DNA of 64,000 nucleotides from Bryum argenteum (Eukaryota > Streptophyta > Bryopsida > Bryales > Bryaceae). The first letter of the stretch is position 1, and every line of letters starts with the position of its first letter. The position numbers and the translations under genes were made by a program. The DNA lies in assembly GCA_037043015.1 (NCBI GenBank), contig CM073321.1:35814101-35878100 (forward strand), read 5' to 3'. Below, piece by piece: positions 1 to 64,000 of the stretch. A model generated the notes under the pieces. The model did no database searches and had not been told where the DNA came from. It saw only the letters and a list, made by a program, of their open reading frames with translations.

Positions 1-2065
1 ATGCACCAACAATGAGGTCAAGCAAGGGTGCTTGGCAAGCAGGGGTCCTCAACAATTCCGGAAATGGTGCAATTAGGACCGCGTCCGATCCTCTAAGGCG
101 GCAAGCAGTATCACATCCATTTCCGAAAGATGCCCAAACACCGTGGTGAGCCAAGAGGACCCCGGGAGTGAGGCCGCAGACTTGGCAAGAGACAAGGTGA
201 GGTGACCAAGGAGAGTCTCGAGCAAACAGCACGCAATGGCATTGTGCTCAAGACAAATTTGGTGGTGTGCCTAACATGGTTGGAAACCTTGATCAAGCAT
301 GCACCCATGGGTCCAAAGAACGCGCGATTTGGAGTTGTGAGTCATGAGATATGGCTCTCCAAATTTGAAGCGCGTTTCGGAACAGTTCGGGACTAGGGAG
401 TGTTGCCTTTCAAGAGTCCATGGGTCGACTTTCGTGGACAGCAGAAAATTGCATATCGCTCAAAAGCTAATGACAAGCGCTTTTCTGAATGCTAAGGCAC
501 ATGATGAGCAACGGAATAGTCTAGGAGATATCGCTCCTCAAAGTGGTCGGGAATTCGCGACTCGGGCATGTTGCAGTCACATCCCTTTCCAAAGGATGCC
601 CGAACACCGTGGTGAGCCAAGTGGACCCCGGGAGTGACGTTCCGGGCTTGGCAAGAGACAAGGTCAAGTGACCAAGGGGAGTCCCGAGCAAACAGCACGC
701 AATGGCATCGTGCTTGGGACGAACAGGGTAGTGTGCCTTACATGGTTGGAAACCTTGTTTCAGCACGCACCCATGCGTCCACCGAACGCGCAATTTGGAG
801 TTGTGAGTCATGAGATATGGCTCTCCAAAGTTGAAGCGCGTTCCGGGACACTCCGGGACTCGGGAGTGTTACCTTTCGGGACTCAAAATGTCGTCCTTCA
901 TGGATGGCGGCATGTTGCATATCTTTGGAAAGCTCTGGACAAGAGCTTTCCAAAATGCTAAGGCTCGTGAGGAGAAAAACAATGCTTTGGGAGATATGGC
1001 TCTCCAAAGCACCGGGACTTCGGGACTCTGGAACTGCTGCCTCCCGAGACTCCCGAATGTTCAGAGGAGCATAGCTCCCACATGGAAGCTCCGATTGGGA
1101 CAAGTGAGGAGTCTATCGACATCTACTCAAAGAGTAGATGTCGAAAATGGGCTTGCACGTCCCATTTGGATAACTTAGCTACAAGTTAGCCCGAGAAGAA
1201 GATACGGCCCGGTTTTGAGACTAAGGCAAAAACGGGTGGTCTTCAAAACAAAAGTGTGTCACGGAAGGCCCCTCAACACAAGAAGGGGGGGGCCTACCGA
1301 AGACTCCAGAGAGTACTATGAGGAGGGGTGGTCTCCCTCCTCACTTGCACATGGTGCCTTGAGGAGCCGGGGTGGCTCCAAGGGGTGAGGCTTGGGATGG
1401 GGCCTCACTCCCGCACCTTGTGGAAAGTAGAGAGTGCTTTGGAGCCTCTCTAAACATAGGGTTGGGAAGTGTCCCTCTCCAAGTTAGTCCCCGTGATAAG
1501 TAGTGCCGGTTCACGGGAGTCACCGGGAATGGCTCAAGAAGGTGAGGCATGGAAATGAAGCCTCACTTGCACACCTTGGGCATTGTGGGATGCTCTTGAG
1601 CATCCCGCAACATTGGGTTGGAAAGAGTCCCGCTCCAAACTAGTCCCCGGGAAAACTAGTGCCGGATTCCGGGAGGATTTCCGGCAAAGTCCCGAATGGG
1701 GTGAGAAACAAGAGTGCAAGGGGACTAGTGGGAAGTTGGAAAATGGATAAGGGCGGTTAGCTCCGGGGGTGATTAGTAGCACCCTTGGGAGCTTGGACAT
1801 GTGTGGAAGGCCGCCCCGTGCCACCAAGTGGCATGCCCATGTGTTTTGTGGAAGTTCCGGTTTACGGGTTCCGGGTAATGAGTTGGGGGAGTCAAGGTGG
1901 GTTGGACACCTTGACTAGAAATGGTGCTAACATTGTGTGTGCTTGGCATGTGCAGTGCTAGCAAAGTCGTGGCCGGTTGCTACCAACTAAGTGAGCCGGG
2001 ATTTCGCTACCAAGTAAGGCTCACTAAGAAGAAAAAAATGAGTTGGAGTAATTAGGGTTGCGACA
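1..2065. mobile_element. LTR-retrotransposon-derived region (fossil)
   Basis: No coding domain is visible. The segment is alignable by eye with 27,106-28,400: both share the block around 1,040-1,140 (27,440-27,540 in the other copy) and the block around 1,230-1,360 (27,640-27,760), and both end in GGTTGCGACA. The other copy starts TGTCGC and ends GCGACA, as LTRs do, so this is read as the 3' part of a related LTR or LTR-proximal sequence cut by the window edge. It is broken and rearranged internally by tandem duplication. The family is inferred to be Ty3/gypsy only from the neighbour of the other copy. Confidence 0.4.
117..1010. repeat. Tandem duplication, period about 466 bp, two units
   Basis: The segment starting near 117 recurs from about 583. 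Both units carry the same succession of blocks: the GAGCAAACAGCACGCAATGG block, the TCATGAGATATGGCTCTCC block and the gap between them. ORFs that run through both units are frame coincidences rather than genes. Confidence 0.75.
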
Positions 2066-2316
2066 GGTGAGGCTTGGGATGGGGCCTCACTCCCGCACCT
2101 TGTCGAAAATGCAGAGTGCTTTGGAGCATCTCTAAACATGGGGTTGGGAAGTGTCCCTCTCCAAGTTAGTCCCCGTGATAAGTAGTGCCGGTTCACGGGA
2201 GTGACCGGGAATGGCTCAAGAAGGTGAGGCATGGAAAGGAAGCCTCACTCCTACATCTTGGGCATTGTGGTATGCTCAAGAGCATCCCGCAACATTGGGT
2301 TGGAAAGAGTCCCGCT
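1383..2316. repeat. Direct repeat, spacing about 683 bp
   Basis: The stretch 1,383-1,634 is repeated at 2,066-2,316, sharing among others the block GATAAGTAGTGCCGGTTCAC. The second unit begins immediately after the GCGACA terminus at 2,065, so two copies of the same LTR-like sequence appear to be joined in tandem, the second one partial. Confidence 0.75.
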
Positions 2317-2329
2317 CCTCAGCAATGCC

Positions 2330-2640
2330 AGAAATGGCGCAAACAGGGCGATTCCCGATCGTCAATGGCGCAAACAAGGCGAATCCCGCCTCCCGATTGG
2401 CAATGGCGGTGCAAAGCACTCAAGGAGGGGTCTCGGGATTGCCGGCAAGCACGGGTCCTTGGGAATGGCGCAAACAGGGCAACTCCTGATCGGCAATGGC
2501 GGCAAGCAGGGCGACTCCGGATTGGCAATGGCGAACATGGCGACTCTTGATCGCCAATCGCTGCAATGGCGGGGAGGGCTTCTCTCGATCGGCAATGGCG
2601 GCACTGCAGGCTTTGCATGCAAAACCCTACTCTCACAATA
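2330..2640. repeat. Irregular GC-rich minisatellite
   Basis: Repeats of roughly 30-40 bp built on AATGGCG, CAAACAGGGCGA and GATCGGCAATGGCG. Overlapping ORFs on both strands here are products of the repeat and look non-coding. 2,641-2,829 has no feature I recognise. Confidence 0.6.
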
Positions 2641-2829
2641 GCTTGTAGTCAATGCACCGAAGGGGCTTCACGACAGACCGCCGGGGCTTTACGAATGGCG
2701 GTGTCGGCAGTCGAATGGCGGCCTCGGCGGACTTCTACGCGATTCATAGAGATAGCGACGAAGCTACAACCTCGGCGACCTCAACTCGAGCTACGACCTC
2801 GGTCTGTCCTACTTATTTCTAAATAGACT

Positions 2830-3330
2830 CGGCTAGGTGCTCACCTTCATCATCGTCATTGCTGTCGCTCCTTGCCACTTTTTCATTCTCCCAATTGAGA
2901 TTACTGGTTTCATCTTCATTCTCCATGTTGAGACCGTTGTCAAGCTCTACCTCGCTATCCTGCATATCTTTTATCAAATTAGCATAACTTCACCAACAAT
3001 TAATCCCACGTATTACACAATATGAGCAGTCATGCCTGATTCTTGCGCCTGCTGTAGGTGGTTTGAGCGCGCCCCATGACAGAATTTGATCCAATGTTCT
3101 ATAAAATCGGAAGTAAAGCTTTCGTTATATCGCCTAGATGGACTGAGCTGCCCCGACTGTCTTTGTTCTTCATCTGCCTCGCACTCGATTCCTTTTTTGA
3201 GAAATACAACCGTGCCCCACGTACCCTCTTTTTCCGCTTCTTACTTCTAGCATTCTTGCTACTTTGATCATACTCAGCTGTATTTCGCGGCATCACTAAG
3301 ACATACCTCCTAATCTGCAAAGTCCGGCAG
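2830..3330 (-). pseudogene. Possible decayed relic of element-family accessory gene C
   Basis: On the minus strand a basic stretch (SKKRKKRVRG, then SARQMKNKD) resembles the N-terminus of protein C in elements I, II and III (KKKRRGGMKF, then RRSAMRKKD), and further on is an acidic stretch (SDSNDDDEGEH). A minus-strand piece near 3,066-3,085 also reads ARSN, as in the methyltransferase motif I exon. The match is short and the reading frame is not continuous. This could be an old fragment of the same transposon family or chance similarity of low-complexity charged sequence. Confidence 0.22.
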
Positions 3331-3980
3331 ATGCTCCAATTTTTAACTCTAGGAGGTGCCCAATAAGAATTTTGTGACACTAGGCGGACTCAAGCCTTTA
3401 ATTCCATGCACGTTTTCTTTAAAAACGGCGCAGTTTTCTAATTAGTTACGAGGCTTCCTTCAAACAAACCGCCGCCTCTTTTACCCAACTCTCATTAACA
3501 CTTCAAGATAGCCGTTCTTGTCCGTAAGGCCTCAATATATTATACTCTGCATAGAGGGCCATCAATGACGGGATATGAAATGAAACCGCCGAGGGGATTT
3601 CTTAAGCCATAGTATCCCACATCCCCTATTATGCCATAGCCCCTTTAATACCTTTGGCGGCCCATGCTTATCTCAATGATCTGTCAGATTACTGGAATGG
3701 CGTCCATAGAGTATGCTTCTTGGGCCATCAATGTCAGTGGAGCCTCCACTTCGATGGTTTATAGTAATATCACTTTTAGCTCTTATTTTCCTCCTCGGCT
3801 ACTATGGTTCAAAAATGAGACGTGTTTTGAAGCAACAGCGTACATGACTCAGTCTTGCTCTTCGCCTGCCTTCTTTCCATCTTGTGTTTTTGTCACGAAT
3901 GGCATCTATTCGAGTAGATGCTGAGCGCGCCCCTTACGTGAACTACCGCAATCTGATGGTGGCATTGTTGTCACTGCTAG
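3331..3980. other. No recognisable gene
   Basis: Short ORFs on both strands show no family resemblance, repeats or conserved motif that I can support. This is the left flank of element I. Confidence 0.5.
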
Positions 3981-4180
3981 GGACGTTACTTGGGCGTGAG
4001 CGTAGAGCGTGGAGCGTAGAACAGAGAATTTCAGATCGGAGAGCAGTGGTGAGAACATTTTTTTGGAAAATTTTACTAAAACTCTAAAAATTCTAAATTT
4101 ATACCAAATATTCCAAAGAATATTCGAATATTCTTGACTTATTACCGTGGATTTGGAACCCAAATCCGTGGAAATGAGGG
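3981..4180. repeat. Terminal and subterminal repeats of element I
   Basis: The terminal 60 bp carries GTGAGCGTAGAGCG-type short repeats. At 4,108-4,130 is the palindromic GAATATTCGAATATTC. At 4,143-4,178 is CCGTGGATTTGG followed by its near inverse CCAAATCCGTGG. The same two palindromes occur at the transposase-side ends of element II (22,618-22,690) and element III (30,322-30,405), so they are family features, plausibly transposase-binding or end-recognition sites. Confidence 0.6.
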
Positions 4181-7100
4181 AAAAAAATCCAAAATTTGGC
4201 AAACTTCAACAACATTCAAGAGACATGGAGACACTTATGGTGTGACATGAGTCAAACAATTTTGTGGACATAGATACTAATATATTTTTTATAATGCTAA
4301 ATTGCAAAATACTGTCACAAAACGTGTTAACTACACAGTCTGGGGTTTAGGGCGAATAGGGAATATAGTGTGGAAAACTATGACATCTAAACTATGGCGT
4401 GCTCAAGAATGCCTCTCTCCATGATCATCTTCACCTCGTTGAAACTTAGGGTAGGCGCATGGATGAAAAGGTCTACATCTGGTTCAAACTTGCACACCAA
4501 CACAAAGACATAGTATAGGTGCTTGCAAGGTCTATACGGTTCTCCTCTCCGCCCTAGTTTTGCAATCGTGCTTGTAAACACCAGACAAGTGCAATCTGGT
4601 AATGCACCTTTTGATGGTTGATAAATTGCTTGCGAATCTGACTCCATAGAAATAATGCATCCCATCCGTGGCCACGGGACCATAGTGACCTTTAGTATCT
4701 TTGCCTGCATCGCACGGGCGGAATCAATATTCCGTGTGTGCTTGGGAGTTACATTGGAGATGCGTCGGAGGTTTTTTGACTTTCTTGATTTTAGGAAGAC
4801 ATCTGCATTCTCCGGCACTAGAATATGTGGCAGGTCCCGTGGCGCAGAGGCAGTGTTGAAAGTGCGGTTGAGTGGAAGTCTCTTCTTCTGAGGGAGTCGG
4901 AAACTAGCGTTCTCTAACGCCTTCATCTCCAAACGTGTTAGGTTTGTCCCTAACTTCACGGGCCAGATTGCTGGGACAGGCAGTTGATTTTGAGTTCGAG
5001 ATAACGGCTCCACCCACTTCCGACGAGTGCCCTTCACACACCTCTCAATATCGTCGGGGCAGAAATAAAACTTTTCCACCTTCTTGCGGTGACCATTTTT
5101 AGGAGGCATCCATATTCCGGTATAAGTTGGTGCAGGTGTGGACTTCCCGTTCTGCACTATGCAAGACTCTCATTTCTTCTTGGTCACTGCATGCTGTCAT
5201 TGTTGTGCCCAACAGGACTTGGCTGAGGACTCCCTCAATCGAGCAATATGCCATAAGTTCTCGTTCACTTTTGTCTCTTGTACACCTGTCACACGATTAA
5301 TAGAGGCACCAGCGGATGTAGAAGGTCCGATTGAGTGTTCTTCGTCTTCGTCGTCCTCGTGAATAGTTGTCAGACTCTCACCACAACCCCGGGTAACCCT
5401 TCTCCCGATTGGGGGACGCGAGAAATTCACAGTGTCAGGCCTATGGGTATCCTCTTCCGCTCCAATTGGAACATCACGCTTACGTTTCTTTGAACCAAAA
5501 ATCTCGGCACCCTCGAAGTGAGCATCGCAAGTACAAAACATATCAGCCTCCGGGAACTCTATTACTGCCTTATTGAGAGCCGATGGATCGCTTTTTCTAT
5601 GAGCCTTACGCTGTGCACTGCAAAGTCGGAGTTCCGGACAATGTCCACCCGCTCTACCTTTGGTGTATTGATAGTAACCCACAACTTGAAGGAAAGTACG
5701 AACGTAATCATCAACAGCTGCCATATAGAGATCACCACCTTTATTTCCCGAAGCTTGCAACCATTTGTTATGAATGGATTCTGCAAGGTTGCAGCCTTGC
5801 AGGATGGCATCTCAGCTAGCTCTTCTAGGGATAATTTTTGTTCCTGCCAGGTACATAAGTATTGATGTCAAGCTCAAGGTGTAGGAAGAGGCAATTTTGT
5901 TGACGAAACTGCCTCCTAAAAATAGAATTTTAAAAAAAAAATCATCAGTGGAAATAGATAATTTACTTTTATCCCGAATTGATTGTAAAATCAAAGTTAG
6001 TAGAATTTGAAAATTACCGTAGTAAGCATTTACTTACCAGTTCCATGAATCCACCCCACTGTCTGTAGCGGTGATGGCAATACGAAAGCCATAGGCCTAG
6101 GTGGTAGAGGCCATTTTCGGAGGTGGCGTTTGAAGATGACCACCACGCTCTGATTGCCAAATACCGGGTCTCAGCTTCATCAGATGAACGAGCATCCTTG
6201 TATTGCTTACAGAGGACCCTATGTTGATCCTGCAGTTCGTGGACGATGTACTTCTTGGTATGAGTCTCTAATGATTGCGTCCAATGAAAGTAACAATTAT
6301 GTTCTTAGTCTTCCATGGGAATTGAAGGATCCCCAGAGCCGTAAACGATGCGCACTGCGTTCTAGTTGACTTGTGCATTGTCAGCCATAAATCCTTGGAA
6401 CTTAGGCCTGGATACTCCGTGCCTAGCCATGACGTGGTTGAGATTCCTCCAGAAGACCAGTTGAGCTTGAGTATCTCTAGATTGAAAATCTGAACATACA
6501 ATGGTTAGAATGCGATGGTAATTGGGGTCGTACACATGGCACGCTATGGTAGTCCATGGCTTGACCCGTTTGACATGGTCAAACATCATCCACACATTGG
6601 AGAGGTCGCCTCCTGGCTGCATCCTACGGACGAGGTCGACACTAATACCGGGTCCAACTTTTGACATCTTAAAAATGAAGACTTTGTCAGAATCGTCTCC
6701 TTGGCCCGGGAACATGTTGCGTTGCACATACGCCCAATTGCTGTGTCCTCTAAGCTTCGTGATGCCATCAATGATGCCAAATTTGCGCATGTACTTGAAA
6801 GAGTAGATACGATTCCGCAAGCTAGGAGAGTTCAAGAGTTTACATCAATCAAAGAGTGGCTCAAGTTCTTCAAGAATTAGGTGGCCGGATTTGGGGTCAT
6901 CTTCGTCACGTAGAAGAATGTTACCTACTACGTCTTTGCTAGTCTCCAAGACAATTTTGGAAATTGTTGCTTGGGGGTTGCGGTCAACATGCTGTTTGAT
7001 TAACTCATCTATCATTTGACGTGCGCATCTATAGTCTCCGACTTTGACAAGGTGCTCGTGGGTACCGATATGCACACAAGCACGCTCTTGAATATCATCT

Positions 7101-8039
7101 CTAAAGATGTAGAAGATTTTGGCAGGAGACAAAGCAACGCAGACTCGAGGTTCTCTGCAAATCTTACAGACTAGAGTGGACGATGAGGGAGGCGGTTCGC
7201 TTACTGAGAAAGGTTCTTTGGTGATACCTTCAAACTCCACCTCATTGACTCCCGACGCACGATCCGGGCGTTCCAAGAAAGGACACTTGTAATTGTGGCA
7301 TTGGAGATGACCTACGCAATTTGAATACCGAAATAACAAGCCCATGGTGTTGCTGATGTTAGTTGTCATCGTCCTAGTCCAGACATGTCCGTCATACCGT
7401 TTGTCCATCCCTTCCATTGATCTTGCATTCTTGAGTACAGCGGAAGGAAGTGTCGGGAGGAGGACATATAGGGCATCTCCGTTGAAAGATGGAGGTAGAA
7501 AGGATAGTGTGTGAGTAAGGATGGAATTGAAGTCTAGTTTCTTGACTATATTCTTGCTACCGGGCATGCTACCAAGTTTGCGTAGACATGGGAGAATGTT
7601 TTTGGGTTTTCATGTTTGAGAAGATGGTGAGGGAGAGGCTAAGGAAGAGGGCATTGATAGAGAAGAGTTCTGAGAATTAGAGGAGATGGATGGAAGCTTC
7701 GCAGAAGAACGACGGGGTGGAACGGATGGCTTTCGTTCGACATTGGATGAATCTAATATATCGATACTAACGCGCTTGCCTGGTTTGATCTTGACACGAG
7801 CAAAGAGGGGACCAACGTTAGAGATCGTGGAGGAGCTACAAGGTGTCAGAAGTTGAGTGGAGGCATTCATAACTGACTCTGCCAAACCGTATAGGCGATA
7901 CTTTCCTAACTTCAGCTTCCACATGGTAGCGTTATTATCTAAGACAACAGGTTCTACAACGATGGAGTACTGGACATAATAAGTATGTGGATCAAGAACG
8001 TCGGTTTCTAACCACAATGTGGAGACATCATAGCCAAAG

Positions 8040-8267
8040 CAGATTGCAAGCCAAGAAGAGGTGATTTCAGCCACACCATCAGGGCCAGGAGGAAGACAGA
8101 CAGGGACATGAGAGGCGACTGACTTAATCTCAATCAAATCCGGAGAAGGAGGCTCAGTGGTGGAAGCCATGACTTCAGCCACACCATCAGTGCGAAGAGG
8201 AAGACAGACAGGGACATCAGAGGCAACTGACTTAATCTCGATCAAATCCGGGGAAGGAGGCTCAGTG
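8040..8267 (-). repeat. About 113-bp in-frame coding repeat, N-terminus of transposase I
   Basis: About 38 residues (core PPSPDLIEIKSVAS, then VPVCLPP) are repeated in tandem on the minus strand at about 8,040-8,155 and 8,156-8,267. A third, more worn copy lies across element II at 22,820-22,945. The unit begins with a possible start codon (MASTTEPP). Element II inserted at the junction of two units. Confidence 0.7.
8259..8267. repeat. Target-site duplication, left of element II
   Basis: GGCTCAGTG, identical to 22,818-22,826. A 9-bp duplication is the usual length for Mutator-like elements. Confidence 0.85.
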
Positions 8268-8320
8268 GGGGGAATGTAGAGGTGTGAGCGGTAAGTGTAG
8301 AGCGGAAAGCGGTAAGGTCC
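8268..8320. repeat. Left terminal inverted repeat of element II
   Basis: GGTGTGAGCGG is followed by variants of GTAGAGCGG. It is related by inversion to 22,760-22,817 and to the ends of elements I and III. The repeat is imperfect, as is common in old MULEs. Confidence 0.7.
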
Positions 8321-8906
8321 AATTGAGTATGGGTAGACGTGAACATTTTAAAAAATTTCTGTGTAAGATAGGGACTCTATGACCATTGATTTTAGAGTTT
8401 TTAAAATTTATAAGGATAACTTTAGTCCAATTGAGTACCCCAAATCCGTGGATTTAGATCCTATTTTCATGTGAATGTGATCATGGCCCCATTGAAAAAA
8501 TCATTAAGGAGGGGATCCTGGCTCCATATTTTATTGTCGTGTAGAAATTAGGGTTGACGTCATCGTTCCCAAATCATATGAAATTTGAGGTCACCATTGT
8601 CTCTCAATATGATTTAATATTTTTAACACACTTTTATTTGAATTACGGGGTTTAGATTATATTTTATTTAGTGACATTTATTTTGGAGTAGTGATATTTA
8701 CATTATAATTAGGGCTGACGTCATCATTTCCATTACAGTGTATTTGCTTTCGTGAAGCACTTAGTGTATGTTTAGATATCAGCGATAATCACAATAAATA
8801 TTAATTCAATACCGAATTCAAGAACACATAAATAAATAGTATATTACGGCAATCACGCATACATGGCGCTACCAAGTCGAGTACCTATCGGAAAACAAAG
8901 CACATA
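8321..8906. promoter_or_regulatory. Methyltransferase-side subterminal region with GACGTCA motifs
   Basis: No gene. Holds GGTTGACGTCATCGTTCC at 8,553 and GGGCTGACGTCATCATTTCC at 8,712, plus CAAATCCGTGGATTT near 8,448. The GACGTCATCAT motif recurs at the same side of element III (42,427 and 42,589, inverted) and in the short relatives at 25,448-26,190. TGACGTCA is the core palindrome bound by many bZIP factors; a binding role here is inference. Confidence 0.5.
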
Positions 8907-9871
8907 CTATGCTGAAGGTGTAGTACCATTGAAGTGCAGGTCACACTCATCAGCCTCAAAGTCTATATACTTAAGCACACTATTACTATAACGTGGACGT
9001 GTAGTGTCAGACAAGATGGGAGATGGAGCTTCAACAAACTCTTGTGCAAGACGCTCAGCGTAGGAAGGTAGGGTGAACGTCGATGGAGGGCTATTGTAGA
9101 GATGAGTGTTGCGAGTCAATCGCTCTTTCAGACCTGCAATGCTTAAATGACAAAGGAAGTCAGTAAAATATATTTATAAGAGCAGAATATAAAATTGAGA
9201 AAGAAAATACACGATGATATTACGCACCAATAAACTTTTGTGGCTTCTTTACAGGCGGTTCGTCAGAGTCATAATCTACGCGTGGGGCCGATTCTCCACT
9301 TTCTTCATCACCAGGAGGACCATTTTTGTATTCCGCTAAAACACCATCAAAGATTTCTTCGTCAGGTTCCATGGCGATGAGGTGGCGGTTTGAGCGCGCG
9401 CAAGCAATTACAGATGCACCTTAAAAACCAGAAGCGCACGTTAGAAATGCGAAATGTATAAACGAATTATACAGTTCCGTTTACGGATACGTTACCTGTA
9501 CTTGCGCTCCAGTCGAAGACTATACCTCCGTTGTCCGTAAGACAATCTACGAAACATTGAATGAAGGAGGGATCCATCTCTCGTGAGCCTCGCCATGGCG
9601 TACCGTCCGGACGAGTACGCAATGTCTCTTTGTCTGCAAAGTTAGAGAGGTGCTCTTCCTCATCAGGTATGATTGCCACACCCGCGTATGCGTGGGATAC
9701 TTGCCGAGTTTGGAACTTCGAAAAAAAGTCTTTTCGCACATAAACTTTGATATGAAAGCAATGAGTCTGCAAAACACAAGTATAGATATATTAACATACA
9801 AGCATAGAAGGCAGTAATCATAAACTGTGAGAATGGAAACTAGAAACTGCTGCGTACCTCTCTCGGGTGTG

Positions 9872-11544
9872 CACTACAAGGATATATGTGACCTGATTGA
9901 CAAAACATTGACGTAATTTGGTCAATTGTCCCGTCAATTAGGAGACCCTGATTCGGTCACTTATTAACAAAAACATGTCGATTCGGCTGTCAAATCGGAC
10001 AAGACTACACGTCAGCAAGTTCTTATGGTGAGAGGAAAAAAAAAAAAAAAAAAAGAAAAATGAAAAAAAAAAAAAAAAAAAACATTTTTTCCACTGCCCG
10101 AATGTTTCGGGCAATACTTACTTTCAAAAAGCTCTCCAGCGAGTCCATGCCGATTACTTCAGAAGTCCCGCACCTCGCCGGAATCGAACTCGGGACCCCG
10201 ACCTTCCAGACTACTACCTTACCAACCCGCCCTCCATTCAACTCGATGATTAATAAGGAATTTGTTTCAACTATATAGACTTGTTGTTTTCAAACTCAGC
10301 AGAATTTGGCGGCCATTTTGACATAGTAAAACAACTTTTTTCAAAAACCTTTAGACTACGAAAAGCTGGTAAATCAAGTTACGTTTCATCTCCAAAAATC
10401 CTTTTGTCATTTAAAGCCTCCATTCAAAAGTTATAGACAAAATTCAAAGAGGGTGTTTGAAAATATCAAAAAAGAAAATCCCTTGCTACCCCTCTTTGAA
10501 TTTTGTCTATAACTTTTGATTGGAGGCTTTAAATAACAAACGAATTTTTGGTGATGAAACTTTACTAGGTTTACTAGCTTTTTTTATCCTAACAATTTTT
10601 GAAAAAAACTATTCTACTATGACAAAATTCTTGCTAAAGTCTGCTGATTTTTTTTAAATCCCTAAATGACCTTCACGCCCCCATGCGGCTTCTAGAAGTA
10701 GAAAGTGAGAAAATTATGGTTCTTGGGCTGTGAATTGTAGGATGACATGTAAATGTTGGGTATTTTTTAAGTTTTGTTAACCCCAAACTGTCCGTGTGTG
10801 TTTTTGGGAGCTCAAAACCTTGAAACTACGATTTTCTACCTCTATGCATTCCCAAGGCTGTAAACCAAAGTTATTTCTTTTTTTGAAACTTCCAACCGTA
10901 AGATCTTGTACTTAAGACTATTTTTAGTTACTCTTCAAAAAATGAACCGTTGGATGTTTACCGTTTGCGAGATCATAACATCCAAAGTTTGTCTCCCAAG
11001 CTTTTTTGGGCATTGTCAAGATTGGTTTGGAAACTTTGGAGGCTGCCCTTGTAAAATTGGTAAACTTTTTGACCAAGAGCCTTTAGGAACTTAAGTAGTA
11101 CTTTGGTTATGAACATAATTCCAATTCTTTTTTGAAAACCTAAATTTAAACTGCCCGATCTTGGCTCGCACATCGAGAATTGCCCTAGAATATTCAAAAA
11201 TTGAAATTCCACTTTGCAAATTTTACCACACCCACTTTGCAGTATAAGGAGCGCCAAGTAAAAATATTAGACAGAAAATATTACCTTCAAGACCTTTATC
11301 TAGGTTGCCCGAAATTGCAAAAACCTATTTCGGACTTCAAGGACGGTTAGGAATTAAGTGCCCCCATTTTAGCAATTCCACGCTGGTCAAAAATAAAAAA
11401 GGTTGACAAGAAGTTGACAAGGAGTTGACAAAAACATTTATAATTTCCAAAGTGACAGAAGTTGGGCTGCGAGCCTGCGACTTCGTCAATTTGGACATTT
11501 TCTTGTCAACTATTGGTCATATCGGGCCCTATTTCCTTGTAGTG
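9872..11544. mobile_element. CACTA (En/Spm) DNA transposon, non-autonomous
   Basis: The left end is CACTACAAGGA and the right end TCCTTGTAGTG, the classical CACTA terminal inverted repeat. A 3-bp GTG duplication lies on each side (9,869-9,871 and 11,545-11,547). Subterminal repeats of GTTGACAAG type lie at 11,400-11,430, and matching TTGAC motifs lie near the left end. The interior has a long hairpin-like pair (near 10,440 and 10,490) and no transposase ORF, so it depends on another copy. It interrupts exon 7 of the element II methyltransferase gene. Confidence 0.88.
10084..10240 (-). mobile_element. tRNA-derived SINE-like segment
   Basis: On the minus strand, GGTTGGTAAGGTAGTAG resembles a tRNA A box, and about 35 bp later GAGTTCGATTCC matches a B box. 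The minus strand then runs into long oligo-T tracts at 10,033-10,080. The segment sits inside the CACTA element. No tRNA cloverleaf with an acceptor stem is visible, so it is a SINE-like relic, not a functional tRNA gene. Confidence 0.45.
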
Positions 11545-14500
11545 GTGGTACGGTAGAGGCCATTGGAAGTGGATAATATCCCCACCAGTCTCGAACAACA
11601 CGAAAACCATATGTATGGGATTCGGAATCAAGGGTACGCTCGATTCTACGATATTTGGGATGCATCAAAAGAATGGCTCCAACGTCTGTCAAGTGGTATG
11701 CGGCAAAGATAAAAAGGCTCTCAAAGTAGTTTTTATCACGCCGGTTCCAGGATGGAACTTTCGTTGGAGACACACCCGGTACGGGCAAGTTTTTTGGAGC
11801 GTCTGCAAAAATGAGATCAATCCCTGGATGCTTGGGATCATACTCCATCGCCGTACACGGGTACTTTCAGTTTTTTCCAATCTGATATAGAAGCCAATAA
11901 TTAGTTAGTGGCTAATAGATTTACAAGTAAAAAACGTAATTAGGGAGATTATAAATGACAAATGTACAAAATAATACCTTCTTGATGTGCTGGACGATAT
12001 CGAGGATTTGTGAATCCCAGTTTTGAGTTTTCGACAATTGATGAACCAAATCTCCAGTGTTCCCCTTCTCGAGATACATAGGCAGAGTGACTGTAATTTT
12101 TGACGACGAGCTGCTACCACTGTGATTGGGTTTCGGAAGAGGGCGTTTGGCGAATTTTGGCTGACTGAGACGGTGAGGAGACTGCGAAGAGTTGTGGTCA
12201 ACGGTGAAGGACACATGAGGGGATCCCGCATTCGTAAGTCCACCTCTGGAAATCTGAGTCAGACGTGCACCACGTCGAACGTCATTGACTGTCGCACCAT
12301 GTGAAGTTTGAGTAAGATCAGGGTCTTCAGGACCTTCCAGTTGGAGAGGAGCGATTTTTCCGGACTCTTGTTGAAGATCTTCTTCAGGATCCGCAATAGC
12401 GTTGAGTCGTTTCTTCCTTGCTCGAGCTTTGGGCAGTGCAGCCGGGGACGGTGGTGGAGAACTGCAGACATGTGGGCTTGGTAGAATCGAGAGGTCGTCG
12501 TCGTCATCATCATTGACCTCCATAGGTGCATCGCCAGTTCCAAGTGAACCAAGGTTTTGAACAAGTTCTTTCTCCTCCTTGTGCACAAAGTTAGCCTGAC
12601 ACTCAAGGAACCAACCCCCCGTCATCAGCTGTGTGTTAGTAAATTGCCTCTGTTGGGATTCGGAAAAGATGCTGGAGAGATCGTTTGTGACTGCAACGTC
12701 TTCCAACTCCAAAAGAATGGACCATGAAGCTAAAGCTCCCTTCGCAACAAGCTCTTGCGTCAAGTACCTACAAACACAAGAGCCAATTAGAACAACAGAA
12801 TCAAATATGTAAAACAGAATTTGTTAGTAGATAATTAGCTAGCGGTTGGCATACCGGAATAACAATCGTTTGATGGTGACTTTGCCATCCCCAATCTTAT
12901 AAATATCTGTGCCTTTGATGAATTTTGGGCTGGCATTTGGAGCAAGGTAGTTGGCGAATGCCTTCTCCCAGTATAGCAACCTCCACTTCTCGACATATGC
13001 GGATGGCTTGAGGACGGCCTCAGACCATTGAATGTTGAGATTTTCTTTCTCGATAAGCTTCTCCAATTTACTTTCAAGGGATTTGTCCAACTACACATAC
13101 ATAGAACACGTTGAAAAATGTATTACTCGAAAGGCAATAGTAAGGTAAACAGAGAAGTAGGGACGAAATTACCTGTGCCCATAGAGAAGCACGATGAAGA
13201 AATGTAATCAAACTTTTATCCTTCATAGGGCGGTCCTCCGGAAAGTGGACGGATTGACGAACATCGTTTGGTGAGTTCCACCATTGCAACCACTTTGTCT
13301 TGAAATCGAAGTGAACATTGCTAGTTGCTACCATGTGCAAGCGATCGATTGTCATATCCGGTTTAAGGTTTTTGCCGTAGTGTGCATAAATTTGCACACA
13401 ATACGGATTGGAATACAGAATTTAGTATTATCAAGCAATAATATATAGTCGCAAAAGGAACCTTAAAAAATTGACATACACACCTCTTTCGGCAATACTC
13501 TCCCAAGATTGTAATTTGCCACTGTAACCAATTTGCCACGGATTGCTTTGATTTCAACTTTGATCGCATTTTCCATGGCACTCCACACTCCCGGCCCCGA
13601 TTGCTTCTCTTTCGGGACAGTGGCATAGTAAGCAGTCTCGGCATCGTCCGATGCTTTGGCTAACCTCCTCTGTACAAAGGACAACCCAATATGAAGAAAA
13701 TGTGACAAAATTAAATATTATGTACAAGAGACAACCACGTATAAAGAAAACTTACCGAGTATAAAAACTTAACAAAAACGTCAAGAGTGACTAGATACCA
13801 AGTTTCTTTTTTGGCTTTGGCGTCTTTGCAGATTTTGTAGTCCTCAGGACTTATGAGATCTTTGAAATCATGCAGTTTGAGCTTACCAAATTTCCTCATA
13901 CGTTGAAGTTTAGCATGAAGGCTGTCTTGAACATGGTCATGTTCTGTAGACCTACAAATCAGAATCATAAATTAGTAACATTGGAGGGAGATAATATATA
14001 GAACAAATTTAAGTTAAAGAATCAGGTTTCCTCTTACCAATTGATGTCATTCATAACTTCGAGGAGCAAACTGCTCTCCCCGCGAGCATCAAGGATGATA
14101 CAGTCGACCGAAATATGCCACGAGGCATCCAGCTTATGGTACCTTTCGATGTGCCGCATCCACGCGGTAACATGATGGTTACCTTCGTAAACATAAAAGT
14201 ACTTGCCGATAAGATGATGGAGATCCGGATCTGAGCGCAATGTCCTGTCGAACTCGTCATTCGCCTCTCTCCAAAGCGTATCCTTAAACACATTATCTTT
14301 GGCATCCACAATTTTTTCTCTCTCTTTCCTATTGAAGGGAGTAATGTACATGACTCGGTCGCCCTCGCAATAGCCTTTATTGAACTCATTCTCCAATTTT
14401 CTGACGTCTTGTTCCGATATCGGTCGCACCTTAGGATAACAAACAAGGCGACACAATGGAATCATCATGTGAGATTTCTTAACAAGTTTGAGACGCAACC

Positions 14501-14977
14501 TGTTCATGATCACATTTGAATCACTCTTGTGAATCATTCGCATCTCGTTAGCACTCCAGTCTGGATCTTCGTTTTGGAGGTGAGGGGGCATGCGAACAAT
14601 CCCGACGTTGACACCTCCCGGCAATGCAGGTTCCTCGTCATCGGAAAGAGAATCTTGTCGATCATCAGCGTTGAATGTTTCAGGGAGTTGAGCAGTTTCG
14701 GACGGACTTTCGTGGGGAACCGCATCGCTCGAGCCTTCTAGTATTTGTTGCTCACGAACTACTTTGTCATCACCAATTAATAAGACGAGGTTGGACATCC
14801 TCTTCTTCCTCTAGCGAAGAAGCTGGTGATAATCTCATGTGGCAAGAAAAACAACCAAGTAAAACAACGCACATACATAATAAGAATATGTCTAAAAGAA
14901 AATAAAAAATGTATAGAATCATAAAATTGATATATGATAAAGTTAATAAATAAGTAACATATAATGAGTTCAATATT

Positions 14978-17021
14978 CTATTTAGACTTCGAATTTGCTG
15001 CGAGTCGAGGTGAACGTTGGAAAGCAAGTTGGGCCAATGCCTTGGCTGCGAGACAGCTTGCTTTTGCTTGTGCGTAATAGTTACGCATGTAACTTGCTCG
15101 TGTGACCCGATCAACATCAACACTTGTGTGACGGACAGGAGAAGGACGAGGGGGCGTTACGGGAAGCGACGACAAAGGTATTGCTAAACGCCGAGACCCA
15201 AGTACTTTGTGACATAAGATCTAATTTCTGATAAGTTGTTATTCGTGTCAGATTCTTCTTTCTCCGCAACGGCAAATTTCTTCAGAACGTTGTCAGGGTC
15301 CTGCATTCCCACGTACCAAAACTTAGTAAAGCACACACCAACAAACATACTAAAACATCCAACAACAACAACACAATACAAGATCCACGAGCACCGAATC
15401 TACACACCAGCTACATCAAAAAACGAGATCCAACCAAACGGCCCCCTCAATTAGCACCAAATCCACACTGAGCAGTTGAACGCGGGATTCAACAACAAGC
15501 ATAATAAAGAAAAAAAATAAAATTAAAAAAAATACAAAAATCAACCCTCTGAGGTCAGCCTTGCGTGCACGCAAGGCTGACACTCCTCGGAGGATTTCGT
15601 CGAAAACCAATACCAGATGCTCAACCAGCACCGAATCCACACAGGAGATCATCTACAAACGATGACGAACAACCCGCTGCACCGACAAGAGAGGAGCTCA
15701 CTGAATGAAGACCAAGGTTGGGAGCAAGCCCTGGACACTGGCAGCTCAGAAGGAACGGATGTCGGCCCCCTCCACCAGCTCGTCATGTCCACAGAGCGGC
15801 ATCATCGGCATTCCCAGCACGAGCTTAAACGTGGGATTCATCAACAAACAAGATCAAGAAGAAAAAAAAAAAAAAAAAAAAAAAAAACAAAAATCATCCC
15901 TCCGAGGTCAGCCTTGCCTCCACGCAAGGCTGACACTCATCGGAGGATTTTGTCAAAAACCAATACCAGATGCTCATCCAGCACCAAATTCCACGCAGGA
16001 GATCATCCACAAACGATGACGAACAACCCGCTGCACCGACAAGAGAGGAGCTCACTGAACGAAGACCAAGGTTGGGAGCAAGCCCTGCACACTGAGCAGC
16101 TCAGAAGGAGCAGATGTCGGCCCCCTCCACCAGCTCGTCATGTCCACAGAGCGGCATCATCGGCATTCCCAGCACCAGCTTAAACGTAGGATTCATCAAC
16201 AAACAGGCTCAAGAAGAAAAAAGTCAAGAAAAAAAGCAAAAATCATCCCTCCGAGGTTAGCCTTGCATCCACGCAGGGCTCACACTCCTCGGAGGATTTT
16301 GTCAAAAACCAATACCAGATGCTCAACCAGCACCGAATCCCACGCAGGAGACCATCCACAAACAATGACAAACAACCCGCTGCACCGACAAGAGAGGAGC
16401 TCACTGAACGAAGACCAAGGTTTGGGGGCAAGCCATGCACTCTAGCAGCTAAGGAGGAGCTGAAATCGGCCCCCTCTACCAGCTCGTTGTGTCCACAGAG
16501 CGGCATCATCGGCATTCACTGCACGAGCTTAAACGCGGGATTCATCAACATACAGGATCAAGAAGAAATAGGTAAAAAAAATAAAAAAAATCATCTCTCC
16601 TGTCGAACAACCCGCTGCACCGACAAGAGAGGTGTTCAGTGACCAAAGACCAAGGTTGGGAGCAAGCCCTGCACACTGAGCAGCTAAGAAGGAGTTGAAT
16701 TTGGCCCCCTCTACCAGCTCGTTGTGTCCACAGAGCGGCATCATCGGCATTCCCAGCACCAGCTAAAACGAGGGATTCATCAACAAGCATTCGGAAAGAG
16801 CATTGAAGTAATGAGAATACCTTAAAACTTGTGGAGTACCACCACTCTAGCTCGGCCCGCGCTTTGATTGCTTCCCCTGGAGCGTATGGATGCGATGCGT
16901 AAAACTCTGCAAACAAACTCGATTCTGTGGAACCGGACTTCACATTTCTGGAACCGGAACTCACATTTTCCAATTTTTCGAGGTTGTCTCCTTCAACGAT
17001 AGTGTTTAGTTCTTCCGCCAT
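14978..17021 (-). pseudogene. Accessory protein D, element II (two exons)
   Basis: Exon 1 (16,821-17,021) starts MAEELNTIVEGDNLEK and ends with SHPYAPGEAIKARAELEWWY, then STSFK, at a GT donor. Exon 2 (14,978-15,300) encodes an acidic ESD-rich stretch, RRL, then RASYMRNYYAQAKA and the terminal RSPRLAANSKSK. Element III (35,137-37,508) and element IV (50,454-50,768) encode recognisable relatives with the same split and the same basic RRSPRLAAK-type C-terminus. I know no family for it; the charged composition and basic tail suggest a nuclear or DNA-associated protein (inference). A frame change inside exon 2 suggests this copy is broken. It lies just upstream of the methyltransferase gene on the same strand and could be its upstream exons in an alternative transcript. 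Confidence 0.5.
15540..16790. repeat. Intronic tandem array, period about 350 bp, about 3.6 units
   Basis: The array lies within the intron of gene D. The block GAGGTCAGCCTTGC begins units near 15,551, 15,903 and 16,251; a partial unit follows from 16,605. Each full unit contains an inverted pair (GTCAGCCTTGC ... GCAAGGCTGAC) that can form a hairpin, and an A-rich tract. ORFs running through the array are repeat products. Confidence 0.85.
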
Positions 17022-17279
17022 TGCTTCTTTCTCCTCGCAGAAACCAAACCCGCCCTTCAAGTTGTAGTTTACACCGTAATGATTCAAAGGGCTCTACCAC
17101 ACAAATCCTATGAGCTTTATCTCAACTCACCATTCTAATCTTGATTCTATCAACTATGCTAATCATGACTTGTTACAAACCCTAGAGTCTGCTGAGCTTT
17201 GCAATTTCAGTTCAACAAAGTCAGATTCTAGCGGCGCAAGGGCCGGCTGAGCTACTTCAAACTCTAGCTCAGTTACCGA

Positions 17280-17640
17280 AACCTCGGACGGCTTGAGGAG
17301 CACTTTCCGCGCGCCAAGCTGAATCGGCAAGCGGCGGGCAGGTTCTGTCTGCAATTGGAAGGAGCAGCGGAATTGAAGGGAGAAGGGCCTGTATCGGCCA
17401 GCGATGGAGCCCGGCTTGCATCGGCCAAGAACGAAGAAGAGCCTGCATCGGCGAGCGATGGACCCGGGTCTGCATCGGCCAGCAAGGAAGATGGGCGTGC
17501 ATCGGCCAGCAACGAAGGGCCTTCTTGCAATGGCCGACGTCATCACAGCCCTTCCTCCCCCGAAGCTCCCCCCCCCTCCCGCGAAGCCCCTACTGCAGCG
17601 AAGTTCCCCCCCTCTCTCCAAGTTCCCCCCCCCCTCCCGC
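17280..17640. repeat. GC-rich minisatellite upstream of gene D
   Basis: Irregular units of about 30 bp built on TGCATCGGCCAGCAA and GCGATGGA, then C-rich tracts (CCCCCCCTCC) at 17,565-17,650. ORFs on both strands through it are low-complexity and not believable genes. Element III has a different GC-rich minisatellite in the equivalent place (34,830-35,140). 17,650-18,043 is AT-rich with no recognisable gene. Confidence 0.65.
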
Positions 17641-18043
17641 GAAGTTCCCTCCCTCCAGCGCTAACTAGGACTCTAATTAATAACTCAAGTATTAATCACA
17701 TATTCATATATTCAATATTAAAGTATTAATTGCAGAATCACTTATTCATGCTGCTTGCATCTTTCCCATAATAAACAAAAAAAAAACAAAACAAATCAAA
17801 CCTACCATCGTTGTTTTGAAAGAGTAGTCATTCTCGCATAATTTTTTAACTAGACGTTGATTTCGGATTTTATTTCGGAACTACCATTACAGATGACTGA
17901 ATACGCAATCTTACAAATAATACTTAGTACAAACTTATGTACCATGTCATCTCGCAAATATATATAAATATATATATATTTAATTATATGAAAAAAACTT
18001 CTTACGCCAAAGTCACTTCCTCTAAAACTGCGCTTGTATACGA

Positions 18044-18742
18044 TCAAGACATAAAAGCATATCTATACCCGGAAGTAAATGCTAATATATGCCCGGCCTT
18101 ATTCATGATACCCAAGAAAAAGGTCATCTCCTTTACCTCTCCATCTATTCTTCGATCACTGCGCCCCTCATGATCTTCAGCAGCGTTCAATATCTCCAGA
18201 GTACCTATTTGCTCTCGGTTTGCATCGTCATCATTAGCATTCTCGTGTGCATCACTTTCATCTTCAACTCCATCAACTTTCAAACTTGAGCGTGCATCAT
18301 CCTACATTCCGACGACAAAATCAGTAAACACATAATCATAAATATGCTTTGACAAAACCATTCTTTATCACTGTACCTTTCTTCCAGAATCCACACCAAC
18401 ACCATCACCTCTATCTTCGCCTCCAACGTAATAACTTAGGGAATCACTTGAAGTTGATGTACTTCGTCCACGCTCCAGCTCGTTGAAGATGCTCTTAGTC
18501 ACATCTTCATCTTCCAGGATTACGGTATCGGCGATCTCCACAACCGTGTCAAGATTGATAGACCGCATTTTGACACTCCGCCTAAACTGTGGTCCAACCT
18601 CTTCATTGTCTCCGTCGAAATCAGCGGGACCACACTCTTCCCCGCTTGGCCGAGACACTCCCCCCTAACGCAAAGCGCTTCGCTTGAGCGCTTTCGTATT
18701 ACTAAACCTTGTCCCACCCCTCCTTTTCTTTCTCTTAGGCAT
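18044..18742 (-). pseudogene. Accessory protein C, element II (two exons)
   Basis: Exon 1 (18,377-18,742) starts MPKRKKRRGGTRFSNTKALK, a strongly basic N-terminus. It continues into an acidic part with QFRRSVKMRSINLDT, matching FKRTIKMRSLNLDS of element III. Exon 2 (18,044-18,301) is acidic and ends EVKEMTFFLGIMNK and so on, similar in length to the ends of the III and I copies. One in-frame stop lies in exon 1. No known domain; the basic head suggests nuclear targeting or DNA binding (inference). Its start faces that of the transposase across about 160 bp, suggesting shared bidirectional control. Confidence 0.5.
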
Positions 18743-18901
18743 ACTCTCATTCAATCTCTCAGATCCGTGGCTGACATCATCCATGACCTCGTGTCGTTGT
18801 AACATCAGACACAACTGAAGTCGACTCAAATCCTGAACCTCCAAAAACACAACAGACAATAAAAGGGTCGATGTAGTCGTCCTCCATCTATTTAAACGAT
18901 T
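18743..18901. promoter_or_regulatory. Probable bidirectional promoter region of element II
   Basis: The short gap between the start of protein C (minus) and the first possible transposase start (plus, 18,902). CTATTTAAA at 18,889 could act as a TATA-like element for the plus strand. The assignment rests on the divergent layout, which is shared with element III. Confidence 0.35.
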
Positions 18902-21900
18902 TTGACTACCATGCGAGAGACCTACTCACTTTCATTGATCATTAATTATAGCAACTGCAATGACGGCTCCCAGAGCGCCATATCTGACAGTATCTTACAA
19001 ATTATGCTAATTCGATTTAAAACCCGTCGCCCCGCGGCAAAGCTCCCTTCACCGAATTCTGTTTCGAATCCCTCTGTCAATTTAAGTCCTTCGCCCTTTA
19101 CATTGTCACAGGCTAGAAAACCCAAAAAAATTCTCCCTTCTCTTCTGAAACTCAGTTCCATGTCAGGTAGCAAAACTATATTGAAGAAAATCAACTTTGA
19201 AACCATCCGTACCGTCTGCACCCCATCACTTCCTCCATGTTTCAATGGAGATGTTCTATATATTCTACCTCCCGTCACCCCCTCATCTGTTCACAGGAAT
19301 GCCAAGTCCATGGAAGGTATGGACAAGCGCTTTGATGGCCATGTGTGGACGAGAACAATGACCACAAACATCAGCAACACCTTTGGCTTATCCTTTCGCT
19401 ATTCAAGTTGTGTGGGTCATTTGCAATGCCACAATCAAAATTGCGATTTCTTGGAACGACCGGATGGGACTGCAGGAGTAAACGAGGTGGAGTTCGAAGG
19501 CATTACCAAAGATCCGTTTGCCGTTGGCGAAGTACATCCACCATCCTCCACCATTGCCTGTAAGATTTGCAAACAACCTCCAGTCTGTGTTGCTCACTGC
19601 TCCGCTAGAATCTTCTATGTCTTCGGGAATGATGATCAGGAGCGTGCTTGTATCCATCTCGGTACCCACGAATACCCTGTCAAGGTCGGAGTGTATAGAT
19701 GCACAAAGAAGAAGATACATGAGCTATTAGAGGAGCATGTCGACCGAAATCCACAAGCAACAGTTTCCAAAATTGTCATGGAAACTAGCAAAGATCTCTT
19801 AGGAAATATCCTACTCCGTGATGAAGGTGATCCTATAACCTCGCAACTATCTCTCCAAGAGTTAGAGCCAGTTTTCGAACAATGTAGGGAGTTGAACTCT
19901 CCTGCCATACAACACCGTGTCTAAACTTTCAGATATTTGCGCAGGTATGGAGTTCTGGATGGGATCACCAAACTCAGAAAGCTTAGCAAGTGGGCCTTCG
20001 TGCAACGGAACATGTTCCCCGGCCAAGGAGACGACTCCGACAAAGTCTTCATTTTCAAGATGTCCGAGGTCGGCCATGCTAGCGGTGTTGACCTTGTCCG
20101 TCAAATGCAACCCGGCGGCAACCTCTCCCACGCTTGGATGATGTTCGACCACGTCAAACGAGTCAAAAACTGGACCACGATGGAGTGCCACGTGTACGAC
20201 TCCCGATACCAACGCATTCTAACTATTGCGTGTTGTGATTTCCAGTCCGAGAATAGAGAAGCTCAACTCGTCTTTTGGAAGAACCTAAACCATGTTATAG
20301 CTAGGCACGGAGTACCAAAGTCAGAGTTCCAAGGATTTATGGCTGACAGTGCTCAAGCCAATTGGAATGTTGTGCGCATCATTTATGGGTCGGGCAACCC
20401 TACAGTCCCCATGGAAGACCGTGAACGAACGTGTTTCTTCCATTGGACGCAGTCCCTTGAGAAACACACCAAACAGTACATCGTTCACGAACTACAAGAT
20501 CAACACACGGTTCTTTGTAAGCAGTATAAAGACGCCCGCACCATGGAAGAGACTGAGACTCGCTATTGGGCCATCAGAGCGTGGTGGTCGTCATCGAACG
20601 CCACTTCCGAAAGTGGGCTCCAACACCTAGGCCATTGGCTTACATACTGGCATTTTTGCTACAGACAATGGGGTGGATTTATGGAATTAGTGAGTTTCCT
20701 CAACTATACTTTTTATTGCTTAATTATGATATCGTATTTTATTATTTTCATTACATAGGTAAATGATTCTATTTCTTTATTCTGGATTTCAAAAATTGCA
20801 GTTTTGAAAGAAACAATCTATAAGTTAGAACCACTATGCCACAGATGTACCCATTATAGAGTTAAGAAAAACAAAGTTGTTAAAGCATGTATTAAACTGT
20901 GATGGGAAACACAATGTACGAGAAAAAATACTCTCCAGAAGAGTTAGCGGAGATGCCGTCCTGTAACTTTGCTGAGACGGTACACAACAAATGGTTACAG
21001 GCCTCTGGCAACAAGGGAGGGGACCTTTACGTCGCCGCTGTTGACGATTATGTTCGCGCATTCCTCCAAGTAGTGGCTTATCATCAATTCAACAATGGTG
21101 GCAAAGGTGGTTGTGGCCCATCTACAGAGGAACTTCAACTTCGCGCTACTCGACGCAAAGCTCTTCGCACCACCCAACGCAAAGCTAATTGAACAGGAGA
21201 TCCATTAGATATGAACAAGGTAGTATTGAATTTTCCTGAAGCTCAAGTTTTCTGTACTCGCGACGCCCACTTGGAAGGAGCTGAGGTCTTTGGTACAAAG
21301 AAACAGAAGGCAAATGTTCCAATTGGAGCTGAAGAAGAAACACATCGACCTGACATTGTGAGCTTCTCACGACCTCAAATTGGGAGAAGGGTTACCCGAG
21401 CTTGTGCTGTGAGTTTGGGTACTACCTACGAGGAAGACGAAGTTCAAGAATGCCCTTAGGAACCATCTACTTCTCCGGGACCGAGTATCCAACGCGTGAC
21501 CGCGGTTCAAGAGACTAAGGTGAACGAGAGGATGTGACACATTTCTCAATTCAACGAGACATCTTCCAAGGCTTGTTGGGTAAATATGGCAGTGACTAAG
21601 AAGAAATGTACATCACGCATAGTTCAGAACGGGAAGGCTACCCCAGCTCCAACTTACACTGGAATCTAGAAGTCTCCTCTGCGCAGCCGCAAAGTTGAAG
21701 AACAATTCTTTTTCTGTGCAGACGATATTGAGAGATGTGTAAAGGGTTATCGTCGAAGATGGGTTGAGCAATTCTCTCGGACCTAAGATTGACCACCTAT
21801 CCCTTCGGTATGGCCTGTCAAAATAGGGACAAATCTGACACGTAGCAAAATTGAGGCGTTGGAGAATGCAGGATTCCAACTCCCACAAAAGGGCCGTCTT

Positions 21901-22389
21901 CCCATGAACCGCACATTCAATAACATTGTCCCTCCACGGGACTTGTCACACATACCGGTGCGTGACGATGCGAACGTCTTTCCTGAATCAAGAAAATCCA
22001 AGAACCTTCGTCGAGTCACTTCTGCAACACCAAAGTTGATGAAGGGAGTCGATTCAGCTCGGACTTTACAAGCCAGCATACTCAAGGTGACCATGATACC
22101 GCAGCCCGGTTTTGGTTGTATTATTGACTTGGAGTCGGATTCGGGGTCAGTTTATCAAGTTTTAATAAGTGCATTGCCTAATTGTAATTGCCCAATGATG
22201 AAGGACACAATTGCTGAGTTGGGTAGGAAAAGATGTCCATATAGACCGTGTAAGCACCTTTACTATATCTTTGTTAGGGTCTGTAATTTTGATGCCGATA
22301 GCGACCTTTTTATCCACGCGCCTATCTTTAGTTTCAATGAGGTGAAGAGGATTTTAGAGTGTGGGGTCCTAGACCATGCCAGAGACTAG
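18902..22389 (+). pseudogene. MULE-like transposase, copy II
   Basis: Exon 1 spans 18,902-20,689 (GT donor) and exon 2 runs from about 20,917 to 22,389. The true start is uncertain: the ATG at 18,902 and later ones (19,159, MSGSKTILKK) are possible, and similarity with the other copies begins near RKPKKILPSLLKL. Domains in order: SMEGMDKRFDGHVWTRTM, a Cys-rich patch (CVGHLQCHNQNC), CKICKQPPVC with a downstream H-x-G-x-H, a DDE-type core (CHVYDSRYQRILTIACCD, then GFMADSAQANWN, then CFFHWTQSLEKH) and a SWIM finger (CNC ... CKHLYYIF). The D-D-C-x2-H pattern plus SWIM fits Mutator-like transposases. Several in-frame stops, mostly where another copy has Trp or Gln, show it is inactive. It would bind the element ends and move the whole 14.5-kb unit. 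Confidence 0.78.
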
Positions 22390-22617
22390 AGGACACCCTG
22401 CACATACTCTATATGTTCTACTATTATATTGTGTCTTTCCTATCTTATGTACTATGATTTCACAATTTAGTGAAAATCAATATATATATAATTATACATG
22501 TTCCAAAACCATCTTTTCCTATTTAACAGATTTTATGCACATGTAATCTTATCGTTTGAAGTAAAAAATGTCTCTATGTGCATCTCAAGCATGCATAATT
22601 GTAAAATTCTGTCTCCC

Positions 22618-22817
22618 AATTCCGCGGGTTTAGGATCCAAAATCCATGGTAATAAGTCAAGAATATTAGAATATTCTTTGGAATATGCTCTTTAAAATTA
22701 AAAATTCGAAAAATTACAATTTTCTTACTAAAATTACGAAATCACCGCTCTAAAATCAGATTTTCTGCCCTCACCACTCACCGCTCTACGCTCACCGCTC
22801 ACACCCCGGCTACGTCC
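22618..22817. repeat. Right terminal and subterminal repeats of element II
   Basis: The terminal stretch (22,755-22,817), read inward, begins GGACGTAGCCGGGGTGTGAG and carries GTGAGCGTAGAGCGGTGAG-type repeats. Further in are the family's AT-rich palindrome (GAATATTAGAATATTC near 22,663) and the CCGCGGGTTT/AAATCCATGG pair (22,621-22,648). Confidence 0.7.
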
Positions 22818-22826
22818 GGCTCAGTG
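22818..22826. repeat. Target-site duplication, right of element II
   Basis: GGCTCAGTG, identical to 8,259-8,267. Confidence 0.85.
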
Positions 22827-24400
22827 GTGGAAGCCATGACTTCAGCGACATCATCAGGGCGAGGAGGAAGACAGACAAGGACATCTGAGGCAACTGACTT
22901 AATCTTGATCAAATCCGGACAAGGTTGCTAAGAAGAGGAAGCCATGATAGAAGCTAGTACAAGAAAATGGACATACGGGTGGTACAAATGAGATAATGAG
23001 TTCCTGTGGCGATGTTGATGTACTGAAATAATGTACTATTGGAATTAGTAAATGTAAAAAAGAGTTGCAAATTTATTTAGTGGAAGATATTGGAACAAAG
23101 TGAGTGTAGGGGTAAAATTGGACTCACAAGCTCCTCGATGTATACGTATTTAAAACTTATTGTGTAACCGCATTGTTTAAATATTGAATACATGCATTAA
23201 TTAAAGACAAATGCAAAGATGGGGCAACTAATTAAGAAAATGAGATTTGAATTTGTGACGGAGACCGCCTCTGTCAGAGAATTTGAGCGCTAGAAAGGCT
23301 GCTTGAAAATAGATTAGTATATATTGTCAGACACGGAATCACAGTAATTAATTTTGTACTGTATCGGGATGCTGAAGTGTCTAAGAGTCTTATTGGGATA
23401 CGCAGTCGAGTAGTTAGGGTTTAAAGAACGGCGCATGCAAAGAGATTAAAGTCATCCACTTAGAAGAGATAATCCTCTTTGTTTTTGCAGACGTTAGTGT
23501 CTTGAGTCTGGGTTGTATGATCATTTTGTATTGTCAGAGTCACGCATTTCAAAATATCGTGTCTTAAGGGGTAGGAGTTTGTAGTTGTTCGCAATGGAGG
23601 GTGACAGAAGTCAAGTAGAGAGAGGGAAGGATGGAGGACACGGGAAGAAGAAGAGAAGAGGTGGCATGAAGTTTTCTGGATCAAAAGCTTTGCGACGGAG
23701 TGCGATGCGGAAGAAAGATGCGCCGGATGTGTCTGATGACGATCTATGCTAGATATAAAAGAAACGATTGATGAGTTCCTCCCAGGGAGGGTTAGAAAGA
23801 ATGTAAAGATGCGAATGTTGAACTTGGACGCCATTATTGAGAATACTGGCTGTGAAGACGAAGGATAACGGCTTGATTGGAACGAAGGAGGGGAGGAGCT
23901 AGAGTCTAGGAAGCAATCGTAGAGCAGGAGTGGATCACAAGAATTTGAACCTGAGATCGCGGATAAAGAGATCGAAAGAGTAGTAAGTTTAAGTGGGAGT
24001 CTAGGATTGCATTATATGGTAAACTTGATGTGATATACAGTCTTAAAGGTTTTGATGGGTTTGTTCAGTGGGATGATATGGAGACATTCGTTGATGACAT
24101 CTTTGGTATTCATCCTCAGCGATTTGAAGCACAAGCACATGGAGCAACCCAAGATCGTCAATTGGAAGAACGGAATGCAATGGATGGCAATCAAGAAAAA
24201 GACGAAGTGGAATTAGACCCGGAACGATCACCGGTACAAATCCCAAACCTTGGACAGGAGGTTGATCCAAAATATTGTCCTGAGTTTATGATTTATAAAC
24301 ACCCTAATGGTTTCATTCAATGCTGGTTGGTAGATAATAATGAGTTTCCATGGGCTGACAGTGAGGACGTGAACAAAGCAGATGCAGATAGTTAACGTGC
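22827..24400. mobile_element. MULE-like element I, right part
   Basis: From 22,827 to about 22,945 the minus-strand N-terminal coding repeats of transposase I resume. 22,946-23,593 is AT-rich with no gene I recognise; by position it is the divergent promoter region. The relic of protein C follows on the plus strand. The rest of the element cannot be traced with confidence beyond about 24,400. Confidence 0.55.
23594..24395 (+). pseudogene. Accessory protein C, element I
   Basis: The ATG at 23,594 opens a charged N-terminus containing KKKRRGGMKF and ALRRSAMRKKD, clearly related to protein C of II and III. A second part (24,030-24,395) ends in a segment containing GQEVDPKYCPEFMIYK that aligns loosely with the C-terminus of the III copy (EEVHEKPYFPVYWEDLG). 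An in-frame stop soon after the N-terminus and the unclear intron indicate a relic. It is divergent from transposase I, reproducing the family layout. Confidence 0.45.
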
Positions 24401-24960
24401 AACTAGTGAGTAGACCCATTGAAGCCTTTTTATCTACGTGTTTTAAAACAAAAATCTGATGTAGTGTTGGAAATGTCCAAATTTATGTAAGATGGTCTTC
24501 ATTAAATAAAGATCATAGCCAAATATTTCTTAGTAGATATTGAGTAGCAAGTCCTTGTGTTCTTGATTCTAACAGACAAACATTTTTTTCTCTCTCAACT
24601 TCATTATATTATTTTTATATCATGCATGATTTTTTTTTTGTAGACGAAACGGACATCGCTTGAGCTTTCATGCATGGTATTTTTTTTTAGTGAAACGTAT
24701 TAAAATTTTGTGAAAAGTAGGGGATTTAATGAATGTTAATACATAGGTATGTAGTATCAGATGTTTGGTGATGGATGCTGGTTGATGTGCCGCCCCAGCC
24801 GAACTCCCCACCTGGCTGCTGGACGCACTGGGGACGCACTAGGGACGCATTGGAACTCCCCACGATTAATAGAGGCACCGAAGCGGGCTTTATTCCGCAC
24901 AAGCAGGGTGCTCGACGGGCGATGGTTTATTTTGCCCTCCCCCCTAACAGTGCCCCCCCT
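24401..24960. other. No recognisable gene
   Basis: AT-rich to 24,780. Then comes a short GC-rich piece with three GGACGCA-type repeats (CTGGACGCACTGGGGACGCA) near 24,820-24,850. Overlapping ORFs there share no feature with known families. Confidence 0.5.
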
Positions 24961-24993
24961 CCCTAAAACCCTAAACCCTAAGATCCTAAACCC
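24961..24993. repeat. Interstitial telomere-like repeat
   Basis: CCCTAAAACCCTAAACCCTA followed by AGATCCTAAACCCC: four to five degenerate units of the plant-type CCCTAAA telomere sequence. Too short and degenerate for a chromosome end. Confidence 0.6.
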
Positions 24994-25075
24994 CAAGACT
25001 TTGAAATTGAATTGTTAACTCGTATGTGAATTTGTTGATTGCTGTTATGGAGATCTCATACATTTGGTGGAATAT

Positions 25076-25175
25076 TGATATCAAGGACGTTATATTGGAA
25101 ACCATGAGTTGTTCTAAATCTATACGTTTCGTCATTAAAATATTAACACCAATATTTCTTCTCTTATCTTATTGA
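25076..25175. repeat. Fragment related to the element IV intron
   Basis: Closely similar to 50,308-50,405 (upstream of the gene D exon of copy IV), sharing ATTAACACCAATATTTCTTC. A short non-autonomous element interrupts the similarity at 25,176. Confidence 0.6.
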
Positions 25176-25690
25176 GGAGAACGTAGAGGCGTGAGCGTAG
25201 AGCGGTGAGCGGTGAGCAGTGAGCGGTGAGCGTAGAGCGGTGATGGGACAATTTTGACTATTTTATATCAATTATGTTTCAAAGTAAAGTACCCTATTAC
25301 CACTTAATTTTGTACTGTACTATTTAAAATGTCTATTTTTAGGGTTTAGGTCCCTAATTCCGTGGTGTTGGGTCTTCTTTAAATGTGGGTCCCAACTCGC
25401 ATGAATATTTCATTTGTATTGTCTTAAAGATTTTATGTGAATATATTGAAAGTAAGGCTGATGTCATCATATTGATGAACGTGTGAATTGGAGGCATGAC
25501 TATTTAAAGATTAAATTGAGTATATATTTTAAGTAATTCTAAAATTTGTTTTTGGGTTTAGGGTTTAGGAATAAATTATGGCTGACGTCATCATGAAAAT
25601 ACAACAAAAACTCAACGAAAGCAAAGAACCCTAGAGATCTATACTACATCCTTGGGTAGTTGCCTCTTATGTAACGCGCTGCTCACACGA
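25176..25690. mobile_element. Non-autonomous MULE-like element (MITE-like) A
   Basis: Starts GGAGAACGTAGAGGCGTGAG with GTGAGCGGTGAGCG short repeats and ends CGCTGCTCACACGAG, i.e. with an inverted GTGTGAGC terminus like the large family. Non-coding, about 0.5 kb. Contains two GGCTGAYGTCATCAT motifs as at the methyltransferase side of II and III, so it looks like a deletion derivative of that end. I cannot define a clean target duplication. Confidence 0.6.
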
Positions 25691-25767
25691 GCCTGGCGAG
25701 GGATAGCCTGCAAAGTGGGCTTCATTTTTCTATGAGGCAAACATTGCATTCAATGTCATACGACATC

Positions 25768-26290
25768 GGAGAACGTAGAGGCGTGAGCATAGAGCATGGA
25801 GCGTAGAGCGGTGAGCGGTGAGCGTAGAGCAGTGACGGGACAATTTTGACTATTTTATAACAATTTTTTTTCAAAGTAAAGTACTCTATTACCACTTAAT
25901 TTTGTACTGTACTATCTTAAAATGTCTATTTTTAGGGTTTAGGGTCCCTAATTCCGTGGTTTTGGGTCTACTTTAAATGTGGGTTCTACCTCACAAAAAT
26001 ATTTCATTTGTATTGTCTTGAAGATTTTATGTGAATATATTGAAAGTAGGGCTGATGTCATTATATTGATGAACGTGTAAATTGGAGGCATGACTATTTA
26101 AAGGTAAGATTGAACATATGTTTTGGGTAATTCTAAAAGTTGTTATTGGGTTTAGGATTTAGAGATAAATTAGGGCTGATGTCATCATGAAAGTACAACA
26201 AAAATTCAACAAAAGCAAAGAACCCTCGAGATCTATACTACATCCTTAGATAGTTGCCTCTTATGTAACGCGCTGCTCACACGAGTTCGT
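25768..26290. mobile_element. Non-autonomous MULE-like element (MITE-like) B
   Basis: Near-duplicate of 25,176-25,690 in the same orientation, with the same GGAGAACGTAGAGGCGTGAG start, GCTGATGTCATCAT motifs and CGCTGCTCACACGAG end. The 77 bp between A and B is unrelated to B's right flank, so this is either two insertions or a tandem duplication. Confidence 0.6.
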
Positions 26291-26404
26291 CGAAGAATAC
26301 TACGCATGTTGTGAAACAAAACTGATAAAGGAAAAAATATAAATGGCAATAAGATATATAATTCAATTTTCAGTAATAGAAACTGTCTCATCGTTTAATC
26401 TAAT

Positions 26405-26560
26405 GTAGTGGACGGTTAGACATAATGATGGCATAGCGGAGGTCCGGGTTCGATCCCCATCGGGCTCGTTTGAGCATCGCATTGTGCACAAGGCAGCTAT
26501 CTTGAGCTAATAGGGCAAAAATAGAAGCTCCCATAAACATTGACAAATATAGAGTAGCAA
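26405..26560 (+). mobile_element. tRNA-derived SINE
   Basis: Contains GGTCCGGGTTCGATCCCCAT, a good tRNA B box, preceded by a weaker A-box-like stretch. Its body matches the inverted copy at 42,180-42,345, sharing ATCGGGCTCGTTTGAGC-type sequence and a similar 3' part. 26,561-26,825 has no recognisable feature. Confidence 0.6.
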
Positions 26561-26825
26561 TGACCTACAAGAACTTGTATACGTTTTAGAATTTTAAATG
26601 TCATTTGAAATAGTGGGGTGTGACAAGTGAACCCAACATATAGATCGAGTACAGAATTGGACATTGAAATTGTTCAATACGGTTGAAGGTTTCGATACTG
26701 GCAAACACACATATATGTAAAATAATGTAAATCATATGAAAGTAATGAGTTGTAGGGTAAGGCAACTCATGAGAGTTGACCCTACATTGTCATCTCTGAA
26801 ATAGTAAAAAAATAAACACACTACG

Positions 26826-27105
26826 ATGAAGGTAAAGCACCATTCAAATGATCAGTGTGACCATCATTTGAAGATTGCCAAGCCTTTGTCCGACTTGTTG
26901 AAAAAAGGGGTGAACCAAGTATGGGATGAATTTTGCTACCAAGCCTTTGAGGAACTCAAGAACAAGTTGTCATCTCCACCAGTGTTGAAGTTCCCTGAGT
27001 TTGATAAGCCCTTTGAGGTCCACACAGATGCAAGTGACTTTGCCATTGGAGGCGTCTTGATGCAAGATGGTAGGCCAATTGCCTATGAGAGCAAGAAGTT
27101 GGATG
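26826..27105 (+). mobile_element. Ty3/gypsy RT-RNase H fragment (fossil)
   Basis: Encodes the junction of reverse transcriptase thumb and RNase H typical of Ty3/gypsy pol: IAKPLSDLLKKGVN, then PFEVHTDASDFAIGGVL and PIAYESKKL. Only this short part of pol remains. It abuts an LTR-like segment at 27,106. Broken remnant; age not estimable from one copy. Confidence 0.85.
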
Positions 27106-28400
27106 TGTCGCGCACCTCTCCTTGAGGAGTGCCCGCAACACCAAGGGCCCAAGGGGGACACCGGAGTGACGCCCGGGCCTTGGGGTGCCAAGGTGAAGGG
27201 AACCTAAGTGGGCCTAGTGTGGGAGAGGACCCCGGGCGTTGGAGACGCCTCTCACCCACGGAGACTAGGAGCCACGAGGGAATGGACATGAGATTATGGA
27301 AGCTCATGTTGCCACGATTCCGGGATGCTAAGGAGCACCTCAGTTGGAGGTGTGAGCTAAAAGTTATGGGAGTTGGAAGATTGTGGGACTAAAGGGAGTG
27401 CTGTCCAGGGACAGTGCTGGACTGGGAAGCTGGCCCGGGACTCCCGAATCTTCAGAGGGGCATAACTCCCTCAATACTTGTCGGAATGAGGCAAGTAAGG
27501 TGTCTATCGGCATCTGCTTGACGAGTAGATGTCGATAGAGTGGTCGCTCGTCGCGTTTGGATGCGGGACGAGGTAGATACGAGCCCTGGAAGGTTCGGGA
27601 AGTCTCCCGGGCCTTCCAGCGGCTAAGGCATTGGGAGATTGGGTGGTCTTCCAAAACTAAGAGGTGTGAGGGTCCAGCCCTTCACCTAGGACCAGGGGGC
27701 TGCCGAATCCCACAGAGTATACTATGGGGAGGGCTGGTCTCCCTCCACACTCCCATGGTGCCTTGGTGGTGACCAAGGTGGGAGTCCCGAGTGGTGTGGC
27801 TAGTGTTGGGGCCTCACCATGGGGACTCCCAAGCCAAGGTGAGTCCCAATGGGTGGAGCTAGTGTTGGGGCTCCACCATGGGGACTCAAAGTGCAAAATG
27901 AGGCACGGTGGGTGGAGCTAGTGTTGGGGCTTCACCACGGTGGCTCATAAGGACAAGGTGAGTCCCGGTGGGGGAGCTAGTGTTGGAGCTTCACCACGGG
28001 GACTCATATAGGCAAAATGAGGACCATGAGTGCTACCGATGTGGGGTGGTGTCTCACCGCCGGCGTTGTGATTACTTGGTGGCCTTGGGGTCACCATGGT
28101 GGTCATGGGCGGTGGTGAGGAGACACCACCAAGTGCGGTTAGGCCGCGTGGTATGGGAGTGCCACCAAGTTGGGCCTTGGACATAAGTGGAAGTCCGCAC
28201 CTAACCATTGGCTACCTACGAAGGGGTTGAGTCCCGGTTGCATGAGTAGGAGGCATTGATAACCAAGCGGTGAGCTTGGTGGTTGGTATGGGGAGCTAAC
28301 TTTGTGCATGTGGGGGATGTGCAGAGTTAGCGCTCGTGACACTTGCTAGAGTTGGGAAAAAGTTGGTGTAAGCTAAAGTGAGCTAGCAAGGGTTGCGACA
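27106..28400. mobile_element. LTR-like segment (fossil), about 1.3 kb
   Basis: Starts TGTCGC and ends GCGACA, the inverted dinucleotide-type ends of an LTR. It is non-coding and contains internal direct repeats built on GTGGAGCTAGTGTTGGGGC near 27,850-28,000. Related to 1-2,065. It joins the RT fragment on the left and truncates the last exon of methyltransferase copy IV on the right. No matching target duplication is seen, so it is not a simple solo LTR. Confidence 0.55.
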
Positions 28401-30190
28401 CTTTAAGTGAATGTACCTAAGCACACCAGTTCTAAAGCGTCGGCGTGATGAATTCGGTACAGGAGGAGTTGGAGCCGCGACGAAAGGCCCAAGCAACATG
28501 CTCCGCATAAGAGGGTAGAACAAGTGTGGGAGGTGGGCTGTTGAAGAGATAAGCGTTTTGGGTCAAGTGTCTTGAGATGCCTGCATATCTAAATAATCAT
28601 AACCAGTCAATGCTTTGAATGTAGTTTGGACTTTGAAATCACAAAAAGTCATTGAATTGAATTGACTACACACCAATATAAGTGCAAGGCTTCTTTGGAT
28701 ACGGTTCATCGGAGTCGTAATCGTCACCAGAGGCTGATTCCCCACTTTCTTCTTCCAACAGTTTAGGGTGTTTGAAGGTGGCCAAGAGCCCATCAAAAAT
28801 CTCCTCATCTGGCCTCAAAAGCAATGAGGTGACGATTGGAGCCTGCACATGCAAGAATTGAAGCAACTGCACATTAGGAAATCCACATGAGTACCGAACT
28901 TGACATTTCCAAACTGCTTATGAATGGGAACTTGAAGTTTTACCGGTACTAGCGCTGAAGTCAAACACGATTCGCCCCTCGTCCGTGAGGCAATCCACAA
29001 AGCACTGCAAAAACGATGGATCCTTCTCACGTGAGCCGCGCTATGGCTTTCCGATAGTCCGGCAGGTAATGGAACTTGAGTGAGCAAAGTTACTGACCAT
29101 GTCATCCTCGTCAGGTATGATAGCGACTCATGCGTATGATTGCGCCACTTGTCGTATATTGAACATCTTCACGAAGTCTTTACGAGGATAGACCTTGATG
29201 ATAAAGTTATGGGTCTGCAATAAGCAATTCGAAATAAGAGAACGTAATATTGAAATGAGAAATTAAATCAAGTCCAATATTTGAAGTATACCTCTCTTGC
29301 GGTAGCCCCAGGTTTAACCAAAGGAAGGGGGTTATAGGCCCACCACTCTCGCAGAAGCCGGAAATTGTAAGTACTAGCACGATCGTGGAGGATGCGGTCA
29401 ATTTTGACGTCCTTGGGGTGCATAATAAAGATAGTCCCAAGGTCAGTCAAATGGTATGAGGCAAAGACAAAAACGAACTCGAAGTAATACGAAGCACGTT
29501 TGTTCTAGACGGGAACTGCGTCCGGCGAGACACCAAGCACGGGCAAGTTCTCGGGAACGTCTGCAATGATAATGTCAATCCCGGGGTGTTTGGGCTTGTA
29601 CTCCATCTTCTTGCAAGGGTAGTCCCTACCCTTTCCAATCTGTGGGTTAAACACAAAGTAATTAAAAACCAATGAACATGCTAGAGTAACTTCTCTAAGA
29701 AAGCAATCCATTGTTATAGAGGGATTTACCTTCTTGATGTGTTGAACCATAGCCTGAATAGCGTCTACCCAGCCTGCAGCCTTTGTAGACTGCTCAACCA
29801 AGGCGGCCGTGTCTCTTTTCTCAAGGAACATAGGGAGCATCACAGTTGTAGGAGAAGATGAAGTACTACCCACATTTTTGGGAATAACTATGGGACGCAT
29901 GGTTTCATTAGATTGCGTCGGTCCATGTGACAGAGGGGATTCACGAGGGGCTGACGACGATGGAGGAGTAGATCCCACATTCAAAACCCCACCCTCAGAT
30001 GCTTGTGTCCACCGTCGATCATGCCTTTGTGGCAGAACTATCTGCCTCTCTGAGGCAATGCACCTCTTACACCACGCCCACCGTTGTTGACAACCGTCCC
30101 TTGGGAAGCTTGTGTCATAGCAACTTCTCTTTGAACTGCAATGTATACAGAAGCGCACATGTTAGATAATTAACAAAGTACACGAGGAAA
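28401..30190 (-). pseudogene. ParB-methyltransferase gene, copy IV-left, 3' half
   Basis: Continuation of the left palindrome arm beyond the insertion of element III. Exons on the minus strand: 29,730-30,135 (Ser/Pro-rich linker), 29,292-29,639 (motif IV-like IADVPENLPVLGVSP), 28,944-29,214, 28,674-28,866 (motif I region with SNRHLIAF) and 28,401-28,580 (LPSYAEH tail). The last exon is cut by the LTR-like segment. The exon before motif I reads FDFSASTG where the other copies have FDWS. The exons pair with 53,6xx-54,680 of the right arm and share its lesions, so this copy was inactive before it was duplicated. Confidence 0.65.
30182..30190. repeat. Target-site duplication, left of element III
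   Basis: ACGAGGAAA, against ACTAGGAAA at 42,848-42,856 (one mismatch). The unoccupied site, as ACTAGGAAA read on the minus strand, is present in the right palindrome arm at 53,612-53,620. Confidence 0.7.
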
Positions 30191-30410
30191 GGACGTTGCT
30201 ACCGTGTGAGCGTTGAGCGGTGACCGGTGAGCAGAAAGCGGTAAGATTTTTGAATTTTTAGGGCTGACTTTGTATTTTTAGTAAAAAAGTTTCTAAAAAT
30301 AGTATAATATTTTTTATTCTAGAATTATTCTCGAATATTCTTGAGAATATTCGAATATTCCAGACTTATTACCGTGGATTTAGTGACCCAAACCCGTGGA
30401 AATAAGTTTT
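30191..30410. repeat. Left terminal and subterminal repeats of element III
   Basis: The terminal 50 bp carries GTGAGCGTTGAGCGGTGACC-type repeats. At 30,322-30,362 are two overlapping palindromes built on GAATATTC, and at 30,370-30,405 the pair CCGTGGATTT ... AAACCCGTGG. These are the same subterminal signals as at the transposase side of I and II. 30,411-30,655 is the transposase 3' flank with nothing else recognised. Confidence 0.65.
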
Positions 30411-30655
30411 AAATTCTCTGAGATTGGTTGGACTTGAGCTCAAAACTCGACAATAAATCACAATTTGGAAATGGCAAGAGGTTTCTAAGGTAATGTTTCT
30501 AAGTGTTTAGTACTCCAAGTAAGACAAATTGGCAAGGTTTGCTGTACATGTAGGTTCTAGAATAATTATTTTTAATAAGTTCTGAAATAAATATCACATA
30601 CACCCAATCATAGGACTTACATATGGCGTATGTAAATGAGGGGATTTAAGGCATT

Positions 30656-33600
30656 CTAATCTGTAGCATGGTCTAGGATTCCTCCCTCCAGAATCTTCTT
30701 CACCTCATTGAAACTAAGAGTGGCCGCGTGGATGAAGAGGTCAGCATCCGGATCAAATTTGCAAACCAATACCGTGATGAAGTATAGGTGCTTGCACGAT
30801 CGGTATGGATCTCTCCATCCTCACGAAGAAATTGTTTTCTTGAACACTCGGCATGAGCAATCCGGGAATTTACTAATTGGAAGTCTATAAACTGCATCCG
30901 AATCCGACTCCAAGTCTACGATACATCCAAAACCAGGATGCGGGATCATGGTCACCTTCAGAATTTTGGTCTGCATTGAGGTGGCAGTCTCAATATTCTT
31001 CATGTGCTTTGAAGTCATAGCTGGAATGCGTTTCATGTTCTTCGATCTTCTTGACCTAGGGAACACGTCCGGCTTCTCCGGGAGTGGAATATGGGACAAG
31101 TCTCTTGGTGGGGCAACATTATTGAAAGTGCGGTTCGTAGGAAGCTGTTCTTTTTGTGGTAATCGAAAGCCCGCATTCTCCAACGCCTCCATTTCATCAA
31201 GTTTGAGGTTAGTCCCTATCTTAACAGGCTATATTGAAGGAATAGGGGGTCTATCTTGGCTTAGAGAGAATGGCTCAATCCACTTGCGACAATGACCCTT
31301 CACACATCTGTCAATATCATCCACACAAAAAAAGAACTGATCAATTTTACTTGGCCCCTCTTGAGGGCGTTGCCATACTCCGGTGTAAGTTGGAGCTGCG
31401 GTTGCCTTCCCCTTTTGAATAATTCGTGAGTCACATCTTTTTTTACTCTTTCGCATGATACTCCAACAAGCGTTGGCAGAATTCTCCCTCAAACGGGCAA
31501 TGTGCCACAGCCTCTCGTCTACATTAGTCTCCTAAACAGCGGTCACACGTTCAATACTAGGTCCAGCAAAAGTGGATGGTATTGTCGGTGGCTCTGCAAC
31601 TTCATCCTCTTTATGGATAGAACTCAGAATTTCAGTACAAGCTCGGGTAACTCTTCTCCCAATTCGAGGACGTGAGTAGCTCACGGTGTCAAGCCTGTGC
31701 GTTTCATCATCAGCTCCAATTGGAACATCAGCCTTACGTTTCTTGGATCCGAACACCTCGGCCCCCTCAAGGTGGGCGTCGCAGGTACAAATCTTTTCAG
31801 CTCCTGGATAGTCAGAAACTACCTTTGTGAGGCCTGATGGATCGCCGGTTCGTTGAGCTTTATGGGCAACACCAAGTAATATTTCTTCGAATGTTGGTCC
31901 ATTACCTCCCTTACCACCTCCGTTGAAGTCGTGGTAACCCACAACTTGGAGGAAAGCACGAACATAATCATCAACAACTGCAACGTATAAGTCCACACCC
32001 TTGTTGCCGGACGCTTGCAACCATTTGTTATGGATAGATTCCGCAAGGTTACATGAAGGCATCTCCGCCACCTCCTCTGCACAATACTTATTTTCCTGCA
32101 AGGTGCAAAGACTTTTGACTTAGTAACAAAAGAAGTTGATCACGATATCTAGAGCGGGTTAGACTTGCTGCACCGCAAGGCTGATCCAAAAATAGATTTT
32201 TTTTTTAAGATTAAAATAATTGTTACTGATAAAATTCAAATAAGCAGAATATTCTATACTAAAACAGCTAAATAAATTTTTCAGAGTTACTAGACATACA
32301 TGCTCATGTACATAATCGCTACAGTGACTGTGGACTCACCAATTCCATGAAGCCACCTCACTGCCTATATCGGAAATGCCAGAATGCAAGCCAGTGTTCG
32401 AGGTGACCTAATCCAACTTCGGAGGTGGCCTGCGCCGACGCCCACCATGCTCGGATCGCCCAATATCTTGTCTCTGCTTGAGCCATGGTGCGTGCATCTT
32501 TGTATTGCTCACAAAGATGTCGATGTTGATCCTGCAGCTCGTGCACGATGTATTGTTTGGTGTGTTTCTCTAGGGATTGCGTCCAATGGAAGTAGCAAGT
32601 CCGCTCGCGACCTTCCATAGGGACTTCAGGGTCATCGGAGCCGTAATTGATCCGCACAGCGTTCCAGTTGGCTTGCGCACTGTCGGCTATGAACCCTTGA
32701 AACTGCGGCGCTTCCACTCCGTTCCTGCCCATGACGTGGTTTAGATTTTTCCAGAAGACGATCTGAGCTTTTCCGTCTTCAGACTGGAAATCACAGCATG
32801 CAATAGTTTGAATGCGGCAGATTTTTGAGTCATAAACGTGGCACGCCATGGTGGTCCAGTTCTTGACACGCTTGACGTGGTCGAACATCACCCACGCGTG
32901 GGACAGGTCGCCTCGGGGCTGCATACGACGAACAAGGTCACCACCGCTTCCGGGGCCGACCTCAGACATCTTGAAAATGAACACTTTGTCACTTTCATCT
33001 CCTTGGCACGGGAATTGGTTACGTTGGATGTAAGCCCAGTTGCTGAAGCCGCAAAGCTTGGTGATCCCATCGAGAACACCGTATCTGCGCAAATGCTTAA
33101 AAGTGGTAATACGATTCCTGACGCTCGGAGAGTTCAACTCCTTACACTGATCGAAGATAGGTTCTAGCTCCAGGAGGGTGAGCTTGGAGGTAACAGGGTC
33201 ACCTTCTTCACGGAGAAGCAAGTTTCCGAGTAAGTCCTTGCTTGCCTCCATGACTATTTTGGACGTGGTAGCTTGCGGGTTACGTTCTACGTGCTCCTCT
33301 ATTAACTCATCAATTATTTTACGTGCACATCTATAGTCTCCGACCTTGACAGGATGTTCGTGCGTACCGATATGCACACACGCCCGCTCTTGACTCTCCT
33401 CTCCAAATACGTAGAATATTTTAGCAGGACATAAAGCAACACAAACGGGAGGTTCTTTGCAGATCTTACAGACCAGTGTTGAAGAAGGAGGAGGCGCGAG
33501 GCCGACCAAGACGGGGTCCTTGGTAAAACCCTCGAACTCCACCTCATTTACTTGTGCTCTGCGGTCAGGTCGTAGCAAGAAGCCGCAGTTCTCATTGTGG

Positions 33601-33953
33601 CATTGAAGATGATTTACACAGTTAGAGTAGCGGAAAGACAAACCGAGGTTGTTACTAATGTAAGTAGTCATTGTCCTGGTCCACACATGACCGTCGTATC
33701 TTTTGTCCATCCCTTCTATAGATTTGGCTACCTTGACAGCAGTAGTTGGTAGAACGGGAGGGAGAATGTACAGCACATCACCGTTGAAAGTGGGGGGCAG
33801 GAAAGAGACGCTGTCAGTACGAATGGAATGGAACTCTATTTTTTTGAGGATAGTTTTGTTGCGAGACATACTACCTAGTCTACGGAGCGAAGAAATAATG
33901 TTTTTGGGTTTTACGACTTTAGACGCGGGAAGAGAGGAAAGGAGATAGGTCAT
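30656..33953 (-). pseudogene. MULE-like transposase, copy III
   Basis: Exon 1 spans 32,340-33,953 and exon 2 30,656 to about 32,097, joined by a GT-AG intron. With the ATG at 33,953, residues 112-123 hold a C-x5-C-x4-C patch. Residues 162-200 hold CKIC and H-x-G-x-H-x-H, reminiscent of WRKY/GCM-type zinc folds. The DDE-like core has Asp at about 375 (CHVYDS) and about 424 (GFIADSAQANWN), then C-x2-H at 453-456. Exon 2 ends with a SWIM finger (CSC ... CKHLYF). SWIM plus this core is characteristic of plant Mutator-like transposases; the 9-bp target duplication agrees. In-frame stops at positions where other copies have Trp make it inactive as it stands. KDZ-type transposases are a less likely alternative. 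Confidence 0.8.
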
Positions 33954-33957
33954 AGAA

Positions 33958-34633
33958 AGAAGAAGCAGAGGGGTGGTACGAAGTTCACTAACTCTAAAGA
34001 ATAGAGACGTAGTGCTTTGCGGAAGCGCGATGAGAGAAGCTCTAGCGGAGATGATCGGGAGCCAGACGGGTACGATATATTGATCGACGATGAGGTGCTA
34101 CCGCCATTCAAGCGGACTATCAAAATGCGATCGCTCAACCTCGATAGTGGCCCGGAGAGTGTCAGGACTGACGAAGCTGAAGAAGAGGAGGAGGAAGGGA
34201 GTAGAGGGCACTTTAAGACGTCTTGCGAGTCTGTTTGCGCAGATGGAGACGACGATGGAGGTGTGGATTCTAAGCATGAGGTAATAAAATAGTGTTTGTT
34301 CGAAATTGTTCGTAAAGCTCAACATATTCTGGAATATGTATATGGAATAATAACACCATGTGTTGACTTCAGCATCGCAAAAGATTGGAAGAGGAAGAAT
34401 ATAGATCTGGAGATGAAGCAACAACTTTTGAAGAAAAAAGAGTCACTGATATGGGCGAGAGAGCAGGAGCCTCTTCTTAGCACGGGACATAGAATGACGT
34501 TGCGGATGAATTTGGGCCAAGTGTCGAAGAATTAGAGGAGGTACATGAGAAACCCTACTTCCCCGTTTACTGGGAGGACTTAGGGTTGATTAATTATACA
34601 ATCAACGAGATTCCTTTCTTCAATATGAAGTAG
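33958..34633 (+). pseudogene. Accessory protein C, element III
   Basis: Exon 1 (to 34,280) encodes the basic KKKQRGGTKFTN, then RRSALRKRDERSSSGDDREP, then FKRTIKMRSLNLDS and a Glu-rich run. After a GT-AG intron, exon 2 (34,376-34,633) ends with EEVHEKPYFPVYWEDLG and NEIPFFNMK. No ATG precedes the basic part in frame within the conserved region, and stops lie in exon 2, so this copy is worn. Its 5' end overlaps the start of the transposase on the opposite strand. Function unknown; see the II copy. Confidence 0.5.
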
Positions 34634-34829
34634 TGTTGACTTTTCATATGTACTTAAGAGGGTTTTATAATATATATGAACCCAGTACTGAGTAATAAAT
34701 TACGGGTCCCAAGTTCGTACTTGGGGGCCCCAAGTTTGTACTTGTTTAATTTGTATCTGTATTATTTTCAGAACATATATAATTTGTATTATTTAATTTT
34801 CTTAATTTGGAGTTATTAGTAACTAAACA

Positions 34830-35140
34830 TTAGCGTGTTGTGGCGAGACCGGTACTGTTAGCGGTCCCGTGCCCGTCGTGCTGGCCCGACCGGTATTGGT
34901 GATGCCGGTATAGATTTGATTTGGAGTGGTGTCGGTGCCGGCCCGTGTTAATGCGGATGCCGGTCCGCTATCGGTGCTGTGTCGTGGTGGTGCCGGTGCC
35001 GGGCCGGTGCTGGTTCTAAGCCGTGATGGTGCCGATGCTGGGCCGGGGAGGTGCCTGCGCCGGGCCGGTGCCGGTTTTGGGCCGTGATGGTGCCGGTGCC
35101 GGTGCTGGGCCAGGGAGGTGCCGGTGCTGGGCCGGGTATG
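34830..35140. repeat. GC-rich minisatellite upstream of gene D
   Basis: Units built on GGTGCCGGTGCTGGGCC and CGGTGCCGG. ORFs through it (Pro/Thr/Ala or Gly/Ala repeats) are low complexity. Position matches the different minisatellite at 17,280-17,640 in element II. 34,634-34,829 is AT-rich without features. Confidence 0.75.
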
Positions 35141-37508
35141 TTTTACAGAGGTCATCGCTACGCTCCTGGCGAAGTAGTCAAGACGCGCTCAGAGTTGGAG
35201 AGATGCTACTCTCGCAATTTCAAGGTTAGAATTTCTAACCTAAATGGCCCTTGTTGATAGTGAATTTCTGATCAGTTGCTTCCTTTCTTGTCCTGCGGCA
35301 CCGCAAGTCCGTAAATGACTGAGGCATGATGGATTTCGGGCGGGGCTTCGAGGTTTGCCTTTGAATTTTTGATTGTCAATTTTTGACCTGCGCTTCTTTC
35401 TTGTCTGCGGCACCGCAAGTCTAATACCAACTGAGGCAGGATGCTCAAGGAAGGAGCCTGTCGGTTTTTTCTTTAATTTTTTGCTGCTCTTGTTTCGATC
35501 TGTGCTTCCTTTCTTGTCTGCAGCACCGCAAGTCTAATACCGACTGAGGCAGGATGCATTCGGAAGGAGCATGTCTGTTTTTTTTTAAGAATGTTTTGAT
35601 GGTCAGCGTTTCAAATTCTGCTTCTTTTCATGTCTGCGGCACCACAAGTCTAATACCGACTGAGGCAATGATGCATTCGGATGGAGCCCGTCGGTTTTTC
35701 TTTTTATATGTTTTTATACTCTGCGTTTCGATCTGTGCTTCCTTCTTGTCTGCGGCACCGCAAGTCTAATTCCGACAGAGGCAGGGATGCATTCGGATGG
35801 AGCTTGTCGGTTTTTTTTTTACATTTTTTTTATGCTCAGCGTTTCGATCTGTGCTTCTTTCATGTCTGCAGCACCGCAAGTCTAATACCGACTGAGGCAG
35901 GATGCATTCGGATGGAGCCCGTCGGGTTTTTTTTTTACATTTTTATGATGCTCAACGTTTCGAATTGTGCTTCCTTTCATGTCTTCGGCACCGCAAGTCT
36001 AATACTGACTAAGGCAGGATTCATTCGGAAGGAGCCCGTTGGTAATTTTTTTACATTTTTTTGATGCTATGCGTTTTGATCTGTGCTTCCTTTCATGTCT
36101 TCGGCACCACAAGTCTAATACCGACTGAGGCAGGATTCATTCGGAAGGAGCCTGTTGGTAATTTTTTTACATTTTTTTGATGCTCTGCGTTTCGATCTGT
36201 GCTTCCTTCATGTCTGCGGCACCGCAAGTCTAATACCGACTGAGGCAGGATGTCGTTTTTTTTTTAATATTTTTTGCTCCTCTTGTTTCGATCTGTGCTT
36301 CGTGTCATGTCTGCGGCACGGCAAGTCTAATACCGACTGAGGTAGGATGCTCGAGGAAGGAGCCTGTCGGTGTTCTTTCTTTTTATTTTTTGCTGCTCTT
36401 GTTTCGCTCTAAGCTTCCTTTCTTGCCTGCAGCACCGCAAGTCTAATACCGACTGAGGCAGGGATGCATTCGGATGGAGCCCATCGTTTTTTTTTTTACA
36501 TTTTTTTAATGCTCAGCGTATCGAATTGTGCTTCTTTTCATGCCTGCGGCACCGCAAGTCTAATTCCGACCGAGGCAGGATTCATTCGGAAGGAGCCTGT
36601 CGATTTATTTTTTTTCATTTTTTTGATGCTCTGCGTTTCGATCTGTGCTTCGTTCTTGTCTGCGGCACCGCAAGTCTAATACCCACTGAGGCAGGATGCT
36701 CAAGGAAGTAGCATGTCAGTTTATTTTTAATATTTTTTGCTGCTCTTGTTTCGATCTGTACTTCCTTTCTTGTCTGCGGCACCGTAAGTCTAATACCGAC
36801 TAAGACAAGATGCATTCGGAAGGAGCCCGTCGGTTTTTTTTTTAAATTTTTTGATGATCATTTTCCGATCTGTGGCTTTCTTTCTTGTCTGCGACACCGC
36901 AAGTCTGGTACTGCTGAGGCAGGATGCATTCGGAAGGGGCCCTTTCTCGATGCTGAAGTGCAGATCTCTGGCTTTCTAGAAGGGCCCTCGTGGTTTGCAT
37001 TTGAATTTTTGATTACCATTTTCTAGTCTGTGGCTTCCGTTTTTGTAGTGTGGCACCAGTACTCTATTTTGATTTGGATATGTTGATTCTGGACAGCTTT
37101 TTTTGCGTTTTGATTGATAGTTATATCTAATTTATTTATGTCAATAGTTTGGCAATTGTCGGTGATAAATATGTTCAATTTTCTTTGCAGGACCTAAAGA
37201 CACTTAAAGTTGTCCTTGAAGAGGAAGAATCTGATGCCGACAGCGACTTATCAGTTTTGAGAGAGAATGTCTTGGCTTATGTAGAGTCCCGGCGTTTAGT
37301 AATACCATTGTCCTCGGTTCCCGAAACTCCGCCTCTTGCCCCACCTGTCAGCCACACTTCACGTGATGACTTTGATCGGGTTGCACGAGCGAAGCGCATG
37401 CGCAATTATTACATTCAAGCGAAAGCTCGTAGAGATGAGGCTAAGGCATTAGCTAGAGTTACACCACGTCGATCACCGCGACTTGCAGCGAAGCTGAAAT
37501 TTATATAG
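35137..37508 (+). CDS. Accessory protein D, element III (two exons)
   Basis: The exon ending at 35,224 encodes FYRGHRYAPGEVVKTRSELE, then RCYSRNFK; its upstream start is unclear because it emerges from the minisatellite. The second exon (37,191-37,508) encodes LKVVLEEEESDADSDLSVLR, HTSRDDFDRVARAKRMRNYY and a terminal RRSPRLAAKLKFI before a stop. The long intron between them holds a tandem array. The same exon split and motifs are found in II and IV. No known family; the acidic middle and basic tail suggest a chromatin or DNA contact (inference). The methyltransferase ATG follows 140 bp later, directly after a pyrimidine-rich TTCCTTTCTCAG acceptor-like site, so D could be an alternative upstream part of that gene. 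Confidence 0.5.
35280..36960. repeat. Intronic tandem array, period about 115 bp, about 15 units
   Basis: The block CGGCACCGCAAGTCTAATAC recurs about every 111-119 bp (one interval of 96), from about 35,300 to 36,895. T-rich tracts and GTTTCGATCTGTGCTTCCTT lie between blocks. It fills the intron of gene D. The sequence is unrelated to the 350-bp array in the same intron of element II. ORFs across it are repeat products. Confidence 0.9.
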
Positions 37509-37648
37509 TTCTAAGATAACACTACTTGATTGTTATATCATTTATCTACATTATGATCGACTTGATATATGATTTAATATTTTAGTACCATTCCGATTTA
37601 TTCTTATGATTTCAGTTTGGTGTTGTATTTTGTTTCTTCCTTTCTCAG

Positions 37649-40600
37649 ATGAGTATATCCGAGCTTCAATCTCTACAAGACGAAGAAGACATCTCCCTTC
37701 AGAACTTTCAGTCAAGTCCGGTTCCTGAAGAAGATGATAGCGCACCAGTACAACAAGAAATTGAAGAACACATGTCTTCTCCTGTTCCGCGTAATACTCC
37801 TATCGACACCGAGCCCTCTCCAGAGGCTTTGCAAGATCCCGATGGACACGAGTCCCCTTCGGATGACGAAGACTCTGCTTTGCCAGGGAGTGTCAACGTC
37901 ATCATCGTTCACATGCCACCCCATCTCCAAAACAAAGATCCTGATTGGAGTGCGAACGAGATGCGGATGATTCACAAAAGTGATTCCATTGCAATCATCA
38001 ACAGGTTCCGTTTCAAACCTGTTAAGAAGTCTCGTATGCTAATTCCATTGTGCCATTTGGTTTGTTACCCAAAAGTTCGGCCTATCTCCGAACAAGACGT
38101 GCGGAAACTCGAGAACGAGTTCAACAAAGGTTATCGAGAAGGAGATCGGGTAATGTGTGTATGTCCTTCCCATAGGAATGGAAGAGAAAAAAAAGTTGAT
38201 GCAGGAGATAGTGTGTGGGAGAATCCGCTATGGAGAGATGCAAACGAAGAGTTTGAGAAGTCTTTGATGTCGGATCCTGATCTTCATCATCTCAGTGGCA
38301 AATACTTCTATGCATACGAAGGAAACCACCGTCTGACGGCGTGGATGCGTCACATAGAGATGTACCACCTGATGGATCCATCATGATACATCTCAGTTGA
38401 TTGCATCGTACTCGATGCTCGCGGACAAAGCAATCTCCTTCTTGATGCCATGAATGACATAAATTGGTAAATACTTGGAACATTTTTTCGATTTATTTGT
38501 ATTCCAATTACTTGTAACCTCGACATATTCTCATATATAGGACTACCTTTCTGCTATACAGGTCTACCAAACATGACCACGTCGAAGACAGCTTATGTGC
38601 GAAGCTGGAACGCATGCGGAAGTTCGGTAAGTTGAAACTTGAAGATTTCAAGGATCTCATTACCCCGGAGGATTACCAAATTTGCAGAAACGCTAAAGCA
38701 AAGAAAGAAACATGGTATCCTGTCACACTGGAAGTCTTCGTCAAGTTCTTATACGCGGTAAGACTTCTTAATACGTACTAGATACTTCTATCTTGTACTC
38801 TTTTTATTACAATTTCTTACTACTACTTTTGTGCCATGTAGAGGAGGTTAGCGAAAGCATTGGATCATGCCGAGGCTACTTACTACGCCACTACCCCTAA
38901 AGAAAAGCAAACAAGGCCAAGAGTTTGGAGTGCCATGGATAACGCCATCAAAGCGGAAATCAAATCTATTCACGACAAAAAGTTCGACAAGATGGTTGCT
39001 GTGGCCAATAACCAACTTGGGAAAGTATTCCCGAAAGAGGTAAATAATTCTGTCTACTTAATTTCTAAGGAGAATCAATACTGTTATTGATTAATACTTA
39101 AATTAATTACTTCGATTTGTTCTATGTGCAGATCTATTCTCACTACAGCCAAAACTTGAAGCCCGATATGACAATCGAACCGTTGCACATGGTAGCCACA
39201 ACCAATATCCACTTCGATTTTAAGGGGAAGTGGCTCCAATGGTGGAATGCGCCAGATGATGTTCGTCGATCTATCCACTTCCCAATAGAGCGCCCTATGA
39301 AGGATAAAACATTGCTTGTCTTTCTGCATCGCGCTTCTCTCTGGGCTCAGGTATATTGTACTGAACTTCTGTCAATACTGTACTCCCGTCATCCACTATC
39401 TACTTTTTCTTACGGGTTCTACTTCATTGCAGTTACAACAATCCCTCGAAAGTGGAATACAACAACTTCTGGAGGATGGCAGAATTTCCATTCAGTGGAC
39501 GGATGCGGCACTAAAGCCATCCGCGTATGTTAAGAAATAGAGATTGCTTTTATGGAAAAAGGCATTCGAGAACTACCTCGCTCAAAATGCCAGCCCCAAG
39601 TTCATCAAACGATCCGATATTCAAAAGTTTACCGGTGGCAAGGTTACTACTAAACGGCTCTTATTCCGGTATGTATTCACTTAGCTTTTCAATTTCCTAC
39701 TTGTTTTGCTGATTACCAAAATCAGTACGATATACTGAATTTTGTCATTGTACTATGTTTTCTTCATTGTAGGTACTTGAAACAGGAGCTTATTGGCAAA
39801 GGAGCCTTGGCTTCCTGGTCCATCCCACCTGAGCTCGAGGACGTAGCCGTCGCAAATGATCCATCGAGCATCTTCTCCGAAGTCCAGCAGAGACGGTTCT
39901 CCAACTCACAGTTGCTGACCGGTGGTTGGTTTCTAGAGTGCAACGATAACTTTGTGCACAAGGAAGAGAGACATCTGCTTCGGAACCTCACTTCAAACAC
40001 ACAAGACAATGCAGGTATGGAGATCGATGACTATGACGACGAAGACGTCTCCATTTTACCAAGCGCACTTGTCTCACCCTCCGAACATCCTTCACCGGTT
40101 GCACAACCTAGAACCCGAGCAAACAGAAAGCGACGCAACGCCGCTGCGGAGCCTGTCGTTGATCTTGATCAAGAACCCAATGAAATCGCTCCGCTCCATC
40201 AAGATATTGCAGGTCCAGAAGAAGCTGATTTGACTCACGCTTCACATGGAGCGACCAACAATGCAGGTAGACGCGGTCGACCATTGACTCAGATTTCTGT
40301 AGGCGCTCTTACGAATGCAGGGTCCCCTCCTCAATCTTTCACTGTCGACCACAGCTCTGGAAAGAAGTTCGCTTCACTCCCATTTCTTGAACCGAAGCAT
40401 GTTGGAGAGTGCTTGTCTTCTGAGATTACTATTTCTCTCCCAATGTACATGGAAAAAGAGGATATCGGAGCTTTTGTTCAAAAGGCATCTCATGAAACAA
40501 AGATTGGAACACGCAAGTCCTGGACATCATTAACGACATCAAAAAGGTATTATGTCTTAAATCTCTTATTACATTCTTTTATTTCTGAAATTCTGTTTGG

Positions 40601-41951
40601 AACATATCATTTACAATATGTCTAACTTTTTGTGATTTCCAAAGATTGGCAAGGACCGGAAGTACCCATGTAAGGAGATGGGCACGAAAAACCCGCATCC
40701 CGGCATTGATCTCATCTACGCAGACGTACCCGAGAACTTACCCGTGCCTGAAGTGTCGCCCGTCGATATCCCTTCCTGGAACAAGCGAGAGAAAAGCTAC
40801 TTGGAGAGTGTGTTCTTTTTTGCTTTCTACAACTTGACAGACGAGGTTGCGATACTTGTTATGCATCCCAAGGATCGTCGAGTCGAGAAAGCTCTGGATG
40901 CCGAGTCAAAGGATTTCGAATTCCGAATGATGCGAGATTGGTGGGGATATAATCCCATGCCAATGGCCTCGACGAACCCCCACGTGAAAACGATATGGTC
41001 TTCATCTTGCATTAAAATCATCATTCATGATCATTTACAACGCTTTTCTTAATCTCTCTCATATTTTGAATTCTGCAGACTCACAATTTCCACATTAAGG
41101 TCTTTGTTCGGAAGTCTTTTGCCAGGAGATTCTCCATAAGACAGGTTGCAAAAGAGTACGCAGGTGTACCCATTCTTCCCGACGAGGAAGACCATGTTTC
41201 CGATTTTGCGAGCAATGACTCCATTCGGAAGAAGGAAGATGGTACTCCGTCGCGTGGCTCGCGAGAGAAGGATCCCTCTTTCATGCAATGTTTTATTGAT
41301 TCTCTCACAGACGAGCGTGGAATCGTCTTTGACTGGAGCCCTAGTACAGGTTAGTTGTTGCTAAAACAAACGCTCATTCAACTTATTCAATATTGTAGTT
41401 CTAATGTTGGTTGCTGGTATGTAGGTGCTTCCGTGATTGCCTGCGCGCGATCGAACCGTCATCTCATTGCTGTTGAAGCTGATGAAGAGATATTTGACGG
41501 AATTCTATTGGCATACGTGGATGGTACCGCTTTTGAGGAAGAAAGCGGCGATTCGGTTCCAGTTTATGACTACGACGATGACACTTCTGAACCGCTTCAG
41601 AAGAAGCAACGCCCAACATTTTGTGCGCACTTATCTCTTACTTTCCCCCCTTCTACGGTCACCTTCACTTGCTAGAAATTTATTGGTATTGACTTTATCT
41701 GTACTTTTAGGATCGCAGGTTCCAATCGACGCTTGATTGGCGACAGAAGTCTCTACAACAGTCCTCCGCAAACCTTCACCCTACCATCTTATGCGGAGCG
41801 GATAGCTCAGGAATTTGTCGCTGCCTCATCTCCCGTCCTATCGGACAGTAGTAGACGTCGACGCTTTAGCTCGAGAGTGCTTGCGTTTATAGACGATGAG
41901 GCCGATCAGTGTGACCATCACTTTAATGGTCGTTCACCATCAGCATCGTAG
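37649..41951 (+). pseudogene. ParB-like and permuted DNA-methyltransferase-like protein, element III
   Basis: Ten exons: 37,649-38,466, 38,562-38,757, 38,842-39,039, 39,132-39,350, 39,433-39,668, 39,773-40,546, 40,645 to about 40,983, 41,079-41,349, 41,425-41,622 and 41,719-41,951, nearly all with clean GT/AG borders. Residues about 131-245 resemble the ParB/sulfiredoxin fold: LIPLCHLVCYPKVRPISEQD, then KYFYAYEGNHRLTAWMRHIE. Exon 7 has a motif IV-like DLIYADVPENLPVPE. Exons 8-9 have a motif I-like IVFDWSPSTG, then VIACARSNRHLIAVEADEEI. Motif IV preceding motif I is the beta-class order of N6-adenine/N4-cytosine methyltransferases. The motif IV Asp and third-position Pro are kept, but the usual DPPY/DPPW aromatic is Glu. 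Two stops at Trp positions (exons 1 and 5) and a frame change in exon 6 break it. Target specificity cannot be inferred. Confidence 0.68.
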
Positions 41952-42179
41952 GTGTTTTTATTTTCCTCATTTGGTTTGGACTACGTAGGGTCATATAGTT
42001 GCCCTACGGCATTGGTCATACATGTGGTTTTATTATACGTTTTTTTATCTATATATGACGTTTACCTATTAATCATGAACGTTTAATGCATTCTTAATTA
42101 CTATCTAAATGTTTAAGTTTTAAACTCAATGCGAACTAAAAGTTTCATTTGAAACGTTTCTTTATTTTCAATTGGAGTG

Positions 42180-42345
42180 ACTGAATCTAGTCAATGTTGG
42201 TAGGGGCTCTGGTTCAGTATTTGTATACCTCAGGATAGCTCCTTTACGACGCATTGCAACGCTCAAACGAGCCCGAGGAGAATCGAACTCGGACCACTAC
42301 AATGCCACGCAAATGTCTTGCTATACACCTTACAAGGAGACACAG
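42180..42345 (-). mobile_element. tRNA-derived SINE
   Basis: On the minus strand GGTCCGAGTTCGATTCTCCT is a good B box, followed by CGGGCTCGTTTGAGC as in the copy at 26,405-26,560. It lies just 3' of the methyltransferase gene of element III. Confidence 0.6.
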
Positions 42346-42847
42346 AAAGACAACTTGTAGTTATAAACTTCAGATTATACATCACGGATCATTTACATAT
42401 AATTCTGACAAGTGTTATAGGTAATTGATGACGTCAGCCCTAATTCTAATCTAAATTTTAAAATCATTAAAGTGATTTTGTGGTTGTCCTAATGGGCCCT
42501 CCCAAATTATGGTTAAAGTTTTGTATTTCTGAGTGAACGGGGCCAATATATGATTTAAATTGTATGCGTTACATACTTACATATGATGATGTCACCCCTA
42601 ATTTAATTAACTTTTACTTAAACTTGCAAATGTGGATAATTTATGAAATTTTGTATAACCTCAATACCATGAAAATAAATGGATAAAGGACCTATATCCA
42701 CGGTTTTGGGTACTTTTATGCCTAAAAATAACCATTTCAAAATTTCAAAACCACCCATTCCATGGACATAGGGCCATTAACTTTTAAAATTTTTTTTTCT
42801 TACCGCTCAAACTTTACCGCTCAACGCTCACACCGGTGGTTTCCCCC
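42346..42847. repeat. Right subterminal and terminal region of element III
   Basis: Holds GATGACGTCAGCCCTAATTC at 42,427 and ATGATGTCACCCCTAATT at 42,589 (inverse of the GGGCTGACGTCATCAT motif), ATCCACGGTTTTGGGT near 42,697, and the terminal inverted repeat at 42,801-42,847 with ACCGCTCAACGCTCACACC. Non-coding. Confidence 0.65.
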
Positions 42848-42871
42848 ACTAGGAAAAGATAGCTTACATAC

Positions 42872-45507
42872 ATTTCAATCTGCACCACCTGCAAGCTCAT
42901 CGGGAATAGGAACATCTCCATGCTCTCCCTCGTCGTCTTCATCATTCTCTTCGTGCTCCTCCACCTCCTCTTCTTGTTCCTCCTCCTCTGGCTGAGGGGA
43001 AGGCTCTTTTTTGCAACGTTTGCGGCTGCCACTTGCATTACCTCTACCTTTCGGTGCAGTCGGAGGGGGGGTGGTGGAGCACCCGGAAGCATGCAGAAGT
43101 CGTCATCATTATCATCAACCTGTAGTGCCACAGGAGCGGCGTCGACCGATTCCGCTATCTGCACAAGATGCTTCTCTTCCTTGTCAACATGGTGGGTTTG
43201 AGACTCTAGAAACCAACCACCAGTCAACAATAAAGCCATCTTGAACATTTGCCTCGGATCATTGGAAAAAATCGACATCGGTTTCTTCTTCAAGTACGGG
43301 ACTTGGAACTCAGATGGAATGCCCAATGTAGCGAGACCACCCTTAGCAATGAGCTCTTGTTTGATATACCTACAATGAGTATAATCAATTAGAATCACTT
43401 GGAAGAATTTGATGATAAGAAAATAGACAATACGCAACGGCGTGCTCGAACCTGAACATCAATCGCTTCTTAGTTTGAGCACCCCCGCCAATCTTGTCGA
43501 TGTGGGAGCCTTTAATGAACTTAGGGCTCGCTTTGGGCCCTACCTAAGCATCAAAAGCCTTATCCCGTAAAAGAAGACGCCATTTTTCGACGTACTCTAC
43601 GGGCATCAAAATTGCGTCAAGGTTCGGGATATGGGGATTCTCTTGTTTGAAGAACTTGTCCACCTCCTCCTTAAGATACGTCGCTAACTGTGGTCAACAA
43701 TTGAAGTTAGTAAAATACAGTATAAACTAGTATGGACATAATGGTGTAACGAATGTGATTGAGTGGATATTAAGTACGTGCGACCATGGTGCTGTACTAG
43801 CAAGCCATGCCTCCAACACCCTGTCTTTCATCTCGACCGGGTCCCGAAAGCGAACACTACGTCGGAATGTCAAAGTGTTGTTCCACCAACGAAGCCACAT
43901 GGTTTTCACTTCCTTCGAAACGTTGGTGGTGGCGACCTTCTAGAGGCGCTCCTAAGACATCTCGGGATCCTTCTGACGGCTATAATGAAGATTGATCTAG
44001 ATTGAAATACAACAAAGAGATTAAAAAATTATATAGAGGGGTGTGGACAAGGGATCGAGAGAAAACACTAAGTTTGGTCGACAGAATACATACCTCTTGC
44101 TCAAATGCTTTTCCTAACTCTGGATTAGCAATGGCAAGCATTTTGTCGAAATCCTTTTGTCGGATTTGTTTAATCTCAGCCTTGAGAGCCTTGTCCATTG
44201 CCGTCCAAACTCCTTGCACTGTCCTCTCGTTTACGGGAGTGTCCTCGTAGTACTGGGCTTGGGCTTCGTCGGCGACCTCAACACATTGCCTCTGGACGAT
44301 CAAGGAACGCATGTAAGACAAAGTAAAAAGCCTAGTTGGAAATGAATTCATACAAAAGATATGAATAATGACGCACCGCGTACAAGAACTTGATGAAGAC
44401 GTCTTTAGTCACAAAGTACCAAGTTTGCCTGAGCTTATCTTTTGCAGTGTAACAGTACTTCCAGTCCTCAGCAGAGATCAAGGGGTTTCCATTCTTCAAG
44501 TGGCATCTTGCCAAACTTGCGCATGCGTTGCAACCTCGATGGCAGGCTATCTTCAACATGATCATGCTCTGTGGACCTGTTCATGAGGTGAGTTTATAAA
44601 TATATATAGTGTGTGTATAATACACTATAGTCAAAGAATATTATACGAAATCAAATTCACCAGTTGATGTCATTCATCGCGTCGATTAGTACTTTGTATT
44701 CTGCACGTCTGTCAAGGACGATGCAATCGACAAAGAAATACCAATCCGGATCATCTCTGCGCATTTGCTCAATGTACCGCATCCAAGCAATGACGCGATG
44801 ATTCCCCTCATAGACGTAGAAGTATTTGCCATCAATTGGCAAAGGTCCGGATTGGCTTGCAATGAGATTTCAAACCGATCATTTGCCGCTTTCCAATGAG
44901 GGTTATTCCAAACCGCATCATCGCCCTTCACCAACCGCGCTTCCCGTTTCTTGAAGGGAGAAACATATAGAACGCGATCGCCCTCTCGATAACCTTTGAC
45001 AAACTCGTTTGCCAACTTGCAAACATCTGTTTCTATAATGGGACGGACCTTGGGGTAACAGGAGAGGCGACAAAGGGGAATACGAAGTTGAGATTTCTCG
45101 ACAGGTTTTATTCTCAACCTAGATATGGTGTTGATAGAGTTTCCCTTCTGTTGTGCTCGTAACTCGTCGGCGCTCCACATAGGATCCATCTCAGCCAAAC
45201 GACTTGGCGTTTCAACAGCCCCAACCTCCACAATATCTAGGGGTGAAGGAGGTTCCCCGACAGATCTAACAATTGGAGCCGCTGCTACCAAAAATGTATT
45301 TTCTTCGTAGACATCGACATTATCGCGCAAAGCCTGTGTATCCGGAATGATTTCTTGAATATCGTCATCTTCATCTTCGACAATGGAAGATTGTGAGGTA
45401 AGTTGTGGGCGTTGTGCAGTATGAGTCTGAGCGGTAGTCGATGGCAGACCTGATTGCTGTGCCCCATCACATCCTTGAGCTGTTGCCATGTCATTAGGAT
45501 AACTCAC
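42872..45507 (-). pseudogene. ParB-methyltransferase gene, copy IV-left, 5' half
   Basis: Minus-strand exons mirror those of the right arm: exon 1 about 44,660-45,507 (LSCYPKVRPIIETDVCKLA, then KYFYVYEGNHRVIAWMRYIE), then exons near 44,380-44,570, 44,095-44,291, 43,780-43,990, 43,450-43,690 and the acidic exon ending at 43,369. Compared with the right arm it has a local change inside exon 1 near 44,840-44,960. The gene is interrupted by element III at 42,848 and continues at 30,190. Dead copy, with several stops shared with the right arm. Confidence 0.65.
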
Positions 45508-45696
45508 AAATGACAGCGTGGCATTTGATAGTGGGGTCTGCTTAAGAGAACCGATGAAATTTAGTAATCAACAATGATAAATCATATAGAAGTAGGGTTG
45601 TACAAAAAAATGTAAATGAAAACCACATGAACTGTGTCATGAGCCCTTCGTAATGTATCATGTCAGAACATTGTCATGAAGATGGATAATATCATT

Positions 45697-46011
45697 CTAA
45701 CTAGACTTTGCAGCAATCCTATTAGAACGTCGCGGGCCAAGTCTGGCTCGTGCTAGAGCTTCCAAGCGCAATTGCTTAGTACGTGCCCTCCAACCCTGCA
45801 TATAAGTAGGTTGTTCTTCTTCAACAATGGTCCTTGGTGCTGTCAATGTTGATTGAATACAGTCAGTGTTAGTATCCGAAGTAGCAGCTGGAAGTGCCCA
45901 AACCAAAGTGTGTTTATCCGCTATGTCTAAGACTATAGTGCGCATGCTAGATAAATCGCTATCGCTCTTAGACTCTAGATAGGAGTCCTCTGGCTCGAAG
46001 TCAATCGATTC
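45697..46011 (-). CDS. Accessory protein D exon, copy IV-left
   Basis: Identical to the right-arm exon (50,454-50,768): acidic start, SKSDSDLSSMRTIVLDIADK, then LEALARARLGPRRSNRIAAK and a stop. It corresponds to the second exon of protein D in II and III. No first exon is recognisable in the arm or spacer. Function unknown. Confidence 0.45.
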   Translation of the reverse strand, partial: ESIDFEPEDSYLESKSDSDLSSMRTIVLDIADKHTLVWALPAATSDTNTDCIQSTLTAPRTIVEEEQPTYMQGWRARTKQLRLEALARARLGPRRSNRIAAKSS

Positions 46012-46436
46012 CTATATCATAAAACACAACAAAAATTCAGGGCGTCAGCAAAATATTTTCAATGAGATGAGAGAAGAAATATTGGTGTTAATATTGAAAT
46101 GACGGAAGGTATAGATTTAAATCAACTCATATTTTCCTACATAACGTCCTTGATAACAACATGCCACCAAAAAAGAAGATACCAAATGCGGACAGTCCAT
46201 CAGCAATTTGAAGCAGGCACCATCCAATTCAATATCAGTTTCTGAGCTCATAGAATATCATTTTTGTTGACGAAACCGACCGAGCTTTTCCACGTGTTCT
46301 GGTGATCGATCACTGATACACCTTGGCAGAGTCACATAGAATTGGATGCACACAGCGTCCACCACGAACTTACCGAACTTGCTGGGCCTCACCGCGTGAT
46401 CAAAGACAAAATCGTGTATGAGAGCGCGAGCTTCGG

Positions 46437-46498
46437 CGATGCCTGTATGGGTCCGAACCCCGCTCGCTAGAAAGCGCGCTTGCTAACCAGGCTATGCA
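46437..46498 (-). mobile_element. tRNA-like SINE head, left arm
   Basis: Inverse of 49,967-50,028: an A-box-like TAGCCTGGTTAGCAAGC and a B box GGTTCGGACCC about 25 bp apart. It lacks paired acceptor-stem ends, so it is read as a SINE-like relic rather than a tRNA gene. Confidence 0.4.
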
Positions 46499-47639
46499 TT
46501 CAAACTCGCGCGTCAAAACCGAGGATCCAAGAGCCGGCTTCTACAGGGCTCCGATCAGATTCTAACCACACCGATCTTCCACATTCTAACCACACCGAAA
46601 CCGCAAGGCACATTCGGATAATAAACACACCTGTGCAATTGCCATTACTCTACAATTGATAAATGCATCTCCAAGAACAACAAGAATGTTTGAAAATAAT
46701 ATGGTATAGCTAAGGAATACTGTGTGTACAACCATACAAATGATCCGGGCTCAACTCATCAAGAGTTAGCCTGATCCAGTGATCAATACTGGAGAAATTA
46801 AAGCAAAGGTTATCTCATATCAAATCCAAGTCGAGGCAGAAGATTTCTCCAGAATATACCTCCTTTTGAGAAGATTTTTACAAGGTCGTCAAGTCCATTG
46901 CCCTACCATTTCCCCCATAACGTTATCCTACCTCCTCAATTTGAAGGATAAATGAGGAGACTCGTGGCATTGAGACTCTAATCCCTGCCACTCGTGCTAC
47001 CAGCACCACCAACACGAGGACCAGGATAGCGAGGAACAAGAAGTTCTGAATCAGCAATTGTTGCGTAACTGATACAGAGGCTTTTAACATATATCCAAAT
47101 TGCAGCACTTTAAAAGTGTATAACCATACACACAGTGATTTAGGGATCCGATGTGTGAGTCACATTAGAGCGCTCAGTGAGCGTGAAGTTGGAAAGCAAA
47201 ACATTAGAGTCCTCTACAACAACCGCTTAGTGAGCGGAGAGAGAGCTCTTATGGCCAACTGAGAAAAATAAGCTGCCAATCTAGAATGCCAGGGATTATT
47301 GAGAGACCTACTCACCTCAAAGCAGAGCCAAGTGAGTCAGTGCGAGTCGACCGCTCTCCTACCTCGAATCAGCAAAATCAGAACACCCTAAACACAAAAA
47401 ACCTGACAACTTAGTTTGTGAGAGACCTCGTACGTAAAAGTGGGAAAAAACAAATCTTACTCAAACAATATAACTTTTTGGCAAGGTTGTGAAATTGGGC
47501 TTGTTGAGATAATTGGGGGGGGGCAAAATGGGCGTACGAGTTGTCCCGGACGGGCCAGCCTGCCTGCCCACCTTGATTGAAGGGGGTGTGTAATTTTTTG
47601 TGGGTAACAAACTTTGCAGTAAAAAGCCACGTAGGATGT

Positions 47640-48350
47640 GACGTGTAAGTCCATTGTGGCGTCGGGGCGGGTGAAATTGTGTCAGGGCGAGTGAACTTTT
47701 GAAAGGGCGGGTGACATAGAGGGCGGGGCGGGTGAACTTTTGAGGGGGCGGGTGACATGGGGGGCGGGCAGGAGAGGCAGAGGCAGGGGCAGGTGACTGG
47801 GGGGCGGGGCGGGTGAGGGAGGGGGGAGTGGGGCGGGTGACAATCGTGACATGGGAGGCGGGGCGGGAGAGGCAGAGGTAGGGGCGGGTAACTAGGGTGC
47901 GGGGCGGGTAAGGGGCGGGTTACCGGGGGAAGGGGCGGTTTACCGGGGAGGGGCGGTTTACCGGGGAGGGGGGGGTACCAAATTTTTTTTAATTTTAATT
48001 TTTTTTCTCTTGATGAGTAGGGCCGTTGCAAAAAGGGTGGGTCGGGTGCAAAATGGGGTAGGGCGGGTGCAAAATGGGGTAGGGTGAGTGCAAAATGAGG
48101 TAGGGCGGACGCAGAAAGGTTAGGGCGGGTGCAAAGTGGGGTAGGATGGGTGAGGGGGGAGGGGAGGCGATTGAGGGGGAGGGGGCGGGTGACTCGGGCG
48201 GGGGGGGTGGATACCAATTTATTTTATTTTTTCTTTTTTTTTAAAACGATCAATATAAGGGTGGGTTCTTGGTTCGCAAGGCGGGTATCCTAGCGGTCGG
48301 CGGGTGCAAAGGGGCGGGTGTCTTGGGGGTAGGTAGGGGAGGAGAGGAGT
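47640..48350. repeat. G-rich minisatellite
   Basis: Irregular units built on GGGGCGGGTGA, GGGTGCAAAATGGGGTAG and CCGGGGAGGGGCGG. Strong strand asymmetry (G-rich on plus). The Pro-rich minus-strand ORF through it is a repeat product. Confidence 0.8.
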
Positions 48351-48423
48351 GCACAAACTCTCCATTCTCTTCTTTTTTCTTCCTCGTAAACTTGGATTTT
48401 TCATTAAAATAGCAAGGGCCCTC

Positions 48424-48462
<39 letters not shown>

Positions 48463-48499
48463 CTTTAGTTTTATTCCCTCCTTTCTCTTGGAACCTTTT

Positions 48500-48665
48500 C
48501 AACTTTTAAACCCGCACTTTTTCAAATTTGAGCTACCACATCCCAATTCCCCCTCTTATTCAAAATTTGAGCTACCACATACCAATTCCCCTTCTTATTC
48601 AAAATTTGAGCTACCACATCCTAATTTCCCCTCTTATTCAAAATTTGAGCTACCACACGGCAAAC
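48500..48665. repeat. Tandem repeat, about 38-40 bp, four units
   Basis: TTTGAGCTACCACATCC followed by CAATTCCCCCTCTTATTC recurs four times with small changes. Confidence 0.85.
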
Positions 48666-49966
48666 CTCCCTCCCCCACTTATTCAAATTTGGAATACAAA
48701 AGTTCGGAAATGTACCTTAACAATGATTTAAAAAGACTTCGATCCTCCCCATGCTTGTAAAACACTTCACCCTTTCATTGTAATGTAGCCCAATATTTAA
48801 ACTCATTTCATGAATTATATTATGTTTTTTGGATAACTTTGAAACCATAAGGAGAATATAAATGTATCTCATGTTGAGAAATTTGCAGAAGAACTGAAAA
48901 TTATAAGAATCATTTTGAATTAAGTTAAAAATAATTTAAATAGTACAAACATAGCTACGCAAATAATGTTATATATATATTTTAGTATTTGCTGTCAAAA
49001 TTTATATCTCATACTAGTACCAAGGTGATGGCAAGCGTATAGCAAACCAATATATACCAAAATACCATAAACAATAAATATTTGAAAGAGCTTGTTCATA
49101 ATGGAGAGTGCATCGTTATCATATATGTATAAAACAAAAACACTCTTTGGTATTTCATCCAAATATCTAAGTTGTTTTAAATACACAAGTATCTAATTTG
49201 TCTTCAATACATGTATATCTTGAACATAGAAGGAGAGAAATTGCAAAAATATAAATTAAATTATAATTATTTTATTTATTTTGGTTTCACAAATACTTTA
49301 TGTCCAATGTCAAAACCCACCTCAACATCTACTTCCATGAAAAACATCTCATGCTCTTACTAAACTTCACAACTAAGAGCTACCATCACTAAATTTCATG
49401 CCGTAAACTCATGCCTTCTTCAATGGGTTTGCAATGTGAACCATACAAACTAGACTTGATTTGAGACCCAACCCAAGTGATTTTGTCCCCCTCCACGTTC
49501 TTGATCTCTGGGTGGAGAAAGATGTATTGGAAAACGAATGGGAAGTTGGAGGTGACCGAAGATGAGATAATCGCTTCGACGGACTTTCGCATTTCTCAGC
49601 AGGTATGTGTTTGTTTTCTTCTCATAATGTCAGTTAGTCCTCATTTAGAATCCTTGTACGGAATCATCGTTTGGGATCCTCGTTTTTGATTGTGGTGTTA
49701 TCAGCATTCGTCAACGAAACTGCTTGAGCTCTTCTAGCTTGAACAGCTGATGTGGGACCACGAATTCAGCAGCCTCGTAGAGTTTCAGGATCCGCACAGT
49801 CTTCGATCAGCACGCTTAGAACCTGCTCACCTAGGAAGCTTTCGTCAACGAATGTGCCTTGCGGTTTCGGTGTGGTTAGAATGTGGAAGATCGGTGTGGT
49901 TAGAATCTGATCGGAGCCCTGTAGAAGCCGGCTCTTGGATCCTCGGTTTTGACGCGCGAGTTTGAA

Positions 49967-50028
49967 TGCATAGCCTGGTTAGCAAGCGCGCTTTCTAGCG
50001 AGCGGGGTTCGGACCCATACAGGCATCG
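49967..50028 (+). mobile_element. tRNA-like SINE head, right arm
   Basis: Same as 46,437-46,498 in inverse orientation: TAGCCTGGTTAGCAAGC (A-box-like) and GGTTCGGACCC (B box). Confidence 0.4.
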
Positions 50029-50453
50029 CCGAAGCTCGCGCTCTCATACACGATTTTGTCTTTGATCACGCGGTGAGGCCCAGCAAGTTCGGTAAGTTCG
50101 TGGTGGACGCTGTGTGCATCCAATTCTATGTGACTCTGCCAAGGTGTATCAGTGATCGATCACCAGAACACGTGGAAAAGCTCGGTCGGTTTCGTCAACA
50201 AAAATGATATTCTATGAGCTCCGAAACTGATATTGAATTGGATGGTGCCTGCTTCAAATTGCTGATGGACTGTCCGCATTTGGTATCTTCTTTTTTGGTG
50301 GCATGTTGTTATCAAGGACGTTATGTAGGAAAATATGAGTTGATTTAAATCTATACCTTCCGTCATTTCAATATTAACACCAATATTTCTTCTCTCATCT
50401 CATTGAAAATATTTTGCTGACGCCCTGAATTTTTGTTGTGTTTTATGATATAG

Positions 50454-50768
50454 GAATCGATTGACTTCGAGCCAGAGGACTCCTATCTAGAGTCTAAGAG
50501 CGATAGCGATTTATCTAGCATGCGCACTATAGTCTTAGACATAGCGGATAAACACACTTTGGTTTGGGCACTTCCAGCTGCTACTTCGGATACTAACACT
50601 GACTGTATTCAATCAACATTGACAGCACCAAGGACCATTGTTGAAGAAGAACAACCTACTTATATGCAGGGTTGGAGGGCACGTACTAAGCAATTGCGCT
50701 TGGAAGCTCTAGCACGAGCCAGACTTGGCCCGCGACGTTCTAATAGGATTGCTGCAAAGTCTAGTTAG
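50454..50768 (+). CDS. Accessory protein D exon, copy IV-right
   Basis: Follows a TTATGATATAG acceptor. Encodes an acidic start (ESIDFEPEDSYLESKSDSDL), a middle part and the terminal PRRSNRIAAKSS before a stop. Matches the second exon of protein D in III (DADSDLSVLR ... RRSPRLAAK). It lies 190 bp upstream of the methyltransferase ATG, with an intervening TTCTCTTAAGCAG acceptor-like site. Confidence 0.45.
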   Translation, partial: ESIDFEPEDSYLESKSDSDLSSMRTIVLDIADKHTLVWALPAATSDTNTDCIQSTLTAPRTIVEEEQPTYMQGWRARTKQLRLEALARARLGPRRSNRIAAKSS

Positions 50769-50957
50769 AATGATATTATCCATCTTCATGACAATGTTCT
50801 GACATGATACATTACGAAGGGCTCATGACACAGTTCATGTGGTTTTCATTTACATTTTTTTGTACAACCCTACTTCTATATGATTTATCATTGTTGATTA
50901 CTAAATTTCATCGGTTCTCTTAAGCAGACCCCACTATCAAATGCCACGCTGTCATTT

Positions 50958-53900
50958 GTGAGTTATCCTAATGACATGGCAACAGCTCAAGGATGTGATG
51001 GGGCACAGCAATCAGGTCTGCCATCGACTACCGCTCAGACTCATACTGCACAACGCCCACAACTTACCTCACAATCTTCCATTGTCGAAGATGAAGATGA
51101 CGATATTCAAGAAATCATTCCGGATACACAGGCTTTGCGCGATAATGTCGATGTCTACGAAGAAAATACATTTTTGGTAGCAGCGGCTCCAATTGTTAGA
51201 TCTGTCGGGGAACCTCCTTCACCCCTAGATATTGTGGAGGTTGGGGCTGTTGAAACGCCAAGTCGTTTGGCTGAGATGGATCCTATGTGGAGCGCCGACG
51301 AGTTACGAGCACAACAGAAGGGAAACTCTATCAACACCATATCTAGGTTGAGAATAAAACCTGTCGAGAAATCTCAACTTCGTATTCCCCTTTGTCGCCT
51401 CTCCTGTTACCCCAAGGTCCGTCCCATTATAGAAACAGATGTTTGCAAGTTGGCAAACGAGTTTGTCAAAGGTTATCGAGAGGGCGATCGCGTTCTATAT
51501 GTTTCTCCCTTCAGCAAGAACGGGAAGCAGCGGTTGGTGAAGGACGATGATGCGGTTTGGAATAACCCTCATTGGAAAGCGGCAAATGATCGGTTTGAAA
51601 TCTCATTGCAAGCCAATCCGGACCTTTGCCAATTCAGTGGCAAATACTTCTACGTCTATGAGGGGAATCATCGCGTCATTGCTTGGATGCGGTACATTGA
51701 GCAAATGCGCAGAGATGATCCGGATTGGTATTTCTTTGTCGATTGCATCGTCCTTGACAGACGTGCAGAATACAAAGTACTAATCGACGCGATGAATGAC
51801 ATCAACTGGTGAATTTGATTTCGTATAATATTCTTTGACTATAGTGTATTATACACACACTATATATATTTATAAACTCACCTCATGAACAGGTCCACAG
51901 AGCATGATCATGTTGAAGATAGCCTGCCATCGAGGTTGCAACGCATGCGCAAGTTTGGCAAGATGCCACTTGAAGAATGGAAACCCCTGATCTCTGCTGA
52001 GGACTGGAAGTACTGTTACACTGCAAAAGATAAGCTCAGGCAAACTTGGTACTTTGTGACTAAAGACGTCTTCATCAAGTTCTTGTACGCGGTGCGTCAT
52101 TATTCATATCTTTTGTATGAATTCATTTCCAACTAGGCTTTTTACTTTGTCTTACATGCGTTCCTTGATCGTCCAGAGGCAATGTGTTGAGGTCGCCGAC
52201 GAAGCCCAAGCCCAGTACTACGAGGACACTCCCGTAAACGAGAGGACAGTGCAAGGAGTTTGGACGGCAATGGACAAGGCTCTCAAGGCTGAGATTAAAC
52301 AAATCCGACAAAAGGATTTCGACAAAATGCTTGTCATTGCTAATCCAGAGTTAGGAAAAGCATTTGAGCAAGAGGTATGTATTCTGTCGACCAAACTTAG
52401 TGTTTTCTCTCGATCCCTTGTCCACACCCCTCTATATAATTTTTTAATCTCTTTGTTGTATTTCAATCTAGATCAATCTTCATTATAGCCGTCAGAAGGA
52501 TCCCGAGATGTCTTAGGAGCGCCTCTAGAAGGTCGCCACCACCAACGTTTCGAAGGAAGTGAAAACCATGTGGCTTCGTTGGTGGAACAACACTTTGACA
52601 TTCCGACGTAGTGTTCGCTTTCGGGACCCGGTCGAGATGAAAGACAGGGTGTTGGAGGCATGGCTTGCTAGTACAGCACCATGGTCGCACGTACTTAATA
52701 TCCACTCAATCACATTCGTTACACCATTATGTCCATACTAGTTTATACTGTATTTTACTAACTTCAATTGTTGACCACAGTTAGCGACGTATCTTAAGGA
52801 GGAGGTGGACAAGTTCTTCAAACAAGAGAATCCCCATATCCCGAACCTTGACGCAATTTTGATGCCCGTAGAGTACGTCGAAAAATGGCGTCTTCTTTTA
52901 CGGGATAAGGCTTTTGATGCTTAGGTAGGGCCCAAAGCGAGCCCTAAGTTCATTAAAGGCTCCCACATCGACAAGATTGGCGGGGGTGCTCAAACTAAGA
53001 AGCGATTGATGTTCAGGTTCGAGCACGCCGTTGCGTATTGTCTATTTTCTTATCATCAAATTCTTCCAAGTGATTCTAATTGATTATACTCATTGTAGGT
53101 ATATCAAACAAGAGCTCATTGCTAAGGGTGGTCTCGCTACATTGGGCATTCCATCTGAGTTCCAAGTCCCGTACTTGAAGAAGAAACCGATGTCGATTTT
53201 TTCCAATGATCTGAGGCAGCGGTTCAAGATGGCTTTATTGTTGACTGGTGGTTGGTTTCTAGAGTCTCAAACCCACCATGTTGACAAGGAAGAGAAGCAT
53301 CTTGTGCAGATAGCGGAATCGGTCGACGCCGCTCCTGTGGCACTACAGGTTGATGATAATGATGACGACTTCTGCATGCTTCCGGGTGCTCCACCACCCC
53401 CCCTCCGACTGCACCGAAAGGTAGAGGTAATGCAAGTGGCAGCCGCAAACGTTGCAAAAAAGAGCCTTCCCCTCAGCCAGAGGAGGAGGAACAAGAAGAG
53501 GAGGTGGAGGAGCACGAAGAGAATGATGAAGACGACGAGGGAGAGCATGGAGATGTTCCTATTCCCGATGAGCTTGCAGGTGGTGCAGATTGAAATGTAT
53601 GTAAGCTATCTTTTCCTAGTATACTTTGTTATTTATCTAACATGTGCGCTTCTGTATACATTGCAGTTCAAAGAGAAGTTGCTATGACACAAGCTTCCCA
53701 AGGGACGGTTGTCAACAACGGTGGGCGTGGTGTAAGAGGTCTAGCTGCCGGAGAGAGGCAGGCAGTTCTGCCACAAAGGCATGCTCGAGGGTGGACACAA
53801 GCATCTGAGGGTGGGGTTTTGAATGTGGGATCTACTCCTCCATCGTCGTCAGCCCCTCGTGAATCCCCTCTGTCACATGGACCGACGCAATCTAATGGAC

Positions 53901-54680
53901 CCATGCGTCCCATAGTTATTCCCAAAAATGTGGGTAGTACTTCATCTTCTCCTACAACTGTGACGCTCCCTATGTTCCTAGAGAAAGGAGACACGGCCGC
54001 CTTGGTTGAGCAGTCTACAAAGGGTGCAGGCTGGGTAGACGCTATTCAGGCTATGGTTCAACACATCAAGAAGGTAAATCCCTCTATAACAATGGATTGC
54101 TTTCTTAGAGAAGTTACTCTAGCATGTTCATTGGTTTTTAATTACTTTGTGTTTAACCCACAGATTGGAAAGGGTAGGGACTACCCTTGCAAGAAGATGG
54201 AGTACAAGCCCAAACACCCCGGGATTGACGTTATCATTGCAGACGTTCCCGAGAACTTGCCCGTGCTTGGTGTCTCGCCGGACGCAGTTCCCGTCTAGAA
54301 CAAACGTGCTTCGTATTACTTCGAGTTCGTTTTTGTCTTTGCCTCATACCATTTGACTGACCTTGGGACTATCCTTATTATGCACCCTAAGGACGTCAAA
54401 ATTGACCACATCCTCCACGATCGTGCTAGTACTTACAATTTCCGGCTTCTGCGAGAGTAGTGGGCCTATAACCCCCTTCCTTTGGTTAAACCTGGGGCTA
54501 CCGCAAGAGAGGTATACTTCAAATATTGGACATGATTTAATCTCTCATTTCAATATTATGTTCTCTTATTTCGAATTGCTTATTGCAGACCCATAACTTT
54601 ACCATCAAGGTCTATGCTCGTAAGGACTTCGTGAAGATGTTCAATATACGACAGGTGGCGCAAGCATACGCAGGAGTCGC
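50958..54680 (+). pseudogene. ParB-methyltransferase gene, copy IV-right (truncated)
   Basis: Exons: 50,958-51,808, 51,893-52,091, 52,177-52,374, 52,472-52,690, 52,781-53,016, 53,099 to about 53,600, 53,667-54,073, 54,164-54,511 and 54,589-54,680. Exon 1 has the ParB-like LSCYPKVRPIIETDVCKLA and KYFYVYEGNHRVIAWMRYIE. The motif IV-like IIADVPENLPVLGVSP lies near 54,233. Sequence matching the family ends at 54,680 before motif I, where a different sequence begins. Compared with III there is an additional intron (about 53,600-53,666). Several stops are shared with the left arm, so the copy was dead before duplication. Same proposed activity as copy III: DNA contact by the ParB-like domain plus an amino-methyltransferase-like fold. 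Confidence 0.65.
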
Positions 54681-54681
54681 C

Positions 54682-55318
54682 TGACTTGGAGTTTTCCTTG
54701 CCATGGAGAGTAAGAGTTGTAAATTACTTTTTCCATGTATGTCCATGTATTTTTGGAGGAGTAAGTATCAAAAAAATTACTTATACTTTGAAAATCTATT
54801 TTTCGTCACCTATATTAGTTTACTGATAATCTATTTTTTACGTAATAGTATTTAATTACTTCCATACTTTCTAATGAATAAAAATGATATTATAGTTTTG
54901 ATATATTATTTTAATATTTTTATTTACTTAAATAAATTTAAAAATTACATATTATATCTTTACTATATTATAAAATTATATTTTAATATTATTAAAAAAG
55001 TGGACTAATGACAAGATAGTGAGAATACCCTAAAATTAATCTTTCCAATACTGCCATGTTACAAAATTAATTTTAACAGGAAAAAAGTAATACTTTTCTA
55101 AAGTGTGATGTCTTTTTTTATTTCTCTTGGTTGCTGCCCATTGAGCTACTTATATAACATTAGAGATGCATGTTACTACTCCTACCAGTAACTTTGACGA
55201 GATTATTCCTTGCTCGACCAAAATCCCTTGCCAGCGTGGCAATTTCATGTCATTGGCTATATATTGTAAGACATGTCATTGACTATACATTGTAAGACAT
55301 GTCAAAAACTCCAATGTC
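54682..55318. mobile_element. Possible short DNA element with terminal inverted repeats
   Basis: The left edge reads TGACTTGGAGTTTT and the right edge AAAACTCCAATGTC, an inverted pair of about 13 bp. Inside the right end are two direct repeats built on TGTAAGACATGTCA. Very AT-rich, no ORF. It begins exactly where methyltransferase copy IV stops, but no target duplication is seen and the gene does not resume on the other side. Confidence 0.35.
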
Positions 55319-57527
55319 TTCACCAACATCCCCAGACATCTGCCTCTCAATGCCCCGCCAATCACAAGTCATCTTATTAGACATCCTAGACATCAAGACG
55401 TCCTCTAAGACATCATTGTTGTTACAAAGACATCATACAAACTTGAAGATGTCTAGTAAGTCATAAAAAGAGACAGGGTTTTTTATAGAGCCCCTTCGTC
55501 TTATTCGAGTGTGTTCTTTGATAAAGTCCTTCGTAGGACCTGAGCAGCTTCCCGGGTCTGCTCGCTCAGCTCACCTACCTCTCTTATCCTTCCCTGTCGT
55601 GAATCTTCTTCTTCTGACTGGTGGGCGTCTTCCACAAGTTACACTTCCCCTTCTGATTTCTACTCCTCATACGCTAACAATTCTCTCGCTAGCCATTTCA
55701 GCTGGTGCTGCCAGTTATCGTTCTCCCCTTCTATGCCACACTCATTCCTCACATAGAGGTGAAACAAGAAAGGCTTTAAGGGGGTAGGCTTGGTACAACC
55801 CAACTTACACACTTCCCTATTTAGGATTTCGTCCAACATACTTCATCAGCTACTTTGCAGCTTCCCAAAATGTGACTCTTGGATGGCTCGGGTAAGCTTC
55901 ATCGTGCATATTGTTGCATTGTCGGGGGTAAAGATCAGCACTATGAAACACAGCAGCGGCCTCTTTCTCCCATTGATGTCTTCCTCAACTCAGATTCCGT
56001 CGTGCTCGTTGCGTCCTCCGCAAATCTTTCTTTCCGTGCACGGTCACAAATTCCACGACGTGCACGAGGAAGTCGTAAACTTCTGTCTACGTATTGGGCC
56101 TCCCTCCAGGAACCTTGCTAGGAAGGCATGTTTCCGAAAGGCAGGGTTTTTTTTGTCTCATGGGCTACTTCAAGCAGCATTAGCTTGCTCACAACGTTCG
56201 TTGGCAAGTCGAGCAGCCGCTGACATTGGATTTGCCCTAAGTCTTCCTCTAATTTGTCATGCCATTTGAGATCCTCGAGTACATTAGGGCCTATGCGCCG
56301 GGTGATGATTGGCGTCGCGGACGTCTATTGGAGAAATTTCCGAGCAAGAACTCTTGCTACACAAATTGCTCGCTAAGGCATCATTGCTTCGATGGGCACG
56401 TCGTGCTCAGTTCCTTCCTCCTATACTTTTACTTTGCACTCAGAAAAGTTGAAAAGCGCGTTGGCGATAGCAAAAGCGTGCCTGAAAGTTGGCAGAGAGA
56501 ATGAACAATGTATCACCTAATTTGCAGCGGCTCATTTAAGCATCCGCAGTCCAACCGGGTCCATTCCCAGCCCGACCCTTTACCCGGTTTTTGGTTACTC
56601 TATCTGGAAACCCCAACAAACTCTCCGCCTATGACTTCACGTTGTACTAAACTTCTAACAACAGAGGAGACCATTCTCGGGTTCTCTGCCCTTATTTATT
56701 ACACAAAGTTACTATTTTAGTTAACCCTATAGCAACTTAATTCTCCCAAGAGAACGTGGTTCGACAGTGTTGGGTGCCAGCTGCTAGGTTATCTTATAAG
56801 GGGATATTCGTTATTTTGAGACAAAATGGACATATTAAGATGTTGAAAAACACACACGCAAGGGGGATAAGGAAAAAGTTGTTGAAGTATTTCAAAGATA
56901 TGAAATTTACATTAACATGCTAAGCAAAAAGAAAGAGTTGAAGGGTCCAATCATAAGCAATAGATTTGAAAATGAGATCTTACTATAAATAGAAGGAAGT
57001 AGAGATCAATTTGGCAATTTAATATTTCTAAAAATAGACATTGAACAAAACATAGTAAAGAATCACATAGGAACCATGTTCACATTAATTCCCATGAGAA
57101 GTCACAATTGATTCAAGTGAGATCATAGTTGGAAGACATGGTAAAGGCTGTATTGAAATATGAAGAATACGTACAATTGTACAAGTGTACACTATCTTTT
57201 GACATTGGTATATATCGTAAAAGAATAAAATAAGAGAATGAATGCAGAGGCATTAAATGTTGTGCCTTTAATAATACTAAAGAAAGAGTAATTAAAAGAA
57301 TGTTTGTAGAATATACGAGGAATATACGCGGAATATACTAATCACAGAAGAGCTATAAATGCATAGTCACGGAAGGGGATAATCCTCAAGTAAGCACAAC
57401 TAGCTAAGCCGTGATATCTTAGATGTACTAGGTTCCACCAAACTGCGAAATAATATATGTCAAATATATCCCGCTGATGAAGGATATCAGACCGGAGGAG
57501 GAAGAACAGAAAGGAGGAACATTAAGG
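55319..57527. other. No recognisable gene
   Basis: 55,319-55,500 is rich in AGACATC-type repeats. 55,509-56,720 has several plus-strand ORFs (up to 159 codons) with no recognisable domain, no consistent exon borders and no relative elsewhere in the window. 56,760-57,500 is AT-rich and featureless. Confidence 0.5.
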
Positions 57528-58622
57528 CTAGGTCTCTTTAGATTTAGAGCCATTCATCTTGGTTGAATTCTCCAACAACTTGGATTCGGCCTCGTGCTGC
57601 TTCATAAGTGCGCGAATAAGATCATTGCGACGAGAGTTTGGCAAGCAATTAGTACCCAAAGTCTCACTCCGACGGGCAAACGAGGTGTCAAAACATTCCC
57701 CATCACGCCTACGAAGGGAGTCAAGAGAACGCGAAGGAAGAAAGGATGAAGGAGCTGCCGATTCCCCATGCGCAGGATACGGACGGGGTGTGCAAGAAGT
57801 TCGCCTTGATGGTGGGGGTCGCGATGCTAGTGGCTCTGCAAGAGGCAAGAAATTCCCCTTTGAACGAAGTTGGTGCGGGGCACCGCCAAGGGATCTTGTT
57901 GCCCTGCTACTGTTGTAATTGTTGACTTGGATCGCGGGTTGAGATGTATTGGACGTCCCACCCACATTGATGGTGGAAGGAGGGATAATTGAATCTCGCA
58001 AAGAAACGTCCATAGCACCGACACCGGAGTAGAGCTGCCTTTGAGGTGTTTTCGAATTTAGAGCATCAGGCGACATAGAGCGCCTCCGCGATGGTGATGT
58101 ACGAAGCCGCTTCAGGGGAGACGGAGAGCAAACCGGAGTCCGAACAGGACCACGACTCGGCGGGCTGTCAACAACATTGTCATCAACACTATCTCTTGTG
58201 AAATCCATCGTTGCGGATGCTGCGTCCGTAGCCGTGAACATATCAAAATGCCTCGACGAGAGAGAGGCGACAACACTTGCTGAGAGTGGAACAGAACATT
58301 CCGGGACGGAGGTCTGGATGGAGACATCATCTTCTTCACCGGACTCATCGAGGGTAGAAGGCGCCTTGACTTGTAGAACAAACCTAGAAATGCAAGGAGT
58401 CGGTCAGGAAAGATGGACGCAAGAAACATGGAAGAGTTATCCACAAACCGGGGATAACTCAAGCCGAGGAGAACTGACGTCATGTTCACAAGAAAAAAGC
58501 ATACAAGAACATAAGAAGAAAACAACCAGTAAAATCAAATTCGACATAAAGAGAACAGAAGACTGAATGCATACAAGCTGATACTTCCAAAGATTATTCC
58601 CGGGTCGGGCAAAAATGACGTC
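57528..58622 (-). CDS. Unrecognised Ser/Arg-rich protein
   Basis: The main exon 57,528-58,383 follows a TTTCTAG acceptor. Encodes FDMFTATDAASATMDFTRDS, a Ser/Arg/Pro-rich middle (RLRTSPSRRRSMSPDALNSK) and the C-terminus LENSTKMNGSKSKET. An upstream exon may cover 58,563-58,622 (DVIFARPGNNLWKYQLV) after a TTTGTTAG acceptor. No domain recognised; mostly predicted disordered. A palindrome of the local family lies in the intron at 58,434-58,460. It could be the 3' part of the phosphatase-like gene upstream or a separate gene. Confidence 0.4.
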
Positions 58623-58854
58623 CTAACAAACAACAAAGAAAGAGTCATACAGCAGAAACAATCATCAGCATCAATCCTGAGTGAACAAGTATCCACAAAT
58701 GACGTAATAAAAATTGATCACATTGCGATGTGGTACATAAAGGATGATAAAATAATCGGCTTTATTTAAACCAACCTTATTCATACAATAGCAACTCATT
58801 TACATATTAATCTACTGGGTCCTCAAAAAGGAATAAAGAGCGCCATAACCGTCA

Positions 58855-59866
58855 TCTAGACAATGACTTAGGAAATGAAGGAGTTTCGTAAGTACGCCCT
58901 AAGTTCCTGTGCGACTGCGCCATACCATCTAAAATAAACCTCCCTAAATTGCTATACTTATTGAGAGGCGGAATACCAATCCTATGATTGTCTACATAGG
59001 ACCGAAGAATCCCAGGCCTGCAAGTGGCGAGAAGAGCGAGTAGCCATGGAGTAAGCACGGCAGATAGAGTATTGTCCTCCCGGCTAGATTTTGTCCAAGG
59101 CTGGAGGAAAATGGCGTTTCCGGTGTGGTTGCAAATACTCTTTTCAGGACTGTCGTCAATGAGGAGAATGTTATCCAACCCAAACACAACAGCACCGTCA
59201 CTAAGCGGAAACACCGCAGAGGACAACGTTTTCAAAAATATCCTCTTTTGAGCATTGGTTGGGTACGACAAATAGACACCGAAGCTAACCTCAACCAAGC
59301 CACAAGACTCTTGTCCGAGAATCTCGAAAGGCTTAGGAAGTCGACTGAAGAGGTAGTCGATGACGGCCTCAACAATGGACTTCTTCATCGAACTCCATAT
59401 TACAACCCTCGCAACATGGGCGGAGATGGTCTCCAAGAAGTCCCTCACTCCCGGGTGGCAGAAGACCGCCTTTGGAGGCACCTTTGCTGGGATGTTCGGC
59501 ACGTAGAGCCGGTCCCTAGGAGAGCACATGAGAGAATTCTTCCGGAGCGATGGCAGATGCATACACTGACAAAGGACCTGTTGATGTCGAGGACGACATT
59601 CAACCATCGAGGCTGCGCCGTCTGCCCGAGTGCAGACCTCAGCCGCGGGACACACTCAAATTGGGAAATCAATTCTACCTGGCATCAAAGGAAACAATAA
59701 TGTTGAGGATACCTGATTGAAAGCAGAGACACGGCGATCTGAGCAAATCCACAATGACGGCATACATTGCATCCGGGGCATTGGGGCCAGATCGATCGGA
59801 TTCTGATGCAATCTCACGGCCCGTGGGCGCATAATGAATCCCACAGAGGTGAACTGAGAAAGACAT
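58855..59866 (-). pseudogene. FCP1/NIF-like HAD phosphatase relative
   Basis: The minus-strand reading contains LNVVLDINRSFVSV, in the place of the catalytic DxDGT loop. It then has VFCHPGVRDFLETI (compare the RPG...FL of NLI-interacting-factor domains), VVIWSSMKKSIVEAVIDYLF (motif II region) and ILLIDDSPEKSICN (motif IV, paired Asp), in the family order. The second catalytic Asp is Asn and the DxD loop lies in a different frame from the rest, so it is either mis-spliced in my reading or a pseudogene. A 5' exon at 59,716-59,866 (MSFSVHLCGIHYAPTGREIA) may begin the gene. The family comprises Ser phosphatases acting on RNA polymerase II tails and other proteins; a role here is not inferable. 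Confidence 0.55.
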
Positions 59867-60052
59867 TGAGGAAAATCAAATGACACTCCAACTTGAAGGC
59901 AAAAATATTGATATAAAAAATAAATTTATTTACATTAATCATGTACAAGGGATGTGTTTGTCAACTTTGACCGAAACACTACGCTGGATACTAATACTAC
60001 CTAAAATCTATAATACATGACGCGCCACAGCAAACGTTGACAACTCCAGAAA

Positions 60053-63000
60053 AATCATAACGAGTAAGGGTCGTCGATCTCCTGCAGGAGAAAATAGACG
60101 AATAAGCGAAGTTGAGGCAAGCGAATCGGTTTAGATTAAGGCCAAGACAAACAAAATCATGACGGTTGTGACGACGACGAGTTATTGCAATCGTGGGGGG
60201 AGGGTGAAAGTACTTACGTTATCATGTGGCTCTTGCGGTTGAATCGCGTTGGTCGAGCTAGACGAATAGTCCACCAACTGCTGGTCATTGGCATCGACCA
60301 GAGTCCTCGACGGAGTGCTTGCAAACTCTTGCTGATCGGACGGCAGCGCTGAGATGGGCTCAGAATTGGTGTCCTCCACTTCGACTCTTGGCTCCGCATT
60401 ATCCCGGCTCGGGGATAACTTACCAACTGGTCGTACTGAGAGAGTTCTAGACCAGAATCGGGTGGATGAGCAGACTCAACCACTGGAGCAGCGGGTGCCA
60501 CACTCGATGAATCAGGACCCAAGGCAGGATCTTCGGCGGGAGGAGACACCTCAACAGAAGAGTCTGCATTATCCCCGGTCGGGGATAATCTCCAGACTCA
60601 TGAAGCTTATCGGCAGCAGCCTGAGATTGAGCAACGACATCGGGCTGATCGGAAACAGCAAGAGGTTCAGAGACGACCTGCTCAGGTTCCCTTTCAGAAG
60701 GAATAGGTTGCGCCTGGGCGTCGGAGCCAGTCGCAGCAAGATTATCCCCGGCCCGGGGATAATCTGGTGTGGCTGTGCCCGAGGACAGCGGCAAGGGCTC
60801 CACCTCGCTACTAGGTACAGCCGCGGTGGTGGTGGCAGTATTATCCCCGGCCTGGGAATAATCTGCAGCAGGCTCGGAAGTCGGAACGCCCGAGGTGGAA
60901 GGAAGATCCGGATGCTCGCCTGCAATTATTGCAGCAACGTGGGCTGGCATGGGCTTGCCACTTCTCAGCCATTCCATGATGACGTTATGTTTTGCGAGAA
61001 TCTTTGCGTCCTCTGCTTCCTTTTGGGCCTTCTCCTTTGCTAGTCTGGCCTCCTCGGCTAGCCTCCTATTATTTGCCAGGTAGTGTTCTTCAACCTTCAC
61101 ACCCGGAGCACCTGGAGGAGGCGCAACTCCTGCTGCATTCGCTATTGGGTCAGTAGAGGGGTTGCACACCACGACAGCTTTCTCCTTCTTCACAACCGTG
61201 TCATCATCAAGAGCTGCCAGGTCTGAATCATCAACTGGCTGGTTAGGACGACGGGAGCTCAAAGGTGTCGACGTCGGGAGCTCGATGGTTTTGCCTTCAG
61301 GAGCTGGGACATCGACGACATAGTATTCATCCGCCGGATCAGTGCCTTTCTCGTCACTCAGATCTATGAATACGTGGGTGGGCGCCACGAGTGCATAGAG
61401 TGGCCTCCCCCATCTGTTAGGAACTTTACTCGTAGGGGTTGTGTCCACCGCAGGTGCCACAGTAGAAGAGGGCATGGCACAAGACGCCCCATCCAATGGT
61501 TGACTCGGAGCCGTGGTCTCAGCTGCGAGATCGAACCGGCGTTTCAATGGCCTACGCGAGTCGGGGTTGCCCGATGATCCGACGACAACATCCGCAGATG
61601 ATTGAACAGGCATTGTTGTTGTCGTGGTGAGCCTCGACGGAATCACTCGCATAGGCTCCTTACCAGGGCGTCGGGTCTCGGCATCAGGCCCCTGCGCCTG
61701 GTGCTCATCACCCATCGGAGTGGAGCTAGGAGGAGATGTCTCCATTGCCTCTGCGGATGGTGCTGTTGGTGATGCCTCTGCGGATGGTGCTGTTGGTGAT
61801 GCCTCCGTTGATGGTGCTGCTGGTGATGCTTCAGCTGATGGTGCTGTGGGCGATGCATGCGGAGATTGCATAGCTTGCTCGTCCGCCGCCTGATAACCCG
61901 AACGATAGTCCGAGTCGTTCAAATCGTCACCATCGGAGTCGCTGGAAGGGTCATCACCTTGCTTCTTCTTCAAAGAGTCTGATGAAGTATCTAGGGCCTG
62001 AGTTTGAGGCGATCTCGTACTTTCAGCTCCCAGGTCGGACTGCGGCTCGGCTGCACAAGAAGAAGGTTGGCTTCCCTCAAATGAAGCCCTCGTTACAAGG
62101 CTGAGGTCAGCCATTTCATCAGACGATGAGTTCTTCTTGGTGTCGTAGGGACAGTCATCGTGGATGAAGTCTCTATAGTCAACCCTGGCCTTTTTCTCTG
62201 CAGAGAGCAGGTAACCCCCGTAGTAGTGCTTGTCAACCAAGCCGTAGAAGGCATGTTTCAGGATCTGCAAGGGAAGAGAAGAAACGATTGGTCATGATGG
62301 GCCGTGTAAAGTTATCCCCGGCCCGGGGATAACTAATAGAACTTGAAATTGGGCTAAAAGCACGAATACATCAGAACAAAAATTCTATTTAGTATACATG
62401 GCCAAATATCAGAAATGGAATACAGTGAAAGTTAGAGAAAAAAGGCAGCAATTTTATCCCCGGGGCAGGGATAATGGTACTAAGTCAATCCAAGAGAGGA
62501 CGGTAGATGTTGAACTTACGAGGGAGGCGACCATGAATTTGGAGCCGGAGAAGATTCCAAGTGTTGAGTCACCCTTCTTGCAGCACCGGCGAATGAGTCC
62601 AATGTAAAATTTCATTCGCAGCTCCGAGTACTTAGCACACCACTTGGACTCGTTGTAGTGCCCACTATCGTTGTAATATGACACAAGTGGGGCTTTGAAT
62701 TCCGTGGGGTTGGTGCCGATAAAGGCTTTCCCTTCCGGTGTCTTCTTGAACAAGAAGATTATGTTCACGTCGTTGGCAGATTTCTCTATGGCTGGCGCGT
62801 TGAAGATCTTCTCAGCTTTCGCCACCACGTACTTGGACGTGCTCATTGTGTAGGTGGGGTGGCTGAGCTGAATCATCGCCTTCAGCTTATCAAGCTTGTT
62901 CGCATTGCCGCTGTTCACGATCCAGACCCATACAGTAGGGTCTGTGTAAGCTGGACTTGATATCGCCACGAACTTTGCTACCAAGGCTTTGAAGAACTCC

Positions 63001-63849
63001 TTCGCGGCAATGGAGTCCTTGCACAGGGAGAAGGCAGTGTCTTGCAAGTCAAACAGCCCCAGCGAAACTCATCCTGTCGGCGCCTCTGAGGACCATTGGC
63101 TTGTGAGAGTCATGGCCTTCGAGTCGTAGGTCCAAAGATCGAATGCCTTGGTGGACTCCCTATGCTTGTTCTTCTCCCGGAGGAAGCACTTGAAGAAGTC
63201 CTCGGTGTTGGGGAACATGGACTTCATCTCCCCTGCCGTCTTGCACTTCCCCTGATTCTGCAGTCGGGTCGAGAAGAATTTTGCCTCGACGTGGCTGAGC
63301 AACATGTTCCACGACGCCGTCGAGAAGCCCTTCCTCAACTTCCATATCTTCCATTTCTCAGGGCATACTGCTCCGCCGTTGGGAAGGAAAAATGGAAGAG
63401 TTGGTCTTATCGCCCTAAACTCCTGGTATACGACAGCCTTGCACTTCTGACGGATAATCCAGTCTCCACAACCGTGGCTCAAGCGATGATAGTATTTGGT
63501 TTTGTGGAAGGACAACCTTGGATACTTCATCGCGCCGTCCGCGGTCTCAACATGGATGAGGAACGTGATGACCCTGTCGATGTCATCATCAGAAAGATTT
63601 CCCAACTTTCTGAAGAACTCCCGGCTTACATGATGCTTATCGTTCGTAAAGTAAGTTGGGTTCATGCGATAAGCAACGCCTGTGTCGTGGTTGATCAAAT
63701 TCCCAAGCGAATGGAGATCTAGGAACTCCGCGAACTTATCGTACATGCTGTCGGGAAAGGTGATGATCTGGATCTCGTGCTTGAGGTCCGATGTCGTCAG
63801 AATCGTCTTCCCGACCTTATTGCGATCGATGTTGAGAAGATCCATGAAT
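60053..63849 (-). pseudogene. Large protein with possible divergent methyltransferase-like core and disordered tail
   Basis: The first visible exon runs from 63,849 (CTCAG acceptor, so the gene starts beyond the window) to a GTAAGT donor at about 62,523. The next starts at about 62,269 and ends at about 60,216. A short last exon ends EIDDPYSL at 60,053. The N-terminal 250 residues (MDLLNIDRNKVGKTILTTSD and on) are unrecognised. Later NDVNIIFLFKKTPEG is followed by GDSTLGIFSGSKFMVASL and, across the intron, FYGLVDKHYYGGYLLSAEKK. That arrangement recalls motif IV, then motif I and the next strand of a permuted amino-methyltransferase, but catalytic residues are absent. The tail is Ala/Pro/Ser-rich with repeats. 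One in-frame stop near 63,067 and frame changes at two palindromes argue for decay. Confidence 0.4.
61748..61860 (-). repeat. 27-bp coding minisatellite
   Basis: About four to five units encode EASPTAPSA-type nonapeptides on the minus strand in the disordered tail of the large protein. Unit bases are GATGCCTCTGCGGATGGTGC followed by TGTTGGT. Confidence 0.85.
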
Positions 63850-64000
63850 TTCTGAGATTACATTGGAATGAACTGTTAGATGCGAAGATTGAAGTACTAG
63901 AAGCCTACATGGAGCATGTCTGGGCACTAGAGCCTAGTTATCCCCAGGTCAAGGATAACTACATCAGACTTCCTGCCAATGGCAAGCAGCACAAGAGAAG

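Follow-up and report, generated by a model that had tools for sequence, protein, structure and literature searches.

A ParB-like and methyltransferase-like gene carried by decayed MULE-like transposons of Bryum argenteum

Results

Two nested insertions share one element plan

The stretch of DNA analyzed here (the window) spans 64,000 nucleotides of Bryum argenteum contig CM073321.1 (assembly GCA_037043015.1, positions 35,814,101 to 35,878,100). It contains two elements of similar anatomy, A and B; a further transposase-bearing element, I; and two additional copies, C and d, of a long accessory gene that joins a ParB-like region to a methyltransferase-like domain (Table 1). Nested elements are densely packed in the region. 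The window contained no tRNA and no Rfam family that reached the gathering score.

Table 1. Features of the window, with positions counted from its first nucleotide
Feature	Position	Strand	Remarks
Element I	3981..8267	.	A apparently inserted in it; transposase end at 3981; 108-bp array
Transposase of I	4390-7609	-	At least four stops
Target duplication of A, left	8259..8267	.	9 bp, GGCTCAGTG
Element A	8268..22817	.	14,550 bp; ends, duplication, empty site in 108-bp array
Terminal repeat of A, methyltransferase side	8268..8317	+	GGGGGAA...GTGTGAGCGG...
Long gene (ParB-like/methyltransferase-like), copy a	8907..14798	-	Ten homology-based exons; read-through protein of about 1,140 aa
Copy a, exons 7-9	9228..11881	-	Beta-class methyltransferase-like domain
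CACTA-like insertion in exon 7 of copy a	9872..11544	-	1.67 kb; CACTACAAGG ends, apparent CAC duplication
Copy a, exon 1	14038..14798	-	ParB-like region (YEGNHHVTAW box)
Small protein Y	14987..15220	-	RRSPRLAAK-type stretch; counterparts upstream of all four long-gene copies
349-bp tandem array of A	15476..16800	.	Between the divergent genes
Short conserved stretch X	16818..16904	-	29 aa; match in B at 35141-35227 (+)
Short ORF Z	18371..18664	-	Weakly conserved in B (34005-34289, +), E 1e-8
Transposase of A	18896..22389	+	In-frame stop at 19922; exon structure of 3' half unsettled
Terminal repeat of A, transposase side	22768..22817	-	GGACGT...GTGTGAGCGG...
Target duplication of A, right	22818..22826	.	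9 bp, GGCTCAGTG
Methyltransferase-side end	25175..25274	+	AGGAGAACGTAGAGGCGTGAGCG; fits copy C by position and orientation
Long gene, copy C, 3' half	28483..30193	-	Cut off by insertion of B
Target duplication of B, left	30182..30190	.	ACGAGGAAA
Element B	30191..42847	.	Anatomy as A; inserted in copy C
Transposase of B	30659..34097	-	Three in-frame stops
116-bp tandem array of B	35251..36945	.	Between the divergent genes
Long gene, copy b (in B)	37649..41951	+	Ten exons; two in-frame stops; apparent frameshift near exon 6 end
Target duplication of B, right	42848..42856	.	ACTAGGAAA (one mismatch)
Long gene, copy C, 5' half	42848..46616	-	Frameshifted in exon 1; arm of inverted duplication
Long gene, copy d	49849..54680	+	Match ends in exon 8; several stops

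Element A had been read, from the sequence alone, as a complete transposon with related inverted ends, sealed by an exact target duplication. The 9-bp duplication is indeed exact (0 mismatches). As the same 9-mer has a third copy at 8151, in the adjoining 108-bp repeat unit (three occurrences in the whole window, all on the plus strand), the 9-mer by itself is weaker evidence than it appears. The decisive test for insertion of A is the empty site: when A and one 9-mer are removed, the rejoined flanks restore the 108-bp tandem repeat in register, with a 196-bp match, 90% identical, to the adjoining array. The two ends of A match over 37 bp at 84%, as short, imperfect inverted repeats; they open with GGGGGAA on the methyltransferase side and GGACGT on the transposase side, followed in both by G[CT]GTGAGCG. 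A is a transposon unit whose two main genes are both broken.

Element B lies at an independent site, and copy d of the long gene shows the empty site of B at 53612-53620. A and B are alike in their two ends, their genes, and the order and orientation of those genes; the accessory gene, tested for in a second family copy, was thus present in B. The target duplications of both elements are 9 bp, within the MULE range of 8-11 bp. The end types are common to A, B, I, and C, and each of six ends contains between two and six GAGCG words in its outer 100 bp (105 in the window, both strands). One alternative, favored by the density of nested elements in the region, is that the unit only resembles a single element and consists of unrelated insertions nested in one another. 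Because the independently inserted B has the two ends and the genes in the order and orientation seen in A, this explanation is refuted for A and B, and we give it next to no probability. Within the window, element I showed neither a far end nor a long gene and is the one transposase-bearing element of three in which no accessory gene was seen.

No copy in the window has an intact main gene

In A and B, the transposase reads outward and the long gene is divergent from it, as proposed for A in the sequence-only reading. Three strings in the transposase, read by eye, are hallmarks of MULEs: CxxH; N[LF]AE[ST][IV]HN, which is NFAETVHN in A; and CxC...CKH. A Pfam search with ten pieces of the protein at E up to 10, in which HMMER filters discard most matches above about 0.1, returned no MULE or SWIM match, and hhalign against 25 prokaryotic PF10551 domains gave 0.1%. 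Of the SWIM-type MULE-like transposase originally described, the divergent gene stands and the Pfam match is missing.

The long gene and the transposase are broken in every copy of the window. This includes A: the transposase is interrupted by the stop at 19922, and copy a of the long gene is broken by a stop in exon 7, by the 1.67-kb insertion, and by an intron-3 acceptor that lacks the terminal AG. The introns around exons 3 and 4 of copy a were set by inspection, and the sequence of copy d after 54680, which is not homologous, was left out. Read-through copy b had no match in NCBIfam. As no transposase match lies near copies C and d, the long gene can occur apart from the transposase.

Each of the four long-gene copies has small protein Y or a counterpart of it nearby. 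The counterpart in B matches over 71 aa at 65%, whereas the matches in C and d are limited to 35 aa at 43% (E about 1e-4); between A and B, the dN/dS of Y is 0.29 over 69 codons. X and Z have counterparts in B only, limited to short stretches. A search for a motif common to the arrays of A, B, and I revealed only A-runs and chance-like matches of 8-16 bp.

The long gene carries a codon pattern of purifying selection

Between A and B, where pS is near saturation and the ratios are rough averages over the time since the two split, pN/pS is 0.323 for the accessory gene (bootstrap 0.289-0.363; 999 codons in nine of ten exons, omitting exon 3 and parts of exon 1), 0.319 for its exons 7-9, and 0.276 for the transposase (0.236-0.324; 794 codons). 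For exons 7 and 8, the a-d and a-e comparisons were omitted, as their amino-acid identities of 16% and 31% indicated a wrong frame. Over the ungapped columns of a cheap-gap alignment, A and B share 64-79% identity in six introns, about the same as in the genes at the DNA level (69%), so the case for selection rests on the codon-position pattern. By this pattern, the accessory gene has apparently been under purifying selection over most of its length, and the closeness of its ratio to that of the transposase points to a long-standing cargo.

The long gene might instead be a passenger, captured by chance in the manner of a Pack-MULE and without a role for the element. Although the loss of methyltransferase motifs described below and the broken state of the window's copies would fit such an origin, it is made very unlikely by a purifying-selection pattern that spans 999 codons and is about as strong as that of the transposase, by the shared placement and orientation of the gene in A and B, and by the existence of four copies.

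A DpnA-type methyltransferase domain with altered motifs

When the C-terminal part of copy b was compared with phages by tblastn, the best matches were phage DNA methyltransferases (93% coverage, 24% identity, E 4e-5); 12 of the 103 records at E up to 10 cover at least 80% of the query. With hhalign, five of these phage proteins gave 94.1% and a score of 54.5, whereas the highest score among 200 column shuffles was 22.0; the comparison is not independent, because the five were chosen from the tblastn matches. A set of 23 DpnA-like proteins, the five included, gave 90.7%, and the methyltransferase part of phage ParB-methyltransferase fusions matched more weakly (17.7%). Pfam PF01555 matched with E values of 0.001 (copy b) and 0.012 (copy a), both below cut-off. 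Of three PDB profile matches with E up to 10, the top one is unrelated (E 0.13) and the other two are DpnA (E about 0.5). A degenerate pattern drawn from the methyltransferase alignment found no relatives in viral contigs or prokaryotic genomes.

Sequence homology also supports the beta-class order, with motif IV preceding motifs X and I. Judged by these matches, the domain is a beta-class homologue of the DpnA type, in agreement with the permuted amino-methyltransferase domain first proposed, and the long gene derives from a DNA methyltransferase of bacteria or phages. The DpnA-type proteins of bacteria and phages resemble it over most of the catalytic domain, including an NPMP stretch. They differ in being short (205-282 aa, some cut at the match), whereas in the long gene the domain forms part of a much longer fusion protein and both motifs are altered.

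In bacterial relatives, the DPPY and DPFxGSG motifs hold the target base and SAM. [TSV]DPP[YF] is present in 20 of the 23 bacterial and phage relatives. At the position of motif IV, the long gene has DAPK in copy a and DVPE in the other three (b, d, and the 3' half of C); DPPY occurs in none of the four, and the catalytic motif [DNS]PP[YFW] is absent. Since C and d are near-identical, these represent three lineages rather than four. At the position of motif I, copy a reads FDWSASTG.

The long gene could still encode an active DNA amino-methyltransferase that marks its own transposon with 6mA or 4mC. Homology over the catalytic domain in beta-class order and conservation of the domain would favor this, and self-marking is proposed for an Ectocarpus Sola1 protein in PMC12477816. 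We nonetheless consider it improbable, given that each of the four copies has D[AV]P[EK] in place of DPPY and that the three aligned rows have D[WF]S[AP]ST in place of DPFxGSG. DNA modification by the long gene, as first suggested, thus finds no backing in a domain that is still conserved but has lost DPPY and whose motif I glycine loop is altered. The domain is apparently non-catalytic; an atypical active site would also be compatible with its sequence.

A ParB-like module is suggested at the N terminus

In the ParB-like region, an EGNH box precedes VDCI[IV]LD...MNDIN, an order that may correspond to the one expected of the ParB/sulfiredoxin superfamily (helix, GxxR-type box, strand, NxI). 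Two AF2 models of this region had pLDDT values of 32 and 47; at this low confidence, the predicted order is strand-helix-strand-(insert)-strand-helix-strand. Of 91 Foldseek matches with E up to 10, none had an E value of 0.001 or less, and the 50 matches listed included no ParB. The only match in a PDB profile search was a ribosomal protein (E 0.99), and hhalign gave 0.1% against 16 chromosomal ParB proteins and 0.7% against eight phage ParB domains. A PHROG ParB family matched copy d at E 0.09, with no match for copies a or b. In gap-tolerant alignments, z exceeded 3 for copy d with 3/8 phage ParB domains, 0/16 chromosomal ParB proteins, and 0/23 and 0/25 controls, and for copy a with 1/8, 0/16, 3/23, and 0/25, respectively.

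Searches of phages with copies a and d by tblastn yielded three records in all (E 4-5). One is annotated as a DNA methyltransferase and, by its PCQPF string, a hallmark of C5-cytosine enzymes, reads like such an enzyme. A degenerate pattern from the ParB alignment found no relatives in viral contigs. The ParB assignment therefore draws weak support from motif order and predicted strand and helix order, and none from profile and fold searches. From the motifs and models, we infer that the N-terminal part may be a ParB-like DNA- or nucleotide-binding module.

Discussion

We read A and B as decayed copies of one MULE-like family whose cargo would bind DNA and have no role as an enzyme, a reading in which we place about even confidence. 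The family plan consists of a GGACGT end on the side of an outward-reading transposase, a GGGGGAA end on the cargo side and, divergent from the transposase, small basic protein Y and an accessory protein of about 1,140 aa. The accessory protein would bind DNA sequence-specifically on behalf of the transposon, with the methyltransferase fold as a binding platform, and its targets may be the transposon's own repeat-rich ends or the intergenic array. Binding would either keep the element from being silenced, as VANC does, or assist transposition, two outcomes that are not separated here. From the window's copies, neither main protein can be made whole any longer. A methyltransferase-derived cargo without the catalytic signature suggests a DNA-binding helper rather than a chemical marker, and the protein may have a VANC-like anti-silencing role.

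Alternatively, the accessory protein would be a transposition helper, either binding to the subterminal GAGCG repeats or associating with the transposase at the element ends, in the manner of maize MudrB or yeast MutB, both of which are named in PMC6446971. The asymmetric ends, each with several GAGCG words, and selection near that on the transposase are consistent with this role, but no transposase match lies near the gene in copies C and d, and we regard the helper as a tentative, rather unlikely explanation. More speculative, and quite improbable in our estimation, is a bacterial-type ParB-methyltransferase turned pseudoenzyme, its fold retained by selection after loss of the catalytic motif, that would occupy the DNA of the element in place of methylating it, perhaps by ParB-like spreading, and shield it from silencing, with the arrays of I, A, and B as co-evolving loading sites.

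The closest known layout is that of Sola1-1_Ec32 of Ectocarpus, in which, according to PMC12477816, a ParB-like and DNA methyltransferase accessory gene lies opposite the Sola1 transposase and self-marking is proposed. Both are large DNA transposons with the accessory gene on the strand opposite the transposase and with ParB-like and amino-methyltransferase parts (1104 aa there and about 1,140 aa here). They differ in that the Ectocarpus element is of the Sola1 type, whereas the duplications here are 9 bp, and in that formation of 4mC or 6mA is predicted there, whereas motif IV is degenerate here; the likeness is one of architecture and length, with a putative ParB half here. The same text cites similar proteins on green and red algal transposons and mentions, for red algae, giant EnSpm elements that carry accessory genes (PMC12477816). 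The layout is known from algal transposons; here it occurs on another type of transposon and with an apparently non-catalytic methyltransferase domain. The red-algal elements are reportedly Plavaka elements. The idea of a self-marking, DNA-modifying cargo, which the sequence-only reading raised for A, is thus partly in print already (PMC12477816), and modification itself is unsupported here. We found no printed report, in the open-licence literature, of a MULE carrying a ParB-methyltransferase gene.

Other comparisons concern single aspects. The VANDAL elements of Arabidopsis, the MULEs that carry VANC, resemble A and B in being of MULE type with an extra gene, 9-bp duplications, and non-coding tandem arrays, a likeness of element layout only (PMC5735166, PMC6446971). 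Retrotransposons of dinoflagellates and Klebsormidium have also adopted cytosine DNA methyltransferases that are under purifying selection; they differ in being retrotransposons and in having C5 or Dam-type enzymes, the C5 ones assayed in yeast, and DIRS elements with Dam-like genes are mentioned as well (PMC5890265). Fungal TET/JBP DNA transposons carry cargo related to base modification, in that case a dioxygenase and not a methyltransferase (PMC12730594).

Two nested insertions with empty sites provide a clean family definition with which intact copies can be located. If intact relatives also lack the catalytic motif, the idea of self-methylation would fail for this lineage, and a binding role, in anti-silencing or in transposition, would be the next hypothesis.

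Two elements carry both a transposase and the long gene

The sequence-only reading had described element A as a transposon unit with an exact target duplication and related inverted ends. The 9-mer GGCTCAGTG flanks A on either side. Since this 9-mer is also present at 8151, in the adjoining 108-bp repeat unit, we tested the insertion site itself by rejoining the flanks. With a single copy of the 9-mer, the rejoined sequence matched the array at 8070-8265 over 196 bp (90%) and in register, indicating that A interrupted a tandem array. Judged by its position, this array appears to be part of an older relative, element I. Self-comparison of the window revealed that the two ends of A are alike over 37 bp (84%), and this similarity and the rejoined site bear out the description.

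The self-comparison also uncovered further copies of both the transposase and the long accessory gene. Element B has the same end types as A, with GGACGT on the transposase side and GGGGGAA on the opposite side, and sits within copy C of the long gene. When the flanks of B were rejoined, they matched copy d over 240 bp without gaps (98.75%); the target duplication is ACGAGGAAA/ACTAGGAAA. The transposase and long gene are divergent and read outward in both elements. B is another copy with a 9-bp duplication and the same gene order, in keeping with the sequence-only reading, and it has the long gene.

The window contains three transposase copies (I, A, and B) and four long-gene copies (a in A, b in B, C, and d); both genes occur together with both ends in two elements, A and B. 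No transposase match was seen near copies C and d in the self-comparison. For element I, the stretch from 22827 to the next element end, at 25175, showed no long gene, and the far end of I was sought in the window without success. Element I may be a cargo-less derivative or a truncated element. A 19-aa match to the upstream region of A at 23654-23710 hints that element I continues rightward of A.

Features of the window and their coordinates
Feature	Coordinates	Details
Element I	3981-8267, 22827-25174	transposase without visible long gene or right end
Element A	8268-22817	
CACTA-like element in copy a exon 7	9872-11544	CACTACAAGG ends, apparent CAC duplication
Palindrome inside CACTA-like element	10292-10651	two 162-nt arms
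Short tandem stretch	24961-24998	CCCTAAA-like
Methyltransferase-side element end, two direct copies	25176-26285	~517 bp, 91%, spaced 76 bp
Copy C, split by B	28483-30193, 42848-46616	
Element B	30191-42847	
Inverted duplication of long gene	42848-46616 and 49849-53620	arms 3.77 kb, 99.6%; spacer 3.2 kb
GC-rich minisatellites in spacer	47661-48152	~18-21 bp, GGGCGGGT-like
Copy d	49849-54680	
ORF with NLI-interacting-factor phosphatase domain	58852-59655, minus	Pfam NIF, E 4e-10

The ORF with the phosphatase domain is perhaps a host gene, and the CCCTAAA-like stretch resembles telomere repeats of the plant type. On the other side of the B insertion, at 29123-30193, the copy C arm of the inverted duplication matches its partner at 96.8%, as though gene conversion had kept the near part of the arms alike. 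A transcript of the duplication could form a long hairpin, for which maize Mu killer is a precedent.

All copies are broken, with codon patterns of past selection

Splice-aware alignment and inspection of junctions resolved copies a and b into ten exons with short introns, encoding ~1,140 aa. Every long-gene copy in the window is broken. Copy a has an exon 7 stop, an intron-3 acceptor without AG, and the CACTA-like insertion (1.67 kb); copy b has an apparent frameshift and two stops; in copy d, there are several stops and the match runs out in exon 8; and copy C has an exon 1 frameshift, is interrupted by B, and contains stops in the 3′ half. All three transposases contain in-frame stops. Among 16 in-frame stops counted in copies a, b, and d and the transposases (C was left out), seven lie opposite tryptophan in the aligned relative, as G-to-A decay would give. 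CpG observed/expected is 0.83 for the window, only mildly depleted.

Between A and B, pN/pS was 0.323 for the long gene (nine of its ten exons, 999 codons; bootstrap 0.289-0.363), 0.288 for the exon-1 part (217 codons), 0.319 for exons 7-9 (259 codons), and 0.276 for the transposase (0.236-0.324; 794 codons), and Jukes-Cantor dN/dS for the long gene was 0.175; these ratios are rough, since synonymous sites are near saturation. Six introns were 64-79% identical (ungapped columns, cheap gaps), about level with the genes as DNA, and the case for selection therefore rests on the codon-position pattern (222, 182, and 488 long-gene differences at positions 1, 2, and 3). Divergence is similar for the two genes, which have probably been carried along together since A diverged from B.

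The methyltransferase-like half lacks the catalytic motif

Tblastn of copy b exons 7-9 against phages found DNA methyltransferases. With E allowed up to 10, there were 103 records, 12 of which had query coverage of at least 80%; the best match had 93% coverage and 24% identity (E 4e-5). Hhalign gave 94.1% (score 54.5) against five phage methyltransferases picked from these matches, compared to a maximum score of 22.0 in column-shuffle controls (n=200), and 90.7% against 23 DpnA-like proteins, which include the five. Phage ParB-methyltransferase fusions aligned less well in their methyltransferase part, at only 17.7%. Pfam N6_N4_Mtase matched at E 0.001 and 0.012, both below the family cut-off, and among three matches in a PDB profile search, DpnA ranked second and third (E ~0.5) behind an unrelated protein (E 0.13). 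Motif IV precedes X and I, the beta-class order. Thus, tblastn, hhalign, and motif order uphold the permuted amino-methyltransferase-like domain proposed earlier.

Copy a has DAPK as its catalytic string; copies b and d and the 3′ half of C have DVPE (C and d, both counted, are near-identical). By pattern, 20 of 23 DpnA-like relatives have [TSV]DPP[YF]; the other three had no pattern match. The SAM-loop string is DWSASTG, DWSPSTG, or DFSASTV, compared to DPFMGSG or close in relatives (17/23 by pattern). In this family, a protein that has lost both the aromatic residue and the glycine of the loop would be unlikely to transfer methyl groups.

The ParB-like half, transposase, and small proteins

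Exon 1 encodes a YEGNH[HR]xxAW box, then VDCIxLD, then MNDIN, the order in the phage ParB-methyltransferase proteins collected for comparison (e.g., L066: GGHQRLKVL, VDCVVVE, ALNKI). Built from four window sequences, an AF2 model had the expected strand/helix order, with pLDDT of only 47. Hhalign gave 0.1% with chromosomal ParB domains (n=16) and 0.7% with phage ParB domains (n=8), where column shuffles reached equal scores; ParB was absent among the 50 Foldseek matches listed; and gap-tolerant alignment had a mixed outcome. None of the statistical tests is sufficient for the assignment. Of the ParB/sulfiredoxin-like domain claimed earlier, the motif order stands but hhalign, Foldseek, and model confidence do not back it, and we call the region ParB-like on motif order alone.

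For the proposed SWIM-type MULE-like transposase, ten pieces gave no Pfam MULE or SWIM match, and there was no match to prokaryotic MULE domains. We call it MULE-like from the 9-bp duplication and the ends of the element, together with strings picked out by eye.

Upstream of the long gene, small protein Y contains a basic RRSPRLAAK stretch and has counterparts at all four copies, short in C and d. Conservation of X and Z between A and B is limited to short pieces. A tandem array lies upstream of the transposase in each of I, A, and B (units of 108, 349, and 116 bp); a motif common to the three was sought and not found. The arrays resemble the tandem repeats of VANDAL elements in which, in the available text of PMC5735166, VANC-binding motifs build up, a parallel that is suggestive only.

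The transposon in the available text of PMC12477816 has the same layout as A and B. Compared to that text, our analysis adds another transposon type, two site-verified insertions, a selection estimate, and the missing catalytic motif. Conservation of the domain without this motif argues for a role other than methylation.
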